A stretch of DNA of 64,000 nt, from the NCBI GenBank assembly GCA_001464795.1, contig LNEB01000015.1:1-64000 (forward strand), read 5' to 3'. This DNA comes from Bdellovibrionales bacterium Ga0074139 (GTDB lineage Bacteria; Bdellovibrionota; Bdellovibrionia; Bdellovibrionales; Bdellovibrionaceae). The notes under the pieces are model-generated. The model was not told where the DNA came from. It saw only the letters and a list, made by a program, of their open reading frames with translations, and did no database searches. The position numbers and the translations under genes were made by a program. Shown in pieces: positions 1-64,000 of the stretch. Position 1 is the first letter of the stretch, and the number at the start of each line of letters is the position of its first letter.

Positions 1-45
1 CGTAAATAGCAAAAATATTTTAACAATTTGAATGGAGAAATTAAA

Positions 46-363
46 ATGAGAAAGTTACTAGTTCCAATTTTTTGTATCCTATCGATTGCAGTCTCAGCGT
101 ATGCTTCTGACTGTTTGGATGTTCGAGCTGCTGATTTCGGATCTTGCCGACCTGGAGAAGAGAGAGTGTACCTCCAAGGCGCCTGCACGAAGCTCTACGA
201 AGTCGAAAATACCTACTGCTCTCCGGTCAATTCAACACCTTATTGCATTAACTTGCGAGCACTTGACGTTGGCCCTTGCGCCTACGGGCAAAAAAGAATT
301 TATGTACAAGGAAAATGTAATCGTGCTTACGAAATTGAGCACACTTACTGCGCAAAAAGGTAA
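46..363 (+). CDS. small secreted protein with two tandem four-cysteine repeats
   Basis: The function is not recognised. ATG 46 is chosen over an upstream TTG because GGAGA at 34-38 is correctly spaced. Residues 1 to about 21 form a signal peptide (MRKLL, hydrophobic core, AYA before SDC). The mature part is a duplication of about 38 residues. Each copy follows C-x3-RA-x-D-x-G-x-C-x2-G-x2-R-x-Y-x2-G-x-C-x3-YE-x-E-x-TYC, so each has four cysteines that could form disulfides in the periplasm or outside the cell. If the candidate att repeat at 410 is right, this gene lies just outside the mobile element. A binding or structural role is possible, but nothing proves it. Confidence 0.75.
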   Translation: MRKLLVPIFCILSIAVSAYASDCLDVRAADFGSCRPGEERVYLQGACTKLYEVENTYCSPVNSTPYCINLRALDVGPCAYGQKRIYVQGKCNRAYEIEHTYCAKR

Positions 364-409
364 AACTCTGGGATTTCGGAGTATTCTGATAGGATGGCCA
401 TAGACGCTT

Positions 410-420
410 GCTGGTTCGAA
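410..420 (+). repeat. candidate left attachment core (direct repeat with 21514-21524)
   Basis: GCTGGTTCGAA here is identical to 21514-21524 near the other end of the element, inside the 3' end of the serine recombinase gene. Both copies are followed by N-AG or close to it and preceded by a GACGC a few bases upstream. Joining the two copies would give a circular form in which the recombinase frame continues across the junction to a stop at 470-472. The att role is inferred. The core contains the common T-arm-like string GGTTCGAA, so chance or tRNA-like origin remains possible. Confidence 0.45.
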
Positions 421-492
421 AAGAATCCTCACGGCGCTACTTGGCTCAAATCCACTTCGTTCTTTGCTGTAGGATCTTTAGAAATGCAGTGA

Positions 493-522
493 CTAAGCTG
501 GAGATTAAAATCTCCAGCTTAG
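493..522. terminator. 13-bp perfect hairpin, possible bidirectional terminator
   Basis: Arms 493-505 and 510-522 are perfectly complementary (CTAAGCTGGAGAT and its complement) around a TAAA loop. The tail is only mildly T-rich. It lies between the convergent genes ending at 363 and 607, so it could stop transcription from both sides. Confidence 0.55.
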
Positions 523-606
523 TTTATGCGTAATCTTGACCAAAAGACTTCAGGCAAACTTCAATGACGTTACTGCGTTGATCAAAAAACTCTGCCAGAG
601 AATCGA

Positions 607-864
607 TCATTTGGGAGTTGGCTTCGGGTTTCTACGAAGTTGCCAGCGAAGCATAATTGAATAAACTTCGTCTAAAACCTCTAATTCCTCTGCAAAGGCA
701 ATCAGTAAGCTGTAGTGAGACTCGAGTGGCTTATCTAAAATCTCTTCCTTCTCTTCTCTGTTCTTAAAATGGCGATCATAAGATTGTAAATTCGCCTTTT
801 CACGTAGAGCTGTCTTAAGGCAGAGACTTAATTCTTCATTCAAAGCGTTCATATCCTCAAGCAT
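607..864 (-). CDS. hypothetical 85-aa protein divergent from XRE regulator
   Basis: No family is recognised. It is an 85-residue, charged, probably all-helical cytoplasmic protein: an acidic N-terminal half (MLEDMNALNEEL), a KNREEKEE stretch in the middle and a basic tail (RRNPKPTPK). GGA in AAAGGAAG precedes ATG 864 at good spacing. It is transcribed away from the XRE gene at 1000, and the shared 135-bp spacer carries two operator-like dyads (917-934 and 965-982), so the pair is probably co-controlled. An antitoxin-like or anti-repressor role could be imagined, but nothing in the sequence identifies one. Confidence 0.55.
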   Translation of the reverse strand: MLEDMNALNEELSLCLKTALREKANLQSYDRHFKNREEKEEILDKPLESHYSLLIAFAEELEVLDEVYSIMLRWQLRRNPKPTPK

Positions 865-916
865 TCTGCTTCCTTTCTATAAATAAAACCTACGGCTATC
901 CTATTTTTACCATTAA

Positions 917-934
917 TGCGTAAGATCTTGCGCA
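917..934. promoter_or_regulatory. operator-like dyad, copy 1
   Basis: TGCGTAAGATCTTGCGCA is palindromic except for one pair. A second copy at 965-982 matches it at 16 of 18 positions, with 48 bp between centres. Both sit in the divergent promoter region between the 85-aa gene and the XRE regulator, which is the expected place for an autoregulatory repressor site. Confidence 0.6.
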
Positions 935-964
935 CATTAACAAGCAGAACTCGTCAAAATCAAG

Positions 965-982
965 TGCATAAGATCATGCGCA
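965..982. promoter_or_regulatory. operator-like dyad, copy 2
   Basis: TGCATAAGATCATGCGCA is the second copy of the dyad at 917-934. It ends 17 bp before the XRE start codon, so binding here would overlap the likely promoter or ribosome-binding region of the regulator. Confidence 0.6.
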
Positions 983-999
983 AGAAATTTGGGGGTTAA

Positions 1000-1257
1000 A
1001 TGGGACTAAAAAGGGGTGCAGTGCTTCTATCTAGTAGCGATAAAAAACATTTAAAGGCACTTGGGGTTAAAATTCGGGAAATAAGGGAGAAGAAAAAACT
1101 TACCGTCTACGATGTCACCGGAGAAGATATGTTAATAAAATCCCGTCAGCATTGGCAGAAGATCGAAGCTGGGAATTTAAGTCTTACGTTTGTTACCTTT
1201 TTAAAAATCGCACAATCCCTCGAAGTCCACCCAAACGAAATTTTAAAAGGATTCTAG
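1000..1257 (+). CDS. XRE-family helix-turn-helix regulator
   Basis: This 85-residue protein is almost entirely one HTH_3/XRE domain (about residues 17-84). The pattern LGVKIREIREKKKLT, then RQHWQKIEAGN, then FLKIAQSLEVHPNEIL matches the Cro/CI five-helix fold, with recognition helix near residues 47-57. A G-run (GGGGG at 991-995) precedes ATG 1000. By family it should bind DNA as a dimer; the natural targets are the two 18-bp dyads just upstream. The insertion before RQHWQKIEAG is slightly longer than usual. It is probably an autorepressor of the divergent pair and perhaps of other element functions. Confidence 0.85.
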   Translation: MGLKRGAVLLSSSDKKHLKALGVKIREIREKKKLTVYDVTGEDMLIKSRQHWQKIEAGNLSLTFVTFLKIAQSLEVHPNEILKGF

Positions 1258-1317
1258 ATAAAATTGATCAGATACGCTTGAGTCAGCGGTAGTGTCATTT
1301 TGACCGATTCTAGTTTA

Positions 1318-1340
1318 ATTGTTAATAAACAATGTATAAT
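1318..1340 (+). promoter_or_regulatory. palindrome overlapping a putative -10 box upstream of the sigma-54 activator
   Basis: ATTGTTAATAAACAAT (1318-1333) is a perfect 6-bp inverted repeat around AATA and is followed at once by TATAAT (1335-1340), a consensus -10 hexamer. I see no convincing -35 at 17 bp, which would suit an activated or repressed promoter. Transcription from here would leave a leader of about 120 nt before GTG 1470. Confidence 0.4.
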
Positions 1341-1469
1341 TTATCAGACTCAATGGTCTTATCCTAAATAAAATTACCCCAACATCAAACTAAATAGCTT
1401 TTAGCTTAATATACACTTTGCATCATATTTGCATAGAAATCTGGCAGATAAAGAGTTGGTGGGGGAATC

Positions 1470-2888
1470 GTGAGCACTAAAGTCTTAATAGTTGATGACG
1501 ACTCAAGCTTTTCAGAATCAGTAAAAACTTTGCTGAAACGACAAGGCATCCGTTCGACGATTGCCAGTGACCCAGCCCAGGCCCTAAAAATCTATGCCGA
1601 AGAAAAAATGGATTTTGATCTTCTTATGATCGACTACAATTTTAAAAATTCTGAAGTTAATGGCGCTGATTTCGCTGAACGAATCAAAACTAAAAACCCT
1701 TTTCAGGCTTTTATTTTTATGAGCGGTTTTGACGACAAAGATTTTTTGAAGAATATGCTTAAAGTTGGTGCCTCAAGAAATTTCATAGAAAAAGGCGCTT
1801 GCCCAGATGAAATCATTAACACTGTTCGCTTAACTTTATCTGAAATAGGAATTAAAGAAAAAGATTCTAAAATTGATACTCTTGAGGATGAGCTAAAAAG
1901 AGAAGCCGATATTCGCTCTTTTGGAATGGTAGGAAGATCTAAAGCCATTCACTCTCTAATTAAGCAAACTGAGAATTATCGACGCTTTAAATCTCGTTTC
2001 CTGATTTTAGGCCCGACGGGTTCAGGTAAAGAACTTATCGCTAAAGCTTTTCAAGTTCCTGGAAAGCCGTTTTTAGCCGTAGATTGCACACGCTTTATGA
2101 CTGGCCAGGAACACTTTTTAGAGTCTGAACTATACGGTCATAAAAAAGGCGCTTACACTGGGGCTGATCAAGACAAGCGCGGTACTTTTGAAGTTGCTAA
2201 TGGCGGCGTGGTTTTCTTAGATGAGCTTCACTGCCTGTCACTCACTGCTCAAAGTAAGCTCTTACGAACTTTACAAGAAATGAAATTCAGACGACTTGGG
2301 GATAGCTCAAGTCATGAAATCCCTTTTGATGTAACCCTAGTTGCGGCAGCAAAACCAGAAATCTTAACCATGATGGCCAATGGTGAATTTAAAGAAGATC
2401 TTTACTACCGTTTAGCAAAATCAACACTCCAGATTCCGGCCTTGAATGAAAGGCCCGACGACATAAAACCACTCGCTCATTTCTTTACTGAAAAATACTC
2501 CAGAAAACATAACGTCTTAAAAACCCTTCACCCTCAAACCATCAAAGATATGGAAAATTACTCATGGCCAGGAAACGTCCGTGAACTTGAAGGGATTGTT
2601 GAAAACTTTGTTATGACATCAACCGATGAAGTTATGGGACCAGAATTATTCCATTCTTACCTAGATATGAGGCGCTCTAAATCTGATAATGCTCATCAGG
2701 AGAAATCTTCTGAAAATTTAAATCTAGCTGTAGATTCAGTAGAAAGCCGACTTATTGTCGATGCTCTCAAAAAATCTCGATTTATCGCAGACACGGCAAC
2801 CCTACTAGGCCTTCCACGAACAACTTTAAATGACCGAATAAAAAAATTAAAAATTGATCCTTACCAATACTTAGGATCAGAGAGGTAA
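1470..2888 (+). CDS. NtrC-family sigma-54-dependent response regulator
   Basis: It has three domains. The receiver (about 1-125) has acidic residues D9-D11 and phospho-acceptor D55 in LLMIDYN. The AAA+ domain (about 155-385) has Walker A GPTGSGKE, the sigma-54-contact loop as GAYTGA instead of GAFTGA, Walker B VVFLDEL and FKEDLYYRL. The C-terminal Fis-type HTH (about 428-468) contains TATLLGLPRTTLNDRIKK. The start is GTG 1470 after a GGGGGA ribosome site. It heads a tight run of genes ending with a hybrid kinase (5588), its likely partner. By family it should activate sigma-54 promoters when phosphorylated; I did not find a clear GG-N10-GC promoter in the gaps I read, so the target is unknown. 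Confidence 0.92.
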   Translation: MSTKVLIVDDDSSFSESVKTLLKRQGIRSTIASDPAQALKIYAEEKMDFDLLMIDYNFKNSEVNGADFAERIKTKNPFQAFIFMSGFDDKDFLKNMLKVGASRNFIEKGACPDEIINTVRLTLSEIGIKEKDSKIDTLEDELKREADIRSFGMVGRSKAIHSLIKQTENYRRFKSRFLILGPTGSGKELIAKAFQVPGKPFLAVDCTRFMTGQEHFLESELYGHKKGAYTGADQDKRGTFEVANGGVVFLDELHCLSLTAQSKLLRTLQEMKFRRLGDSSSHEIPFDVTLVAAAKPEILTMMANGEFKEDLYYRLAKSTLQIPALNERPDDIKPLAHFFTEKYSRKHNVLKTLHPQTIKDMENYSWPGNVRELEGIVENFVMTSTDEVMGPELFHSYLDMRRSKSDNAHQEKSSENLNLAVDSVESRLIVDALKKSRFIADTATLLGLPRTTLNDRIKKLKIDPYQYLGSER

Positions 2889-2890
2889 TT

Positions 2891-3124
2891 ATGGCAGTCA
2901 ATGAGATCGCACTACTAACTTTAGCATGGAATCTCGCGGTGGCCCCAAGCGCCAGTGATATTCAAAACTTTCAATCACTCAATCAGGAGGATCAAATCAA
3001 AATCCAAAGTTTGATTGAACAAAAAGATATTCTACCTTTGGAAATAGAGAAATTGAAAGAGCTTGGGATACCACAAGACGTACAAATGTCGCGCAGGGCT
3101 CCAACAACTGAAACATCAAGATAA
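2891..3124 (+). CDS. 77-aa small protein, candidate modified-peptide precursor
   Basis: No family is recognised. It starts 2 bp after the regulator stop with a good GAGG site and ends 2 bp before the next start, so it is translated with its neighbours. Residues 1-20 are hydrophobic (IALLTLAWNLAVAP). The middle is helical and charged (about 25-62). The tail from about residue 59 (GIPQDVQM) ends in SRRAPTTETSR, rich in Ser/Thr and Arg. Its size, its position beside a YcaO enzyme and a peptide-binding protein, and the leader-then-polar-tail layout fit a ribosomal peptide precursor. It has no Cys, so any YcaO product would be oxazoline-, amidine- or thioamide-type. This is inference; it could be an ordinary accessory protein. 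Confidence 0.6.
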   Translation: MAVNEIALLTLAWNLAVAPSASDIQNFQSLNQEDQIKIQSLIEQKDILPLEIEKLKELGIPQDVQMSRRAPTTETSR

Positions 3125-3126
3125 GT

Positions 3127-4632
3127 ATGCAAGCAAAGAATTATTCTTTAATCTTTGCTATAGTTTTATTGATTGCTGCTGCGGCCTTTTTAAGTCGTGA
3201 TTTTTTGAAGGATGTTTTAATGAGTTCTCAAGTTCAGAATTTAAAAGTTTATATTCCGATAACGGCTAAACTGCCTGACCCTGCTGAAATAAAAAATACA
3301 GGGCAATGGTACCTTTTAGGACATATTTCATCAGGACTTTCGCAGTTTGATCATATCGAGGGCCGATTTAAATCTTTACTAGCAGACTATGAGATCTACT
3401 CAAGCGGTGTTCACTCTTTTACTTTAAAAGAAAGTGCTAAATTTAGCGATGGGTCCCCTATTACATCCCAAGATGTCGTGACTTCTCTTAAAAGACTCTT
3501 AATTCGCAAAACCTCTACACACTTTCCGCTCTGGGACTATATTGAAAACTGTGAGAATTTAAAAACTATCGAAGATGAATGTTCAGGCCTTCGAGCTGTG
3601 AGCCAAAAACGAATAGATATTCGTTTAAAAAAAGAAGCTGAATCATTTTTATTGCAAATGTCTTCACCTGAAACTGGAATTTGGTTTGCTGGAGATATTG
3701 ATTCAAAAACACTGGAGATTAAACCCATAAAGTATTCAGGGCCTTACGAATTAGAAGAAATTGATGAAACTGGATTTAAGCTAAAACGAAATGAAGTAAA
3801 CCCTATTTCTCAAAATTTTCCAGATTCACCCAAAACCATTCAAATTAAAACAATGGCAGCAGATACAGTCATGAAAGAGCTTGAGAACGGCGGTATTGAC
3901 CTCGTTATTAGAAGTCACAACCCCTATGACTTTACATCCCTTGAACAAATGGGTGTGGATGTTTTTAAGTCAGCACCGGCTACTTTGATTTATCTTCATG
4001 GTACTGGGAAAAATTCTAAACATCTAATTGCACAAGAGTATTTACAAAAACTCTGGGACAATAATATCGATACAGGAATAGTTCCTGCTGATAATTTCTT
4101 ACCCTTTGATCCAGGCCTATCTTTGACCAGAAGTGAATTTTTAAAAGAACTACCTAAAGTTTCAGAACTAAAAAATAAAATGGTAAAAGTTGGTGTTCCT
4201 TGGACATATTTATCTAAGGGCTTTTATGAATTCATCAAGAAAGCTGGAATAGAGAGCGGTATTGACGTTAAAATTGTCGAACTTTCTCGCGAAGAATGGT
4301 TTAGCGCGCTTGAAAGCGCAGCTTCTCCTCAAGAAATTGATTTTGTTTTGGGCATTTACGCAGCTTCGGAGCGCTATCCAGCGGTTCAACTCCGTTACAT
4401 TACAGGAGAAGCTCGCGGTCCTAAAATTGATCTAACACAGGCAGAAACCCCAGAACTATCCTCAGAGAAAAAAGAACTACTGAGAGATTACCAAAAAGCA
4501 CTTCTTAAAAATCAGTTTGCGGTTCCTCTTTTCTTGGCTCGCCATCAAATCATGTACAAAAATAACCTAAGTGTCGGCAACCAACCACCATCTGATGCCG
4601 AAGTGGAGCTGTGGAGAGTCACAAAAAGATGA
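3127..4632 (+). CDS. membrane-anchored extracytoplasmic peptide-binding protein (SBP_bac_5 family)
   Basis: An N-terminal hydrophobic helix (about residues 6-23) acts as signal anchor. The rest resembles family-5 solute-binding proteins such as OppA/DppA: the diagnostic stretch FTLKESAKFSDGSPITSQDV lies near residues 97-116, and the 501-residue length is normal. No ABC permease or ATPase genes are present in the element, so import is not supported. A tethered receptor role, presenting a peptide to the histidine kinase encoded two genes downstream, fits better (inference). There is no lipobox. It sits between the small peptide (2 bp upstream) and the YcaO gene (ATGA overlap). Confidence 0.85.
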   Translation: MQAKNYSLIFAIVLLIAAAAFLSRDFLKDVLMSSQVQNLKVYIPITAKLPDPAEIKNTGQWYLLGHISSGLSQFDHIEGRFKSLLADYEIYSSGVHSFTLKESAKFSDGSPITSQDVVTSLKRLLIRKTSTHFPLWDYIENCENLKTIEDECSGLRAVSQKRIDIRLKKEAESFLLQMSSPETGIWFAGDIDSKTLEIKPIKYSGPYELEEIDETGFKLKRNEVNPISQNFPDSPKTIQIKTMAADTVMKELENGGIDLVIRSHNPYDFTSLEQMGVDVFKSAPATLIYLHGTGKNSKHLIAQEYLQKLWDNNIDTGIVPADNFLPFDPGLSLTRSEFLKELPKVSELKNKMVKVGVPWTYLSKGFYEFIKKAGIESGIDVKIVELSREEWFSALESAASPQEIDFVLGIYAASERYPAVQLRYITGEARGPKIDLTQAETPELSSEKKELLRDYQKALLKNQFAVPLFLARHQIMYKNNLSVGNQPPSDAEVELWRVTKR

Positions 4633-5591
4633 ATGCCTTACTTTCATCCTCTCAAAACTTAAACCTCATGCCACGTATTGTTGCTGAAACAATGTTACTA
4701 CAGCAATTTACGAAAGAGCCCGAAGCTTTTCTCGTAGATGAAAATGGTAAGTTTGAAGATGAAAAGTATTTTCTAGCATCCGCTCAAGTTAAAGAAGTTG
4801 CCGGATTTGGACGAGGACCTACAAAACGATTAGCTTACGTTAAAGCCATCGCAGAGTTTTATGAACGGCGTTTAATGTATGAGGCTTTTTCAAATGAGCT
4901 TTCTTATATTCCCAAAGTCTTGCAAACCTCAAATGGATTTGCAGTGCATTTCACTGAAGCCGAAGCAGTTCAAGCAGCAAGCTATGAGGCAATAGAGCGT
5001 CACCTATTACAATATAGCTTTTTAAAAGATGGTTGGAAGGGTTTTGAATACCTCAATAAGAAAATCATAGGTGATGAATCACTAACGTATTTAGCCTCAA
5101 AATATTCAATCAATAATTTACGGGCCGGAATGGTTTTAACCACATCTAAACGATTTCCAGGTATTTCTTTTGGTTATTTTGTTGATCGAGAAGAGAGAAT
5201 TGAATGCTCCCCTCGCTGGCCTCATGCCACACATGAGGCTTTGGATAAGATTGAACCTTTTCTGCAAATTGTGAAATCTCAGGGTTTGGACATTAAACCT
5301 ATAGAGCAAGGCATTTTGGATTGGATGACAAAACCGTATGATGCCCTGATCTTTTCTAATGAAGAACCCGTTCAAGCTCTTCCAAGCCTCACCCTCGAAA
5401 CTAAGATCTTTAATTTGTCCGAGCGTTGGGGTTTAGATTTTCCACTTTTTGGAGCATATTGTTTTTCACCTGATCTTCTTCCACTAATTGTTGTGGATCG
5501 ATTAGATAAAAACGATTCGATGCTTATTCTAGAGCTTCTTAAAAAATTTGATCTTCCCTTAGTAATACCAGAAAGAAATCCGGTATTATGA
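4629..5591 (+). CDS. stand-alone YcaO-domain protein
   Basis: YcaO enzymes use ATP to activate backbone amides for cyclodehydration, amidine or thioamide formation, or related chemistry. The fold is seen here by its paired ATP/Mg motifs: GFGRGPTKRL, then AEFYERR (E76, E79, R80), then TSNGFAVHFTEAEA, then YEAIERH (E120, E123, R124), and a late E-x3-Q (IEPFLQ). These match the E75/E78 spacing of E. coli YcaO. ATG 4629 overlaps the previous stop (ATGA); GTG 4611 has poorer ribosome-site spacing. At 320 residues it is short, has no fused E1-like or flavin domain and no proline-rich C-terminus. No TfuA or ThiF-type partner is nearby. The substrate may be the 77-aa product of 2891. Confidence 0.75.
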   Translation: MNALLSSSQNLNLMPRIVAETMLLQQFTKEPEAFLVDENGKFEDEKYFLASAQVKEVAGFGRGPTKRLAYVKAIAEFYERRLMYEAFSNELSYIPKVLQTSNGFAVHFTEAEAVQAASYEAIERHLLQYSFLKDGWKGFEYLNKKIIGDESLTYLASKYSINNLRAGMVLTTSKRFPGISFGYFVDREERIECSPRWPHATHEALDKIEPFLQIVKSQGLDIKPIEQGILDWMTKPYDALIFSNEEPVQALPSLTLETKIFNLSERWGLDFPLFGAYCFSPDLLPLIVVDRLDKNDSMLILELLKKFDLPLVIPERNPVL

Positions 5592-7291
5592 CAACAAGAC
5601 GATTACTCTTTATTCTACTAGCTTCCGCGACAACTGCTTTTCTGATGCAATGGAACTCAGTTAAAGCACAGTATTTAAAAATGAATCAGTTGACCGCTAT
5701 AGCATGCGATATGGTCTCAGCTCGAGCGCAAGCTGGCTCTACTCGCGATGTTCATGATCAGCTTTATTCGTTCTGGCATAAGCACAGCCCAACAATACAT
5801 GTGGATGTTATCGTAAAGCGTGGTGATAAAGAGATCGGGTCCAATAATTCGTTAAATCACAAAAATACTTATATCCAAACTTGCCAGATTGAAAATAGAC
5901 CAGACTATGAAATTACATTCCAGTTTGCAGATACAAAAATTTTAAGTCTTTCATTGATCGAAAAGTTTGCAGCAATATTTATCACTATTCTGATATCTTC
6001 ATTTCTAATGCAAAGCTTACTCAGCAGGATTCGTGATCTTTGGTCAGGTCAGGTTTTGCGTGAAATTCGCTCAAGCCTGGGGCTTGAAGTTGATTCAGAA
6101 AAAAAGAACAATGTACTTTCGCGGTTTCTTGCTAAAACATTCTTAAACTCCGCATCTAGCCTGAAGCCTTCAATTGAAAAATTACAAGTTTCATTAAAAG
6201 AAAAACAATCAGAACTTACAGAAACAAAAGACTTAGTTTCAAATCTTGAAGAAGTACGCTCTCGAGCTAATCAGTTCGCCGATATAGTAACAATGGTCCG
6301 TCATGATCTAAAAGGGCCACTCTCTGCTCTCAAAATCACAGCAAGTGGGATTACGGAATTGCCAGATGAATCGGCCTCCTTACGTCAAACAATCAATTCT
6401 ATTGAACAAATTATCAGCGATCTAGATCAAAAAGAAGAAATCGCAAACACGACTAGAGAAGAAATACTGACCCTTGAAATTGCTGAAGTTGCCATTCAAG
6501 AAGTTGTTGATGAAAAATCCAGAACTCTAGCAAACCATAACGGCATTCAGATTGATTTCGAATATAACCCTAACAGCTTAAACCCTGTTAAATGCGTGCC
6601 AAATCATTTGCGCAGAATGATTGCAAATTTGTTACAGAATGCCATTGAGGCTAGTCCCAAGTCTTCTCTCATACATGTAGGGGCTCGTCATAGTCAGGGA
6701 TTCGTAATGATCGAAATTGCGGATCAAGGGACTGGTATTGCTCCTGAAGTCCTTCCAAAACTCTTTAAACGAGGTGCCACGTTCGGAAAAACTCATGGGA
6801 CTGGTGAGGGGTTAGCTTTTGTAAAAGCAAGAGCTGAAAGCTTTGGCGGAGACGTTAAAGTCGTAGAATCCACCGCTAAGGGCACTGTCTTTCAATTAAA
6901 ACTACCAACGGCCACAACGGAGGCCCGTTTCATGGGTAGCCCTACGGAAGCAGATTGTAACAAAATAGCGGTTCTAGATGATGAAATTGAACTTCAAAAA
7001 GTTAAATGGTCTCAAACTGTTGGTCTTAAGAAGTATTTCAATTCCCATCTAGAGTTTCTCAGCTGGGCTGATAACGAACCAGAGTTTAGCAGTTTTTCAT
7101 GCTTAGTAGATCTTCACTTAAAAAACTCCGTTACAGGACTAGATGTGATAAGAACGCTTAAAAAGCATGACCGAATATATTTAGCTACCTCGGATTATTT
7201 GAACCCAGAGGCTCTGGAGGTCTCAAAATCCAATGGAGTCGTTATTATTCCCAAGCCTTTACTTATGGCTCTAAAGTTCACTTCAGATTGA
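5588..7291 (+). CDS. hybrid sensor histidine kinase with C-terminal receiver
   Basis: Two membrane helices (about 5-22 and 129-148) bracket a periplasmic sensor of about 100 residues. Then come a coiled coil (about 195-230), a HisKA box with H239 in VRHDLKGPL, and HATPase motifs NLLQNAIEAS, DQGTGI and GTGEGLAF (E where GLGL is usual). A complete receiver follows (about 460-565: DDE, LVDLHL, LATSDY, IPKPL). The start overlaps the YcaO stop (ATGA at 5588). It is the natural phosphodonor for the sigma-54 regulator at 1470. The sensor may read the solute-binding protein encoded upstream (inference). The receiver could buffer or gate the phosphoryl flow. Confidence 0.92.
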   Translation: MTTRRLLFILLASATTAFLMQWNSVKAQYLKMNQLTAIACDMVSARAQAGSTRDVHDQLYSFWHKHSPTIHVDVIVKRGDKEIGSNNSLNHKNTYIQTCQIENRPDYEITFQFADTKILSLSLIEKFAAIFITILISSFLMQSLLSRIRDLWSGQVLREIRSSLGLEVDSEKKNNVLSRFLAKTFLNSASSLKPSIEKLQVSLKEKQSELTETKDLVSNLEEVRSRANQFADIVTMVRHDLKGPLSALKITASGITELPDESASLRQTINSIEQIISDLDQKEEIANTTREEILTLEIAEVAIQEVVDEKSRTLANHNGIQIDFEYNPNSLNPVKCVPNHLRRMIANLLQNAIEASPKSSLIHVGARHSQGFVMIEIADQGTGIAPEVLPKLFKRGATFGKTHGTGEGLAFVKARAESFGGDVKVVESTAKGTVFQLKLPTATTEARFMGSPTEADCNKIAVLDDEIELQKVKWSQTVGLKKYFNSHLEFLSWADNEPEFSSFSCLVDLHLKNSVTGLDVIRTLKKHDRIYLATSDYLNPEALEVSKSNGVVIIPKPLLMALKFTSD

Positions 7292-7319
7292 CCAAGCGCC
7301 ATATCGGAATGATTTATTT

Positions 7320-7348
7320 TTGAAGCAAAGACTAATTTGCGATACTAT
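7320..7348 (+). promoter_or_regulatory. sigma-70-type promoter of the APH(3')-like gene
   Basis: TTGAAG (7320-7325), a 17-bp spacer and TACTAT (7343-7348) form a good vegetative promoter. The start of transcription would be near 7354-7357, at the ATG 7357 itself, and no Shine-Dalgarno sequence is present, so the message is probably leaderless. Confidence 0.6.
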
Positions 7349-7356
7349 CCATTCTT

Positions 7357-8133
7357 ATGAATTTACCCGACGAAATCAGAAATCTCGTTAATTTAGATTC
7401 CCTCAACGAGGTTCATATAGGCGAATCAAAATCTCGAGTGTTTCGGATTCTTGGAAAAACAGGCGAACTCTATTACTTAAAGATTACACATTCAGCTTAT
7501 GTGAAGTGTGAAATTGAACGTGAAGCGGAAATTTTACATTGGCTCGCTGGCCGAAGCGTGTCCGTACCTTCAAAAGTTGCCTTGGTCTATGATGATACTC
7601 AAACTTATTCTTTGCAAACGGCGATATCTGGCGTTCCCTTATCCGATGCAACTGTCGGCCTAAAACCGGATGATTGTATGCGGCTTGGTGCCGAATTCCT
7701 CCGCACCCTTCACACATTGGATATTAGTTCTTGTCCTTTTAATCGCACTTTAGAAGTAACGCGAAAGTTAGCATCAATTAATTTAGAGAAAGGACTTGTT
7801 GATGAAAGTGACTTTGATTCAGTTAATCAAGGGAAGTCCGCTAAATTCCTTTTTAAAGAATTATCACAGGATATTAAAGAAGATCTTGTTTTCACACACG
7901 GAGACTACTGTTTTCCGAATATCATTTTTCAAGACGGCCGCATTACTGGATTAGTTGATTGGGGGCGCGCCGGCATAGCGGACCGTTATCAAGATATTGG
8001 ACTTTTTTTACGAAGCTTTAAATCAAATATTGCAGAACCTAATACCAAATTGTTCCTGGAATCATACGGCCTTGTTAAAGGTCTTGATTCCGACAAAGTC
8101 TTTTTTTACAGGAAACTTGACGAATTTTTTTAA
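7357..8133 (+). CDS. APH(3')-family aminoglycoside O-phosphotransferase homologue
   Basis: The family phosphorylates the 3'-hydroxyl of kanamycin/neomycin-type drugs. Visible hallmarks: K42 with E55/E57 in the N-lobe, catalytic loop HGDYCFPN (H181, D183, N188), metal ligand D201 in LVDWGRAG, and ADRYQDIGL. The middle matches APH(3')-II in style (LHTLDISSCPF, GLVDESDFD) and the C-terminus FYRKLDEFF is almost the same as in APH(3')-II. The 258-residue length is typical and all key residues are present, so it should be active. It has its own promoter and a strong terminator, so it is a separate cargo unit in the element. Substrate range cannot be read from sequence. Confidence 0.9.
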   Translation: MNLPDEIRNLVNLDSLNEVHIGESKSRVFRILGKTGELYYLKITHSAYVKCEIEREAEILHWLAGRSVSVPSKVALVYDDTQTYSLQTAISGVPLSDATVGLKPDDCMRLGAEFLRTLHTLDISSCPFNRTLEVTRKLASINLEKGLVDESDFDSVNQGKSAKFLFKELSQDIKEDLVFTHGDYCFPNIIFQDGRITGLVDWGRAGIADRYQDIGLFLRSFKSNIAEPNTKLFLESYGLVKGLDSDKVFFYRKLDEFF

Positions 8134-8161
8134 CGAATTAAATCCCTCCAAAAATGATAAT

Positions 8162-8199
8162 AAAAAAGCTCATTGATTAAAAAATCAGTGAGCTTTTTT
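8162..8199 (+). terminator. rho-independent terminator after the APH(3')-like gene
   Basis: A 15-bp stem (8162-8176 with 8185-8199, one G-U pair) ends in TTTTTT. It directly follows the phosphotransferase stop and isolates it from the transfer region. Confidence 0.85.
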
Positions 8200-8227
8200 A
8201 TTATCAAACTTCCTATTTCTAACTAAA

Positions 8228-8292
8228 TGACGTGTTCTCGTCGTCATCTGACGACTATCCGTCGTTTTCTATCTCATGACGGAAATCCGTCA
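8228..8292. repeat. cluster of TGACG/CGTCA half-sites and dyads (oriT or operator candidate)
   Basis: Within 65 bp there are TGACG at 8228, 8249 and 8277, and CGTCA at 8242 and 8288, plus degenerate CGTCG at 8239 and 8260. They form nested dyads: CGTCA-TC-TGACG (8242-8253) and TGACGGAAATCCGTCA (8277-8292, 7-bp arms). The cluster lies in the 288-bp gap before the transfer operon, where an origin of transfer or a multi-site operator is expected. The function is inferred. Confidence 0.55.
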
Positions 8293-8382
8293 CGCATCAA
8301 AATATCCAAAAAATTCTTATCATTTCAAAAACTTATGCTCACTTAGGCACACCTCCCTACTTTTCGCAATGAACCTTCTCCA

Positions 8383-8400
8383 TCTCGCAATTACGCGAGA
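8383..8400. repeat. short inverted repeat before the transfer-region regulator
   Basis: TCTCGC (8383-8388) and GCGAGA (8395-8400) pair around a 6-nt loop and lie 21 bp before ATG 8422. It could be an mRNA leader hairpin or an operator for the HTH protein encoded next. Confidence 0.35.
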
Positions 8401-8421
8401 CCAAAAAAATGGAGAAATCAA

Positions 8422-8949
8422 ATGAACACAACAAAACCTTGGCTCGATCAAAATGGAAATCTTTTTCCTGACAGTAAAATCAAAACCATTTCAAAAAAAT
8501 GGTCAGCGGAAATCTGGGAAAAGTTTTTAGACTCTACAGTTGATACCAAATTACCAGAAGCCGAAGTCCTTACATCAAAATACGCTTCACTATGTGAAGA
8601 AGAAGTGGAGCCAACGTGGGGACCTCCTAGTTCTTTGAGTGAACCTATTCAAAAAGAAATTCACAGCGCCATCAACAAACTTAATACACGTGCTCAAAAA
8701 GTCTTACGTCTACACTTTTGGGAAAATAAATCACTCCGCGAAATAGCTGAAATCGAGAAATTATCCTTTGGTCGCATCCAGCAAATAAAAAAATATTCTC
8801 TGAATGAAATCAGGGACTTACTCGAAAATGCCCTACACACTTCCAGCTACCTTATAGGAGGGTGTGAAAATTCAGACCTTCCAATTAGCCGAGATGAAGA
8901 AATTAAAGAGATTTACCGCAAGGACCTGGAAGGGAGTTATCTCAAGTGA
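8422..8949 (+). CDS. sigma-70 region 4-like HTH regulator
   Basis: The 175-residue product carries a region-4-type HTH (about residues 88-138): LNTRAQKVLRLHFWENKSLR, IAEIEKLSFGRIQQIKKYSL, then NEIRDLL. This is the -35-binding half of sigma factors without a recognisable region 2, so it is more likely a DNA-binding regulator of transfer genes than a full sigma factor. GGAG at 8410-8413 precedes the start. It overlaps the next gene by 4 bp (GTGA), and that gene encodes a second protein of the same type, so they may form a heteromeric pair. Confidence 0.7.
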   Translation: MNTTKPWLDQNGNLFPDSKIKTISKKWSAEIWEKFLDSTVDTKLPEAEVLTSKYASLCEEEVEPTWGPPSSLSEPIQKEIHSAINKLNTRAQKVLRLHFWENKSLREIAEIEKLSFGRIQQIKKYSLNEIRDLLENALHTSSYLIGGCENSDLPISRDEEIKEIYRKDLEGSYLK

Positions 8950-9263
8950 TCTCATGGAAGGAAAAAATTAAAATGCGCGCCTTAAAAGAAGAAATTGTAA
9001 CGTCACCATCGAATCTTGCAATGCCAGTGGATTTTTATCACCAAGCTCTAGAGGCCAGTTTAAAAAATTTAAATGAGTTAGAGCGCAAAGCCATCTTTCT
9101 ACGTTTTTGGGAATGCCTACCCATTGCAAGAGTCGCAGATCTAATGGGGTTCACCTGGGAACACACAGACCGCGTGATTGATGAGGCTCTTACAAAGCTC
9201 AGAAATGAAATGTGCCGCTTACTCGAAAAAAGACAACAAAGGATTTCAATGTGCGACTACTAA
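8946..9263 (+). CDS. second sigma region 4-like HTH regulator
   Basis: This 105-residue protein is read from GTG 8946, overlapping its neighbour's stop. Residues 39-90 look like a region-4 HTH: LNELERKAIFLRFWECLPIA, RVADLMGFTWEHTDRVIDEA, then LTKLRNEM. It resembles the 8422 product in the L-x2-R-x2-x-FLRFWE pattern, suggesting an old tandem duplication with divergence. No region 2 is present. The role is probably regulation of the downstream transfer genes (inference from position). Confidence 0.65.
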   Translation: MISWKEKIKMRALKEEIVTSPSNLAMPVDFYHQALEASLKNLNELERKAIFLRFWECLPIARVADLMGFTWEHTDRVIDEALTKLRNEMCRLLEKRQQRISMCDY

Positions 9264-9373
9264 AAAAATTATACGCAATTTTATGTCAATGGTTTTCAAC
9301 TCCAGATCTGGACTGGGAACGCTTTGAAGAACTTGAACGAAAAAAATATGAGGGTAAAAATGAATTTAAATAA
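9251..9373 (+). CDS. 40-aa small protein, not previously obvious
   Basis: GTG 9251 follows AAAGG at 9238-9242 and opens a frame of 40 codons to TAA 9371-9373. It overlaps the end of the preceding gene (9263) and the start of the next (9360), the same overlap style as the rest of this operon. The N-terminus is amphipathic (RLLKKLYAILCQWF) and the rest is acidic-charged (DLDWERFEELERKK). The function is unknown. Translation is plausible but not proven. Confidence 0.45.
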   Translation: MRLLKKLYAILCQWFSTPDLDWERFEELERKKYEGKNEFK

Positions 9374-9755
9374 AGATCTTAATTTAAAAACACGGTTTCT
9401 TATCACATCAGAAAAAAGTGAAAATGCGATTAGTAACCGTATTGTGGGCTCTGCATACCAAGCTGAGGGTCAGGACCACATGACAATTCACCTGCGTATT
9501 TTACCTGGAATTACTTTTTTCTTAGCAAAGAATTGGTCTGGATTTCCTGAGTATATCATTTTTTCTGGACGCGCTAGAAAAGAGGATGGTGGTTATAGAT
9601 TCTTTCACCGTGTCGGATCTGGGTATAAAGCCTCGAATGAAAAAGTGATTGAGCTCAGTTTTCCTGACATCGGTCAACATTTCTACATTCAACTGGTTCC
9701 AGCTGATTATCATTACGATAACGGAGTGCCTACGAAATTTGGTGAAGTCGCCTAA
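9360..9755 (+). CDS. hypothetical 131-aa protein of the transfer region
   Basis: No family is recognised. ATG 9360 is preferred because GAGGG at 9350-9354 is well placed; an upstream TTG at 9324 has no such site. The protein is soluble with a likely beta-rich body (HMTIHLRILPGITFFL, GGYRFFHRVGSGYKA, HFYIQLVPADYHYDNG) and no signal peptide or metal motif. It closes the short regulatory operon 8422-9755 and is followed by a strong terminator. Its location suggests a role linked to transfer regulation or to the relaxosome, but this is position only. Confidence 0.6.
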   Translation: MNLNKDLNLKTRFLITSEKSENAISNRIVGSAYQAEGQDHMTIHLRILPGITFFLAKNWSGFPEYIIFSGRARKEDGGYRFFHRVGSGYKASNEKVIELSFPDIGQHFYIQLVPADYHYDNGVPTKFGEVA

Positions 9756-9781
9756 ATACACAATCAATGCTTTTCATTTCT

Positions 9782-9811
9782 AAAGGCCGAAGAGTGTTCT
9801 TCGGCCTTTTT
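9782..9811 (+). terminator. rho-independent terminator between regulatory and transfer operons
   Basis: Twelve-bp arms (9782-9793 and 9798-9809, AAAGGCCGAAGA and complement) enclose GTGT and end in a T run. Confidence 0.85.
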
Positions 9812-9844
9812 CATTTCTGATTACTTTAAAAGTTGGAGGTCTAT

Positions 9845-10129
9845 ATGCTTTCTAAAAAGAAAGTATTTCGTGCTTTTGTCTTAATTCTTATTTGTGCAAT
9901 GCCAATTATTGCCAGTGCTTCAGTTGAATCCTCGCTTATGACAATTCAAACAAAACTTGTCGGAACAATACTGCCACTCGTGGCGATTCTGGGATTTGTC
10001 TTTGCTGGATTCAGCTATCTAACTGGAAATGCCAACGCTCGAAACCATTTAATTTTAGCTATTGTGGGGGCCCTTGTCGGCTTTGGAGCAAGCTCAATAG
10101 TTTCTTTCTTGCGTGGGCTCATTCAGTAA
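9845..10129 (+). CDS. VirB2/TrbC-like conjugative pilin
   Basis: ATG 9845 follows GGAGG at 9834-9838; the upstream TTG 9833 lies in that site and is rejected. The 94-residue product has a signal sequence (about 1-25, ending ASAS), then two membrane helices (LVGTILPLVAILGFVFAGFS and LILAIVGALVGFGASSIVSF) split by a short polar loop NANAR. This is the standard pilin layout. It is the first gene of the mating-apparatus operon and is followed 11 bp later by a VirB3-like gene. It should form the pilus subunit in the inner membrane before assembly. Confidence 0.8.
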   Translation: MLSKKKVFRAFVLILICAMPIIASASVESSLMTIQTKLVGTILPLVAILGFVFAGFSYLTGNANARNHLILAIVGALVGFGASSIVSFLRGLIQ

Positions 10130-10140
10130 AGGGAGGATTT

Positions 10141-10488
10141 TTGCTTGAACAATCACAGGTTTATAAATGCCTCGAAAAAAAGACGCTTATTCTTGGCTTT
10201 GAATTACCAGATCTTTTTACATTAAGTCTGCTTCTCTGTGTTCTTAATTTTATCTTTGCAACTGCTGAACTTAAATTTTTCTTCACCTTTGGACCCACTG
10301 CTCTTTTGGGACTGTTGTTGCGATTAATGAAAACAGGAAAAGCAGAAAACTACCTTTTACACTGGGTCCGCTATCACATTAGCCCAGGAATTTTCAAAGC
10401 CTTTCCGTTAGCCGAAAAAAATGAATTTCTAAAAATTAAAAATAAAGGAGTCCCTCGTGCTAGATTCCGCTTTGAGCCGGAAACTTGA
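10141..10488 (+). CDS. VirB3/TraL-like inner-membrane transfer protein
   Basis: TTG 10141 has GGGAGG just upstream. The 115-residue protein has a short cytoplasmic head (VYKCLEKKTLILGFELPDLF), two close hydrophobic segments (about 27-43 and 47-62), and a longer basic tail ending in ARFRFEPET. This is the size and shape of VirB3/TraL. It overlaps the VirB4-like gene by 32 bp, matching the usual B3-B4 pairing. Sequence identity to known members cannot be judged by eye, so the call rests on topology and order. Confidence 0.7.
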   Translation: MLEQSQVYKCLEKKTLILGFELPDLFTLSLLLCVLNFIFATAELKFFFTFGPTALLGLLLRLMKTGKAENYLLHWVRYHISPGIFKAFPLAEKNEFLKIKNKGVPRARFRFEPET

Positions 10489-12868
10489 TCTATGGGGTTT
10501 TGAAGCCGGCGTTATGGTCTTTCGCAACCAAACGCTTGGAACAGTTCTCAAACTTTCACCACTAGATATTGAGGTTTCTACGGACGATCAAATAAATTTG
10601 ATCAAATCAAACATTAAGAGTTTTCTGAACGGACTTCCTCCTGGACTCACCTTCCAAATCGTACAAGAAGTTGTTTCAGGAAACGAAGCCATTATCCAGG
10701 CGCATGAAAACACCCTTGCCCCAGACAGCGACGCTTTAACGGTGGAGCTGACTTCAGAACGTGTAAAAAAACTTCGAGAGCTGGATAAGGACGGCCTTCT
10801 CCCCAAAAGTAATTTGTATCTACTCCTAAGAAAACCCATGATCACAAATCGTGAACGCAAAGGCTTTGGTGGACTTATTAAAGGCCCCTCTTCTTTAACC
10901 GAAAAGGTTTTAGAACAAGAGATTTCTTTATTTGAGCGCATGGCTTTAAATATCGAGCAAGGCCTCTCCAATCTGGGACTTACAGCCAAAAGGCTTTCAG
11001 ACGAAGAAGTTTTAAAGATTGCCTATAATCAATGGAACCCCGATAGAGCTATTGGGGTACAAATGAACTCATCTCAAGATGTACGAGATGAAATTATTCT
11101 CACTGATTGCGTTGTGGGGTTAGACCATTTTGTCTTAGGCAAGTTTTATCACAAAGTTATTTCTCTCAAGATGTTACCTGAAACCAGTTTCTCGGCAATG
11201 GCCTCTATGCTTTCAGACCTGCCGTTCGACTCGAGGCTTTATCTAACTGCTGAAGTTTTAGATCAGGAGAAAGAAAGGGCGAGCCTTCAAACCCAGCGCC
11301 GACTTGCCTATGCTTCAACTGTCGGCAAAAAAGGTGTCTCCGATTTAGAGTCACAGGCAAAACTCCAAGATATTGAAGCCTTACTTGAACAGATGATTCA
11401 AGGCTCAGAGCGCGTTTTCCGATTCTCCATGCAAATTCTTTTGCGCTCAAAATCTGAAGACAATCTAGAAATGCAAGTCTCTGACACTCTCGCACTTTTA
11501 CGAACGCTTTCAGGGGCCGAGGGAATGGTTGAAACAGTTGCGGCCTTTGATATTTTTACTGAGTTTGCGATCCCTCAAGTAAAAATAAAAGAACGTAGTA
11601 TTAAAATAAATACCTCTGTCCTTGCTGACTTCTTGCCTATTTACGGAAGCTGGACTGGTCATGAGGTTCCGCAAGTTCTTTTGCGCAATCGTGCTGACGG
11701 TATAGTAGGTTTTGATGTCTTCTCCCAGAGCTTAGGGAATTCCAATCAGCTAATTTCCGGGGGTAGTGGCATAGGTAAGTCATTCTTAACGAATGTGCTT
11801 CTTGCTCAAAATCTTAAGATGAAACCAAAAATTTTTATCTTGGATATCGGAGGATCTTACAAAAGATTGTGCGAAACTTTGGGTGGCCAGTATATCCGAC
11901 TCGGCATTAATTCAGGACTTTCTATTAATCCTTTAGACACTGACGGGATGGATACAAATGATCATGAAGCTTTAGATCAAAAAATCAAACTTGTGTCCTC
12001 CTTAGTTGAAATTATGTCTAAGGAAAATGATAAATCTTTAGGGCGACTGGAAAAAGCTGAGATTGAAAAGTCTGTGCAAAATCTGATAAAGAACGGATCT
12101 CAAAGTCACCTATCAGATCTGCGTGAAGTATTAATCAACCACAGTGAGCCAGAAATTCGCCGGGTCGGTAAAATCTTATCTTTATGGTGTGGAGATTCAC
12201 CTTTTGGTAAATTCATTGACCGAGATTCTACGGTGTCGCTTAAAGCCGATGTGGTGTGTTTTGATTTAAAAGATTTGGAAAACTATCCAGACTTGCAATC
12301 AGTTTGTTTATTCTTGATCACGGATTTGATTTGGCGAGAAGTTCAAAAAGACAGAACTACCTTTAAGTTCGTGATTTTTGATGAATGTTGGAAATTACTT
12401 GAGAGCGAAGAAGGTGCAGCTTTCATTGGTCCTGTATTTCGAACATTCAGAAAATATCGAGCAAGTGCTGTCGCCATTTCACAAACAATTTCTGACTTTG
12501 CCGATTCAAAGATTGCCTCGGCTGTCATGCCTAATAGCTCTATTAAGTGGATCTTACGTCAAAAAGGATCAGATCCAGCCTCTCTACAAAAAGCCTTGCA
12601 GCTTAATGAAAGAGAAATGGATCTTGTTGCAAGTTTAACTGCTGAGAAAGGTGTCTACTCGGAAAGCTTTCTTATGGCTGAAAATCAAAAAGTTGTCGTG
12701 AGAATTGAATCAACACCACTTGAATACTGGCTAGCTACAACAGATCCCAGCGATTTGGTTTTAATTAATAAGTTAAAAGCCGAAATGCCAGAAGCTGATG
12801 ATCTTTCAATTATGAAAACTTTAAGTAAATCTCATCCACATGGGGCTTTGTGGAAGAAAGGAGCCTAG
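10457..12868 (+). CDS. VirB4/TraC-type conjugation ATPase
   Basis: This is the energising AAA+ ATPase of the type IV secretion apparatus. The 803-residue protein has an N-terminal VirB4 domain and a C-terminal P-loop domain with Walker A GGSGIGKS (about 434-442), followed by IFILDIGGSYKRLCETLGGQ and Walker B FVIFDECWKLL (about 637-647). A late segment (AVAISQTISDFADS) is typical of the TraC/VirB4 arginine region. GTG 10457 lies after AAAGGAG. It ends directly at the next start. It is the only ATPase of the mating-pair apparatus here, as no VirB11 is present. Confidence 0.95.
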   Translation: MLDSALSRKLDLWGFEAGVMVFRNQTLGTVLKLSPLDIEVSTDDQINLIKSNIKSFLNGLPPGLTFQIVQEVVSGNEAIIQAHENTLAPDSDALTVELTSERVKKLRELDKDGLLPKSNLYLLLRKPMITNRERKGFGGLIKGPSSLTEKVLEQEISLFERMALNIEQGLSNLGLTAKRLSDEEVLKIAYNQWNPDRAIGVQMNSSQDVRDEIILTDCVVGLDHFVLGKFYHKVISLKMLPETSFSAMASMLSDLPFDSRLYLTAEVLDQEKERASLQTQRRLAYASTVGKKGVSDLESQAKLQDIEALLEQMIQGSERVFRFSMQILLRSKSEDNLEMQVSDTLALLRTLSGAEGMVETVAAFDIFTEFAIPQVKIKERSIKINTSVLADFLPIYGSWTGHEVPQVLLRNRADGIVGFDVFSQSLGNSNQLISGGSGIGKSFLTNVLLAQNLKMKPKIFILDIGGSYKRLCETLGGQYIRLGINSGLSINPLDTDGMDTNDHEALDQKIKLVSSLVEIMSKENDKSLGRLEKAEIEKSVQNLIKNGSQSHLSDLREVLINHSEPEIRRVGKILSLWCGDSPFGKFIDRDSTVSLKADVVCFDLKDLENYPDLQSVCLFLITDLIWREVQKDRTTFKFVIFDECWKLLESEEGAAFIGPVFRTFRKYRASAVAISQTISDFADSKIASAVMPNSSIKWILRQKGSDPASLQKALQLNEREMDLVASLTAEKGVYSESFLMAENQKVVVRIESTPLEYWLATTDPSDLVLINKLKAEMPEADDLSIMKTLSKSHPHGALWKKGA

Positions 12869-13564
12869 TTGAGTCGTATCAAAAAATTAACTTTTTCAGT
12901 ATTAGCTATGCTTTCATTCTCAGTCCCAAAGCTTGCACGTGCAGATTTATTTGGCGGTGATGTCGTGGTACTCACACAGATTCTAGCAAACGCTATTAAG
13001 CAATTAATAGAAATGCAAAGAATTGTTCAGAGCGGCCAAGACACCCTAGGACTACTAAAAGACATCAATCGTGGAATCAACGACTCCTTAAAGGTTGTTG
13101 ATTCTATTGGCCCTTATATTGATCCAGGTCTTTACCATGATTTAAAGCGCACAGCTCAAATCGTCGGACACCTACAAAGTGTCTACGGAATTGTGACAAA
13201 TTCACCAAATGAAAAAGTTCAACTAGAAACGGACTCTGTAGTAGCTGAAAGTTTGAATTTGAATAATCAGCTTTATAACTACTCACAGGAACTCGATAAA
13301 CTCGCTGAAACGATTAAGTCCTACTCCCACGATGTCTCACCTGGTGGAGCTGCTAAACTAACGGCTCAATCACTCGGTGTTATGGTCCATGTCATGAGTC
13401 GGCAAATACAAGCACAGGGACAAGCCATGAAAATCCAGGCTCAAACCCTAGCTGTACAAAATAAAAAGGAGAAAGACGACACTCGTGCTTACCTAGATCA
13501 ATCAGGAGCTTTAAAAGCTGCCATGAAAAACAAAAATATCAATTTTGAATTCCCGAGGTTTTAA
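12869..13564 (+). CDS. VirB5/TrbJ-like secreted transfer protein
   Basis: A clear signal peptide (about 1-25, ending ARA) precedes a 206-residue helical body. The layout resembles VirB5/TrbJ: an N-terminal motif with QILANAIKQLIEMQRIVQS, a middle with YGIV, and a Gln-rich helix near the end (MSRQIQAQGQAMKIQAQT). TTG 12869 begins right after the VirB4-like stop, with GGAG at 12860-12863. This family makes minor pilus-tip or adhesin components in the periplasm. Position between the B4 and B6 genes supports the call. Confidence 0.7.
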   Translation: MSRIKKLTFSVLAMLSFSVPKLARADLFGGDVVVLTQILANAIKQLIEMQRIVQSGQDTLGLLKDINRGINDSLKVVDSIGPYIDPGLYHDLKRTAQIVGHLQSVYGIVTNSPNEKVQLETDSVVAESLNLNNQLYNYSQELDKLAETIKSYSHDVSPGGAAKLTAQSLGVMVHVMSRQIQAQGQAMKIQAQTLAVQNKKEKDDTRAYLDQSGALKAAMKNKNINFEFPRF

Positions 13565-13566
13565 AT

Positions 13567-14454
13567 ATGGATATGAACTGGCTTGCCACTGAAGCAAAAA
13601 CACTTCACGCGATCTTTTCAAATATGTTTTTTGTTTTAGTCACAACATTTTTGATCATTGGCATTGTGCTAGAGTTTTTTAAAATGTCGCTAGGTAATAC
13701 GCCGCAATTTCCGCAGCTGGTTGCAAGAGTGTTTATTGCATCCATGCTTCTAGTTGCAATTCCTGAAATTATGAACACTCTTGCCCTGATTACAGACGCT
13801 ATAACTAAAGAAATTGGACAGTTTCTAGAATTTAAACATTTACTTGAAAGATTAAGTGAAAAATTCGGTGAAATGAGCTGGAGCTGGGTTTCTATCAAAG
13901 ATAGTGTCATGATTTTGATCTCGTACTTAAGCTTTTTCTTTTTCTACATTAGCGTTTACCTAGCAGATGCATTTTTTCTTTATTCGTGGATGTTGATTTA
14001 TGTTTTTAGCCCTTTACTGATAGCATTCTACGTTTTTCCAATAACAGCGAGTGCTACTTCAATGCTTTTTAAAAGTATTATAGAAGTTTGCGCCTGGAAA
14101 ATTGTCTGGTGTGTAATGTCGGCTCTCTTATGGAGTATGGCCCTTTCAGATATTAACAAGACAGAACATGGAATCGACTTTTTGACTGTCATTATTTTAA
14201 ACCTGATGTTGGCTTTTTCAATTCTAATGACACCAAGAATTACTGCAAGCTTCTTAAATGGAGGTGTTTCTTCAGTTGCAGGAGAAGTCGGCAATAAAGC
14301 TTTTTCTCGAGTTGTAGCGGCTCCTGCCACAGCTCTTATAAAAAGCAAGCTAATGACTGAAAGCTTAAGGAAAGCCCTAGACTCAAAACAGCAGAGACGG
14401 CCAAAAGGGAAAACATCACCGGAAGGCTCCCGTTCTATGGACGGATATCACTAG
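13567..14454 (+). CDS. VirB6/TrbL-like polytopic membrane protein
   Basis: The 295-residue product has about six hydrophobic segments (roughly 18-38, 52-72, 112-136, 139-158, 168-190, 205-225), then a basic cytoplasmic tail with KQQRRPKGK. VirB6-type proteins form part of the DNA path across the inner membrane. It starts 2 bp after the VirB5-like gene. The C-terminal GGVSSVAGEVGNKA resembles the glycine-rich end of the TrbL family. Confidence 0.75.
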   Translation: MDMNWLATEAKTLHAIFSNMFFVLVTTFLIIGIVLEFFKMSLGNTPQFPQLVARVFIASMLLVAIPEIMNTLALITDAITKEIGQFLEFKHLLERLSEKFGEMSWSWVSIKDSVMILISYLSFFFFYISVYLADAFFLYSWMLIYVFSPLLIAFYVFPITASATSMLFKSIIEVCAWKIVWCVMSALLWSMALSDINKTEHGIDFLTVIILNLMLAFSILMTPRITASFLNGGVSSVAGEVGNKAFSRVVAAPATALIKSKLMTESLRKALDSKQQRRPKGKTSPEGSRSMDGYH

Positions 14455-14488
14455 CTTTTATTTTAACCACTTTAAAAAGGAGTTCGCC

Positions 14489-15043
14489 ATGAGATTTCAT
14501 GTCGCACTTGATTCTCTAGAAAAAGAGAATCAAGTTTTACGTTTTTCCGTTATTGGTCTTTTAGTCCTATCTGTAGTTCTTTGCTCTGGCATTCTGTATG
14601 CCTCAATGAAAGATCCACTTATAATCGAGAGAGCCTGTTTTTCTAGATCCCTTACGCTCGCTAATGCTGCACCAACAAAAGAAGAAATAGCAGGATTCCT
14701 TGAGATGGCTCTTAGGGAGAGATTTAACTCTGACTCAGAAGAATCTAGGTTATTAACTTCTGATCAACTAACGGCAAGAACTCGTGAGCAAACAGAACTT
14801 TCAAAGCAAAAACTCGTTCAGAAAATATTTTTGAATCAAGTTGATCTTACAGAAGAAGGAGTTCTGAATGTTGATGCTGATCGTTTTATTTCCACAGGAG
14901 ACGTACGAACTGTTTTACGCTTTCCACTTAAAGTTGAAATTGCAAAGATCACACGTACAGATTCCAATCCTTATGGTCTTTTACTCACGGATGTTCAGCC
15001 CTTAATTAGCAATGAAAAAATAAAAGATAAGGAGAATAAATGA
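14489..15043 (+). CDS. VirB8/TraE-like transfer protein
   Basis: A cytoplasmic N-terminus (about 1-20) with LEKENQVLRF is followed by one transmembrane helix (about 22-40) and a periplasmic domain of about 140 residues, as in VirB8/TraE. AAAGGAG precedes ATG 14489. Its stop overlaps the next start (ATGA). The 184-residue length matches TraE (about 190). It is expected to act as an inner-membrane scaffold between B6 and B9/B10. Confidence 0.7.
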   Translation: MRFHVALDSLEKENQVLRFSVIGLLVLSVVLCSGILYASMKDPLIIERACFSRSLTLANAAPTKEEIAGFLEMALRERFNSDSEESRLLTSDQLTARTREQTELSKQKLVQKIFLNQVDLTEEGVLNVDADRFISTGDVRTVLRFPLKVEIAKITRTDSNPYGLLLTDVQPLISNEKIKDKENK

Positions 15044-15525
15044 GTAATAAAAATGTAATTTTACTTTTTTATGTTCATGTCTTAGCCGTGGTTCTTTGCT
15101 TTTTATTCTTTTCAGGAAAAGCTGAAGCTAAAAAGAAACTTGAAACAATAAAGCCATCTTTTGTGAAAGTTCCTACCTCTGAAGACAAAAAGATTCTTCT
15201 TATGAAGCCGCGCAAGGATGAAAAAACAATTCTCTGCACAGACGAGAAGGTACAAAGAGTCCGAGTTACTTTTGGGCGAATTACGACTCTAAATTTTCCA
15301 GTGGCACCAAAGGAAGTATTACCAGGAGAGGCTGTTTTTGATTTCAAGAAAATTCGAAATGATTTGAATATTAAATCCTTAAGTCCACGGGCTAGGACAA
15401 ACATCGTCGTCTATTTACAAGAAAGACGATGCAACCTTGACCTTACAACAGTACCGAGTGGTGGCGACGACATCATTTTTGTCCGAGACCCGGCAGAAAA
15501 ACAGTTTGAAGTGAGGTTTCAGTGA
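15040..15525 (+). CDS. short VirB9/TraK-like periplasmic protein
   Basis: A signal peptide (about 1-30, ending KAEA) leads to a beta-rich domain: KTILCTDEKVQRVRVTFGRI, TTLNFPVAPKEVLPGE, then NIVVYLQERRCNLDLTT. TraK/VirB9 N-terminal domains begin in this way. At 161 residues it lacks the usual second domain that binds the B7 lipoprotein, so it is short for VirB9. It sits between B8-like and B10-like genes with overlaps at both ends (ATGA and GTGA). Confidence 0.65.
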   Translation: MSNKNVILLFYVHVLAVVLCFLFFSGKAEAKKKLETIKPSFVKVPTSEDKKILLMKPRKDEKTILCTDEKVQRVRVTFGRITTLNFPVAPKEVLPGEAVFDFKKIRNDLNIKSLSPRARTNIVVYLQERRCNLDLTTVPSGGDDIIFVRDPAEKQFEVRFQ

Positions 15526-16433
15526 ATAATGACTTTGAACAAGATAGCGCTGAATGGGTAAGCTCGCACTCATGGAGGACAAAGTTTTATGGCCTCATCC
15601 ACGAAGGCCATAAACAGCGAGTTTCCCCTCTCGCACTGAAGGTATTCGTATGCTGTTTAGCTACAATAGCAGCAGCTCTGCAAATATTCTCTGGAGTAAA
15701 TGATTCTGCGACAAAAATGTCTATTTCAATTGAAGGACCAAGAATAAGTTTCGGCGGCCCTGATGCCAACTTGAAAATTCCTGCCTTTGATCCAAAGAAA
15801 CAACAGAATCAAATTAACGAGCAGCAGAGACTCTTGAACAGACAATCCTCTCCTGCGATTAAAAGACTTCAGGCCATCAAACTTTCCTCAATGCGAGGCG
15901 TGCCAACTGGCACTGAAGCTCTGGCCATTTTATCAAGCGGTGGAACTAATGGCACTGTCGTTGCTAGACTTAAAGACTCCGTTATTGTGGATAGTGAGGT
16001 TGTTCTTCCAGCTAGAACCGTTTTATTTGGCCAAGGTACTTCCAGTGACGAAAGACTTTTTATTCGCTTTAAAAAGGCAATCTTGCCAGATAAGTCAGAG
16101 CAGGAAATTCAGGCACAAGTTTTTGATAGTAAAGATCGCATGGTGGGACTTAAAGGGAAGAAAGTCTCCGACATGGCTTTTAAGATCGCAACAAGCTCAG
16201 GTTTAATTTTTTTAGGCGGCCTCGCTGATGGCCTTAAATCAAATAACTCAGTTAATATCTTTGGACCTCAAGCAAAACCCAGTGTGCGTGACGCCGCTTT
16301 AAATGGCGTTGGAGTTGCAACATCAGAGCAAGGCAAGCAAATGCTTGAATCCATGAGAAATGAACAAGCACGAATCGAAGTAAAAGCAGAAACCCCCGTC
16401 ATTGTCATTTTTGGAAATGATACAAATGATTAG
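15522..16433 (+). CDS. VirB10/TraB/TrbI-like transfer protein
   Basis: A cytoplasmic head (about 1-40) and one membrane helix (about 41-60) precede a proline-poor linker and a TrbI-like C-terminal beta-barrel domain: RGVPTGTEALAILSSGGTNG, then GTVVARLKDSVIVDSEVVLP, then FGQGTSSDERLFIRF. This part matches the VirB10 family. GTG 15522 overlaps the previous stop. VirB10 links the inner and outer membranes and senses ATPase activity. The linker is short compared with many VirB10 proteins. Confidence 0.8.
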   Translation: MNNDFEQDSAEWVSSHSWRTKFYGLIHEGHKQRVSPLALKVFVCCLATIAAALQIFSGVNDSATKMSISIEGPRISFGGPDANLKIPAFDPKKQQNQINEQQRLLNRQSSPAIKRLQAIKLSSMRGVPTGTEALAILSSGGTNGTVVARLKDSVIVDSEVVLPARTVLFGQGTSSDERLFIRFKKAILPDKSEQEIQAQVFDSKDRMVGLKGKKVSDMAFKIATSSGLIFLGGLADGLKSNNSVNIFGPQAKPSVRDAALNGVGVATSEQGKQMLESMRNEQARIEVKAETPVIVIFGNDTND

Positions 16434-16444
16434 GAGAGTTTTAA

Positions 16445-17911
16445 TTGGAAAAAAAGAAAGTCAATTTAGCTCAAGATATTCAGGATTTAATCCTGCCATT
16501 GAAAATTTTTGTCTTCGATCCTTTCATAGAAGTGTTTCGAGGCTTGAGGGAAAAGTCCATACCGCTTATTGAGCTTGTGTTCCTAGGATGCATGCTAAGT
16601 TTTTTGCAGTATTTTGAAGTCTTCAGTCATTTTATTAAAAAATACGGAGGACAACTTCCACAATCTCAGAATCTAGCAATGTTTTTTGGTCTATGGCTTT
16701 TGATCTCTGGTCTTCATTTGTGGGGACTGAAGCAGGTTTTTATAAGAAAAAATCTTCAAAAGAAATTAGACCGTGTTTTCTTGCAAGCAGGTCTAAAAAC
16801 AAAGCTAGAAGAGTTCCCAGTTTTTGTATTTGACCATCCCGTAGGCTCTACCAGTCGAAAGCTGCGCCTTAGGTCCTTTGGGATTCCATCTTCAAAGTTT
16901 CGTGAAGGTAAAGACTATCTGGAGGCTGGTCTTAATGTTTCTTTGTCTAAAATTGAAAATCCAAAAGGCAATTTTGAGTTTGTCGATTTAATGTATTCTC
17001 TTGAACGAATGCCTGAGGGCTGGACGCTTGATGATCTTTGGAAATATAAAGATTTTTCTTTCCCTATAGGTAAGTCTCTTGATGGTGAGATAAAAGCCTC
17101 TTTAAAGAAAATCCCACACTATCTTGTGGCTGGTGAAACTGGATCAGGAAAATCGACATTTATCAGATCCATGATTTCAATTTTAACTTTGAACAATCCG
17201 CATTTACGCGTTCTTTTTATCGATATGAAAGGTGGAATGGAAAACCAAGTTTTCCAAGGATTTGATCGCATTGAGCTTTTAAGCGAAATCCCACAAGTAG
17301 ATGATCGACTTTCGGAAATCACCACAGAGCTTGAAACTCGTATGTCTTTGGCTGCAAAAGGAAGATTCAAAAATATTGATGAGTACAATCAAAAACAAAG
17401 CAGCTCAAAAGATAAATGGGAAAGAATTCTTATTGTGGTTGATGAGGCTGCGGAAATTGTACCTTCAGTTTCAAACCCAGATAAAAGTCGTCTTGCAAAA
17501 ATACAATCACGGATTAACCGCTTCACTCGCCTAGGTCGTGCTGTTGGCATTCACATTGTGATAGGTGTTCAAAAACCAGATCATAAAAACCTTGATCCCA
17601 CGATTAAAGCCAATTTGCCAGGAATTGTTTGCTTTCCAGTCAGTCACTTTAGTCAAAGTGTTGTTGTTCTTGGAAACGCCCATGCTTCAGACTTGAACGC
17701 TGAATTTCCAGGACGCGGCATTTGGAAACACGGATCTTACGAGGTTGAAATCCAAGCGCCGTTTTTGTCTCAAGAAGATTTGGACAAAGCCAATAAAAGA
17801 AAGAACACCTATTTTCAATCAAGTGATCTGACAAAAAAAGGAGCAATACTTGAAAATGAAAAGAAAGCCTTCACACCGAGTACTTACGAGCCTCGACGTG
17901 AAAATTCTTAA
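16445..17911 (+). CDS. FtsK/SpoIIIE-type conjugative coupling protein
   Basis: Two membrane helices (about 42-62 and 78-97) anchor a cytoplasmic ATPase: Walker A AGETGSGKST (about 228-237), VLFIDMKGG, Walker B ILIVVDEAAE (about 328-337), and RLGRAVGIHIVIGVQKPDHK. These are FtsK/HerA-type features, unlike the VirD4/TraG type. In conjugation such proteins bring DNA to the mating channel. TTG 16445 follows GGAG; the stop overlaps the next gene by 62 bp. The 488-residue length lacks the FtsK gamma domain. It is followed by a Replic_Relax-like protein, the usual partner for this class. Confidence 0.88.
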   Translation: MEKKKVNLAQDIQDLILPLKIFVFDPFIEVFRGLREKSIPLIELVFLGCMLSFLQYFEVFSHFIKKYGGQLPQSQNLAMFFGLWLLISGLHLWGLKQVFIRKNLQKKLDRVFLQAGLKTKLEEFPVFVFDHPVGSTSRKLRLRSFGIPSSKFREGKDYLEAGLNVSLSKIENPKGNFEFVDLMYSLERMPEGWTLDDLWKYKDFSFPIGKSLDGEIKASLKKIPHYLVAGETGSGKSTFIRSMISILTLNNPHLRVLFIDMKGGMENQVFQGFDRIELLSEIPQVDDRLSEITTELETRMSLAAKGRFKNIDEYNQKQSSSKDKWERILIVVDEAAEIVPSVSNPDKSRLAKIQSRINRFTRLGRAVGIHIVIGVQKPDHKNLDPTIKANLPGIVCFPVSHFSQSVVVLGNAHASDLNAEFPGRGIWKHGSYEVEIQAPFLSQEDLDKANKRKNTYFQSSDLTKKGAILENEKKAFTPSTYEPRRENS

Positions 17912-18776
17912 ATTTCTTTGGAAGTGGAAACTTTCTAATATAATGGTTTTAAAGTACGCCTTAGCTCCCAACAGAAGCTTTTGGAAGTTTTATCAAATCA
18001 TACGACGTCTCTACAATGATAACTATATCAAAGAAGTCTCAAGCTCAGAAAGTACTATATCGTTTTGGACGCTTACTAGAAAGGGGTTTCAATACTTAAA
18101 TGATGGCTCTTTAGGGTTAACACAAGCACGTTATCAACCTCAGGCGTTGTTTCATGATTACTGGGCTTTAGTTTTTCAATTTGGTGACTTTATATTTGGA
18201 ATCCCTTCTTCGGTTGAGATAGTTTCAGAACAAGAATTCACAGCCAGAGAAATTTCTGATCTTCCGGATTGGGTTCCGAAAACTAAAACGCATATTCCTG
18301 ATGGGCTCACAAAAATTAAAAAAGGCAATTCACTTGAGGTCGTGGCTTTTGAAATTGAGCTTTCAGCCAAATCTGATTCACGATACGAAGAAATGATTCA
18401 CTACTTAGACCAAACCGAGGAAATCAACTGGGTCTTGTGGCTCTGTGAAAATGAAAGTATTATTAAAAAAATAACCAGACAGATTACAGCAGTTCGACGT
18501 TTGCGCCCTATGATGCATCATTTTATTTTAAAAGAAGATGTACAAAAATATGGATGGTCAGCGCCATTTCTATGGGGAGAACTGACCGGAAAAACTGTTT
18601 GCGATTTGTTAGGTCAAGGGCTTAGTCAAGAAGCCGTCAAGACCACGTTAGAAAGCCACCAATTTCAATCAATGGCTATTTATCTGGAAAGCAAGAAAAG
18701 TCCCCATAAACCCAACTACTTAGGAACCTCACTTGACCCCCTAAATCTCCTGACACCTAAAGGTCCAGGAACATAA
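17850..18776 (+). CDS. Replic_Relax-like protein (winged HTH plus PD-(D/E)xK-like domain)
   Basis: Residues about 10-85 form a winged helix (TSLDVKILKFLWKWK, then FYQIIRRLYNDNYIKEV, then FWTLTRKGFQYL). A later block has IPDG (D151), VAFEIELSAKS (E168, E170, K174) and RYEEMIHYLD, a spacing like PD-(D/E)xK nucleases and like replication-relaxation proteins that follow FtsK-type coupling genes. TTG 17850 has GGAG at ideal distance. With no HUH relaxase in the window, it is the best candidate for the DNA-processing protein of this element. Catalysis is not shown. Confidence 0.65.
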   Translation: MKMKRKPSHRVLTSLDVKILKFLWKWKLSNIMVLKYALAPNRSFWKFYQIIRRLYNDNYIKEVSSSESTISFWTLTRKGFQYLNDGSLGLTQARYQPQALFHDYWALVFQFGDFIFGIPSSVEIVSEQEFTAREISDLPDWVPKTKTHIPDGLTKIKKGNSLEVVAFEIELSAKSDSRYEEMIHYLDQTEEINWVLWLCENESIIKKITRQITAVRRLRPMMHHFILKEDVQKYGWSAPFLWGELTGKTVCDLLGQGLSQEAVKTTLESHQFQSMAIYLESKKSPHKPNYLGTSLDPLNLLTPKGPGT

Positions 18777-18807
18777 TTACATTTTTTAATATGTAGGAGA
18801 TCCCTTT

Positions 18808-19029
18808 ATGCTTCGCTTATTTATTACACTTCTATTTCTGCTGATGATTGCTTCCTGCACATCAAAACCCAAGATGGTAACAGTAGATAATAAAACCGAT
18901 GCTCCCAAGCTCACACGACCAGTTGTGAGAAAAATCTGGGTGCCACCCACCATCGAGGACGGCGGCAAGGTGTACCGCGACGGTCATTATAAATATTTAC
19001 TTGAAAATGAATCCGTCTGGAGTCGGTAA
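18808..19029 (+). CDS. small lipoprotein at the end of the transfer operon
   Basis: The 73-residue product has a lipoprotein signal with lipobox LMIASC (Cys about 17) and a 57-residue mature part containing KIWVPPTIEDGGKVYRDG and an aromatic end. Its place after the transfer genes suggests a VirB7/TraV-like outer-membrane partner of the short VirB9-like protein, but the sequence alone does not prove this. TAGGAGA precedes ATG 18808, and a strong terminator follows. Confidence 0.7.
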   Translation: MLRLFITLLFLLMIASCTSKPKMVTVDNKTDAPKLTRPVVRKIWVPPTIEDGGKVYRDGHYKYLLENESVWSR

Positions 19030-19063
19030 AACTTCAAATCTCGAAAATAGTTTAGACACTTTT

Positions 19064-19088
19064 AAACCCCTCACTTCTTGAGGGGTTT
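19064..19088 (+). terminator. terminator of the transfer operon
   Basis: Ten-bp arms (19064-19073 and 19079-19088, AAACCCCTCA with its complement) enclose CTTCT, followed by a T-rich tail. Confidence 0.8.
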
Positions 19089-19107
19089 TCTTTTATGGAG
19101 ATTTAAT

Positions 19108-19566
19108 ATGGAAAATGAAAATGGTACCAAACCAAGTAAAGAGAAAGACCCCTCAACTGTTGACCGCGTGATTTTAGGAAAACCTGAGGCTCACCTTTTG
19201 CAAAGTTGGGTTGATGAGTTCAATCAAAAAGCGGACGGACTTGTTAAGATATCTAAGGCTGACTTAGTAAACTGTCTGATTGCTAGCCATGCTGTTAGTC
19301 TTAGCAGCGAAGAAGTACACTCAATTGCAACACGCTATTACGATGAGGCTCGCTGGCTCGGATGGGCTATGCATAAACTTAAAGAAGCTAAGAAAAAAGG
19401 AAATCAGATGAGCTTTGATGAACTGACAGTCTTCAGAAACTCATTGTTGACTGTGAATAAACAGCCCTCGAAAAAAAGAACCCGAAATGCGCATGAACAA
19501 GAAACCAAACCACCAAACACTACTACAGACCAATCAGTAGCTAAAAAAATTAAGCCAACGATCTAA
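19108..19566 (+). CDS. hypothetical 152-aa element protein
   Basis: No family is recognised. ATG 19108 has TGGAG upstream; an earlier TTG at 19078 lies in the terminator and is rejected. The protein is helical and charged (VDRVILGKPEAHLLQSWVDE, then ISKADLVNCLIASHAVSLSS), with a basic, disordered tail (KKRTRNAHEQETKPP). The arrangement resembles small relaxosome accessory proteins of the MobC kind, but I cannot confirm it. It is upstream of the recombinase gene. Confidence 0.55.
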   Translation: MENENGTKPSKEKDPSTVDRVILGKPEAHLLQSWVDEFNQKADGLVKISKADLVNCLIASHAVSLSSEEVHSIATRYYDEARWLGWAMHKLKEAKKKGNQMSFDELTVFRNSLLTVNKQPSKKRTRNAHEQETKPPNTTTDQSVAKKIKPTI

Positions 19567-19612
19567 TCCGATACACGGCGCACAACATAATGATCATTTT
19601 TGGGAGAAGCTA

Positions 19613-19816
19613 ATGGGAAAATCCAAATGGCAGCCTCACCTAGTAAACCCTAGAAAAACAAAAGTTAGTGATGAACACTTTGAGCAATTACTTGCTGAAG
19701 TAGGAGAAGTTTTATATAAAAGACTCTGCCAGCAAGTCCAAGCTAAAGAAAATTCCACTGAATCCGCTTTAAATGAATTGGGAAAAATTCAATTTAAAAA
19801 GGCGGTGTCGAAATGA
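19613..19816 (+). CDS. 67-aa protein coupled to the recombinase gene
   Basis: A small basic protein with a central helix (VSDEHFEQLLAEVGEVLYKR). It starts after GGGAG and its stop overlaps the recombinase start (ATGA at 19813-19816), so the two are translationally coupled. Such genes next to serine recombinases are often directionality factors or small accessory factors. There is no sequence proof for that here. Confidence 0.55.
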   Translation: MGKSKWQPHLVNPRKTKVSDEHFEQLLAEVGEVLYKRLCQQVQAKENSTESALNELGKIQFKKAVSK

Positions 19817-21594
19817 AAACTGTTAAAAAATCTAAAAGTAGCTACAAAATTGGTCTCTATATCCGTGTCTCAACGGAAGAACAGGCCGGAAATCCCGAAG
19901 GATCGATCAAATCTCAAGAGTGCCGATTAAGAGAGTTTGTAAAACACAAAAACTCTTTTGAAAACTTTGGTGAAATTATCGAACTGTATTGTGATGCAGG
20001 GATTTCGGCTAAAGACACCAATCGACCACAGTTCCAACGCATGCTTGAAGATATTCGAAATGATAAGATCGATATGATTTTAATAACAGAGCTTTCAAGA
20101 CTCACACGCTCAATTAAAGATTTTGCGGTCTTAGTTGAAATGCTTGAAGACATGGATTGTAAGATCCACTCTTTAAAAGACAACTTTGATACATCAACAG
20201 CCGTTGGGTCTTTTTCCATGTACCTGGTCGCAAACTTAGCTCAGTTTGAACGCAAACAAATCGGTGAAAGAATTTCAGCGAATTTTTTAAGTCGCGCCAA
20301 GCGTGGTCTTTATAATGGTGGCAGTGTGCCGCTAGGATATCGCGTAGGCGATAAAAAAGATGGTAGACTAGAGGTCGTTCCAACAGAAGCTGAGACCGTA
20401 CGGGATATATTTAAAACCTTTCTAGCAGAAGGCACATTGTCAGCAGCTGCAAAGGCTTTAAATACCAGAGAAGTTCAATTAATCAGAAAAAGAGAGGGTG
20501 GCGGTAAGACTCGCGTGGGTCACGTCATGCTTGAGTCTCTGTACCGAATGCTTACAAATAAAATCTATATAGGAGTACGTGAATACTCTGAGAATGGAAA
20601 AACCAGTGAGACCAAGGCTCAATGGGAGCCCATTATTAATGAAGAAGTTTTTAAGCGCGTAGGTGAGATCTTAAAATCAAACAAGTCTCGTAAAAAGTCT
20701 TCTCCTATAAGGTATCCTTACCTGCTGTCAGGCCTTTTACATTGCCAATGTGGTCATCGACTCTCGGGTAAGTCTGCTCATGGAAATGGAGGCAAGATCG
20801 CCTACTATGATCATGTATGGGCTGCAAAGCTTGAATGTGTGAGCGACAAAAAAAGTACTCGATGTAACCCACAACGGTTTTTAGCAGATAAGCTTGAGCC
20901 CCTTGTCTGGAAGGCAGTGAAAGACTTTTTACTGGTGCCAGGTTTTTTTACGGAAATTCTTTTAGAAGCTAAAAATCTTTCTGAAAATAACACACCTAAA
21001 AAGGAGGTCGAAAGAAAACTCAACAGGGTCTACGAAATTAATATGCAGCTAGAGTCCTTAAGTGAAAGACTCGGACTTTTGCCAAAGTCCGTAGATCCTA
21101 AGCCAGTATTTGATCAGATGGAAAAGCTTTCATTACAAAAGCAATCCCTAGAAGATGAGATCAAACAACTTAAGACATCACTTAAATTGAATACCTCAGT
21201 CGTTGAGGTTAACGATTTTTCAATCTTTCGTTCAGTGATCGAAGAAATGCTGACTAATGAAAATGATCCTCAAATTAAAACCGCCATCATCCAAAAGGTG
21301 GTGGATAAGATCATTATCAATGGCGAAGAGGTTGAGGTGTATTTCCTTGTTGGAGAAAGCCACTATAAGCGAGAGCTTGCCCTTACAACGGGCTCTCGCT
21401 CCCAATTAGACTCGCTCGTGCCAGAAAAAAAATACACGTCTCCACTGCCTGTTTTTCACAGGAACTTGGAGACTTCTCAAATTTTACATTTAAGACCGAA
21501 CTTTGTTTATGACGCTGGTTCGAACAGCTTGATAAATGGTAGGGAGCGAGGGACTCGAACCCCCGATCCGCCGGTTATGAGCCGGCTGCTTTAA
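19813..21594 (+). CDS. large serine recombinase/integrase of the element
   Basis: The N-terminal resolvase domain (about 12-155) has catalytic Ser20 in YIRVST, SIKSQECRL, and ITELSRLTR. A recombinase domain follows (LGYRVGDKK onward), then a zinc-ribbon-like CQCG...CVSDKKSTRC and a coiled coil (about 395-460). The 593-residue length is typical. The reading frame continues to 21594, where its last 18 or so codons are the antisense of a tRNA gene. The candidate att core (21514-21524) starts exactly on a codon boundary at residue 568. After circularisation the same frame would end at 470-472 with a different tail of similar length. Confidence 0.95.
   Translation: MKTVKKSKSSYKIGLYIRVSTEEQAGNPEGSIKSQECRLREFVKHKNSFENFGEIIELYCDAGISAKDTNRPQFQRMLEDIRNDKIDMILITELSRLTRSIKDFAVLVEMLEDMDCKIHSLKDNFDTSTAVGSFSMYLVANLAQFERKQIGERISANFLSRAKRGLYNGGSVPLGYRVGDKKDGRLEVVPTEAETVRDIFKTFLAEGTLSAAAKALNTREVQLIRKREGGGKTRVGHVMLESLYRMLTNKIYIGVREYSENGKTSETKAQWEPIINEEVFKRVGEILKSNKSRKKSSPIRYPYLLSGLLHCQCGHRLSGKSAHGNGGKIAYYDHVWAAKLECVSDKKSTRCNPQRFLADKLEPLVWKAVKDFLLVPGFFTEILLEAKNLSENNTPKKEVERKLNRVYEINMQLESLSERLGLLPKSVDPKPVFDQMEKLSLQKQSLEDEIKQLKTSLKLNTSVVEVNDFSIFRSVIEEMLTNENDPQIKTAIIQKVVDKIIINGEEVEVYFLVGESHYKRELALTTGSRSQLDSLVPEKKYTSPLPVFHRNLETSQILHLRPNFVYDAGSNSLINGRERGTRTPDPPVMSRLL
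21514..21524 (+). repeat. candidate right attachment core (direct repeat with 410-420)
   Basis: GCTGGTTCGAA lies within the 3' end of the recombinase gene, 12 bp short of the tRNA CCA end. It is identical to 410-420. Together with the next bases it forms the near-palindrome GCTGGTTCGAACAGC, as serine-integrase sites often do. The role is inferred. Confidence 0.45.
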
Positions 21595-21613
21595 CCAACT
21601 AAGCTAGCTCCCC
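21537..21613 (-). tRNA. tRNA with CAT anticodon (Met, or Ile2 if lysidine-modified)
   Basis: On the minus strand the sequence folds as a full cloverleaf: acceptor GGGGAGC/GCTCCCT, anticodon stem GCCGG/CCGGC with loop CTCATAA, T arm GGGGG-TTCGAGT-CCCTC, discriminator A and an encoded CCA. The pair 1-72 is G-U, which excludes the initiator type. It begins 11 bp after the rpoD stop, so it is probably processed from the rpoD transcript. The recombinase frame covers its antisense. CAT could also be the Ile2 species. Confidence 0.92.
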
Positions 21614-21624
21614 ACTTCTTAAAT

Positions 21625-23442
21625 TCACGAATCTACAAAAGTCTTAAGCTTATTCGAACGACTTGGGTGACGCAACTTACGAAGCGCTTTGGCTTCGATT
21701 TGACGAATACGTTCACGAGTCACGTTAAAATCCTGTCCCACTTCTTCTAAAGTATGATCGGATTCTTCACCGATACCAAATCGCATCCGAAGAACCTTTT
21801 CTTCACGAGGAGTCAACGTGGAGAGAACACGGCGTGTTTGTTCTGCCAGGTTCAGATTCACGATGGCTTCGGAGGGATTGATGACCTTTTTGTCTTCAAT
21901 AAAATCCCCTAAGTGAGAATCTTCTTCTTCACCCACTGGAGTTTCCAGTGAAATAGGTTCTTTTGCGATCTTAAGAACTTTACGAACCTTTTCAACCGGC
22001 ATGTCCATTTTCACTGCGATTTCTTCAGGGTTGGGCTCGCGGCCTAATTCCTGAACCAAATAGCGGTTCGTACGAGCAAGCTTATTGATCGTTTCGATCA
22101 TGTGCACAGGAATACGAATTGTACGAGCCTGATCCGCAATCGCTCGAGTGATGGCTTGTCTGATCCACCAAGTGGCATAAGTGGAAAACTTATAACCCCT
22201 ACGGTACTCGAACTTATCAACGGCTTTCATTAAACCGATGTTACCTTCTTGGATCAAATCCAAGAACTGAAGTCCACGGTTGGTGTATTTTTTAGCGATA
22301 GAAACCACAAGTCGAAGGTTAGCTTCAACGAGTTCTGATTTTGCAGCGTCGGCTTCCCGCTCGCCCTTCCAAATGGCAGTGTAGGTGTCCTGGATCCATC
22401 GGAAATTCATTTCTGTATCAGACGCCAGTCTTTCAAGACGACGTTGAGAGTCTTGGGCTTGGAACACATAAGATCGGAATTTATTATAAGAAAGACCTGT
22501 GTCCTTGTTGGACTTGAGCATTTCTTTTTCATTACTTTCGATCAACTTTAATTTATCAATCATAGTTGGAATATCTTTAGAGAATGTTCGAGTCACACCT
22601 TCTTTGATGCGACTACGAAGAGTTCCCATGCGACCCACTAAGTTTTTAAACTTAATCACGATGCGATTGATAGTTTTTCGATTAAAGTTAATGCTTTCAA
22701 AATTTGCCATTAACACTTCATTGATTTCACGAAGTTCAGCCGTTGTCTTTTCACGAACAGCTTGAGTAATGTCTTCTTTTCTTAAAACCTCGAAAAACTT
22801 GCGAGTTTCGTTTTGATAAGTGGTAACAATACCAATCAGTTGATGAATTTTATCGATGTATTCTTTTTCATCATACTGAACGTTTTCATCTTCTAGTCCA
22901 CGGAAAATGGCTTTTACCTTGATACGACCTTCATCAAGACGTTTTCCAAGATTAATAATTTCCCATGTTCCCTGCGGAGACATCAAAATAGCACGAACGA
23001 TTTCTCGCTCACCTTTTTCAATTCTTCTAGCGATTTCCACTTCACCTTCACGGGTGAGCAATGAAACGGAACCCATTTTTCTTAAATAAAGGCGAACAGG
23101 GTCATTGCCTTTGACGTCTTCTGCTTCTGCAATTTCATCTTCATCAGCTTCTTCGTCTTTATCATCTGCGTTACCAAGGAAGGCTTCGCCGTCTTCACCT
23201 GATTTATTTTCAGTCGTATCTTTGATGACAACGCTGTTCGCTTCTAAGCCATGCATGAAAGTATCAAGCACACTTGCTGCAATAAATTCAGGTGGAAGAA
23301 GTTCGTTCACTTCTTCCATTGTGAAAAATGGCTTATCTTTCGAAAGCTTTACGAACTTTTGGATCTCTTCTTTAATCAAAGCTTCTTGTTCTGCAAGTGT
23401 CAGAACTTTTTGTGATTCTTTGATTCCAGATTTTTGACTCAT
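21625..23442 (-). CDS. rpoD: primary RNA polymerase sigma factor RpoD (sigma-70)
   Basis: A 605-residue sigma factor with region 1.1, an acidic insert ([17 protein letters not shown], about residues 92-108), and region 1.2 ([20 protein letters not shown]). Region 2 has [20 protein letters not shown] and [17 protein letters not shown]. Region 4 ends with [14 protein letters not shown] and the [26 protein letters not shown] precedes ATG 23442. It is the last protein gene of the rpsU-yqeY-dnaG-rpoD unit, and the tRNA follows it 11 bp later. It directs housekeeping transcription. Confidence 0.98.
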
Positions 23443-23467
23443 TCTTTGCCCCTTAGTTACTTAAAAT

Positions 23468-25348
23468 CTATTTATCTTTTAGTTCTCGCATTTCAATCTG
23501 GAGTCTCTGCATTCTTTCAACTGTGTCAGCTTTAGGATTTTCTTTCATTTCGAGAGCTAATTTTTTTAATTGATCTCGCAGTCCCGTTTCTCTTACTCGT
23601 CGAATTGCATCTTTTAAAATTTGAGTTTCCTTATCCAGAGTGAGTTCTTCTTCAGTTATTTCTGTTTCTGCTGTGCTGTTTTGATTGGTCCCGAACACGT
23701 GTCCTAACGAATGAATTTGATCGTTAAAAAACAAAATATCTGGTGCATCAACTTTTGAAACAAGCAGACTTAGCAACCTATCAAATTTTTCAGGCCCTTG
23801 TCTAGAGAGGTTTGATGCTATTTCAAGCACACTTTTCACTCCTAAACTAGTAATGAAACTTTCCACTTTGCTTTCAGAAAATATTTGAAAGTTGGCACGA
23901 GATTTGATTGCTAGTGCCAGTAGTGTTTGCTCTACACTAGGTGCTGATTTCAACTCAATTTCGAATCCACTGTCATTTTTTGTAGGCACAGGATTTGCTG
24001 AGGCTAAAGAATTCCCTGCTATGGTTGGAGTTTTTGATAATTGTGTGCGTCCACCAAGAGCTTCTACCAACCAATTTGGATGAACTTGCATTTGCTGCGC
24101 AAGCTCTTGAACGTAAAGTTTTTTCAATCGTAGGTCTGACATTTGCTCAAATACAGGCCTCGCTCGGTCAGCCAGCTGTACTTTTTGTTGAGCTTCACCG
24201 ATGTAGGACTTCATCCAATCTTTCAAAACAATCTTAAAAAGATCCTCAGATTTCTGAATCTTCTGTTTTAAAACCTCAACACCTTCGGTTTTGACGAAAT
24301 CATCTGGGTCTTGCCCATCAGGTAACACAAGACCACGAGGGTAAAGTCCTTGCGCAAGCAAAACAGGTAGTGATCTTTCTGCCGCATTTTGCCCGGCCGC
24401 ATCACCATCCAACAAAACAAGCACATGATTTGTCATACGCTTCAGCATGCGACAGTGATCAGAGGTCATAGCAGTCCCCATAATTGCCACAACATTCTGA
24501 ATGCCCGCTTGGTACAACGAAACAGCATCCATATAGCCTTCAACTACAATGGCGAGGTCTTCAGACCTAATAAATTTTGCGGTGTGATGAAGACCGTACA
24601 AGGTTCGACTTTTTGAAAAAACAGGTGTTTCCGGTGAGTTCAGATACTTGGGTTGACCTTCAAAAATGATTCGCCCACCGAAGGCAATGGAGTCGCCTAA
24701 ATGATTTTGAATGGGGAAGATTAATCGCTCTCGAAATAAATCAAAATATCCACCACCGCTTTGCTTGGCACGAATCAACTGAGCGGCCTCAGAAATTTCT
24801 TTGGCAATGGATTTAGAACTCAAGTGGTTAACAAGTCCGTCCCATTCAGAACCTGCGTATCCAATTTGAAAAGTTTCAAGAGTTTCTGAGCTCAAGCCAC
24901 GCTTTTTTACGTACTCACGCACGGGGTGCTGGGCTGGAAGTTTTTTAAACATATCGACGAAATAACGAGTGGCTAATTTATTGGCCTCAGAAATTTGCCG
25001 TTTTCGTTCGCGCTGTTTTTCTTCGGCATCTTGTGCAACTGGCGACTGAGGGACTGGCATTGCGATTCCCGATCTGTCCGCTAAGTATTCGACAGCCTCA
25101 GGAAAACCCATACCTTGGTAATCCCTGAGAAAAGAAAAGATGTTTCCCGATTTACCACAACCGAAGCAGTGATAAACCTGTTTGGATTCAGAGACTGAAA
25201 AGCTAGGTGTTTTTTCGGCATGATCAGGAAAGGGACAGCGACCCATTAATTGGGAGCCTGTTCGTTTCATTTGCGTATACTGAGAAATCACTTCCACTAA
25301 ATTATTAGAATCAGTGATTTTCTCTATGAATTCCTGGGAAAATCGCAT
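23468..25348 (-). CDS. dnaG: DNA primase DnaG
   Basis: The N-terminal zinc domain (CPFPDHAEKTPSFSV, then YHCFGCGKSGN) is followed by the catalytic core with SIAFGGRII, the TOPRIM motifs VVEGYMD and LDGDAAG, then the C-terminal DnaB-binding region. ATG 25348 is preferred; GTG 25357 is a possible earlier start but has no ribosome site. The 626-residue length is normal. The gene lies in the classical macromolecular-synthesis operon upstream of rpoD, linking replication primer synthesis with sigma-70 expression. Confidence 0.97.
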   Translation of the reverse strand: MRFSQEFIEKITDSNNLVEVISQYTQMKRTGSQLMGRCPFPDHAEKTPSFSVSESKQVYHCFGCGKSGNIFSFLRDYQGMGFPEAVEYLADRSGIAMPVPQSPVAQDAEEKQRERKRQISEANKLATRYFVDMFKKLPAQHPVREYVKKRGLSSETLETFQIGYAGSEWDGLVNHLSSKSIAKEISEAAQLIRAKQSGGGYFDLFRERLIFPIQNHLGDSIAFGGRIIFEGQPKYLNSPETPVFSKSRTLYGLHHTAKFIRSEDLAIVVEGYMDAVSLYQAGIQNVVAIMGTAMTSDHCRMLKRMTNHVLVLLDGDAAGQNAAERSLPVLLAQGLYPRGLVLPDGQDPDDFVKTEGVEVLKQKIQKSEDLFKIVLKDWMKSYIGEAQQKVQLADRARPVFEQMSDLRLKKLYVQELAQQMQVHPNWLVEALGGRTQLSKTPTIAGNSLASANPVPTKNDSGFEIELKSAPSVEQTLLALAIKSRANFQIFSESKVESFITSLGVKSVLEIASNLSRQGPEKFDRLLSLLVSKVDAPDILFFNDQIHSLGHVFGTNQNSTAETEITEEELTLDKETQILKDAIRRVRETGLRDQLKKLALEMKENPKADTVERMQRLQIEMRELKDK

Positions 25349-25373
25349 GCCGCTCACTTCTATATAATTTTGT

Positions 25374-25820
25374 TTAACTTAATTTTGCACGAACAAGTTC
25401 GCTGACAAGTTTGTTATCGGCAGCACCGCCAGAGCGCGCTAGCACTTCTTTCATGACAGGGCCCATGTCTTTGATGGTTTTGGCCGACAGTGCTGTCATC
25501 ACATCTACAACAAGTTTTTCAACTTGTTCTTTTGTCATTTGCGCAGGTAAGTAGGTTTCCAGAATTTTAAGCTCTGCTGCTTCTTGATCCACAAGATCCT
25601 GACGGTTTCCTGCTTTATATTGTTCGATAGATTCTTTTCTTTGTTTGACCAATTTTTTTATGACGGTCATAACTTCTTCGTCATTAATCGGATTGGGACG
25701 AAGTTCAATTTCACGATTTTTAATTGCCGCTTGAAGAAACCGCAAAGTCGCCAATTTAAGACTGTCTTTGCTTCTCATGGCCTCTTTGATTTCATTCATA
25801 ATTTTAGGTAGAATTTCCAT
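25374..25820 (-). CDS. yqeY: GatB/YqeY domain protein
   Basis: The 148-residue protein starts MEILPKIMNEIKEAMRSKDS and contains LATLRFLQAAIKNREIELRP, LKILETYLPAQMTKEQVEKL and a C-terminal DMGPVMKEVLARSGGAAD. This is the full YqeY family pattern related to the tail of GatB. Its exact role is unclear in all bacteria; it is thought to affect tRNA amidation or binding. It is placed between rpsU and dnaG, as in many genomes. Confidence 0.92.
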   Translation of the reverse strand: MEILPKIMNEIKEAMRSKDSLKLATLRFLQAAIKNREIELRPNPINDEEVMTVIKKLVKQRKESIEQYKAGNRQDLVDQEAAELKILETYLPAQMTKEQVEKLVVDVMTALSAKTIKDMGPVMKEVLARSGGAADNKLVSELVRAKLS

Positions 25821-25841
25821 CGAGGACTCCTTGATTGTATG

Positions 25842-25878
25842 AAAAAAAAGCGTTCAATTCGAATTAAGAATTGAACGC
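25842..25878 (-). terminator. intrinsic terminator or attenuator between rpsU and yqeY
   Basis: Read on the minus strand, an 11-bp stem (25868-25878 with 25850-25860, GCGTTCAATTC) is followed by a run of eight T (25842-25849). It lies in the operon after rpsU, so it should reduce downstream transcription relative to S21, a known layout of this operon. Confidence 0.8.
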
Positions 25879-25899
25879 CTTGAAAGTAAAATAAGAAAA

Positions 25900-26109
25900 C
25901 TAAGTTTCACCGAATCGGCGAGTTTTTTTCAAAGCTCTTTTGCGAGCAGAGATTGATTTCTTTTTCAAACGAACACTTGGTTTTTCAAAATGTTCACGTT
26001 TTTTAACTTCTGAAAGGATGCCTGCTTTTTCACAGGATTTTTTAAATCTTCGAAAAGCTCCTTCGAAACTTTCTGAATCTTTAACGCGTGTAAAGGCCAC
26101 TACAATCAC
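25900..26109 (-). CDS. rpsU: 30S ribosomal protein bS21
   Basis: The 69-residue basic protein includes the hallmark [12 protein letters not shown] and a C-terminal Lys/Arg-rich end ([19 protein letters not shown]). GTG 26109 sits very near its AGAGGTGG ribosome site; a GTG at 26100 has better spacing and would give a 66-residue protein. It is the first gene of the dnaG-rpoD unit and binds 16S rRNA near the anti-SD region. Confidence 0.95.
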
Positions 26110-26130
26110 CCACCTCTCATGTGGCTAGGC

Positions 26131-26151
26131 GGCCTCACTAAGAAAGAGGCC
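26131..26151 (-). promoter_or_regulatory. leader hairpin upstream of rpsU
   Basis: GGCCTC (26131-26136) and GAGGCC (26146-26151) pair across nine bases in the 5' leader of rpsU. It could take part in autogenous control or mRNA stability. This is suggested by location only. Confidence 0.3.
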
Positions 26152-26227
26152 GGAAAATAGAATGACATGGAATAACAAATTTTGTAGAAAAACTTCAACA
26201 TAAATCACCCTTTGGAAATTAATTGCA

Positions 26228-26695
26228 ATGCGTCAAGACCCTGAATTCTGGATGAAAAAAGCCCTCCTGCTGGCAAAAAAGGCAGCTGATCGAGACGAAG
26301 TCCCTGTGGGGGCTATTTTAGTCGACTCTGAGGGCCAGTTAATCGCCGAAGGTTACAATTTAAAAGAAACTCTGACCACACCCATTGGTCACGCCGAAAT
26401 CTTATGCTTGCACCGTGCGGCTAAGTCCAACAAAGCTTGGCGAATGATTGGAGCCAGCCTTTACGTCACCCTGGAGCCCTGCGTGATGTGCACAGGCGCC
26501 TTACTCCAGGCGCGAGTGAAGTCAGTTTATTTTGGTACCCGAGATCCTAAGGGTGGGGCCATGGGTAGCCTGTATAATATCGCAAATGACAAAAGATTGA
26601 ATCACCAGATTGAAGTTTTCGAAGGAATCTTGAAAGATGAGTGCTCAGACATTTTAAAAAAGTTCTTTCAGAAAAAAAGGGAGAAGAAGAAATGA
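26228..26695 (+). CDS. tadA: tRNA-specific adenosine deaminase TadA
   Basis: TadA converts A34 to inosine in tRNA(Arg)ACG. The cytidine-deaminase fold is seen with zinc ligands and proton shuttle HAE (H55, E57) and PCVMC (C85, C88). Other family features are DEVPVGAI, a GRN-like EGYNL, and FGTRDPKGGAMGSLYNI. The 155-residue length is normal. Its final codons overlap the next start (ATGA). Confidence 0.95.
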   Translation: MRQDPEFWMKKALLLAKKAADRDEVPVGAILVDSEGQLIAEGYNLKETLTTPIGHAEILCLHRAAKSNKAWRMIGASLYVTLEPCVMCTGALLQARVKSVYFGTRDPKGGAMGSLYNIANDKRLNHQIEVFEGILKDECSDILKKFFQKKREKKK

Positions 26696-27714
26696 CAACT
26701 CAACAATTAGCTCTTCTAGAACTAGAAAAAAATCTTCAACAACTATGTCAAACCCCAATGGGACGAAGAGCTTTCCTATCTTCCATGGGACTTTTGCTAG
26801 CGGGTTGCCAAAGCACTTCTTCTGATCGCAGACGAGAAGGCGATAACACAGGACAAAAGACTTCACTGACTGTTGAAGATGAAAAAAAGATGACTCAAGA
26901 AGTTTTGCCACAAATGCGCAAAGACTATCCGATCTTAAAAAATTCAGACGTTCAAAATTATGTTTCTCAACTGGGTAACCGAATTGTGGCGGCTAACAAT
27001 CTTCAAGGAAATCCTTACCAGTATACTTTTACTGCTGTTGACGTCGCCTATGTAAACGCTTTTGCGCTTCCTGCTGGAACCGTGATGATCACAACTCCAC
27101 TGATCGCTTTGGCCGAAAGTGAGGCAGAACTTGCTGGCGTCATCGGCCATGAAGTGGGTCACATCCAAGCCAGACACACGGCTGAACGTATGGAAGTCGC
27201 AAAAAAAGCGCAAAGCAAAACTTGGATGTACGCAGCTGGTGGTGGACTTCTTGGGGGGCTTGTTGGCTATGGACTTGGAACATTAGTATGCAATAAAAAT
27301 GATCAGAAATGTTTAACAGAAGCTGCTAAGTACGGAGCTGTCGCTGGTGCTGGTGGTGGTTTATTGATTCAAAAATATGGATTCATGGCCAATTCCCGTG
27401 AAGACGAGATGGAAGCTGACCGTATCGGCTTTAGAACCTCAGTGAATTCACGTTTTCACAAAGATCATGTGGGATCTTTTTACAGCAAGCTTTTACAAAT
27501 GGAACAACAGGGAAAAGGTAAACAAGATCCTATTACAAGATCCTTGGCAGACGCTTTAAGCACCCATCCGCCGTCCAAAGAACGAGTGAAACAAATGAAT
27601 CAGTTGGCCATGGAGCAAGAATTTAAACCCAACATGATCGTAAGCTCTAAAGAATTTGATAGAATTCGAAATATTGCCAAAAGCATAATCGCCTCTAAAA
27701 AATCACCTGCTTAA
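26692..27714 (+). CDS. M48-family metalloprotease, Tat-type lipoprotein
   Basis: ATG 26692 is chosen since it overlaps the tadA stop and has GGGAG upstream. The N-terminus has an RRAFLSS twin-arginine-like motif (R25-R26) and lipobox LLAGC (C39), so export through Tat as a lipoprotein is suggested. The protease domain has H153-EVG-H157 in GHEVGHIQA and a downstream EDEMEADRIG for the third ligand. It lacks the TPR region of BepA. A long glycine-rich membrane-like segment (AAGGGLLGGLVGYGLGTL) follows the HExxH. It is likely a periplasmic quality-control protease. Confidence 0.88.
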   Translation: MTTQQLALLELEKNLQQLCQTPMGRRAFLSSMGLLLAGCQSTSSDRRREGDNTGQKTSLTVEDEKKMTQEVLPQMRKDYPILKNSDVQNYVSQLGNRIVAANNLQGNPYQYTFTAVDVAYVNAFALPAGTVMITTPLIALAESEAELAGVIGHEVGHIQARHTAERMEVAKKAQSKTWMYAAGGGLLGGLVGYGLGTLVCNKNDQKCLTEAAKYGAVAGAGGGLLIQKYGFMANSREDEMEADRIGFRTSVNSRFHKDHVGSFYSKLLQMEQQGKGKQDPITRSLADALSTHPPSKERVKQMNQLAMEQEFKPNMIVSSKEFDRIRNIAKSIIASKKSPA

Positions 27715-27721
27715 TTTGGTT

Positions 27722-28102
27722 ATGAATACGAATAAAGATTTTCCCTCCAGTTGGAAAAAATATGAAAATGGTGACTGTGAGGGTTGCTATTCCAGTTGTT
27801 GCACAATGCCGGTGGAAGTTCGCTCATCGGACTTAGTTCGATTAGGGCTTACGACTGAAGATGAGTTGAATCAGTCGATTAAAAAAGTTGCTAAAAAATT
27901 AATTAAGTCTGGTGTTTTGAAATCTTACCGTGAAGGCACAGAATTTTTTATGATTTCACAAAAGGCCAATGAAGACTGCTGGTTTTTGGATTTAAAAACC
28001 AGACGTTGCACTGTTTACGAAAAAAGGCCAGACACTTGCCGGGATTTTCCGACTCGTGTTGGCCCTCGCGTAGGTTACTGCCCAATTCGTAAAATTCGTT
28101 AG
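27722..28102 (+). CDS. YkgJ-type cysteine-cluster protein
   Basis: The 126-residue protein has cysteines grouped as CEGCYSSCC near the start and RCTVYEKRPDTCRDF near the end, plus YCPI. This is the CxxCxxxCC...C family thought to bind zinc or an Fe-S cluster. ATG 27722 is used; a TTG at 27716 is possible. It follows the M48 gene by 7 bp and is probably co-transcribed with it. The molecular role is unknown. Confidence 0.8.
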   Translation: MNTNKDFPSSWKKYENGDCEGCYSSCCTMPVEVRSSDLVRLGLTTEDELNQSIKKVAKKLIKSGVLKSYREGTEFFMISQKANEDCWFLDLKTRRCTVYEKRPDTCRDFPTRVGPRVGYCPIRKIR

Positions 28103-28113
28103 AATTTTATTTC

Positions 28114-28884
28114 TTAATTCACTTCTTTTAAAAATTCTCTCATAGCGATAAAAGATCGTTTATCTGCCACTTCGTTGTAAGCTGCGCCTGCTTTAGGATC
28201 ATTTCCTGCACCTTTTTGAGAAAAAGCGTGAACGGCTCCACTGTAGGAAACAAATTGATAATCCACTTTTGCATCATTCATTTCTTTCATAAAACCATTG
28301 AGTTCTTCAGCTGAAACATAAGGATCGATCGCACCATGAAGCACAAGAACTTTAGATTTAATTTTTTGAGCATCTTTGGGATTCACAGATCCTAGATTTC
28401 CATGAAAGCTAATGACACCTTTAAGTGGCATACCTGCACGAGCCATTTCTAGAACTGCTGTTCCACCAAAGCAATAACCGGCAGCTGAAACTTTTTTTCC
28501 ATCCGCTTGAGCATGCTTTGAAGCTTGATCAACAGCCGCTTTTGCACGTGCACGTAACAATTTTCTATCACCATTTCTAAATGATCCAGCTGCCTTTGCT
28601 GCTTCTTCAGCATTTTTTGGTCTTAAACTTTTTCCATAAATATCAGCTGCGAATGCAAAGTATCCCATCTCAGCTAATTGCTGAGCGCGCATTTCAGTAT
28701 ATTCGCTGGGCCCCATCCAATCGTGAATAATAATAACCACTGGTTTTTTACCAGCAATAGCATCGTCATAAGCAATAAATCCTTCAAGTTCTTCTGAACC
28801 GTGTTTGTAAGTTATTTTTTCTGTTTTAACAGCGGCAGTGGCAGCAATTGAAAAAAGAAGACTTGTGAGAGCAAGTTTTAACAT
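28114..28884 (-). CDS. secreted dienelactone hydrolase family protein
   Basis: A signal peptide (about 1-18, ending TAAA) precedes an alpha/beta-hydrolase of the dienelactone hydrolase family with nucleophile Cys138 in GYCFGG, Asp187 in HGAIDPY, and His219 in GAVHAF. These form the DLH-type triad. Motifs VVIIIHDWMG and FAADIYGKS are also typical. The substrate is unknown; in the periplasm or outside it may hydrolyse ester or lactone bonds. Spaced 11 bp from the convergent YkgJ-like gene. Confidence 0.9.
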   Translation of the reverse strand: MLKLALTSLLFSIAATAAVKTEKITYKHGSEELEGFIAYDDAIAGKKPVVIIIHDWMGPSEYTEMRAQQLAEMGYFAFAADIYGKSLRPKNAEEAAKAAGSFRNGDRKLLRARAKAAVDQASKHAQADGKKVSAAGYCFGGTAVLEMARAGMPLKGVISFHGNLGSVNPKDAQKIKSKVLVLHGAIDPYVSAEELNGFMKEMNDAKVDYQFVSYSGAVHAFSQKGAGNDPKAGAAYNEVADKRSFIAMREFLKEVN

Positions 28885-28986
28885 GATGAATCTCCTGTTG
28901 TTGTTTGTTGAACAAAGATTCTAACCTATTTTTGGGGGATTAGTTGAATCACAACGCGCTGCTTACGTAAACAGGACCTGGCACCA

Positions 28987-29334
28987 TTACATACCTCGGT
29001 ATTTGATGCCCTTACCCTCAAGAATCTTTTTGAGCTGGTCTCGCTTATCACCTTGAATTTCAATGACACCAAAATCATCACGAATTAAATGAGTGCCGCC
29101 TACACCACATTTCGCTTTTAATTCTTTAGCAAAGGTCTTCAACCACTCTTCATTTTTTGGAAAGCGTTCCATGATAGTAACGGTCTTTCCACCTCGACCT
29201 GATTTTTCCAACTTAAATATGATTTCAAGTTTGTCAAAAAGCACTTGGTCTTTGTGGGACACTTTTTGATTGGCCTTTTGCATCTGTGCCATATCTTTTG
29301 GGTCTGTCGAGTAAACAAGCTTTTTATCAGACAT
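28987..29334 (-). CDS. yciH: SUI1/eIF1-family protein (YciH-type)
   Basis: The C-terminal SUI1 domain contains KSGRGGKTVTIMERF, LKAKCGVGGTHLI and IEIQGDKRDQL. The 115-residue length matches bacterial YciH. By homology with eIF1 it may improve start-codon choice. The start overlaps the spoVR stop by 8 bp, so it belongs to the prkA-yeaH-spoVR unit. Confidence 0.92.
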   Translation of the reverse strand: MSDKKLVYSTDPKDMAQMQKANQKVSHKDQVLFDKLEIIFKLEKSGRGGKTVTIMERFPKNEEWLKTFAKELKAKCGVGGTHLIRDDFGVIEIQGDKRDQLKKILEGKGIKYRGM

Positions 29335-30826
29335 TGGAAGGACTTGTGCTTATTTTTTTATCGACGAGTTCTTGCCCATCAAAACGATACAAATGACCGT
29401 CACCTTCCATCACAGTGACTAAATTAACTGGGCGCTGCCAAATTTTGAAAACATTTTTTAAAGTCTCGTTCATAAAATCAGGCTGCATATCAATACCTTC
29501 ATGAGTATGGGATAGCAAAAGCTCACCACGATTTTCAAAATTGGCGTCTTCCACTTTTATGATAGGTTGACCGAAATTTGTCATCATAAATAAAAGTTTT
29601 TGTTTGATCGCTTTGAAGTCTTTTGTATCGATCACCCAACGATTGGTTTTTTTATCAAATTTATAAACAAACATTTTATTTCGAACACAAAAATCTTCAG
29701 TTAAAAATTGATCAATAAAAGTTACGTCATTATGAATTTTACGAACTTCAAAAATTTTTTCACGGCCTAAATTCGTTTTTTTATCCCAATTTTTGCGCTC
29801 TTTGATGTCATCACAACTTTCCCATTCACGGCCAAAACGTCCTTTATTCCAACGATCTTCAATATCACGCATCAGTTCAATTCCCACTTTATAGGGATTG
29901 TATCCATTGGGAGCCATGGCCATGACACCTGCGTGATGATCAGCGAAATCAATGATTTCTGAATCATCTAAGATTTTTTCAGTCATGATTTTAGAATGCC
30001 AGTAAGAAGCCCATCCTTCATTCATCGTTTTTGTCATACCCTGAGGAGAATAATAATAAGCTTCATCCCTGATGATCGAAAGTACGTCCTGCTGCCAATC
30101 CTCAAGGGGAGCATAATGCATCAGAAATTTGAGAATATCTTTTTCAGCGGTTTCTGGAAATTTTTGTTTGGCTAAATTTTTGTCCTGTGCTTTTTGCTTT
30201 TGAGATTGAACGAAATCAGGTGGATTGATGTAGTCACGCATATAGGGCTTATCAACGCGAAGTAAACCCAAAGGATTTTCTGAGCGATTTTCTGGCTGCT
30301 TAGGCACAATGGTCTTTTCCACATAGGGGCTGTAACGATCAATCAAGTTTTCTAAGCTTAAGCAGATATCAACAAAACTTTCCACAGTGTCATAACCGTA
30401 GCGATCCATATACCTTCGAATCCGCACAGCGTGATTAGCCGTTTGATCCATCATTTTACGATTTGTTTTTCCAAACCAGATATTATTTTTAAAAAAATCA
30501 CAGTGACCAAAAACATGGGCCATCACAAGTTTTTGATCCATCATCATATTGCCTTCCATCAAATAGGCATAACAAGGATCATTATTAATCACCATTTCAT
30601 AAATTTTTGATAATCCATATTCATAGGATTTAGACATATGTTCGTATTCCATGCCAAATTTCCAATGAGGATATCGGACTGGAAAGCCGCCATAAGCTGC
30701 AATTTGATTAATTTGATCATAGGTCACGAGTTCAAAAATTGTTTCAAAACAATCGAGACCAAAATCTTCTGCAGCTTTAAGGATCCGAACTCTTTCGCGT
30801 TCAAGTTCAGGAGTTAAAATTCCCAT
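29327..30826 (-). CDS. spoVR: SpoVR family protein
   Basis: The 499-residue SpoVR/YcgB protein shows family stretches such as FGHCDFFKNNIWF, NEGWASYWHSKIM and HTHEGIDMQPDFM. It forms a conserved set with PrkA and YeaH, which have stress, stationary-phase and sporulation-like roles. The biochemical activity is unknown. It starts 1 bp after the yeaH stop. In this non-sporulating group it may act in persistence or in stress response. Confidence 0.95.
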   Translation of the reverse strand: MGILTPELERERVRILKAAEDFGLDCFETIFELVTYDQINQIAAYGGFPVRYPHWKFGMEYEHMSKSYEYGLSKIYEMVINNDPCYAYLMEGNMMMDQKLVMAHVFGHCDFFKNNIWFGKTNRKMMDQTANHAVRIRRYMDRYGYDTVESFVDICLSLENLIDRYSPYVEKTIVPKQPENRSENPLGLLRVDKPYMRDYINPPDFVQSQKQKAQDKNLAKQKFPETAEKDILKFLMHYAPLEDWQQDVLSIIRDEAYYYSPQGMTKTMNEGWASYWHSKIMTEKILDDSEIIDFADHHAGVMAMAPNGYNPYKVGIELMRDIEDRWNKGRFGREWESCDDIKERKNWDKKTNLGREKIFEVRKIHNDVTFIDQFLTEDFCVRNKMFVYKFDKKTNRWVIDTKDFKAIKQKLLFMMTNFGQPIIKVEDANFENRGELLLSHTHEGIDMQPDFMNETLKNVFKIWQRPVNLVTVMEGDGHLYRFDGQELVDKKISTSPSNV

Positions 30827-30827
30827 T

Positions 30828-31922
30828 TTATTTTCCTTTCCCTAAAAATTCTTTGATGGAATCTAAAATTTTGTCTTTAGAATCAATCTGAGAAAGAGTC
30901 AGTCCTGGTTCGTTGGGGAAATCTTTTTGTAAGTCCTTTAAAAACTGTCCGCTGCCATATTTACTTTCCACTTGTCCGTAAGAAAATATATTCACATTGG
31001 GAATAAAAAATTCTTTGATCATTCGAACGCAAAGCCTTGTGTCTTCACCACTCCAATTATCACCATCAGAAAAGTGAAATGGGTAAATATTCCAATCTTG
31101 CGGAGGATAATCTGTTTCAATTATCTGTTGAGCTAATTTATATGCTGAGCTGATAAGAGTTCCACCCGATTCGCTGGTTCTAAAAAAAGTATCTTCATCC
31201 ACTTCTTTTGCGGCCGCATCGTGGATAATAAATCTTGTCTCTAAACCTCGGTAGTGTTTTTTAAGCCAAGTGTTAATCCAAAAACTTTCAAGTCTAACGA
31301 TTTCTTTTTGTTCATCTCCCATAGAACCCGACACATCCATCATGTAGATGACGACTGCTTTCGTTTGGGGTTGAACAACCTTTTTAAAGGATCGGTAGCG
31401 AAAGTCAGGACGAATCGGCACTATGGCTGGTTCTTTAGGATTGTAAATTCCAGATGAAATATATCTTTTTAATGCTTTTTTATAGGACTGTTTAAAATTT
31501 CTAAGTCCCTCGGGCCCCACGGGCGCAATGCCAGAGTATTTAGTTTTCAAAGACTCTAGGGATTTAGCACCTTTGGGTTGAATTCGTGGAAGCTCAAGAT
31601 GCTCTCCTAGTAAATCAGCGAGTTCGTCTAAAGACATTTCTACTTCTAGTAGATGTTCTCCGGGGGTGCTTCCAGCTTGTCCTTGTCCATCGCCGGGTTC
31701 ACCAGCTTCTTGACCGGGCTCACCCTGCCCCTGGCCGACTCCACCCTGCTGTTTAGGACCGTAGCGAAAATTAGGAATATCAATTTGCGGAAGCGGAATT
31801 TTAACAAATTCATTTTCACGCTTTCCAATAAGTTCGCCTTGCGTAACAAACCTGCGGAAGTTCTCTTTCACCTTCCCCTTCACGATATCTTTAAAGCGGC
31901 TTTGATCTTCCCTAATTGACAT
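30828..31922 (-). CDS. yeaH: YeaH/YhbH family (DUF444) VWA-like protein
   Basis: The N-terminal half has a Gly/Gln/Pro-rich low-complexity region (about 59-90). The C-terminal half has a von Willebrand A fold with MIDAS motif MDVSGSMG (D196, S198, S200). This is the partner of the PrkA/YeaG kinase. It starts 5 bp after the prkA stop and its own stop is 1 bp before spoVR. It probably binds a metal and partner proteins. Confidence 0.95.
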
Positions 31923-31927
31923 AAATC

Positions 31928-34003
31928 CTACTTATTTTTGATGTCTCCGCGAGCAAAAATACTGGCCACATAATGAAGTACATCGGTTGCAGAAATTTCG
32001 TCGTAGCCAAAATCTTTGATCAAACGAGTTTTCACAATATCAATTTTCTCCTGAGTGTCTTTATCAACAACAGAACTTACAAGTGAGGTCAGTTTGATAC
32101 TATCTTTTTGGTCTTCAAAAAGTTTGAGTTCTAAAGCTTTATGAAGACGCTCGTTCATCTTATAGTTGAATTTTTTTCCTTCAACAGCCAAGGCACCAAT
32201 GTAATTCATAATCTCACGACGAGTGTCTTCTTTGCGGCTTTCAGTCACTTCCATTTTATCTTCGATGGATCTCATCAGCCTTTCATCTGGCTCTTCATCC
32301 ATTCCTGAAAATGGATTTTTGACTTTTTCCTTCTGAGTAAAGGCTTTGATATTATCAATGTAATTGGCACACAATCTTTGCAATGCACTTTCATCAGCAC
32401 TGATCGCCCGTTGGACCTCAGACTTTATAATTTCTTCGTACTCTTGTTTCACAACTCCTAAAAGCTCTCGGTACTCAGTTTTCAAATCTTCATTAGAAAT
32501 CAATGAATGGGATTTTAAACCTGATTCTAATTCATTAATAATCATAAAGGGATTGACTGAACCACGATTGTTTTGCTGGGCATTCACAATCGCATTAGAG
32601 ATTTTATCTTGAATATATCTTGGAGAAATTCCAGCCAAGCCCTCATGAGTTGTTTCTTTGCGAAGCTCTTTAACGTTGTCTTCTGTATAATTGGGTAATG
32701 TTCTACCGTCATAAAGTTTCAGCTTTTGTAACCGTGTCAAATTTGCTTTTTTGGGTTTTTCTAGCCTAGTTAAAATCGCCCACATAGCTGCCATTTCGAT
32801 CGTATGAGGTGCGATGGAAATTCCTCGCATTTTCTGTGAGTTGAAATCTTTTTTGTAGATTCTGATCTCATCTTTAAAGCGAGTGATATAAGGAATATCA
32901 ACTTTGACTGTACGGTCGCGTAAAGCTTCCATGAATTCATTGTCTTGTAATCTTCGGTACTCAGGTTCGTTGGTATGACCGATAATGACTTCATCGATAT
33001 GAGTTTGAGCAAACTTTTTTGGTTTTACTCGGTGTTCTTGAGAGGCCCCTAAAAGATCATACAAGAAAGCCACATCAAGTTTTAAAACTTCAACAAATTC
33101 AATTAAACCACGGTTGGCCACATTGAACTCACCATCAAAATTAAAAGCCCGAGGATCTGAATCAGATCCATACTCTGCAATTTTACGGTAATTAATATCA
33201 CCGGTTAGTTCTGTTGAGTCTTGATTTTTTTCATCTTTCGGTTGAAATGTTCCGATTCCGATACGATCAGCTTCGCTTAGGAACATTCTTCGAACCCGAA
33301 CATGAGAGAATACTTTTACTAAATCACCATTATATTTATCCATTAATTGACGAAAGATATAACGTGAAGGTGGAGATAATTCGCCCTCAATTTTTATACG
33401 GTAGTCACCTTGTTGACCGCGATTGATTTCATCACACAATTGAGTTCGTAGCTCTTCAGGAATCAGCAGTAAGGGTTCTTCATGCATCGGAGAGGGAAAA
33501 ACTTTTGTATCTTTACCGAGTATCCCACCCAATTCGTTTTTTTCATCGATCCATTCAAATGTATAAAGTGAACCCTTTTCAGTTCTTGAATAGGCTTCAA
33601 GACCTTTCTTTAACATTCGACAAATCGTTGATTTTGCACTTCCAACGGGACCATGAAGTAAGATCACCCGTTTTTCAGTTCCATAACCTAATGCCGCTGC
33701 CTTTAAAATATTCACAAGCTTCATAAGCGCCACATCAAGCCCAAATACAGCGTCTTTTCCGTTATTAGGAAGATCATCAAAAAACTTGTAGCGAACCACA
33801 GGCTTTTTAAAATCAACGTACTCTTCAGTGCCTGCTTCAATGATCATGTCGAACATTCTTTGAAATGCATTTCGACTGATTTTTGGATTTTGTTTTACAA
33901 GATCGAGGTACTCATCAAATGTACCTGACCAGTGAAGCATATGAAGATTGGATTTATCTTGGTAGTTTTGAACCATTGATCGAAAATTAATAGATGAGCC
34001 CAT
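31928..34003 (-). CDS. prkA: PrkA/YeaG AAA+ serine protein kinase
   Basis: The 691-residue protein has Walker [10 protein letters not shown] (about 118-126), [20 protein letters not shown] and [11 protein letters not shown]-like AAA+ features, and the C-terminal PrkA domain with [14 protein letters not shown]. PrkA proteins are AAA+ proteins reported to have kinase and, in Bacillus, protease activity. The gene heads the prkA-yeaH-spoVR-yciH unit. Confidence 0.95.
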
Positions 34004-34062
34004 GCCACACTCCTTGTGATTCCTTATTAAGATTATGCCTTAAGGCGAGTCGGTTAGAACGT

Positions 34063-34095
34063 AAAAACGCCCAGGTCTTGTTTTTTTCGACCTGG
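34063..34095 (-). terminator. terminator after the LolB-like lipoprotein gene
   Basis: On the minus strand CCAGGTC (34095-34089) pairs with GACCTGG (34077-34071) across an A-rich loop, followed by GGCGTTTTTAC. It lies just behind the gene ending at 34119. Confidence 0.6.
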
Positions 34096-34118
34096 ACCAT
34101 GAGCTAGATTTATAGCTG

Positions 34119-34718
34119 TTATAAGCTGAGCTTGTCGTAGGACTCAGGTATCTTTAAAACGAAGTAGGTGGATCTTTCTTCCACGTTAACAGGGGGCGAG
34201 ATTTTCCATTGAAATAGAAAATTAGAATTTTCTACAGTCACCATGGTTTCTTGCTGTTCGAGGTCTTCCCAAACAACTTTTAGTTTTGAAGTTTTCTGTT
34301 CACACCAGCTGAGCAAGCCTTGAGTGGTGATTGCACAGGTCCAACCAGCTCCGTTAATAGCTTGTCTGTACAGCATGGCATGAAAAACTAATGGGTGAAG
34401 GGGTAATCTTAGTGCTTTCTGCAGCACTCTTTGCGAGGCTGGACCTTCATAGGATTTTTTTTCTGCATGCAAGGCCACTTGAATTTTATCTGGATTCATA
34501 ACGACACTAGCCACATGAACACCAAAAATAACTTTGGCATCTATTCGTAAATTTTTATTCTTACGAGCTATAACTTCCAGATTCAATTGTTGGTTTCTTT
34601 GATTTTTTTTATCCTGATACACGGCCTGTGTATCAAATCTTTGAACTACAAGTGCTGGCTGTGGACCCTTGGTCGCACATCCAAGTAAAAATAAGAAAAA
34701 GGGAATGATAAACTTCAT
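34119..34718 (-). CDS. LolB-like outer-membrane lipoprotein
   Basis: A lipoprotein signal with lipobox FLLGC (Cys14) leads to a beta-rich mature protein of about 185 residues. The strands (RFDTQAVYQDKKNQRNQQLN, LRIDAKVIFGVHVASVVMNP, then AEKKSYEGPASQRVLQKALR) are like the half-open barrel of LolB, which receives lipoproteins and inserts them into the outer membrane. No LolB-specific loop can be confirmed, so LolB is a suggestion. It follows the TPR lipoprotein gene by about 50 bp with a hairpin between. Confidence 0.55.
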   Translation of the reverse strand: MKFIIPFFLFLLGCATKGPQPALVVQRFDTQAVYQDKKNQRNQQLNLEVIARKNKNLRIDAKVIFGVHVASVVMNPDKIQVALHAEKKSYEGPASQRVLQKALRLPLHPLVFHAMLYRQAINGAGWTCAITTQGLLSWCEQKTSKLKVVWEDLEQQETMVTVENSNFLFQWKISPPVNVEERSTYFVLKIPESYDKLSL

Positions 34719-34723
34719 AGGAA

Positions 34724-34742
34724 GAGCCTATTTTGTAGGCTC
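34724..34742 (-). promoter_or_regulatory. intercistronic hairpin before the LolB-like gene
   Basis: GAGCCTA (34724-34730) and TAGGCTC (34736-34742) pair across five bases. The hairpin ends 6 bp upstream of the LolB-like start, next to its ribosome-binding region, so it may adjust translation relative to the TPR gene. Confidence 0.35.
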
Positions 34743-34769
34743 TCAAGATTCAAATTAAAAGTGACTTAT

Positions 34770-36590
34770 TTAAGGTGCCGATGCGGGACTGCGGTCTCTA
34801 TTAACATCCAAAGATGTCAACTTCGATTGAATGGCATCTAATTTGTCTTTTTCAGTTTCTGACTCAAGTGCACGGCCATACATGCCTCTGGCTTTTTCGA
34901 TCATGGCTTGTTTCACATAAACATCACCTAAATGTTCTGCAATTATAGGAACCTGTGGAGCTAACTTATGCGCAGCTTCTAAAAACTGCAGAGCCTCAGT
35001 ATATTTCCCCTGTTTGTAGAGTACCCATCCTAATGTATCCAAAATATATCCATCTTGAGGCTCTAATTTTACTGCTTTTCTAGCGTAGGCTTCTGCTTCA
35101 TCCAGATTTTGTCCACCATCGGCCCAAGTGTAGGCCGTATAGTTAAGCGCTTGCACATGTTTGGGATCAATACTTAAAACTTCTTTCATTGTGCTAATGA
35201 CTTTGTCTTTTTTATTAACAGAGTCATATAAAGTTCCTAAGTAAAATAAAACTTGGGTATTGGATGGAAACTTTTCTTTAGCTGACTCAAGAAGCTGTAT
35301 CGCTTCCTCAGATTTTTTTTGTTCATTCAAAAATGAGGCGTACAAAGAGTAAAAATTAGCTTCTTCTTTTTTCTTAATGGATTCATCTAATAGCTTGGCT
35401 GCTTCCGTAATTTGATCGTTTGCTTTTAATAAATAAGCAGCATGTATGATGGACTCATTGTAGTAGGAACTATCAACTGGTACTTTTTTATATTCACTAA
35501 CAGCACGGTCCACTTGTTGAGTCTGTTCATAAACAGCTGCCAAATAGTATCGAGCTCGGTCAGAATCAGGAACCTCATTTAAAATCTCTTTAAATTTTGT
35601 AATCGATTTATCGTAGATTTTTTTCTCTACTAAAATGAGAGCCATTTTTAATTTAGTATTAAGCTGGTCTTCCCCTTGAAGCTCCATGATTTCAAGTTGC
35701 TCGTAGGCTGAGTCGTAATCTTCAACTTCAAGGTAGGATTGCGACAGAACTTCTGCGATTCGTACAGAAGGTCCATATCTTTTTTGATAATCTTCATAAA
35801 GTTTTAAGCTTTTTTTATCTTGGCCGACAGAACTGTAAAATGCTCCTAAAGTCATAAGTGCTTCAGAAAATGAAGGCTTTGCTTCGATCGCTTTTTTAAG
35901 GTGGTGTTCAACTTTTTTCTCAACATCCTTTTGGTCACTTTCAAGGTGAACTCGAGCCAAATAGTAGTGAATCATGTGCTCTTGATCTTCACTGGTTTTT
36001 AAAAGTTTTTCGAATAATCGAATCGCTTTATCAAATTGTTTAGTTTCAGCCAGTAAGGCCCCTAAATACAAAGCGGCTTCGTGATTGTCAGGCCTGACAG
36101 TAAGGGCAGCTTGATAATTTTCAATCGCTTTCGGATAAAGCTTCAAAGTGGAATAAAGAGCCGCAAGCAACATGAGTGTGGGCTCATTTTTAGGCTGATC
36201 TTTAGACACTTCCTGAGCCAACGCCAACGATTCACTGACTTGTCCTGTTCGTAACAACTCCGAGGCTAAACGAATTTTTATTGTATAAGCTTGTGGGTCA
36301 TAAATAAGGGCTGTTTTAAAATGCTCAATTGCTTTTTGAGAAAGCCCTTCGATGGAAAAACCCTCAGCCAAAGAATAATTGTAGTCAGCTTGAGATTGAT
36401 TATAAGCCGGATTGAGCTGCGGCCCACTTTCTTGAAATACAACCGGAGGGGTAAGGGCAGCAGGAGCTCGGTTGCTTCTCTCTCCCATGGAGTCATGAAA
36501 AGCACCCTCTTTTGAAGACTGCAATGTTGCGCAAGATACGAAGAAAAACCCTGCAGCAATCGCTAATAGACTTGTCTTTTTTTGAGGCAT
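34770..36590 (-). CDS. TPR-repeat lipoprotein
   Basis: ATG 36590 has GGGAG five bases before it, better than the GTG 36602. A lipoprotein signal with FFFVSC (Cys about 20) is followed by about fifteen tetratricopeptide repeats (for example AIEHFKTALIYDP, AIENYQAALTVRPDNHEAAL, ALQFLEAAHKLAPQVP) over about residues 70-580. TPR scaffolds hold protein complexes. Paired with a LolB-like gene, as in several Deltaproteobacteria, it probably acts at the inner face of the outer membrane. Confidence 0.85.
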   Translation of the reverse strand: MPQKKTSLLAIAAGFFFVSCATLQSSKEGAFHDSMGERSNRAPAALTPPVVFQESGPQLNPAYNQSQADYNYSLAEGFSIEGLSQKAIEHFKTALIYDPQAYTIKIRLASELLRTGQVSESLALAQEVSKDQPKNEPTLMLLAALYSTLKLYPKAIENYQAALTVRPDNHEAALYLGALLAETKQFDKAIRLFEKLLKTSEDQEHMIHYYLARVHLESDQKDVEKKVEHHLKKAIEAKPSFSEALMTLGAFYSSVGQDKKSLKLYEDYQKRYGPSVRIAEVLSQSYLEVEDYDSAYEQLEIMELQGEDQLNTKLKMALILVEKKIYDKSITKFKEILNEVPDSDRARYYLAAVYEQTQQVDRAVSEYKKVPVDSSYYNESIIHAAYLLKANDQITEAAKLLDESIKKKEEANFYSLYASFLNEQKKSEEAIQLLESAKEKFPSNTQVLFYLGTLYDSVNKKDKVISTMKEVLSIDPKHVQALNYTAYTWADGGQNLDEAEAYARKAVKLEPQDGYILDTLGWVLYKQGKYTEALQFLEAAHKLAPQVPIIAEHLGDVYVKQAMIEKARGMYGRALESETEKDKLDAIQSKLTSLDVNRDRSPASAP

Positions 36591-36686
36591 GAAAACTCCC
36601 ACAGCTTTATTCTTTTTCGGCTGTGAGGCTGAGCAACTTAATGCGGTGAAGAAGAAAAATTGATGGCTGTGATCAGGTCTGACTTA

Positions 36687-37121
36687 TTAGTTATAAGAAC
36701 CAGATAAAGGGCCAGTTTCCTGGTGGGCTGGAGGTTGCATCTCAGAACCACCTTCTTCCACATACTCAACTGGACCACGTGGGCCGCCAGAGCGAACAAC
36801 AACTCGGGCAACACCCGCGCTGGTTTGCAAAACAGAATAATGATACGGACGACCTTCATCATCCGTTCCCATATAACCTTGGGCTTCCACACCTTCAGCC
36901 GAAGCTGGCATTCTGGAATCGCCCTTGGTTTGGACTTTAGACTGAACTCTTGACGCAATCGCTTTACCGATGGATTTAGCCTTGTTGTAGGCTTGAAGTT
37001 TCTCGGCTTCTCCCGTCTGAACGGTTTGAGGCACCACCACTGAAATGGCCACGGTTCCTAGAAAAGATAAAACAGCCACGCTAAATGCCGCCTTAAGATA
37101 CTGAAACCTATTGTCTTTCAT
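36687..37121 (-). CDS. hypothetical single-pass membrane protein
   Basis: A 144-residue protein with one hydrophobic segment (about 10-30: AFSVAVLSFLGTVAISVVVP) and a basic helical part (KAKSIGKAIASRVQSKVQTK). The tail is Gly/Pro rich (RSGGPRGPVEYVEEGGSEMQ). No family is recognised. It is not clearly linked to its neighbours; a 273-bp gap separates it from the divergent PhaR-like gene. Confidence 0.6.
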   Translation of the reverse strand: MKDNRFQYLKAAFSVAVLSFLGTVAISVVVPQTVQTGEAEKLQAYNKAKSIGKAIASRVQSKVQTKGDSRMPASAEGVEAQGYMGTDDEGRPYHYSVLQTSAGVARVVVRSGGPRGPVEYVEEGGSEMQPPAHQETGPLSGSYN

Positions 37122-37269
37122 GAATCATCCTCGCCGAAGAGCTTATGACTAGCTGTTCGGCTACTAGCCCTGAAAACTTGAGCAGGACTAAAAAAAGATT
37201 TTCTTATACCTTGGTCTAGTATAACGCATTGCATATTTTACCGATCTGTACGTCAACTTGACAATATGT

Positions 37270-37293
37270 GGCGGCCGGGGCTAATTTGCCGCC
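37270..37293. repeat. GC-rich inverted repeat in the 37122-37394 gap
   Basis: GGCGGC (37270-37275) and GCCGCC (37288-37293) are complementary. It lies about 100 bp before the PhaR-like start and near TTGACA at 37257-37262, so it may overlap the promoter region. A second, longer-range pair ATCTCGAG/CTCGAGAT (37338-37345 and 37366-37373) with a T run follows, a possible leader hairpin. Nothing else was seen in this gap. Confidence 0.35.
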
Positions 37294-37394
37294 ATTGGTA
37301 CAGGGTGGGGGGCTAAAATCCTTCAAATTAATTAAAGATCTCGAGCCTGCAGAACCAAAGTAATCCTCGAGATTTTTCCAAGACGGGAGGCAAC

Positions 37395-37940
37395 TTGATC
37401 AACCAGAGTGATTCCATGACGGTGAAACCAAACTCTAAAGTCAAAATCATTAAACGTTACCAAAACCGAAAGCTCTACGATACGCAGCAAAGCTGCTATG
37501 TAACGCTTGATGATATCGCTAAGATGATTCGTTCAAATGAAGAAGTAATGGTTATTGATAACAAATCAAAAAACGACATTACGGCTGCAACTTTGACTCA
37601 AATCATTTTCGAATCTGAAAAGAAAGCATCTCAGTATGCTCCACTTTTCACACTTCGCGAAATTATCCAAAACGGTAATGGCAGCATTTCTAGCTACCTT
37701 GCAAAGTTAGGTGCGTTCCCACAGGACTACATGACTAAGCAAGCTCAAGCTCAGATTGAAAAAGCCACAACTGATGATATTAAGCAAAACCTAGAAAACA
37801 GAGTTGTGTCCGCAGCGACTCGCTACAACACAGATTCAACTGCAAAAGCAGCAGCTGAAAAAGCGACTGTTCTTCCAGGTTACCAAGCAGAAGAAGAAAC
37901 TCCAACTCTTCCTGGTAGCAACCATAACCTGAACAACTAA
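37395..37940 (+). CDS. PhaR-like polyhydroxyalkanoate synthesis regulator domain protein
   Basis: The N-terminal PHB/PHA accumulation regulator domain is seen in KIIKRYQNRKLYDTQQSCYV, TLDDIAKMI and LTQIIFESEK. TTG 37395 follows GGGAGG; ATG 37416 is an alternative. The 181-residue length is usual. By family it binds DNA and PHA granules to repress phasin genes. No PHA synthase or phasin gene is next to it, so its target here is unclear. Confidence 0.88.
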   Translation: MINQSDSMTVKPNSKVKIIKRYQNRKLYDTQQSCYVTLDDIAKMIRSNEEVMVIDNKSKNDITAATLTQIIFESEKKASQYAPLFTLREIIQNGNGSISSYLAKLGAFPQDYMTKQAQAQIEKATTDDIKQNLENRVVSAATRYNTDSTAKAAAEKATVLPGYQAEEETPTLPGSNHNLNN

Positions 37941-37965
37941 ATTCAAAATTAAAAAGTTGATTTCG

Positions 37966-37992
37966 AAATGCCGGTGAAAACCGGCATTTTTT
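37966..37992. terminator. bidirectional terminator between convergent genes
   Basis: AAATGCCGGT (37966-37975) and ACCGGCATTT (37980-37989) pair around GAAA, with A and T runs on either side. It serves both the PhaR-like gene and the convergent lipoprotein gene ending at 37991. Confidence 0.85.
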
Positions 37993-39265
37993 ATTTCAGC
38001 GATCGCCAAATAATAAACTCAGATTGACCTGGCTTCACCACAACTTTTCGAGCTTCCATATTTTCCGATGTGGCTGCTCCGAAAGAATCTAGTCCTTGCA
38101 ATGAAACTTCATACTCACCGGCTGGTAATTGAGTTTCTGCAATTTGAATCGTGGATGGCAAGAATGACCACTGTCTTAGGTCTGCTCTTTCAGAGGCTTG
38201 CATAACAATAAAACTCACCAGTCCGGCAGCTGCTGTTTCATCATTTTTCGATAATTCCCTGGCCACTGCTTCTCGAGCAATTCTTGCAGCCACACGTCTT
38301 GCAATTAAAGCGGGACGGTCAGCCATCAAAGTTTTTATCGCAGCATCGCTGGTATCATAAGCAACTTCTGTTTTTACAGTTGGATTTCCATTCACCATGA
38401 GTTGAGCTTTTTGCGTTTGATTAGAAACTGCCTCTAAAGTCGGGACGAGGGGTTCATAGGGATCAGGCTTTTTTCTTGGGCCCCAACCTTGTAAATAAAT
38501 AACCCTAAGAAAACCATGACTTCTTCTTTTACTACGATCCACGACCACTTCTGTATTTGGAAAATTAGCTTTTAATCTTTTGATTTCACTTTCTCGACCC
38601 GAAAGTATTGCAGTTCTTAAAAGATCCTCTGGAAGACGGTTCCATTCGGGAGCTAATTTATAAGTTTCGTTATAGGCAATAAATGCATCATCCATTTGTC
38701 CTGTCGATTCGTAAATTAAACCTGCCAAATACCTGGAGAATGGATTTTGCTCGAAACTCTTTTTTTCATCGAGACGATATTTATTGAATTTTTCATTCAT
38801 CCTGCGCACTTCAACCATGGCAGAATCAAAGTTTCTTTGCTTCAAAAAATTCAAAGCCAAAAACACGTGGATAAAGGTTTTTTCAAAGGAATCACCTTTG
38901 TATTGAACCATTTCTTCATTAAAAAGCATGGAACCTGTAACACGGCTGACAGAATTGTAGTCCTTTTCTTCGGACAGTTGACTGGCTAGAAGGAAATACT
39001 TATTGCTCTCTTCAATTTGTCCGGCAAATTGCAAAGCTGTTGCATAATCAAGGACATAAACTAACTGGTCATCACTTTTCTGATTGGCTTTAATTTTTAA
39101 ACTATCCAGCGCTTTCTGAACTTCACCACTAGCCAGTTGTTGGCGTGCCTGATTGACGTGATCTTGATAAGTTGCACATCCCAAAATCTGGGTAATAACT
39201 ACCAAAGACGTTACAAAAAAAAGACTCCTAATAATAAGGAGTCTTTTAAAGGTGAAGCTCATCAT
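37991..39265 (-). CDS. COG3014-type lipoprotein with TPR-like repeats
   Basis: A long N-terminal segment with lipobox ITQILGC (Cys about 30) is followed by TPR-like helices (about 35-220) and a C-terminal beta-rich part (LPAGEYEVSLQGLDSFG). The pattern matches large conserved lipoproteins that co-occur with LpoB genes; here lpoB is 7 bp upstream. Its function is unknown but is probably connected with cell-wall synthase activation in the periplasm. Confidence 0.75.
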   Translation of the reverse strand: MMSFTFKRLLIIRSLFFVTSLVVITQILGCATYQDHVNQARQQLASGEVQKALDSLKIKANQKSDDQLVYVLDYATALQFAGQIEESNKYFLLASQLSEEKDYNSVSRVTGSMLFNEEMVQYKGDSFEKTFIHVFLALNFLKQRNFDSAMVEVRRMNEKFNKYRLDEKKSFEQNPFSRYLAGLIYESTGQMDDAFIAYNETYKLAPEWNRLPEDLLRTAILSGRESEIKRLKANFPNTEVVVDRSKRRSHGFLRVIYLQGWGPRKKPDPYEPLVPTLEAVSNQTQKAQLMVNGNPTVKTEVAYDTSDAAIKTLMADRPALIARRVAARIAREAVARELSKNDETAAAGLVSFIVMQASERADLRQWSFLPSTIQIAETQLPAGEYEVSLQGLDSFGAATSENMEARKVVVKPGQSEFIIWRSLK

Positions 39266-39272
39266 CTAAAAA

Positions 39273-39869
39273 TTAAAGTCCTATGGATTTTTTTCTAAAT
39301 GTTTTACGAATCTGTTTATAGTTAGACCAGCTAATCACACCTGTTTTCAAATTCGTCATATTTAATGTGATTTTATAATAAACTGTTTTGTCTTTTCCAA
39401 CTTCTTGAACGATGGAATCAAGACGACCATTCATAATAAAGTCTGCACCCGTTTGGCCGCCTGGACCCTTTTTAGTTTCTTCGGCCACCATACCAGAATT
39501 TTGATAATTGTATTCATCAGCAATATCTTGGCGTGCTTCTTTATCTATAAAACCGACTTTGCCTGTGTTCATCAGTTCGACTCGAACCATGTCCATAATG
39601 CTTTGAGTGTCGATGTGCTCACTGGTTTTATTTTGAAGGTTAGTTACCATCACGATGGGAAGACCTTTCGCACTTTTTAAAGTCGGGTGCTGAACAGCAC
39701 TTGCAACCAAGTCAAATACGGCTTTTTGCATATCTGTTTCAGACCACGAATCATTTAAAAGATTTTCCCTTTGAACATCATCGTAGTTTCCTTTGACGAA
39801 GGCCTTCGGGCCGCAAGAAGTAGTTAATAGAGCGATTAAAGAAACAAGAATAAAACTTTTAGTAAACAT
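39273..39869 (-). CDS. lpoB: LpoB-like penicillin-binding protein activator lipoprotein
   Basis: The start ATG 39869 has AAAGGGG upstream; longer in-frame extension to 39974 has no support. The 198-residue protein has lipobox LLTTSC (Cys about 18) and the LpoB fold motifs VMVTNLQNKTSEHIDTQSIM and DMVRVELMNTGKVGFIDKEA. LpoB reaches from the outer membrane to activate PBP1b. The C-terminal RKTFRKKSIGL is typical. It forms an operon with the COG3014-like gene. Confidence 0.88.
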   Translation of the reverse strand: MFTKSFILVSLIALLTTSCGPKAFVKGNYDDVQRENLLNDSWSETDMQKAVFDLVASAVQHPTLKSAKGLPIVMVTNLQNKTSEHIDTQSIMDMVRVELMNTGKVGFIDKEARQDIADEYNYQNSGMVAEETKKGPGGQTGADFIMNGRLDSIVQEVGKDKTVYYKITLNMTNLKTGVISWSNYKQIRKTFRKKSIGL

Positions 39870-39990
39870 TTGAACCCCTTTATAACAAAAACATAGCATA
39901 GGAGTTTTTAGCCGTAATGTGAACTGTTCGGACGTGGGGCGTAAAAAAACTGGGCCCCTATAAATGCACCTCATTGCTAATGAAACTTAA

Positions 39991-40377
39991 ATGACAGAAA
40001 ACCAGACTCCACTGCTCACAGCCTTAGACGCCTTCAGAAGAATTCAGCCTCATTTCGAATGGGACCAAGAAGAGGTCCATGTCATCGCACTTGATGCACG
40101 CCAGAAAGTCATTTCGCACCGGATGTTGTTTAGAGGTACCGTCGATCACTGTCATATTCACCCAAGAGACCTTTTTCGATTTTTAATTCTGGCGAATGCC
40201 TCAGCTTTTATACTATTCCATAATCACCCAACTGGAGATCCGACACCGTCTTCTATGGACATCAAAATCACTAACAAACTTCTTAAACTATCACGACTAA
40301 TTGAAATAAAATTGCTCGACCACTTAGTTTTAACAACTGACGGATTTAAGAGCTTCAAAGAGTTAAAACTACTATAA
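39991..40377 (+). CDS. RadC-type JAMM domain protein (short form)
   Basis: The 128-residue protein is essentially the RadC C-terminal domain with metal motif HNHPTGDPTPSSMD (H77, H79, D90) and start HVIALDARQKV. The N-terminal helix-hairpin-helix of full RadC (about 220 residues) is missing. The biochemical role of RadC is unclear. It stands alone, convergent with the next gene, with 0 bp between. Confidence 0.88.
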   Translation: MTENQTPLLTALDAFRRIQPHFEWDQEEVHVIALDARQKVISHRMLFRGTVDHCHIHPRDLFRFLILANASAFILFHNHPTGDPTPSSMDIKITNKLLKLSRLIEIKLLDHLVLTTDGFKSFKELKLL

Positions 40378-40956
40378 TTATTGATTTATCGTTGACGGTT
40401 GACGAGGTCGAATCTTTTTCACCGAAATAATCTCTAGATTGGGGCCCAATTTGATTTCCCAACCACCAGCTCTGGCGTTTTCAACAAATTGCTTCATATA
40501 AGCTTCTAAGTAGGCCTGACTTTGTTTATTCACTATTTGCTTTCTTAATAATTCATTCTGAATCATTTGCTCAGGAGTAAGCTCACCTTCACTTAGCTCA
40601 AATGAGCGGTTCAGATCTGACGTTAATTGCTGCATATTAGGATCAGATTCGAAAGAAAACACAGGTGTCTGACTATAAACATTTTGTTGCTCAGTGTTTT
40701 TGTATTGATTTAAGGTTTGTTGAGCCTCAATTTTTTGATTCACTTTTTGTTGCTCTAAGTTAAGAGCCGTTTCCTTAAGATGCCTATTTACAAGCTCTAA
40801 CTTTTTGGGATCTTCCTGCTGAAATTGTGACTTTGAAAGACGGCTTTGTTGGGGTGAATTCTTAGAAGAGCTGAATTCATAAGCAATTAAGATGAGTCCT
40901 AAAACAAGAAGAAAAACAAAAAGCCAAGTGGGATTGTTCGAATTTTTTCGAGCCAT
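40378..40956 (-). CDS. hypothetical membrane-anchored Gln-rich coiled-coil protein
   Basis: One transmembrane helix (about 12-28: WLFVFLLVLGLILIAYEF) is followed by a Gln/Asn/Lys-rich helical region (NLEQQKVNQKIEAQQTLNQY). No family is recognised. It is a candidate envelope-linked structural protein. The stop abuts the RadC-like gene. Confidence 0.6.
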   Translation of the reverse strand: MARKNSNNPTWLFVFLLVLGLILIAYEFSSSKNSPQQSRLSKSQFQQEDPKKLELVNRHLKETALNLEQQKVNQKIEAQQTLNQYKNTEQQNVYSQTPVFSFESDPNMQQLTSDLNRSFELSEGELTPEQMIQNELLRKQIVNKQSQAYLEAYMKQFVENARAGGWEIKLGPNLEIISVKKIRPRQPSTINQ

Positions 40957-41012
40957 TTTTTTTTATCGGACATTTGGCAAAGGATCTAAATTAAATCTCA
41001 AAATGATACGAA

Positions 41013-42971
41013 TTATTTCACCACTGATCCCTGCAGGTCTTTCAGAGGAGGCCTAACAGGTAAAAGGATTATAAATTCAGTGCCGACTCCCAGTTCTGAT
41101 TTAACTTGAATGCTACCACCATGATTATCAATGATTCCGTAAGATATACTTAAACCCAGCCCCGTGCCCTGACCAATTTTTTTTGTAGTAAAAAAGGGAT
41201 CAAAAATTTTATCAATCACATCTGGTGACATTCCTTTTCCAGAATCTTGAATTGAAATCTGAACTTTTCCTTCTTTAAACTTTAAGTCTTTAACGTGAAT
41301 GGTTGAAATCCAAACTTGCCCCGACCCTTCGACGGCTTGAACTGCATTGGAAAGTATATTCATAAACACTTGATTGATTTGGCTTAAATAACCATGAATT
41401 TTGGGAACTGGATCATAATTTTTATAAATTTGAATTCGCCCTTTGATTTCACCCTGCAGAAGATCAAGAGTGGCATCTAGGCCTTTATGAATATCAATTT
41501 CATTAAGCTTAGCTTCTTCAAGCCTAGAAAAATTTCTAAGCCCTAAAACAATATCTTTTGTTCTTTTTGCTCCGTCTTCACAGGAAGTGATCAGCTTTGG
41601 AAGATCTTCAACAATGTAGTCAAATTCAAATTCTTGCTTAGCCTGTTTCAATTTTTCAGGATTTTCCTCTGCAATCTTAACAAGCTGAATAAGTCTTGTT
41701 CCGTAATCACGTAGATGAATCATATTAGAAAAAATAAATCCGATAGGATTATTAAGTTCATGTGCAACACCGGCCACTAGCTGCCCAAGACTTACCATTT
41801 TAGCAGAATGAACAAGTCTAGTTTGTGTTTCTTTAAGTTCGCTATTTGCTATTTGTAATTCATTAACGTTTCTGCGTAAGTCAGCTCTGGCTTGCCAGAT
41901 TTTTTTGAACATTTGATTAAAGCTCTCGGTCAATAAACCAATTTCCGTTTCATTCTTTACCGGAATTGTAATGGCTTGTTCTTGTGACTCAAATGATTGT
42001 AAGGCATCGACCAGTTCTTTAAGTGGCCTTAGGATCCAACTGGATATCACAATACTTGTAAGAATTAAAAATACAATCACAGTGCCTATGACAGTGATAA
42101 ACGCAATGTTAACATTACGGATAACAGCTTTTGTCTCACTTTTCGAAGCCCCCAAAGCAAGCCATATTCGGCTATCTCCCCAATTCAAAGGATAGAAGAA
42201 AACACCGTATGGACTTTCCTTTAAATCTATATCAAAAAATAAATCAGACTTTTGAGTTATAACTTGTCTGACGTAATCTTTAGATACCGAAAGAAGTGTT
42301 TTATTGGTTGCTAACAAGGGTTGCCCGGTTTCACGAACAAACATCAGTTCTAATTTCATTCTGTCACGTAATCTTAATAAAAAACTGGAATTAAGCTCTA
42401 TGATTTGCTCAATGTAGCCCACTATACGACCTTTTTGATTGATCACTTTTGAGACTAAAATAAGAGAGACACGCTTATTTTCTTCGGTCTCAATAATTGC
42501 AAGCTCACCATTTTTTTCTAAATGCTGGACATATTTTTCGGCAAGAAGAACGGCGTCTTTTGTTGGAATTTGGAACCTAACTTGTTTTTTTTGATCTTCA
42601 AAAATTGTTACCATTAGGCGACCTTGACGATTAAAAAATCCAAAACTACTAGATGGATCTTGTTTGATCCATGAAGAGCCAAGAATTCTTAATTTATCAC
42701 GTTCCGAAAACATCAAATGATATTGAAGCTGAGGATTGCTTAAGTAAGTATCCCTTTTCTGCCTTAATAGGTTGATATAATCATCAAAAATGATTTCAAT
42801 TTCTTTCGCATTTCCACTTAGACGAGTCAGCATTTCTCGGTCAATGGCAGTTTCAAATTTAACCATTGAGTATCCAGTGACAAAACCTAAAGGAAGAATT
42901 GAAAACAAAAGGAACCAAACTATTAAAATAGTTCTAAGGGATCTTTTGGGTTTCCTTGAGGTCAGTTTCAA
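41013..42971 (-). CDS. membrane sensor histidine kinase with HAMP
   Basis: TM1 (about 13-33), a periplasmic cache-like sensor (about 34-280), TM2 (about 283-310), HAMP (about 311-365), a short coiled coil, HisKA with LVAGVAHELNNPIGF, and HATPase with NILSNAVQAV, DSGKGMS and GTGLGLSI. The kinase is of the NtrB/ZraS-like class. Its start overlaps the preceding gene by 4 bp (ATGA), so it is translated with the anti-sigma-like membrane protein. No response regulator is adjacent. Confidence 0.92.
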   Translation of the reverse strand: MKLTSRKPKRSLRTILIVWFLLFSILPLGFVTGYSMVKFETAIDREMLTRLSGNAKEIEIIFDDYINLLRQKRDTYLSNPQLQYHLMFSERDKLRILGSSWIKQDPSSSFGFFNRQGRLMVTIFEDQKKQVRFQIPTKDAVLLAEKYVQHLEKNGELAIIETEENKRVSLILVSKVINQKGRIVGYIEQIIELNSSFLLRLRDRMKLELMFVRETGQPLLATNKTLLSVSKDYVRQVITQKSDLFFDIDLKESPYGVFFYPLNWGDSRIWLALGASKSETKAVIRNVNIAFITVIGTVIVFLILTSIVISSWILRPLKELVDALQSFESQEQAITIPVKNETEIGLLTESFNQMFKKIWQARADLRRNVNELQIANSELKETQTRLVHSAKMVSLGQLVAGVAHELNNPIGFIFSNMIHLRDYGTRLIQLVKIAEENPEKLKQAKQEFEFDYIVEDLPKLITSCEDGAKRTKDIVLGLRNFSRLEEAKLNEIDIHKGLDATLDLLQGEIKGRIQIYKNYDPVPKIHGYLSQINQVFMNILSNAVQAVEGSGQVWISTIHVKDLKFKEGKVQISIQDSGKGMSPDVIDKIFDPFFTTKKIGQGTGLGLSISYGIIDNHGGSIQVKSELGVGTEFIILLPVRPPLKDLQGSVVK

Positions 42972-43849
42972 TTTTTACTCTCTTGAGCAGTCAAAATGAT
43001 TCGAATGATTCCGTTAGGCATAATCCTTGGGTGAGGATCTCGGCTTATTTTTAATTCACCTAAGGTTTTTATGTACTCTTGTAGCTCTTCGTACCTGGAC
43101 TCAGGAATTGTGAAATGAAAATAATAATCTCCCTGATTTCTTCTCCAGCCCAATTCGACTTCACCCGCTTTTCTTCCGCCAAATTCTACAATTTTTTCCT
43201 TCAATTTAACTGAGCCCATTTGAGCATTAATAACACTGGCTGTGCCTCTATAAACAAATCCTTGAGTTTTAATTGGATCAACAGATGGCGGAGCTTGAGG
43301 TTTAGCATCATTTTTTACAATAGCAGAGGCACTTGCAAGAACTGGAACTTTTTCCTCATCTTCGAAAGTGTCACTTTCTTTTTTTTCATCGCTCTTTTCG
43401 ACGACCAAAACATCAGATATTTTTTCATCAGACTTCTTTGATACCTCTGCTAGAATTAGCTCTGTTCGTGATTCTCGAAAAACAAATTCTTTTGCAAGGT
43501 CCCAGGGAATGACAACAGTAAGAACAACGACAGTAAAAATGATGGCGAAGGCCTCTATGGTCCACTTCACAATGGGAGGCCACTGACTTATGCTAAGAGA
43601 ATTTTTTATAAAATGTAGATAATTTTTTTCACTTTTAATATCTTCGAGTAATGATGTCGAAATCTTAAGTTCATTAATTTTGTTGATATAAGACAGTCCG
43701 GTTTGAATTTGAAATAGCTCATCTTGAAGTGATTTCGATTTTTCAATTTCAGCTTTAACATCCGAATGCCGATCTTTATCTAGCGATCCAGTTGCATAAT
43801 CATACAACATTTCCTGTACCATAAAATAAGAGAGCTCTCTTTTTTTCAA
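42968..43849 (-). CDS. anti-sigma-like single-pass membrane protein
   Basis: The cytoplasmic N-terminal (about 1-90) has a MLYDYATGSLDKDRHSDVKA stretch like the start of zinc-less anti-sigma domains, then one TM helix (about 96-118: EAFAIIFTVVVLTVVIPW) and a periplasmic, Glu/Lys-rich linker with a folded end (VELGWRRNQGDYYFHFTIPE). It is overlapped at both ends by ATGA-type junctions with a sigma-like protein (upstream) and a kinase (downstream). An anti-sigma role is inferred from order and topology, not from a known motif. Confidence 0.6.
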   Translation of the reverse strand: MKKRELSYFMVQEMLYDYATGSLDKDRHSDVKAEIEKSKSLQDELFQIQTGLSYINKINELKISTSLLEDIKSEKNYLHFIKNSLSISQWPPIVKWTIEAFAIIFTVVVLTVVIPWDLAKEFVFRESRTELILAEVSKKSDEKISDVLVVEKSDEKKESDTFEDEEKVPVLASASAIVKNDAKPQAPPSVDPIKTQGFVYRGTASVINAQMGSVKLKEKIVEFGGRKAGEVELGWRRNQGDYYFHFTIPESRYEELQEYIKTLGELKISRDPHPRIMPNGIIRIILTAQESKN

Positions 43850-44298
43850 AGGATCCCTCCACTTTCAAGAACAAGATTGCCTAATTTTCTAACTCCCTTA
43901 GAAATTCGGTAATTGATTGTCCCCTTTGATAATCCTAAGGATTTAGAAATAATATCCGGATTAATTTCAAGAACTCGGCACAAAAGCATGGAAAAAACTT
44001 CTTCCTCAGAGGCATTTTTTTGGTAGGCCACCCAAGGCTCAATCTTAAAATCAGATTTAATAATCCAACCCGAATCTTGATTGGTTTTAGTAACTCCGTA
44101 ACGTGGTTCATTTTTTAAGCTTTCCCATTGATAGGAAAGTCCTAGAATTAAAATCTCTTCTGAAGTTAATTTTGATTGTGCTAGTTTTTTTGATAAGCAC
44201 CAATTCCAACATTTTTTTGATAGTAGCTTCGCTTTTTGGTCATCCAGTGTTGCAAAGAAGAAAAAGATTAGAATTTTTCTTAAGTGCTCATCTGTCAT
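43846..44298 (-). CDS. sigma-region-4-like protein (divergent ECF type)
   Basis: The 150-residue product is too short for both full ECF regions, but its C-terminal has an ECF-like region 4: FSMLLCRVLEINPDIISKSL, then GLSKGTINYRISKGVRKLGN. The N-terminal half (LDDQKAKLLSKKCWNWCLSK) may be a reduced region 2. It begins 7 bp after mreB and overlaps the anti-sigma-like gene (ATGA), so it could be the target of that protein. Confidence 0.55.
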   Translation of the reverse strand: MTDEHLRKILIFFFFATLDDQKAKLLSKKCWNWCLSKKLAQSKLTSEEILILGLSYQWESLKNEPRYGVTKTNQDSGWIIKSDFKIEPWVAYQKNASEEEVFSMLLCRVLEINPDIISKSLGLSKGTINYRISKGVRKLGNLVLESGGIL

Positions 44299-44305
44299 TT
44301 TAGCT

Positions 44306-45373
<1,068 letters not shown>

Positions 45374-45418
45374 TCATTTCAAGTCTAGGAGGGGTTCCTT
45401 ACGAGTGTCAAACTTGAA

Positions 45419-47050
45419 TTACTGAGTTTTCCAGTGCAGCTCTTTTTTAATATAATCAAAATAATTTTGATTTTGCTGCTGTGTTTGTTTTTCACTCCAA
45501 CCCAGCTCGGTGGCAAAGACGCGGGAAATGTTTTCTAAATAGGGAACTCCATGCTCGGGGTCTGCTAAAAATAAAGGAACTCGTCGAGTCATAAAATCCA
45601 CAATGGAGTTGCACATAGTATAGTGAATAGCTTGATGAGCTTCTTTTTCCCAGACCGAAGTAAGATGAGAAGTGCGCTCTAATATCGGAACGACCTCTGC
45701 ACCATAACGTTCGGTCAGCCATCGAACCTCTTGAGCATCAAGCTCAAAACTAGTTGCCAGTTGATTGACTTGATTCAATATATCATAATACCGATGCTTT
45801 TCTACATATGCGTTAAGTGGCTGATTTGTATTTGAATTAACAAATCTCACTTGCTCGCCAACAGAAAAAGCCTGTAGCGCCTTGTCCACCACCTGCTGAG
45901 CCATCAGACGATACGTGGTGTACTTACCACCGGCTACAAAGGTGATGCCCCTGGGGTCTTGCCAGATGGAATGTTCACGACTGGTTTTACCTTCAGACTG
46001 AGAGCCGTCATGAATCAGCGGTCGCACTCCAGCATAACTAGAAACTAAATCTTTTTGAGTGATTTTTGCACCGGGAAAGTATTGGTTCACGATATCGATT
46101 AAATAATTCACATCTTCCAAAGTCGCATCGACATTAGTAGGTGAGCCTTGAAAATCTGTATCGGTGGTTCCGATTATAACCATTTCATGACGAGGAATGC
46201 CAAAAACAATTCGATTTCCTTTTTCAGCTGCCATCACCACTGCGCTCTGCAGCGGCAACCGATCCTTTGTTAGTGTGAGATGAATTCCTTTGGTTGTTCT
46301 TAAGGTTTTTTTCCATCCTTTAAAAAGTTCAAAACCCATAACATCAGTCCAAGGGCCCACAGACCCGATAAGGTGTTTGCCGTGGATGAAAAACTCTTCT
46401 CCAGATATTTGGTCTTGGACCTTTAAGGCTTGGAACTGATTTTGAGAGTCATATTTGATATCAATCGCTTTTGTATAATGGACAGACACAGCTCCATCTT
46501 CCTGAGCGGCACGTAGTGTTTCTAAAACCAAGCGATCATCATCCATATAGGCATCTGAATAAATATAAGAGCCTTTCAACCCATCAGGCTTTAATACGGG
46601 CATACGGGCCAAAGATTCATTCGCATTTAATCTTTCGTGAAACTCTGGGGTTTGAAACAGTGAAAGCGCATCGTACAACCACATTCCAAGACCCATCAAA
46701 AACATTCCTACGCGGCTTGATTCATAGATGGGAACCATGAATCTGAGTGGATGTACAAGATGAGGTGCTAAATCAAATAGTTTTGTTCTTTCATTCAAAG
46801 CTTCAAAAACAAGTTTGAATTCACGGTTTTCTAAATACCGAATTCCTCCGTGAACTAATTTAGAAGATCTTGATGAAGTTCCTGAAGTAAAATCAGAGGC
46901 TTCAACTAAAGCGACTTTCATGCCTCTTGATGCTGCATCACGGGCTACACCAGCCCCATTGATACCACCACCAATAATAACCAGATCGTAATGATTGGAC
47001 CGCAGGGCTTGAAGATTTTGTTGCCGGGTTGCAGAGGAAAATAGCTTCAT
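45419..47050 (-). CDS. glpD: glycerol-3-phosphate dehydrogenase (FAD, aerobic)
   Basis: The 543-residue enzyme oxidises sn-glycerol-3-phosphate to DHAP and passes electrons to quinone. The N-terminus shows DLVIIGGGINGAGVARDAAS (FAD), FTSGTSSRSSKLVHGGIRYL (signature), and VVMAAEKGNRIVFGIPRHE. The C-terminal DAO_C domain is present. It overlaps the following GNAT-like gene by 4 bp. Confidence 0.96.
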   Translation of the reverse strand: MKLFSSATRQQNLQALRSNHYDLVIIGGGINGAGVARDAASRGMKVALVEASDFTSGTSSRSSKLVHGGIRYLENREFKLVFEALNERTKLFDLAPHLVHPLRFMVPIYESSRVGMFLMGLGMWLYDALSLFQTPEFHERLNANESLARMPVLKPDGLKGSYIYSDAYMDDDRLVLETLRAAQEDGAVSVHYTKAIDIKYDSQNQFQALKVQDQISGEEFFIHGKHLIGSVGPWTDVMGFELFKGWKKTLRTTKGIHLTLTKDRLPLQSAVVMAAEKGNRIVFGIPRHEMVIIGTTDTDFQGSPTNVDATLEDVNYLIDIVNQYFPGAKITQKDLVSSYAGVRPLIHDGSQSEGKTSREHSIWQDPRGITFVAGGKYTTYRLMAQQVVDKALQAFSVGEQVRFVNSNTNQPLNAYVEKHRYYDILNQVNQLATSFELDAQEVRWLTERYGAEVVPILERTSHLTSVWEKEAHQAIHYTMCNSIVDFMTRRVPLFLADPEHGVPYLENISRVFATELGWSEKQTQQQNQNYFDYIKKELHWKTQ

Positions 47051-47529
47051 GAATTGGCCTTACTTGTTTTTACAAAACATGAAGTGGGCGACCATGCTTC
47101 CGGTTTTAAGTGAGAAATTGCATTTTGAATTTGGCCAACATTCGGAAAATAAACTCTTTGAAAGTGTTTTTCCCTAGAAAGTCTGTAGCCCAGGTCACAA
47201 AGTTGATCGCGAGCCTGCAAAGATGAGTAACTTAAATGCTCGATCCAAAGGGATTGGGTTTGACCATCAAAAAACAAAAGAGGCTGAGCTATAAAATATC
47301 CAACCAACAGTCCTTCTTTAGAAAACTCACTGGGTTTATCAGCTTCACGGGCCACGAAGCTCCAACCTAACGGCAGGTGTTGTTGTAAAGACTCTGTTCG
47401 CCATTTAGAGTGCCAACTTTGAATTTCACGTTCCATGGGATCCGAAACTGATTCAAAAAGTTTATTTTTTTCGAAGGTTTGGATCTCATCAAGATCATCA
47501 AGATTGGCAATGCGAAAAAAAAGACTCAT
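47047..47529 (-). CDS. GNAT-like acetyltransferase homologue
   Basis: The 160-residue protein starts with FRIANLDDLDEIQTFEK (beta1-alpha1 of GNAT), has a central LVGYFIAQPL and SLWIEHLSY (beta4/5), and RDQLCDLGYRLSREKHFQRV in the CoA loop position. The typical R/Q-x-x-G-x-G/A loop is weak. It is overlapped with glpD. RimI-like or a divergent N-acetyltransferase is possible; the substrate is unknown. Confidence 0.5.
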   Translation of the reverse strand: MSLFFRIANLDDLDEIQTFEKNKLFESVSDPMEREIQSWHSKWRTESLQQHLPLGWSFVAREADKPSEFSKEGLLVGYFIAQPLLFFDGQTQSLWIEHLSYSSLQARDQLCDLGYRLSREKHFQRVYFPNVGQIQNAISHLKPEAWSPTSCFVKTSKANS

Positions 47530-47553
47530 TTTTAGCAGTCTCCTTGTCTATGA

Positions 47554-48333
47554 ATGAAACCTATTTCATACTACTCGACTATGATATACAAAGATTTTTC
47601 ACCAGAAGTCTTGAAAAAAATTAAGCACTGCCTGGATCAAGCGAAGAAAACTCAAGCCCACCCCGTCGCCGCTTTTGATGCCGATGGCACCCTATGGGAC
47701 ACTGACCTCGGAGAAGCTTTTTTTGACTATTTGATTGAAAATAAAAAAGTCGATTTACCCCCTGAACCTTGGGATCACTACAAAAGTCTCAAGAAGAAAA
47801 AACCAGAGGAAGCTTACCTATGGCTTGCTCAAATATGTAAAAACTTTGACCTTACACAAATTCAATCCTGGGCAACGGATTGTGTCCTGCAACTTCGTCC
47901 ACCTTTGTTCGAAGCTCAGAAAAACCTCATTGAGTTTTTTATCAAAGAAGGGGTTCAAGTCTTTATCATCACAGCTTCAGTGAAATGGGCTGTAGAACCA
48001 GGTGCTTTGTTATTTGGATTAAGTTCTGACCAAGTCATTGGAGTTGAAACAAAAGTTATTAATGGCAAAATTTCAGAACAACAAGCAGGCAGCATTACTT
48101 ACCGGCAAGGTAAAGTAGAAGCTCTAAAGGAAAAAACAAACGGAATTCTGCCGTTCTATTCTAGCGGCAACAGTGAAGGTGACACTGAACTTTTGAGTTG
48201 TGCGACCCATTTGGCTATGGCTGTTTCTGCCTGCCGACGTGATGATCCTTTGTTCAGATCTGAGAATCAGCTGTTCAAAATAGCGAAAGAAAAGGGCTGG
48301 ATGGCTCATCGATTTGTTGAAGATGATAATTAA
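47554..48333 (+). CDS. HAD-superfamily phosphatase (SerB-like subclass IB)
   Basis: The catalytic motif DADGTLWDTD (nucleophile D42, acid D44) is followed by a helical cap, motif II ITAS and motif III YSSGNSEGDTELL. This is close to phosphoserine phosphatase-like HAD IB proteins. ATG 47554 or 47581 are possible starts. The substrate is unknown. RarD starts immediately after the stop. Confidence 0.82.
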   Translation: MKPISYYSTMIYKDFSPEVLKKIKHCLDQAKKTQAHPVAAFDADGTLWDTDLGEAFFDYLIENKKVDLPPEPWDHYKSLKKKKPEEAYLWLAQICKNFDLTQIQSWATDCVLQLRPPLFEAQKNLIEFFIKEGVQVFIITASVKWAVEPGALLFGLSSDQVIGVETKVINGKISEQQAGSITYRQGKVEALKEKTNGILPFYSSGNSEGDTELLSCATHLAMAVSACRRDDPLFRSENQLFKIAKEKGWMAHRFVEDDN

Positions 48334-49197
48334 ATGAAATTACACGTTGGATATTATCAAGCCTTTGCCGTCTACTTCATCTGGGGTGTTTTTCCTGTGT
48401 ATTGGAAATATCTTAAAGAAGTCGAAGCATTTGAAATTTTATCACACCGAATTCTTTGGAGTTTCGTTTTCCTTGGGCTGGTTAGTTATTTATTCAAAAA
48501 AACAAATGCTAAACAGTATATTCATATTTTAAAAAACAATTTTAAAATGATCTTTCTATTGGCAGGCCTGATCGCCACCAATTGGATCGTTTATGTTTAT
48601 GCTGTTAACACCAATCAAATCCTTCAAGGAAGCCTTGCTTATTTCATGACTCCTTTAATTAATATTACTTTAGGATCATTTTTATTTAAAGAGCACTTAT
48701 CAAAACAAATGAAATTGGCAGCAGGAATTGCAGCCTTAGGCGTTTCGTTTTTAATCATAGCCAATAATTCATTCCCCTGGATTGCTTTAAGCCTTGCTTT
48801 CTCATTTTCATTTTATGGTGTTGTTAAAAAGAAAATTAAAGTGGAAGGCCTTGAGTCCTCTTTATTAGAAAGTTTTGTTATGCTTATTCCTGCAGTCATC
48901 ACTGCACTTATGATTCGCGCGAGTGCAGAAACATCACTGCAAACTCATAGTTGGATTTTGCTTGTTCTAAGTGGAGCCGTAACTGCCACTCCCATTTTGC
49001 TGTTCTCGCTATCAGCCAGATCCATACCTTTTAATCACATTGGCATTTTGCAATTTTTAGCACCGACTTTACAATTTATTATTGGTTACTTTATGTACAA
49101 CGAAGAGGTCAGCCAACCGAAAATGGTGGCTTTCCTTCTTGTGTGGATTGGTGTGGGACTTTATTTACAACAAATTTTAAAAAAGCGCTCTATTTAG
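48334..49197 (+). CDS. rarD: RarD/EamA-family membrane transporter
   Basis: The 287-residue protein has about ten transmembrane helices and the RarD start FAVYFIWGVFPVYWKYL, followed by HRILWSFVF and LIATNWIVYVYAVN. EamA proteins of this kind move small metabolites; the substrate for RarD is not certain. It is coupled to the HAD gene (0 bp). Its end overlaps the convergent pepP end by 8 bp. Confidence 0.9.
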   Translation: MKLHVGYYQAFAVYFIWGVFPVYWKYLKEVEAFEILSHRILWSFVFLGLVSYLFKKTNAKQYIHILKNNFKMIFLLAGLIATNWIVYVYAVNTNQILQGSLAYFMTPLINITLGSFLFKEHLSKQMKLAAGIAALGVSFLIIANNSFPWIALSLAFSFSFYGVVKKKIKVEGLESSLLESFVMLIPAVITALMIRASAETSLQTHSWILLVLSGAVTATPILLFSLSARSIPFNHIGILQFLAPTLQFIIGYFMYNEEVSQPKMVAFLLVWIGVGLYLQQILKKRSI

Positions 49198-50479
49198 GAG
49201 CTGACTTCGTTAGAACTTCATATCCATTATCTGTTACTAATATGTTGTCTTCAATACGGACACCAATACCTCTGAACTCAGCAGGAGCCGAAGTGTCGTT
49301 AGCGGGTATGTAAAGCCCTGGTTCAATTGTAAAACACATTCCTTTTTCAATGGGACGAGGTTCATTGTTTTTAAAATAGTAACCTCGGTCATGAACATCC
49401 ATACCTAAAAAGTGACCTACACCATGAGGATAATACTTTCGGTGGACTTGACCTGCAATAATATCGTTTTTTCTCCCAGTTAATAAACCCAAATCAAGCA
49501 TGGCTTCTGTTAACATATCGGCTGCCGCATCATGAAAATTCTTAAAAGGCACTCCTGGTTTTACCATTTCAATTAACTTCAATTGAATATCCAAAACACG
49601 AGAATAGACTTCATATTGAGGTTTTGACATTTTTCCATTCACTGGAAAAGTTCTTGTGATATCTCCTGTGAAGTAATTGTATTCAGCTCCGGCATCAATC
49701 AACAACAAATCACCATCTTTACAAACTTGATCATTGAAATTGTAATGTAAAGTTGTAGCCGCATTTCCGGAAGCAACGATGGGGTAATAACCATCACGAG
49801 CTGCACCCCGAGACATAAATTCGTAAGCTAAAAGGGCTTGAACTTGTCTTTCTGTCATTCCAGGTTTGATTTGCTTTTGTGCAGCCAAATGACCTTGGGC
49901 TGAAATTTCACAAGCTGTTCTTAAATTTTGCAGTTCAAATTCATCTTTAATAAGTCGCATTTCACCTAAAAATGCATTGGCATCATGAATTGAAACCATG
50001 CCGTAACCAGTGCGACCCTGGCTTCGTTTTAATTTTTCTAGTACAGACATCATTTGGGAATCTTGTTCGGCATCTTTTCTTAGATGCAAATAAACACCCT
50101 GAAAACCATTTAACAATTCGACAGATCGTTGTTCGAATTCTTCGATAGGATAAACTTGATCAATTTTAAATTCAGCTTGAGCTCCTTCGGGACCGAAACG
50201 GAATCCATCCCAGGTTTCACGCTCAGGATTTTTTCGTCGAACGAATAAAACTTCCTGGGGACTTTTTCCAGGTAGTAACATCAAAATAGACTCGGGCTCT
50301 TCGAAGCCTGTTAAATAATAGAGATTTGAATCCTGCCTGAAAGGATAATGAACATCGTCATTTCGAATAAGTTCAGGGTGTGAAGTTACGATCATAGCAT
50401 GACCAGATAGTTTTTGAATGGCTTGATTTCTTCTGTTTTTAAATCTTGCTACATCTTCGAGTGCTTTTCTCATGGTCAA
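49190..50479 (-). CDS. pepP: Xaa-Pro aminopeptidase (aminopeptidase P)
   Basis: An N-terminal AMP_N domain (about 1-140) precedes the M24 pita-bread domain with metal ligands in DAGAEYNYFTGDITRTF, GVGHFLGMDVHD and TIEPGLY, and a later Glu in RIEDNILV. The 429-residue length matches PepP. It removes N-terminal residues ahead of proline. It lies 3 bp after the patatin-like gene. Confidence 0.95.
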   Translation of the reverse strand: MTMRKALEDVARFKNRRNQAIQKLSGHAMIVTSHPELIRNDDVHYPFRQDSNLYYLTGFEEPESILMLLPGKSPQEVLFVRRKNPERETWDGFRFGPEGAQAEFKIDQVYPIEEFEQRSVELLNGFQGVYLHLRKDAEQDSQMMSVLEKLKRSQGRTGYGMVSIHDANAFLGEMRLIKDEFELQNLRTACEISAQGHLAAQKQIKPGMTERQVQALLAYEFMSRGAARDGYYPIVASGNAATTLHYNFNDQVCKDGDLLLIDAGAEYNYFTGDITRTFPVNGKMSKPQYEVYSRVLDIQLKLIEMVKPGVPFKNFHDAAADMLTEAMLDLGLLTGRKNDIIAGQVHRKYYPHGVGHFLGMDVHDRGYYFKNNEPRPIEKGMCFTIEPGLYIPANDTSAPAEFRGIGVRIEDNILVTDNGYEVLTKSAPK

Positions 50480-50482
50480 TCC

Positions 50483-51325
50483 CTACATTTTTTGCAAAAG
50501 CTTTTCAGTGAATTCCTGTGACTGATCAAAGCCTAATTGTATCATTTCTGTTTGAAGTTTAAAGTCGCGAATACTTTTTTTGTCTATAACCAAATCTAAT
50601 CGATCATTCACTCCAGGCCATGGCTTTTTTAAATCGTGGGCGAGTTCTAGCCAAGGGGTGGGCTCTGCCAGTGATAAGCCATTTAAAACGTTAACAAAGA
50701 TGACATAATTGGCACCCTGAGACCTTAAAAATTCTGCAGATCTTAAGAGTTCACGATTAGCAGATATCGTAAAGTTGTAAGGTTCAAATAAAGGAGGATA
50801 ACTAAGGCAAAATGGCAAAAGTTGATCAAGACGTCCTTTAGCCATCATATAAACCTGAGATTTTTTAAGGTTCAAAGAGGGACAAGCAAAAGGAATTCTT
50901 GAGGATTCAGCACGAGCTGATTTCAAATAGGGTTCGATCAGTTTTAAAGTTTCACGAACATCAGATTGGTCTTTTCCGTTCCAATCCCTAATTTTTGAAA
51001 GTTGCCATTCGGATTCATGGCTTGAGGCTTTATTGGCAAAGCTGCTGGCAATAAGTGCGCCCCACTCGATACCGACGATTGCAACTACAGGAATTTTTTT
51101 GTTTTGAAGCTGTTTTAGGAATCCCACATGGGCCAGGGCTCGGGCTCCACCAGGCCCTAAAATAAGACCTACTTTTAAGGGTTCTTCCTTTTCAGTCTGA
51201 ATGGGAGTTTGCTCTTTGGTGTTCACTTGTGCAGTGGATTCTTGAGGTGTTTCTTGTGGGCTTTGAGGCCGCAAGTTCTGACAGCCTAAAGACATCAAAG
51301 CCGTAAAAATTAAAGCATACTTCAT
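50483..51325 (-). CDS. patatin-like lipoprotein, probable pseudoenzyme
   Basis: A lipobox MSLGC (Cys15) and a Thr/Gln/Glu-rich linker (about 18-50) precede a patatin-like domain. The oxyanion GPGGARALAHVGFL (about 57-70) is intact, but the nucleophile elbow GxSxG is GIEWG (85-89): Glu87 takes the place of Ser. I also see no DGG/DGA aspartate. The enzyme is likely non-catalytic. Its start overlaps the tlyA stop by 4 bp. It may bind lipid or act as a scaffold in the outer membrane. Confidence 0.75.
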   Translation of the reverse strand: MKYALIFTALMSLGCQNLRPQSPQETPQESTAQVNTKEQTPIQTEKEEPLKVGLILGPGGARALAHVGFLKQLQNKKIPVVAIVGIEWGALIASSFANKASSHESEWQLSKIRDWNGKDQSDVRETLKLIEPYLKSARAESSRIPFACPSLNLKKSQVYMMAKGRLDQLLPFCLSYPPLFEPYNFTISANRELLRSAEFLRSQGANYVIFVNVLNGLSLAEPTPWLELAHDLKKPWPGVNDRLDLVIDKKSIRDFKLQTEMIQLGFDQSQEFTEKLLQKM

Positions 51326-52089
51326 AGGGTCCCTCTTTTTTTTCTGGCATGAACAAAAAATTCTTGGTTTCCATCACGGCCCTGTATGGTGCTAGGAAAA
51401 TAATCAATCACTTCCATATTCAAATTTTTTAAACCTTCGACTATTTCACACTTAACAACAGTAAATAGATTTTCATCTTTTACCACACCATTTTTATCTA
51501 AGTTCTGAATTCCCACTTCAAATTGTGGTTTAACTAAAGAAATAAAATCTCCTGATGTTTTTAAATACGGTAAGCAGCTAGGCCAAAGAATTTTTTGAGA
51601 AATAAATGATACATCCATCACCATTCCATCAAATCCAGCATCCGGAAAGTGTGAGGTCACGATGGGTAAATTCTGGAGCTCTCTGGCATTAATATTTTCA
51701 AAATGAATCACTTGATTATTATTCTTTATACTTTCATGAATCTGACCGTGGCCTGAATCAAGACCTATGACAACCTCTGCACCGGCTTGAAGTAAACAAT
51801 CTGAAAAACCGCCAGTAGATTGACCCACATCAAGAAATATTTTTTTCTTCACATCAATTTGGGTTTTTGCAAGGGCTGATTCCAGCTTAAGCCCTGCCCG
51901 ACTAACATATTTATTGAGTTCCTGAGACACAACAATGACCCGAATGGAGTCATCCACAACCAAAGATGGCTTTGCATCCACGATAATGCCTTTTACAAAT
52001 ACGCGAACATCACCACGCTCGATCATCTCTTGAGCTTTGGTTCTTGAAGGGCTCCAGCCCATTTGTACAACGTACTGATCGAGTCTCAT
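51322..52089 (-). CDS. tlyA: TlyA-type rRNA ribose methyltransferase/hemolysin family
   Basis: An S4 domain (about 1-60: MRLDQYVVQMGWSPSRTKAQ) is followed by an FtsJ-like Rossmann domain with DVGQSTGGFSDCLLQAGA, VVIGLDSGHGQI, MVMDVSFIS and LVKPQFEVG. TlyA methylates 16S and 23S rRNA 2'-O positions (C1409/C1920 in M. tuberculosis). It overlaps ispA by 4 bp. Confidence 0.93.
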   Translation of the reverse strand: MRLDQYVVQMGWSPSRTKAQEMIERGDVRVFVKGIIVDAKPSLVVDDSIRVIVVSQELNKYVSRAGLKLESALAKTQIDVKKKIFLDVGQSTGGFSDCLLQAGAEVVIGLDSGHGQIHESIKNNNQVIHFENINARELQNLPIVTSHFPDAGFDGMVMDVSFISQKILWPSCLPYLKTSGDFISLVKPQFEVGIQNLDKNGVVKDENLFTVVKCEIVEGLKNLNMEVIDYFPSTIQGRDGNQEFFVHARKKRGTL

Positions 52090-52943
52090 TTTTCACGACT
52101 CAAATTATAATCAACCATCTGTAGCAATCGTACATTTGGTTTGGCTAATTTATTTAAATAATCTTTGGCTTTACGACTTGTCGTCGTCAGTAGCTCTTGG
52201 GTTTTCTGCTGACCTAATAAAGTGACAAAATTCTTTTTATCGTTTTGATCCTGAGCAAAATCCAAAATGTCGTCACGAATCTGGAAGGCAAATCCTAAAC
52301 TTTCTCCGTAAAATTTTAATGCTAGGGTATCATTTTGACTGGCCTGGCAAGCGATCGCCGCACCTTCGAGTGCCACTCGAATCAACTTTCCTGTTTTTTG
52401 TTTATGAATTTGTGTCAGCTTCACACTATCGGCAGGATTGTGATCAGCCAACATATCTTCAACTTGGCCAGATATCATTCCTTCCATACCCGATGCCGCA
52501 GAAATTTTTCCGACAAGCTGAATAGCCACTTCTGGCTGAGTATGGTAGTGCTTGAAAAGAATCGAGAAAGCTTCCGTTAACAAAGCATCTCCTGCGAGCA
52601 AGGCGATGGCTTCACCGTAAACCTTGTGGTTAGTCGGTTTGCCGCGGCGTAAATCATCATTATCCATACAAGGCAGATCATCGTGAATCAGGCTGTAAGT
52701 ATGAATCATTTCAACACTACAGGCCCAAGGAAGAACTTGAAAGGGATCCACATCGTAATGCTCTGCCACCATCATGGATAACAAGGGTCTAAAACGTTTT
52801 CCACCTGAATTCAAAGAATAGGAAATGGAATCCAACAACACCTTTGGAACTTGAAAATCTTCAGAGCGGTAAACATCAAAATGAGTGGACGAGAACTCTT
52901 CGATAGATCTGACCCATTTTTGTAAGTCTGCATCCCACATCAA
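52086..52943 (-). CDS. ispA: farnesyl/geranyl diphosphate synthase (IspA family)
   Basis: The first Asp-rich motif DDLPCMDND and the second DDILD mark a short-chain polyprenyl synthase; GGKRFRPLL, SLIHDDLPC and EDML are also typical. The 285-residue length fits IspA. It joins IPP and DMAPP for isoprenoids. Overlaps both xseB and tlyA by 4 bp. Confidence 0.94.
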   Translation of the reverse strand: MMWDADLQKWVRSIEEFSSTHFDVYRSEDFQVPKVLLDSISYSLNSGGKRFRPLLSMMVAEHYDVDPFQVLPWACSVEMIHTYSLIHDDLPCMDNDDLRRGKPTNHKVYGEAIALLAGDALLTEAFSILFKHYHTQPEVAIQLVGKISAASGMEGMISGQVEDMLADHNPADSVKLTQIHKQKTGKLIRVALEGAAIACQASQNDTLALKFYGESLGFAFQIRDDILDFAQDQNDKKNFVTLLGQQKTQELLTTTSRKAKDYLNKLAKPNVRLLQMVDYNLSREK

Positions 52944-53170
52944 GATTCACTGTCTTCTGTTTTGAAATCTTTTAGGACAGGTCTGCCTTCGCTATCAAAG
53001 TCAATCAACTGCTTCACCTTGGCTTCAGCCTGAGTTAATTGCGATTGGCACTCCCTTGATAGCCTAACGCCTTCTTCGAAAAGTTTTAATGAATCTTCTA
53101 AAGCAAGATCCCCTTTTTCCATTTTTTCAACGATGGTTTCTAAGCGTGTTAACTTTTTTTCGAAGTCCAT
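52940..53170 (-). CDS. xseB: exodeoxyribonuclease VII small subunit
   Basis: The 76-residue protein FEKKLTRLETIVEKMEKGDL, ALEDSLKLFEEGVRLSRECQ is the standard XseB helical hairpin. It starts inside the end of xseA (22-bp overlap), so the stoichiometry is set by coupling. Confidence 0.95.
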   Translation of the reverse strand: MDFEKKLTRLETIVEKMEKGDLALEDSLKLFEEGVRLSRECQSQLTQAEAKVKQLIDFDSEGRPVLKDFKTEDSES

Positions 53171-54531
53171 AAACTCTCCTTGGATGTTTTTTTAACAATA
53201 AGTTCGGCTTGCCCACGTGCTAGGCTTAATACAACGACATCATCAATTTTTAATTGATCAGAACTTGTAATCACTTGGTCTTTTTTCATTGCAATCGAAT
53301 AACCACGCTCGACAACTTCAAGTGGGCTTAATGAATTCAAAACTTTCATTTGTTGTTGCAGTATAAATTGATTTTTTTGCGATCGATTTTTCCAGCCCTG
53401 CCAAAGCCTTAAATGCAGCATTTCAAGTTCAGAAGACTTTTCTTGAAGAACTTGTTCAGGTGATTTTAGTTTTCGGTAATTAATCTGGATGTCGTATCGC
53501 TTGGACTTCAACCAATTTTCCATGGCTAAGGTCAGACGATTAATAAGATCATCGTTGCGTAAAATTAAATCTTGGACTCGGCGTTTGGGATCAACAAGTA
53601 AGCGCTTTAATTGAGCCACTTGATCATGAACAATTCTGATTTTACGAGAGGTAGAAATAACTAAAGCACGGTAAAGGTTTTGAATTTTATTAAGGGTTTC
53701 ATCATGACTTTTTGCCACAAGCTCGGCGGCAGCACTAGGTGTCGGTGCCCGCAAATCGGCCACAAAGTCACAAATCGTAAAATCAATTTCATGGCCCACA
53801 GCTGAGATGACAGGAATTTCTGAGGCCGCGATAAGCCTGGCCAGGGCTTCGTCATTAAAGCACCACATATCTTCGATGGATCCACCACCGCGGCCGATGA
53901 TAATGGCGTCAAGCCCGCTTAACCTTTGAGCTTTGTTAAAACCATCCCGCAAGCTACTAGCAGCGGCCTCGCCCTGAACAAGAGCAGGAATTAAAGTGAC
54001 TTCAACGTGAGGTGCACGACGTGATAAAATATTTAAAATATCACGGATAGCAGCACCGGTAGGTGAAGTAATAATTGCGACATGCTTAGGAAAAGCAGGA
54101 ATCGATTTTTTTCTAGAAGAATCAAAGAGGCCCTCTGATTTTAATTTTGCTTTCAGTTGTTCAAAGGCCTTTTGCAAAGCACCTGCACCTACTGGTTCCA
54201 TCATTTCACAAAGTATTTGATAACTTCCACGCGGTTCGTAAACGGAAATGCGACCACGGACAATCACTTCGGTGCCATCACCGGGTTTAAATTTAAGTCT
54301 TGAATTATGACCACGAAACATCACGGCACTGATTTGTGATTTTGAATCTTTTAGACTAAAATAATAGTGACCCGAGGTGTGGGCTTTGAAATTTGATATT
54401 TCCCCCTGAACCCATACAGTGGCGATTTCGCCCTCAAGAAGTCTTTTAATTGTCAAGTTTAATTGCTCGACAGATAAAACACTGCTCTGTTCATTTTGAG
54501 ATGTTTTTTCTAAGCCAGTGGGTCCAGTCAT
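53149..54531 (-). CDS. xseA: exodeoxyribonuclease VII large subunit
   Basis: The OB domain (about 20-125: IATVWVQGEISNFKAHTSGH, YYFSLKDSKSQISAVMFRG) precedes the catalytic domain with IITSPTGAAIRDI, GRGGGSIEDMWCFNDE and PVISAVGHEIDFTICDFVAD. The 460-residue length is typical. With XseB it degrades single-stranded DNA in both directions. First gene of the minus-strand unit xseA-xseB-ispA-tlyA-patatin-pepP. Confidence 0.97.
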   Translation of the reverse strand: MTGPTGLEKTSQNEQSSVLSVEQLNLTIKRLLEGEIATVWVQGEISNFKAHTSGHYYFSLKDSKSQISAVMFRGHNSRLKFKPGDGTEVIVRGRISVYEPRGSYQILCEMMEPVGAGALQKAFEQLKAKLKSEGLFDSSRKKSIPAFPKHVAIITSPTGAAIRDILNILSRRAPHVEVTLIPALVQGEAAASSLRDGFNKAQRLSGLDAIIIGRGGGSIEDMWCFNDEALARLIAASEIPVISAVGHEIDFTICDFVADLRAPTPSAAAELVAKSHDETLNKIQNLYRALVISTSRKIRIVHDQVAQLKRLLVDPKRRVQDLILRNDDLINRLTLAMENWLKSKRYDIQINYRKLKSPEQVLQEKSSELEMLHLRLWQGWKNRSQKNQFILQQQMKVLNSLSPLEVVERGYSIAMKKDQVITSSDQLKIDDVVVLSLARGQAELIVKKTSKESLWTSKKS

Positions 54532-54588
54532 CGACTCCGGTTTTAGGCCAATAAATCATTCATTTCAAGAAATAACAGTCGAGCGAAG

Positions 54589-54616
54589 TTGCTAAAAGAA
54601 GATTAAATGTTAAACT
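54589..54616 (+). promoter_or_regulatory. promoter of the 6S RNA gene
   Basis: TTGCTA (54589-54594), 16 bp, and TAAACT (54611-54616) stand at the right distance from the predicted 6S RNA start near 54623. Confidence 0.45.
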
Positions 54617-54622
54617 GAATAC

Positions 54623-54787
54623 AGGTCCGTTGATGTAAATCTCAACGAAAATAACCTTACAAGCACTAAATCGGGGACTGTCCCTGGCAACGGTGTGCAG
54701 GCCCACCTCGTAGTGGGAAGCCTAAAGTTGTCATATGGTCACCCACCTGGAGCCCAGAGGTTATCTTTCAGAGTTATCTACGGGCCT
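54623..54787 (+). ncRNA. ssrS: 6S RNA (SsrS)
   Basis: 6S RNA mimics an open promoter and binds the sigma-70 RNA polymerase. Seen here: a closing stem AGGTCCGT (54623-54630) with ACGGGCCT (54780-54787, one G-U pair), an inner stem ATAACCT/AGGTTAT, then a small hairpin CCCAC-CTCGTA-GTGGG followed by AAGCCTAAA, the same hairpin and AAGCC-T-AAA order seen in E. coli 6S, then CACC and a CCTGG...CCAGAGG hairpin. The closing stem is followed by eight T, serving as terminator. The length, about 165 nt, is normal. The exact ends are approximate. It fills most of the 400-bp gap between xseA and 54933. Confidence 0.75.
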
Positions 54788-54838
54788 TTTTTTTGCCTAA
54801 AATCAGCTTAATTTTTAATTTTTCATCTAACTTTTTAT

Positions 54839-54879
54839 CACTGTCTCAACTTGATAATGATAACAGTGAATCAAGCTGA
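54839..54879. repeat. competing inverted repeats between 6S RNA and the next gene
   Basis: CACTGT (54839-54844)/ACAGTG (54863-54868) and TCAACTTGAT (54846-54855)/ATCAAGCTGA (54870-54879, one G-U) overlap and cannot form together. It may be an operator or leader structure. A GATAAT/TAATAT -10-like stretch at 54921-54928 lies directly before ATG 54933, so the next message may be leaderless. Confidence 0.35.
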
Positions 54880-54932
54880 GAATCATCTAGCTAAAAGTCA
54901 ATTTTCATTAAAAAAAATCCGATAATATTAAT

Positions 54933-56795
54933 ATGCAGGTGTACGTTTTCAGAGGGATAATTTTCTCTCTTTCTTGTTTATATTTAATAGGTTGTGGGGG
55001 AATCGCACCAGCCAGTGATAGCGGAAGTGCCGTTGTAGCAGAAGATGCTTATTGTGGGACAGCTTATCCAACAACAAACACAATCACCTTAACCGGAACC
55101 GCTCAGTACATGTACAGACCCATGAATTGTGGAGCTTCAACATGTACAACTCTATCAGCTTCAGCTGTAGCCCGAGGAATTCCTCATGCAGAAGTGATTG
55201 TGAGAGATTCTGCTGGAGTGATTGTTCAATGTGGGACAACGAATGCAAGTGGTGCAATCAGTTTACCGATTACAAAAACTGTGGGTAACTTTTCTGTTAC
55301 TGTTAACTCTCGAGCCGATCACAGTTTGTTAAAGGCCAGTGTTCTAAATGATATTACAAGCAACAGTCCCTACGCTTTGACAACAAGCTTTAGTGTTGCT
55401 GCCAACACGAACTCCGTTAGCGTTGGCACTTTCACCGCAAGTGCAACGGGCCCAGAAGTCAAAGGCGCAGCTTTTCATATTCTTTATAACATCTGGACAG
55501 CCAATGAATTTATTCGAACAAGCATTAGTAACCCAGCATTTGTAACTGATAAAGTAACAGCCTATTGGAAAGCCGGATTTAATCCTGGCAGTTACGTGGG
55601 GACCAGCAGCCCATTATCCTTTTACATAAAAGGCTCAAGACAGTTGTATATTCTTGGTGGGTCCAACGGGAACTTTACAACAGCTGATTTTGACCACTTT
55701 GATGATTCTGTTATCTTACATGAGTTCGCCCATTTCTTAGAAGACGTTTACTCTGTATCTGATTCACAAGGTGGATCACACAATGGAAATTTTATTATAG
55801 ATCCAAGGCTTGCCTGGAGTGAAGGATTCGCCAATTATTTTCAAGGTGCCGTTGTTAGACAATTGGGTGGAACCAACGACTCGACTCGGGGACGATTTTA
55901 TATTGATATTGTTGACGGTACCAGCCCCGGAATACTTTTCAATTTAGGTGCTGATGGACAAAACACTTTTTATGATGAAGTGTTTTACGACGGAGAGGGC
56001 ACATTTCGTGAAGTTTCAATAGCTAGAACCTTATGGAAAGCCACAGCACCGAATGGTGCCACATCTGTTCCAACAGCTGGTGAAGTTCCTTTTTCTGCTG
56101 TATGGACGGCATTCACAAGCACCACGAATGGAATTAAATCAGCCACAGAGTATTTTAGAAATTCAGGGTTATTTAATGGTTTCCTAAATTCAATAATAAC
56201 CGTTTCTCACAACGCAAGACTTACTGCTTGGACAGCTATTGTTGCAAACGAAAAACAAAATATTGATACCCGTGATTATGCTGATCCTGTCACCCCCGTC
56301 ACTGTTGGTGCCTGCACACCAGAGTTTCCAAAAGTACTCGCACCTTTTCCCGAAGATCTTTATGGATCTTCTTTAAAGTCTGATTTGCTGGCTTCCAATG
56401 ATTTTTATATTTTCAGTTATTCAGGTGGGGGAACTTCGATTTCAATCAATTATGCCAACAACGGAGTTGCACCAACAGCTCTGTCGAGTGGTGGATCCAG
56501 AATAGATCTGGATCTTTATTTATATCGACAAGGATATGTTTATCAAGAAGATGAGCTTGAATCCATCGGTCAAACCACAGGTGGTGTTGTTGCTAAATCT
56601 GATAGAGTGAATCAAGTGTCAGAAACAGGCACAGAAACAATCAGCCTTTCAGGAGTGAGTGCTGGAGTTTATCTAATTAATGTCAAAGCCAATACCTTTA
56701 ATAAACTGAGCTCGCAAATTACACCCGGACAGGCCACTTACACTTTAAAATACACTCAAGGAGCAACTACATGGGATCTCTGCCCAGAAAATTAA
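54933..56795 (+). CDS. lipoprotein with HExxH-type metalloprotease-like domain
   Basis: The signal has lipobox LYLIGC (Cys21). The N-terminal part has Ig-like/carboxypeptidase-regulatory-like strands (PHAEVIVRDSAGVIVQCGTT). The middle has VILHEFAHFLEDVYS (H263, E264, H267), and LAWSEGFANYFQGAV about 35 residues later, a gluzincin-like Glu. The C-terminal (about 470-615) resembles a prepeptidase C-terminal-type beta domain ending YLINVKANTF. No ribosome site is visible before ATG. It is likely a secreted, zinc-dependent protease on the cell surface. The exact peptidase family is not determined. Confidence 0.7.
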   Translation: MQVYVFRGIIFSLSCLYLIGCGGIAPASDSGSAVVAEDAYCGTAYPTTNTITLTGTAQYMYRPMNCGASTCTTLSASAVARGIPHAEVIVRDSAGVIVQCGTTNASGAISLPITKTVGNFSVTVNSRADHSLLKASVLNDITSNSPYALTTSFSVAANTNSVSVGTFTASATGPEVKGAAFHILYNIWTANEFIRTSISNPAFVTDKVTAYWKAGFNPGSYVGTSSPLSFYIKGSRQLYILGGSNGNFTTADFDHFDDSVILHEFAHFLEDVYSVSDSQGGSHNGNFIIDPRLAWSEGFANYFQGAVVRQLGGTNDSTRGRFYIDIVDGTSPGILFNLGADGQNTFYDEVFYDGEGTFREVSIARTLWKATAPNGATSVPTAGEVPFSAVWTAFTSTTNGIKSATEYFRNSGLFNGFLNSIITVSHNARLTAWTAIVANEKQNIDTRDYADPVTPVTVGACTPEFPKVLAPFPEDLYGSSLKSDLLASNDFYIFSYSGGGTSISINYANNGVAPTALSSGGSRIDLDLYLYRQGYVYQEDELESIGQTTGGVVAKSDRVNQVSETGTETISLSGVSAGVYLINVKANTFNKLSSQITPGQATYTLKYTQGATTWDLCPEN

Positions 56796-57352
56796 TCCTA
56801 GCAACTTCATTTGTTTTGCTTTTTGGTTGCGGCTGGTTTGTAGCTTCAGTTTTACAGCAAAAAAATTCACAGGCCCGAACTTTATCAAGCGTAAGAAACC
56901 AATCCACGATCATGATGGAAAAACATCTCATGCCCGTGACTGTTTCCATTGTTGTTGTGGGTGAAATTCCAGAGGAATCAGGAGAGCTTGTGACCATCAA
57001 AGGACAAATTAAAACGCCTTTTGATGATTTTAATTCCATTAGTTATCATTGGAACTTGGATGAAAGTATCGAGATCGTGAAAGGTCAAGCCAAAGGTGAC
57101 ATTGCCAACCCCACCGCTGGGCATGTTTACGAAGTGGAATTGATTGTGAAAAATTTTGATAAACAGTACCGAAAAGAAATTAACCTTCAGGCTTATGTTT
57201 TTGATACTGATGGTGTTAAACTTGGAAACTCGACTGTAATAACGAGTCGACCTGAAGATGCCATGGAGCACTTAGCACCCATGATGATGGTGAAAGCTCA
57301 AGAAGCAGCAGCCATCAAAAATCGAATGCCAGCCTCTGAGGAAGAAGAATAA
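56771..57352 (+). CDS. hypothetical secreted or membrane-anchored protein
   Basis: It overlaps the HExxH lipoprotein by 25 bp, so the two are expressed together. N-terminal hydrophobic segment (about 8-29) with LLFGCGWF, possibly a lipobox (Cys about 20). The mature part has beta-strands (LMPVTVSIVVVGEIPEESGE, then ITYHW-like NSISYHWNLDESI) of an Ig-like kind. No family is recognised. Probably a partner or substrate-binding protein of the putative protease. Confidence 0.6.
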   Translation: MGSLPRKLILATSFVLLFGCGWFVASVLQQKNSQARTLSSVRNQSTIMMEKHLMPVTVSIVVVGEIPEESGELVTIKGQIKTPFDDFNSISYHWNLDESIEIVKGQAKGDIANPTAGHVYEVELIVKNFDKQYRKEINLQAYVFDTDGVKLGNSTVITSRPEDAMEHLAPMMMVKAQEAAAIKNRMPASEEEE

Positions 57353-57928
57353 CTAAATCGGAACCACTTCAACTTCTGGGTGAAACTCGTCACGCAGAAT
57401 GCCTTCAATGGCCATTAAAGTTCCAGTCGTTGAACTTGGGCAAGTTCCACAGGCCCCTTCATAAAATACATAAACTTTATTTTCTTCGTACTTCACAATC
57501 GCAATATCACCACCATCACCCTGTAAACCAGGACGCACAGTTCGGTCTAAGATCTCTTCGATCTTTTGTAACTCAGGAGATAGACCTTCACGGGATTTTT
57601 TCTTCTCGTCTAAAACGGTTTGATTGGGATTGTGCACAGCTATGCGCGTTTGAATAACAGAGATCACATCGGAGTGAAGATTTTCTGCATCCACATCAAA
57701 AAAGAAAGTCACAGTAATTACATTTTGAAAAAAGTGAACCTGACGAACACCTGGAATATCAAATAAAGAAGAGGCCATAATATTGTGTTTAGCTTCTTCA
57801 ATATTGGAATAAGTGGCCTTTCCATCATTCAAAACTGGCTTGTTCAAAACATATTTCCAGGCCGTCGGATTCGGTGTGGGCTGAACCTTAACCAATGTTT
57901 CTTGAACCGTATTTTCTTGATTATTCAT
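57353..57928 (-). CDS. nfuA: Nfu-type Fe-S cluster scaffold/carrier
   Basis: The N-terminal Nfu domain (VQPTPNPTAWKYVLNKPVLN, then VRQVHFFQNVITVTF) and a C-terminal NifU-like domain with GDGGDIAIVKYE and the cluster-binding ACGTCPSS (CxxC) are both present. The 191-residue length is normal. It overlaps the sufS stop by 4 bp and is the last gene of the suf operon. It carries 4Fe-4S clusters to targets. Confidence 0.92.
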   Translation of the reverse strand: MNNQENTVQETLVKVQPTPNPTAWKYVLNKPVLNDGKATYSNIEEAKHNIMASSLFDIPGVRQVHFFQNVITVTFFFDVDAENLHSDVISVIQTRIAVHNPNQTVLDEKKKSREGLSPELQKIEEILDRTVRPGLQGDGGDIAIVKYEENKVYVFYEGACGTCPSSTTGTLMAIEGILRDEFHPEVEVVPI

Positions 57929-59157
57929 GATAGCATCTCCTGAGCTTTTTTAATCCCAGCTGTGAGTTTTTGAATTTCTTCAGTTGTATTGTAAATAGAG
58001 AACGAGGCACGAACACAGCCTGGAATCGCGAAGCGATCCATTAAAGGCTGTGTGCAGTGGTGGCCTGCTCTGACGGCGATTCCCATCTCATCTAAAATTT
58101 GTGCTAAATCAGAATGATGAATACCCTTTAAATTAAATGATAGGATTGGGGATTTTTTTTCAGCAGTTCCGTAAAAGAGGATATTTGGAATAGTCGATAA
58201 AGCTTTCTGGGCTTCTTTTAAAAGCAGCGCTTTATGTGACTGAATGTATGACCAGCCGACACCTTCTAAGAACTCTATGGCCGCGTGCAAACCGATGACA
58301 CCCTCAATGTGGGGTGTGCCCGCTTCGAAGCGAAGAGGTACATCATTAAAAGTTGTGCTTTCCAAAGTCACTTTTGAAATCATACTTCCACCCCCTTGAT
58401 AGGGAGGCAAAATCTCAAGGATTTCTTTTTTTGCGTACAAAACCCCGATTCCAGTGGGTCCAAAAACTTTATGGGACGAAAATACAAAAAAATCGGCGTC
58501 CAATTCTCTGACAAACACAGGCATTTCCGTTATCAGCTGTGCTCCATCGACTAAAAATAAAGCAGAAGAGTTTTGCCTGATGATTTTTGCGATTTCCTGA
58601 ATGGGAGTGATCGTACCTAAAGTATTCGAGCAGGCTGTTAAAGCGACAAGCTTAGTCCTAGAATTCAATTTTGCTTTCAAATCGTCGAGATCCAACTCAC
58701 CTTGATCAGTTATTCGAACGGCATTTACTTTAATATTTATTTTTGATTGAAGCAGGTGCCATGGAACGATATTGGCGTGATGCTCCATTTCAGAAATTAA
58801 AACCTCGTCACCTTGCTTTAAATAGGACTGACTTAAACAACTGGCAACAAGATTAATACCTTCTGTTGTCCCACGCACAAAAACAATTTCATCTGAACTT
58901 TTAGCACCAATAAAATCAGCAATTTTCTGACGTGAGTTTTCAAAATTAGTGGTGGTTTGAGCGCTCCATTGATAACCACCACGGTGCACGTTCGAGGCCT
59001 CCTCGGAATAAAACTTTTGAATGCGATCTATTACAACCTGAGGCTTTAGAGTGGTATTTGTGGAATCAAGATAAGTAAAGTCTTGACCTGAAAATTTTAG
59101 TTTCAATGCAGGAAATTGAGAGCGAATATTTTTTACTTGATCTGCCATTGCGGTCAT
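57925..59157 (-). CDS. sufS: cysteine desulfurase SufS
   Basis: The class-V PLP enzyme takes sulfur from cysteine. Lys in FVFSSHKVFGPTGIGVLY, the DAEMEHHANIVPWHLL-like SEMEHHANIVPWHLLQ, and active Cys in GHHCTQPLMDRF are visible. 410 residues, normal for SufS. No SufE or SufU gene is in the window; the shuttle partner must be elsewhere. Overlap of 4 bp with sufD. Confidence 0.95.
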   Translation of the reverse strand: MTAMADQVKNIRSQFPALKLKFSGQDFTYLDSTNTTLKPQVVIDRIQKFYSEEASNVHRGGYQWSAQTTTNFENSRQKIADFIGAKSSDEIVFVRGTTEGINLVASCLSQSYLKQGDEVLISEMEHHANIVPWHLLQSKINIKVNAVRITDQGELDLDDLKAKLNSRTKLVALTACSNTLGTITPIQEIAKIIRQNSSALFLVDGAQLITEMPVFVRELDADFFVFSSHKVFGPTGIGVLYAKKEILEILPPYQGGGSMISKVTLESTTFNDVPLRFEAGTPHIEGVIGLHAAIEFLEGVGWSYIQSHKALLLKEAQKALSTIPNILFYGTAEKKSPILSFNLKGIHHSDLAQILDEMGIAVRAGHHCTQPLMDRFAIPGCVRASFSIYNTTEEIQKLTAGIKKAQEMLS

Positions 59158-60350
59158 AAAATTCCCGCTATCTTAGCTTTCAAGGCTTTCTTAGCTTCTT
59201 TTTTGAGAGTGGCATTTTCTAGGCGCTCAATGACATCCATAACAAAAGCTTGAGAAAGCATATCGATGGCCTTCGCTTTTGTGATGGCTCGACTTTGTAA
59301 ATAAAAGAGCTCTTCTTTTTGCAATTGGCCAATTGTGGATCCGTGAGCAGCTTTTACGTCATCAGCATAAATCTGAAGCTGTGGTTTACTATTAATTTCA
59401 GCCTTGTCACTAAGTAATAAATTTTTATTGAGCTGCTCAGAGTTGGCTTTCTGTGCGTTTTTAGCGATGAAAACTCCACCATTGAAAACAGCTTTCGAGT
59501 TCTGATCAAGTAAACCTTTATAAAGTTGAGTGGTCTGGCTACCACCCACATGATGATTCATATTCGTGTAGTGATCAGACTGCTGATGACCATTTAATGC
59601 GTAAACACCAAGGACTTCTGCTGATACATCAGAGGCTCTTACTTCTAAATCAAGTTCAGACCTTGATTGCAAAGCTCCCAAAGATAACACACAAGTTCTG
59701 ACTGTCCCTGGGCCCAGCACTTCTAGATTGGATCGGTGCAAGTGAAAAGACCCAAGACCCACATTTTGTAATTGCAAGAATTCAAGCTTCGAATTTTTTT
59801 CAGTCGAAATTTTTGTAGAATGAAAAATAAAAAGATGACCCGAGCCATGTTGCAAGTGATGTTCAAGTATTGCAACCGATGATCCTTCTTCTACATGAAT
59901 GCTGATTTCTGAAGAAGTATAAGCTTCTGAGGCCTGAGATGCGGAAATTAAAATAATTTCGATGGGACGACTTAAAGAAACATTCTTTTGAATTAATATC
60001 TTATATTGAATCTCAGAATTCAAATTTGAAAGAGCTTGAAAGGAATCGTGAGATGATTCCGATTTTGCCATTGATTGCACTTGAACTCCGTCTGGCAAAA
60101 CTGAATGTTCAACTTGGAAATTTCCATTCACAAAGACAATTGGAAATGTATCTTGGGATTGAATTTTAAATTCAGCACCTTCAGATGAGGCCAACTGATA
60201 ATCTTTGCTCACCCAATTTTTCAGTGAGGTGTATTTCCAATTTTCATCTTTTTTACTTGGAAATCCTTTGGTCTCAATCAGTTTCAAACTTAATTGTTTT
60301 GTTAAGTTTGAACTTTTTGATTGCTGAAATAGGTTGTTGAATAGACTCAT
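59154..60350 (-). CDS. sufD: SufD, Fe-S assembly scaffold subunit
   Basis: SufD binds SufB and SufC. N-terminal helix with SKKDENWKYTSLKNW, the beta-helix core, and a C-terminal AAHGSTIGQLQKEELFYLQS that is the SufBD signature. The 398-residue length fits. Overlaps of 4 bp at both ends. Confidence 0.94.
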   Translation of the reverse strand: MSLFNNLFQQSKSSNLTKQLSLKLIETKGFPSKKDENWKYTSLKNWVSKDYQLASSEGAEFKIQSQDTFPIVFVNGNFQVEHSVLPDGVQVQSMAKSESSHDSFQALSNLNSEIQYKILIQKNVSLSRPIEIILISASQASEAYTSSEISIHVEEGSSVAILEHHLQHGSGHLFIFHSTKISTEKNSKLEFLQLQNVGLGSFHLHRSNLEVLGPGTVRTCVLSLGALQSRSELDLEVRASDVSAEVLGVYALNGHQQSDHYTNMNHHVGGSQTTQLYKGLLDQNSKAVFNGGVFIAKNAQKANSEQLNKNLLLSDKAEINSKPQLQIYADDVKAAHGSTIGQLQKEELFYLQSRAITKAKAIDMLSQAFVMDVIERLENATLKKEAKKALKAKIAGIL

Positions 60351-61099
60351 TTAACCAGCCAATCATAACCTTGTTTTTCGAGCTTAAGAGCCAGCTCGGG
60401 TCCACCAGTTTCAATTATTTGTCCGTTGGCTAGAACATGAACGAAGTCAGGCTTAATGTAATCAAGAAGTCTTTGATAGTGGGTAATCATCAGGATCGCA
60501 TTGGTTTTATTTTTTAGTTTATTTACACCTTCAGCCACAACCCTAAGGGCATCGATATCAAGACCGGAATCTGTTTCATCTAAAAGTGCCAACCTAGGGG
60601 CCAGGACTGCCATCTGTAGAATTTCATTTTTCTTTTTTTCACCGCCAGAAAATCCGACATTCACTCCGCGGTCTAAATAATCGGATTTTAAGGAAACAAT
60701 TTCCAACTTTTTAGTCACATATTTTCTAAAATCTTCTTCTGGCATAGCGGCTGCACCTTGTGATTCAAGAATGGAGTTATAAGAAGATAGCAAAAACTGA
60801 AAATTAGAAACACCTGGAACTTCAATGGGATACTGAAAAGCTAAAAATACGCCCTCTTGAGCCCTTTGTTCAGGTTCAAGATCTAGCAAGTTCTTCATTT
60901 CAAAGTTGATTTCGTAAAGGACTTCACCGCTTGTGACTTCATAGGCGGGATGACCGGCTAAAACTTTAGAAAGTGTGGATTTTCCAGATCCATTGGGCCC
61001 CATGATGGCATGAACTTCACCCGCATTTATTTTAAGACTAATGCCTTTAAGAACTTCTTTGGAATCCACACTGGCTTTTAAATTTTTTATTTCTAACAT
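60347..61099 (-). CDS. sufC: SufC, Fe-S assembly ATPase
   Basis: Walker A GPNGSGKST, Q-loop FLAFQYPIEVPGVS, the Suf-type signature VGFSGGEKKKNEI, and LLDETDSGLDIDAL for Walker B. The 250-residue length is typical. It drives conformational change in SufBCD. It starts 1 bp after the sufB stop. Confidence 0.97.
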   Translation of the reverse strand: MLEIKNLKASVDSKEVLKGISLKINAGEVHAIMGPNGSGKSTLSKVLAGHPAYEVTSGEVLYEINFEMKNLLDLEPEQRAQEGVFLAFQYPIEVPGVSNFQFLLSSYNSILESQGAAAMPEEDFRKYVTKKLEIVSLKSDYLDRGVNVGFSGGEKKKNEILQMAVLAPRLALLDETDSGLDIDALRVVAEGVNKLKNKTNAILMITHYQRLLDYIKPDFVHVLANGQIIETGGPELALKLEKQGYDWLVK

Positions 61100-61100
61100 T

Positions 61101-62549
61101 TTAACCCACCGAATTTTCTAACTTCATTTCTATTAGTTTTACAGCTTCCACTGAAAATTCTAACGGAAGTTCTTTGAAGACATCTTTGCAAAAACCATTC
61201 ACAAGCATAGAAATGGTTTTCTCCATGCTAAGACCTCGCGATTGAAGATAAAAAATCTGATCCTCAGAAATCCGGGAAGTGGAAGCTTCATGCTCAATTT
61301 GTGCTGATTTATTTTTTACTTCTATATAGGGATATGTGTGCGCAGAGCTTTTATCACCCACCAACATCGAATCACACTGGGAATAATTTCTAGCTCCTTC
61401 AGCGGAAGGAAGAATTTTAACTAAACCACGGTAAGCGTTAGAAGAGAAATCGGCAGAAATCCCCTTTGAGATAATTGTGCTTTTTGTATTTTTACCTATG
61501 TGAATCATCTTTGTACCAGTGTCGGCCTGCATGTGATCATGAGTTAATGCCACCGAATAAAAAGCACCTTCAGATTCATCACCTTTTAAAATACAAGATG
61601 GGTACTTCCAGGTAATAGCTGATCCACTTTCGACCTGAGTCCAAGAAATTTTTGATTTTCGACCAGCACAAATTCCCCGCTTGGTCACAAAATTGTACAC
61701 GCCACCTAAACCGTTCTTGTCACCGGTGTACCAATTTTGCACAGTGGAGTATTTAATTTCTGCATTTTCCAGAGCGATAAGCTCTACGACAGCTGCGTGC
61801 AATTGATTTTCATCCCGTTGAGGAGCTGTACAGCCTTCAAGATAATTCACAAACGAATTTTCATCTGCGACTATCAATGTTCTTTCAAATTGTCCTGTTT
61901 CTTTAGCATTAATACGAAAGTAGGTTGAAAGATCGATGGGACAGCGAACGCCTTTGGGAATATAAACAAAAGATCCATCAGTAAAAACAGCGGCATTTAA
62001 TGCTGCGTAATAATTGTCAGTAATAGGAATCACTGAACCTAAGTACTTTTTCACTAAATCTGGATATTTTTGTACAGCCTCACTGATGGGGCAAAAAACT
62101 ACGCCCACTTTTTCAAGATCTTCTTGATGAGTGGTTGCAATGGAAACAGAGTCAAAAACAACGTCCATCGCCACACCAGAAATTCTTTTCTGTTCCTGTA
62201 GAGGAATTCCAAGGCGTGCAAATGTTTTTAACAACTCAGGGTCTATTTCTTCTAATGATTTGGGACCCGCTTTTTCATCGGACTTCTTTTTTGGAGCTGC
62301 ATAGTAGCGAATGTCTTGAAAATCAATTTTGGGGTACTGAACATGAGCCCATTGAGGTTCTGTCATAGTCAACCAGTGGCGATAAGCTTTGAGGCGATAC
62401 TCAAGCATCCATTCAGGTTCATTTTTTTTACCTGATATCAATCGAATGACATCTTCATTTAAACCTTTATCAATGACATCCTGTTCGACTGAAGTGTCAA
62501 ATCCATATTTATAGGCATAATCTAATTTTGTTTCTTGTGAATCAGACAT
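61101..62549 (-). CDS. sufB: SufB, Fe-S assembly scaffold
   Basis: ATG 62549 (MSDSQETK) lies in the last codons of the Rrf2 gene and has AGGA at good spacing; the longer frame to 62567 is less likely. Key parts: [55 protein letters not shown] and the end-domain [20 protein letters not shown]. SufB is the main cluster scaffold. 482 residues, normal. Confidence 0.96.
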
Positions 62550-62955
62550 GGTGGATATCCTGAACAAGTTCTTGAATGGTGATGGTTTTATAAAATTGAT
62601 TCAATTTTTCATTAAGAATTTTCATCGGTGGAACGATATTGCAGCTGTCTTGGATTTCACAGGCTCCATCATCTGTGATGCATTTTACGATCGATGAAGG
62701 ACCTTCAATCATTTCAACAAGTTGATGCAAAGAAAAGCTCTGTAGACTTTGAATCAATCGATATCCACCTGACACCCCTTGTTCCGAGTTCAGAATTCCT
62801 TTTTGTGCTAGGACTTGAAGCACACGTGCCACAACATCAAACGAAATATTCAAATGATCGGCCACTTCTTTGGCTGTCACTTTTTCGGGTGATCGCAGGT
62901 GGAGATATTTAAGGGCCATAAGTGAGTATTCGACTCGTCGATTCAATTTTGTCAT
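62542..62955 (-). CDS. Rrf2-family Fe-S-responsive regulator
   Basis: The N-terminal winged helix ([50 protein letters not shown]) is followed by three cysteines C92, C99, C105, close to IscR C92/C98/C104. It probably binds an Fe-S cluster and controls the suf operon it heads. Its last codons overlap the sufB start. The 25-bp dyad at 62997-63021 is a likely binding site. Confidence 0.9.
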
Positions 62956-62996
62956 CGGGATGCAAACTAATTGAGAATGACACTAAACTCAACAAC

Positions 62997-63021
62997 AAAT
63001 ACGTTTTTATTTGTCGTATTT
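62997..63021. promoter_or_regulatory. 25-bp dyad, candidate operator of the Rrf2 regulator
   Basis: AAATACG (62997-63003) and CGTATTT (63015-63021) are perfect 7-bp inverted arms in the divergent space between the Rrf2 and 63066 genes. The 25-bp size equals that of IscR-type sites. Confidence 0.5.
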
Positions 63022-63065
63022 AAATTGTTCGTGATTTCAATATCTTATGCTGTTATGAAGCCTGT

Positions 63066-63902
63066 ATGAAGTTGTTAGGAATCAGTCTTTTTTGCCTTTT
63101 TGCCACATTGACCATTTGGGTGACCCTTTCTCAGTTTGGGGGTGCCCAAAGCTATCAGGCCTACGATCACGCCCTGATGAAGTTAGAAAGCCCCAGCTAT
63201 GCACTCAGCACAAGCTCACCTGAAGCAGCGGAAAAGTTTCTTTTGCAAAATAAAAAACATGGGCTGCGATTACCGATCCATATCAGTTCTGATGGTAAGC
63301 TTTTTACGGCCCCAAAAGGTGGCTTTGATTTTTTAAAAACTTTAGTCGAAAAAAATCCTGCCATGTTTAAAGGTTTGAAACCGCACCTTTATAGTTTTGA
63401 ATTTTTAAAATCGCAAAATCCAGAGTTTATGACAGCTGAGACTTGGAAAAACCTTAAACCTGCTTTTTGGATTTTCGATATTCAAGATAATGCCACAGAT
63501 GCTGATCGTTACATTGTAGAATGGGTCGAAGCTCACCAATTGGCCGATCAACTGATTATCAGAAGTGATGTTGACCTTGTTGTATCAAGCCTTAAAAGAT
63601 CAAAGCCACTTTGGATCTATGGATCAAGTTTGTCTGACAATACCCAATTTTTAACAATGGCCTCTGCTCACTTAGAAGGACTTCCTAGGTTCTTGCGAGA
63701 TTATTATTTTACAACCTTAACCTATCAAAATCGAGACATGATCAATCCCCGTGTTTTTGATGAAATGCGAAAACGACAAAAAAAAATTGCAATTGGTCCA
63801 GTTTTTTCATTGGAAGAAAAAAATCGCGCTGCTAGCTATCTTCCTGATATTTTAATCTTAGATGAATTACTTCTCGACACTCACAGCCAAAATTCATTGT
63901 AA
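63066..63902 (+). CDS. degenerate GDPD-like secreted protein
   Basis: A hydrophobic N-terminus (about 1-20) leads to a likely TIM-barrel. LRLPIHISSDGKLFTAP is like the GDPD strand E-D-V-x-T-x-D-G, FDIQDN is like strand 5, QLIIRSDVDLVVSSL and PDILILDELL are like the late strands. The HRG start and the ENT motif of glycerophosphodiester phosphodiesterases are absent, so it is probably inactive or only fold-related. The role is unknown. Confidence 0.4.
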   Translation: MKLLGISLFCLFATLTIWVTLSQFGGAQSYQAYDHALMKLESPSYALSTSSPEAAEKFLLQNKKHGLRLPIHISSDGKLFTAPKGGFDFLKTLVEKNPAMFKGLKPHLYSFEFLKSQNPEFMTAETWKNLKPAFWIFDIQDNATDADRYIVEWVEAHQLADQLIIRSDVDLVVSSLKRSKPLWIYGSSLSDNTQFLTMASAHLEGLPRFLRDYYFTTLTYQNRDMINPRVFDEMRKRQKKIAIGPVFSLEEKNRAASYLPDILILDELLLDTHSQNSL

Positions 63903-63944
63903 TTTTATTTTACTATCAAGACTTTATCTTCTTACAATAGCTCT

Positions 63945-64000
63945 ATGGAAAAAGTAGCTGTTAATACAAATGCATGGGATGCGATACTTCAAGCCAGTCC
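63945..64000 (+). CDS. start of a gene cut by the window end
   Basis: ATG 63945 opens a frame beginning MEKVAVNTNAWDAILQA that runs beyond the window. It follows the 63902 stop by 42 bp. Too little is visible to name it. Confidence 0.4.
   Translation, partial: MEKVAVNTNAWDAILQAS

Follow-up and report, generated by a model that had tools for sequence, protein, structure and literature searches.

How a conjugation channel in a diderm bacterium would be served without VirB11 and without an HUH relaxase is the question raised by this locus, which lies in a 64,000-nucleotide stretch of the Bdellovibrionales bacterium Ga0074139 genome (the window) whose left edge is the start of contig LNEB01000015.1. 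The preliminary description had placed an FtsK-type coupling protein and a Replic_Relax-like protein beside a VirB-like channel, and that arrangement is borne out here. As the following list shows, an unbroken same-strand operon extends from 9833 to 18776 and consists of ten open genes, several of them overlapping, the first encoding a VirB2 pilin and the last two an FtsK-like ATPase and the product of the gene that starts at 17850 (gene 17850).

9833..10129, + strand: VirB2/TrbC pilin (PF04956, 1.5e-8, 35 bits, above cut-off); conserved first gene in relatives
10141..10488, + strand: VirB3/TraL-like protein (TIGR02762, 2e-5, below cut-off); syntenic
10457..12868, + strand: VirB4 ATPase, TraC-F-like (TIGR02746, 2.4e-80; PF19044, 4.4e-40; tree)
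12869..13564, + strand: VirB5-position protein, best conserved marker of the family; B5 identity by position only
13567..14454, + strand: VirB6-like polytopic membrane protein (weak match to NF045890, conjugation membrane protein); syntenic
14489..15043, + strand: VirB8-like protein (TIGR03746, 8e-4, weak); syntenic
15040..15525, + strand: short VirB9, N-terminal domain only (fold and alignment)
15522..16433, + strand: VirB10/TrbI (PF03743, 3e-15, 57 bits, above cut-off)
16445..17911, + strand: TcpA-type coupling ATPase (T4CP), 488 aa (PF01580, 66 bits; match to TcpA of pCW3)
17850..18776, + strand: predicted MOBC-type PD-(D/E)XK relaxase (D151, E168, E170, K174, R178, Y179)

Profiles, fold and synteny show that the genes listed earlier (pilin, B3, B4, B6, B8, short B9, B10 and the FtsK-type protein) were essentially correctly named. 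The B5 call stands by gene order, while the protein, which has a mean column identity of 55% in its family, finds no Pfam, NCBIfam or PDB match. The VirB6-like protein scores 28 bits to its counterpart on a Myxococcus plasmid and the VirB8-like protein has no PDB profile match, such that the putative B5, B6 and B8 assignments are based mostly on gene order. The VirB4 score against TIGR02746 lies below that model's equivalog cut-off, and a search of the genome with PF03135 (the CagE/VirB4 N-domain) returned nothing because the VirB4 here is TraC-like. The gene order B2-B3-B4-B5-B6-B8-B9-B10-T4CP-MobC, with a small lipoprotein next, recurs on contigs across the order, every operon gene has syntenic homologues in many relatives, and the same genome holds three divergent copies of the module (in the window and on contigs C12 and C2). 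The recurrence of this order across relatives argues that the weakly matched genes are parts of one conserved machine.

We turn to gene 17850, since the locus had been described as having no MOB-type relaxase. Its product matches the NCBIfam MobC model NF041423 at E 6.6e-11 and 41.9 bits, with a curated cut-off of 200 that fits one subfamily rather than the whole MOBC class; it has no Pfam family match. An HxPDG…ExExxxKxxxxY site is common to 33 homologues (D151, E168, E170, K174 and Y179 in the window), in which the catalytic residues are kept in 32/33 (D), 33/33 (E), 32/33 (E) and 30/33 (K) proteins. The same motif is seen in MobC of the Cronobacter (Enterobacteriaceae) plasmid pESA2, a record typed MOBC/MPF_T by MOB-suite, and the mutated residues of pAD1 TraX presumably follow the same spacings. 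In the predicted structure (pLDDT 87) a winged helix is combined with a mixed nuclease domain, and Foldseek returns FokI, PaqCI, BsaWI and BamHI together with MarR-type winged helices, all at E 2e-3 or worse. Like the MOBC relaxases TraX of pAD1, MobC of CloDF13 and MobC of pESA2, it has a PD-(D/E)XK-type site without an HUH motif, a winged helix joined to a nuclease fold, and a gene adjoining that of the coupling protein. Unlike them, it is very remote in sequence, with 22% identity and E 0.6 to the closest plasmid MobC. The motif, the fold and the NF041423 match indicate that the relaxase is not missing and that gene 17850 is a predicted MOBC-like, non-HUH relaxase with an intact PD-(D/E)XK motif. 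The claim of no MOB-type relaxase does not hold, as the established MOB classes include MOBC, which lacks HUH; the narrower claim of no HUH relaxase does, with no MOBP, MOBF or MOBQ protein found in the genome. Among eight carrier genomes, one (G036) has MOBP, on contigs other than the element's. The single match to an HUH-like regular expression was spurious. MOBC relaxases are restriction-endonuclease-like, have no detected covalent intermediate and occur in Gram-negative and Gram-positive hosts (PMC12857230), and PF13814/Replic_Relax is the MobC class of CONJscan (PMC5357655). The earlier statement that FtsK-type proteins with Replic_Relax proteins are mostly Gram-positive is supported by pairs of FtsK and replication-relaxation proteins on Firmicutes plasmids, but it does not extend to MOBC itself, which Gram-negatives also carry, as pESA2 shows.

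The coupling protein is likewise distinctive. PF01580 is the sole translocase family above cut-off, beside the general HerA/DUF87 motor; no VirD4 family is matched, and the VirD4-type TrwB model scores just 12 bits. In a single-sequence search of solved structures, TcpA of pCW3 (6o1x, the sequence used for this comparison) is the best match at 1.8e-35 and 126 bits, compared with 1.1e-16 and 64 bits for FtsK, and it is the only solved coupling protein matched. A 14-sequence profile gives 210 bits for pCW3 TcpA versus 121 for FtsK and 103-115 for EssC-type proteins, with no VirD4-type entry at E<=0.001. The profile scores Firmicutes TcpAs at 209-216 bits, three of them over nearly their full length including the N-terminal region, and FtsK/EssC-type proteins at up to 168 bits; VirD4 proteins return nothing. 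Outside the phylum the top scores are Firmicutes TcpA loci, including one on pCbo51, which has TcpD/TcpE and is typed MOBM, and one in Clostridiaceae where a tyrosine-recombinase-like gene lies directly upstream and VirB4 downstream. A scan of contigs with the T4CP alignment yields mainly EssC/FtsK-type proteins, along with two Bdellovibrionota IMEs and two Firmicutes TcpA loci, and a PHROG search yields FtsK-like proteins only. In a tree that contains some long branches and whose alignment was built with the Bdellovibrionota profile, the Bdellovibrionota T4CPs group with TcpA, apart from FtsK/EssC-type ATPases. By sequence, then, the coupling protein is assigned to the TcpA family, closer to FtsK than to VirD4. 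Like the TcpA of pCW3 and of Tn916/ICEBs1-type (MPF_FA) systems, it is FtsK-related, with one PF01580 domain and a matching N-terminal region. TcpA has been reported solely from Firmicutes MPF_FA systems with MOBT or MOBM relaxases, whereas here it accompanies a diderm VirB9/VirB10 channel and MOBC. TcpA has been placed in a subset of Firmicutes MPF_FA systems, with every Gram-negative system assigned to VirD4 (PMC12857230), and described MOBC elements that have a coupling protein use the VirD4 type.

Of 369 genomes of the phylum, 116 carry the system by a B5 profile search (74 of 182 genera), and the distribution is patchy. We sorted the 32 loci of a VirB4 tree into three classes. Class I, which includes the window, has the short B9 and TcpA; class II has a full-length B9 and, between B10 and MobC, a VirD4-type protein (PF12696, PF02534, SXT_TraD-like); class III has a full-length B9 and TcpA. 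Class II forms a single clade (100/100) that falls among TcpA clades, though the deeper nodes are weakly supported (83/89), and a long-branch outlier (L203) carries TcpA. The MOBC-like motif is kept in all classes, though some class III proteins have SDG for PDG or a replaced Lys. With TcpA and VirD4 in the same slot of one family, the VirB4 tree implies at least one coupling-protein exchange, and the presence of a VirD4-type protein in that B10-MobC slot in a sister clade supports the assignment of TcpA as the coupling protein. Further support comes from compact TcpA-MobC-serine integrase elements without VirB genes, two of them in genome G097 and one in a Halobacteriovoraceae MAG; another locus (L055) has MobC and the integrase only. 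From gene content, the compact arrangement is the layout expected of mobilizable elements. Three loci (L067, L068, L052) share the order coupling protein-MobC-serine integrase with streptococcal IME class 8, whose coupling protein is VirD4 (PMC5357655) while theirs is TcpA; among streptococcal mobilizable elements no TcpA with MobC was found (PMC5357655). The closest plasmid VirB4 proteins (24-25%) are on the Myxococcus plasmids pYRE and MxC21-1, which also have weak B5/B6/B10 homologues. Unlike the window, pYRE has a TraM-recognition (VirD4-type) coupling protein, and no MobC was detected in the compared stretches of pYRE and the MxC21-1 plasmid. The TcpA identity, the TcpA-MOBC pairing and the truncation of VirB9 had not been named in the preliminary description.

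These data bear on a different reading, in which the FtsK-like protein, like TraB of Streptomyces, moves double-stranded DNA and the nuclease acts as a regulator or restriction-like protein, with no relaxase and no single-stranded intermediate. The T4CP is indeed an FtsK/EssC-like motor, and TcpA is reported to be closer to FtsK than to TrwB, which has suggested a double-stranded substrate (PMC12857230). However, the best match is TcpA, with TraB at only 25 bits, the genes next to that of the T4CP encode a VirB channel and a protein with the conserved active site of MOBC, and VirD4 fills the slot in a sister clade with a homologous MobC. We consider this reading improbable. DNA may nevertheless pass as one strand or as two, because TcpA resembles the double-strand translocase FtsK.

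The sequence around the operon was examined for the setting and boundaries of the element.

1470..7291, + strand: signal cassette of sigma54 response regulator, peptide-type SBP, YcaO-like protein and histidine kinase (Pfam)
8155..8291, + strand: candidate oriT/operator, a hairpin (8155-8206) and three GACG-N6-CGTC dyads (8229, 8250, 8278)
8422..9263, + strand: pair of sigma-70 region-4 regulators preceding the operon (PF04545)
18808..19029, + strand: small lipoprotein with an invariant lipobox Cys, VirB7 candidate (12-row alignment)
19078..19566, + strand: conserved gene that closes the transfer module, with synteny kept in most class I elements
19813..21594, + strand: large serine integrase reading into tRNA-Met (PF00239, PF07508, PF13408)
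21537..21613, - strand: tRNA-Met, integration target and right end of the element (ARAGORN, Rfam)

The small lipoprotein gene is kept 3' of MobC in relatives, and the gene at 19078..19566 has no Pfam or PHROG match. The three dyads are the sole occurrences in the window, where 0.18 are expected, and triple dyad arrays with other half-sites lie upstream of several relatives. The sigma-70 region-4 regulators are conserved in three further loci (L043, L044, L046), and the signal cassette recurs beside the module, with homologues in L042, L044, L046, L050 and L053. In the relative G003, the sequence matching the integrase end abuts two different tRNA genes, which argues that integrases of this family target the 3' ends of tRNAs. 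The element brings together an integrase, a relaxase, a T4CP and a VirB4, the gene set of an ICE, and from this gene content it is a probable ICE. The left end falls outside the contig, and a search for a second copy of att or of the tRNA end found none; the direct repeats within the first 22 kb are short and look like chance matches. The left end was also sought through the genus relative G034, whose tRNA-Met likewise carries an insertion; its flank has no counterpart at any contig end of this genome.

The short VirB9 sets class I apart. In profile searches it matches weakly. Its model (pLDDT 84) matches the TrwF/VirB9 N-terminal domain of R388 (7o3t) at E 2e-7 in Foldseek, with further matches to Dot/Icm chains, CagX and the F core complex. 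It aligns to residues 6-123 of a 250-aa class II B9, and thus the outer-layer domain is absent in class I. This truncation, together with the predatory habit of the host phylum, could suggest a decayed or domesticated T4SS that delivers proteins, for instance into prey, rather than DNA. The intact reading frames, the relaxase motif, the integrase at a tRNA gene, the three divergent copies in one genome, the patchy distribution and the derived mobilizable elements that share TcpA-MobC all speak against protein delivery, and we regard it as very unlikely.

The claim that VirB11 is absent was confirmed. Of nine T2SSE matches in the genome, all lie outside the element and none exceeds the VirB11 cut-off; of the eight above the T2SSE cut-off, four read as TadA-like and the others as GspE, PilB, PilT and a short GspE/PilB-like protein. 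Across 437 kb of element neighbourhoods a purpose-built T2SSE profile gives weak cross-hits, almost all to VirB4/TcpA motors, with no VirB11, and in 20 further loci nothing at E<=1e-8. VirB1 is also lacking, with no SLT domain in the first 22 kb of the contig, such that the VirB11 and VirB1 that mark MPF_T are both absent from the element. Nor does the searchable sequence of the element hold a classical HUH relaxase or VirB11 gene elsewhere, which had been named as grounds for rejecting the description. F-type and Gram-positive conjugation systems lack VirB11, so its absence alone is not exotic. The element resembles F-type (MPF_F) systems in its TraC-like VirB4, TraL-like VirB3 and lack of VirB11; unlike them, it has a truncated VirB9 and none of the F-specific genes TraF/H/N/U/W and TrbC in a scan of the ten operon proteins and the genes after them, and it has MOBC and TcpA in place of TraI (MOBF) and TraD. 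That the element borrows a chromosomal VirB11-like ATPase in trans is suggested by the four TadA-like proteins, whose scores to the VirB11 model (164-233 bits) fall short of its cut-off, but has little probability given that none of the family loci examined, which span the phylum, has VirB11 and that F-type and Gram-positive systems work without it. The features that stand out are a coupling protein of the TcpA family, its combination with MOBC and with a channel of diderm type, and a shortened VirB9.

Taken together, these observations make it highly probable that the locus is a conjugative element with a VirB11-less VirB2-B3-B4-(B5)-B6-B8-B9NTD-B10 channel, TcpA, a MOBC relaxase and a serine integrase. 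The integrase would excise the element, and MobC would bind oriT through its winged helix and nick it with the nuclease domain, as the MOBC relaxase TraX of pAD1 does, for which no covalent intermediate was detected. A TcpA hexamer would then dock the relaxosome on VirB4 and pump DNA, with VirB4 alone powering pilus and channel as in F-type systems. Counting against this explanation are a MobC that is below the curated NCBIfam cut-off and has no Pfam match, a class I VirB9 without the outer-layer domain, which bears on how the outer membrane is crossed, and a further gene that may lie on the missing left side of the element. More tentatively, and with the balance somewhat against it, the family may represent a distinct VirB11-less diderm class with TcpA/MOBC, possibly double-stranded DNA transfer, a core built on the N-terminal half of VirB9, and TcpA/VirD4 slot swaps.

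In the open-access literature we found no report of TcpA in Bdellovibrionota, and for conjugative elements and coupling proteins of Bdellovibrio only inferred ICE-like islands, the earlier work having inferred such islands at Bdellovibrio tRNAs (PMC3539863). The element belongs to a large family of probably self-transferring Bdellovibrionota elements that has apparently not been described before. Coupling proteins select the substrates of a conjugation channel, and the VirD4 and TcpA families have been described as divided according to the cell envelope and the type of relaxase. Here the same relaxase and channel are combined with one pump or the other in a single slot, a natural experiment that bears both on what a pump has to recognise and on whether the DNA moved by TcpA is single- or double-stranded. 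For predatory bacteria, the family would provide a concrete, phylum-wide vehicle for gene exchange.

The C-terminal outer-layer domain is absent from the VirB9 of class I systems, such as the one in the window. Class II systems retain it, as do most systems of class III. The two proteins compared are as follows:

Window 15040-15525, VirB9 of class I
L198:10453-11205, the 250-aa VirB9 of a class II locus

Two adjacent genes that each encode sigma-70 region 4 only (8422-9263) precede the operon in the window, and relatives have this pair in the corresponding place. They may be element-specific transcription factors. Upstream of this pair, at 8155-8291, a hairpin accompanies three 14-nt GACG-N6-CGTC dyads, compared with 0.18 expected in the 64 kb; relatives carry GTGCG-N4-CGCAC triples with a spacing of 52-55/29, or different half-sites. 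The hairpin and dyads are a candidate oriT or operator. The gene at 7357-8133, a kinase of the aminoglycoside-phosphotransferase family (PF01636), is possibly cargo of the element.

The cassette at 1470-7291 encodes a sigma54 response regulator, a peptide-type solute-binding protein, a YcaO-like protein, and a histidine kinase, and adjoins the conjugation module, entire or in part, at six further loci (L042, L044, L046, L050, L053, and L196). It looks like a signal-sensing switch for transfer, with the signal perhaps being peptide-based.

In the relative G003, the same ~95-bp integrase-gene end borders two different tRNA genes (L162 ~2240 and L161 ~96; contigs C16 and C18), which suggests two copies or relaxed tRNA targeting. 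Finally, Bdellovibrionota also contain compact elements that consist of TcpA, MobC, and a serine integrase, or of MobC and an integrase, with the VirB genes absent (L051/L067, L052, L068, and L055). These are likely mobilized by the ICEs of the family described here.
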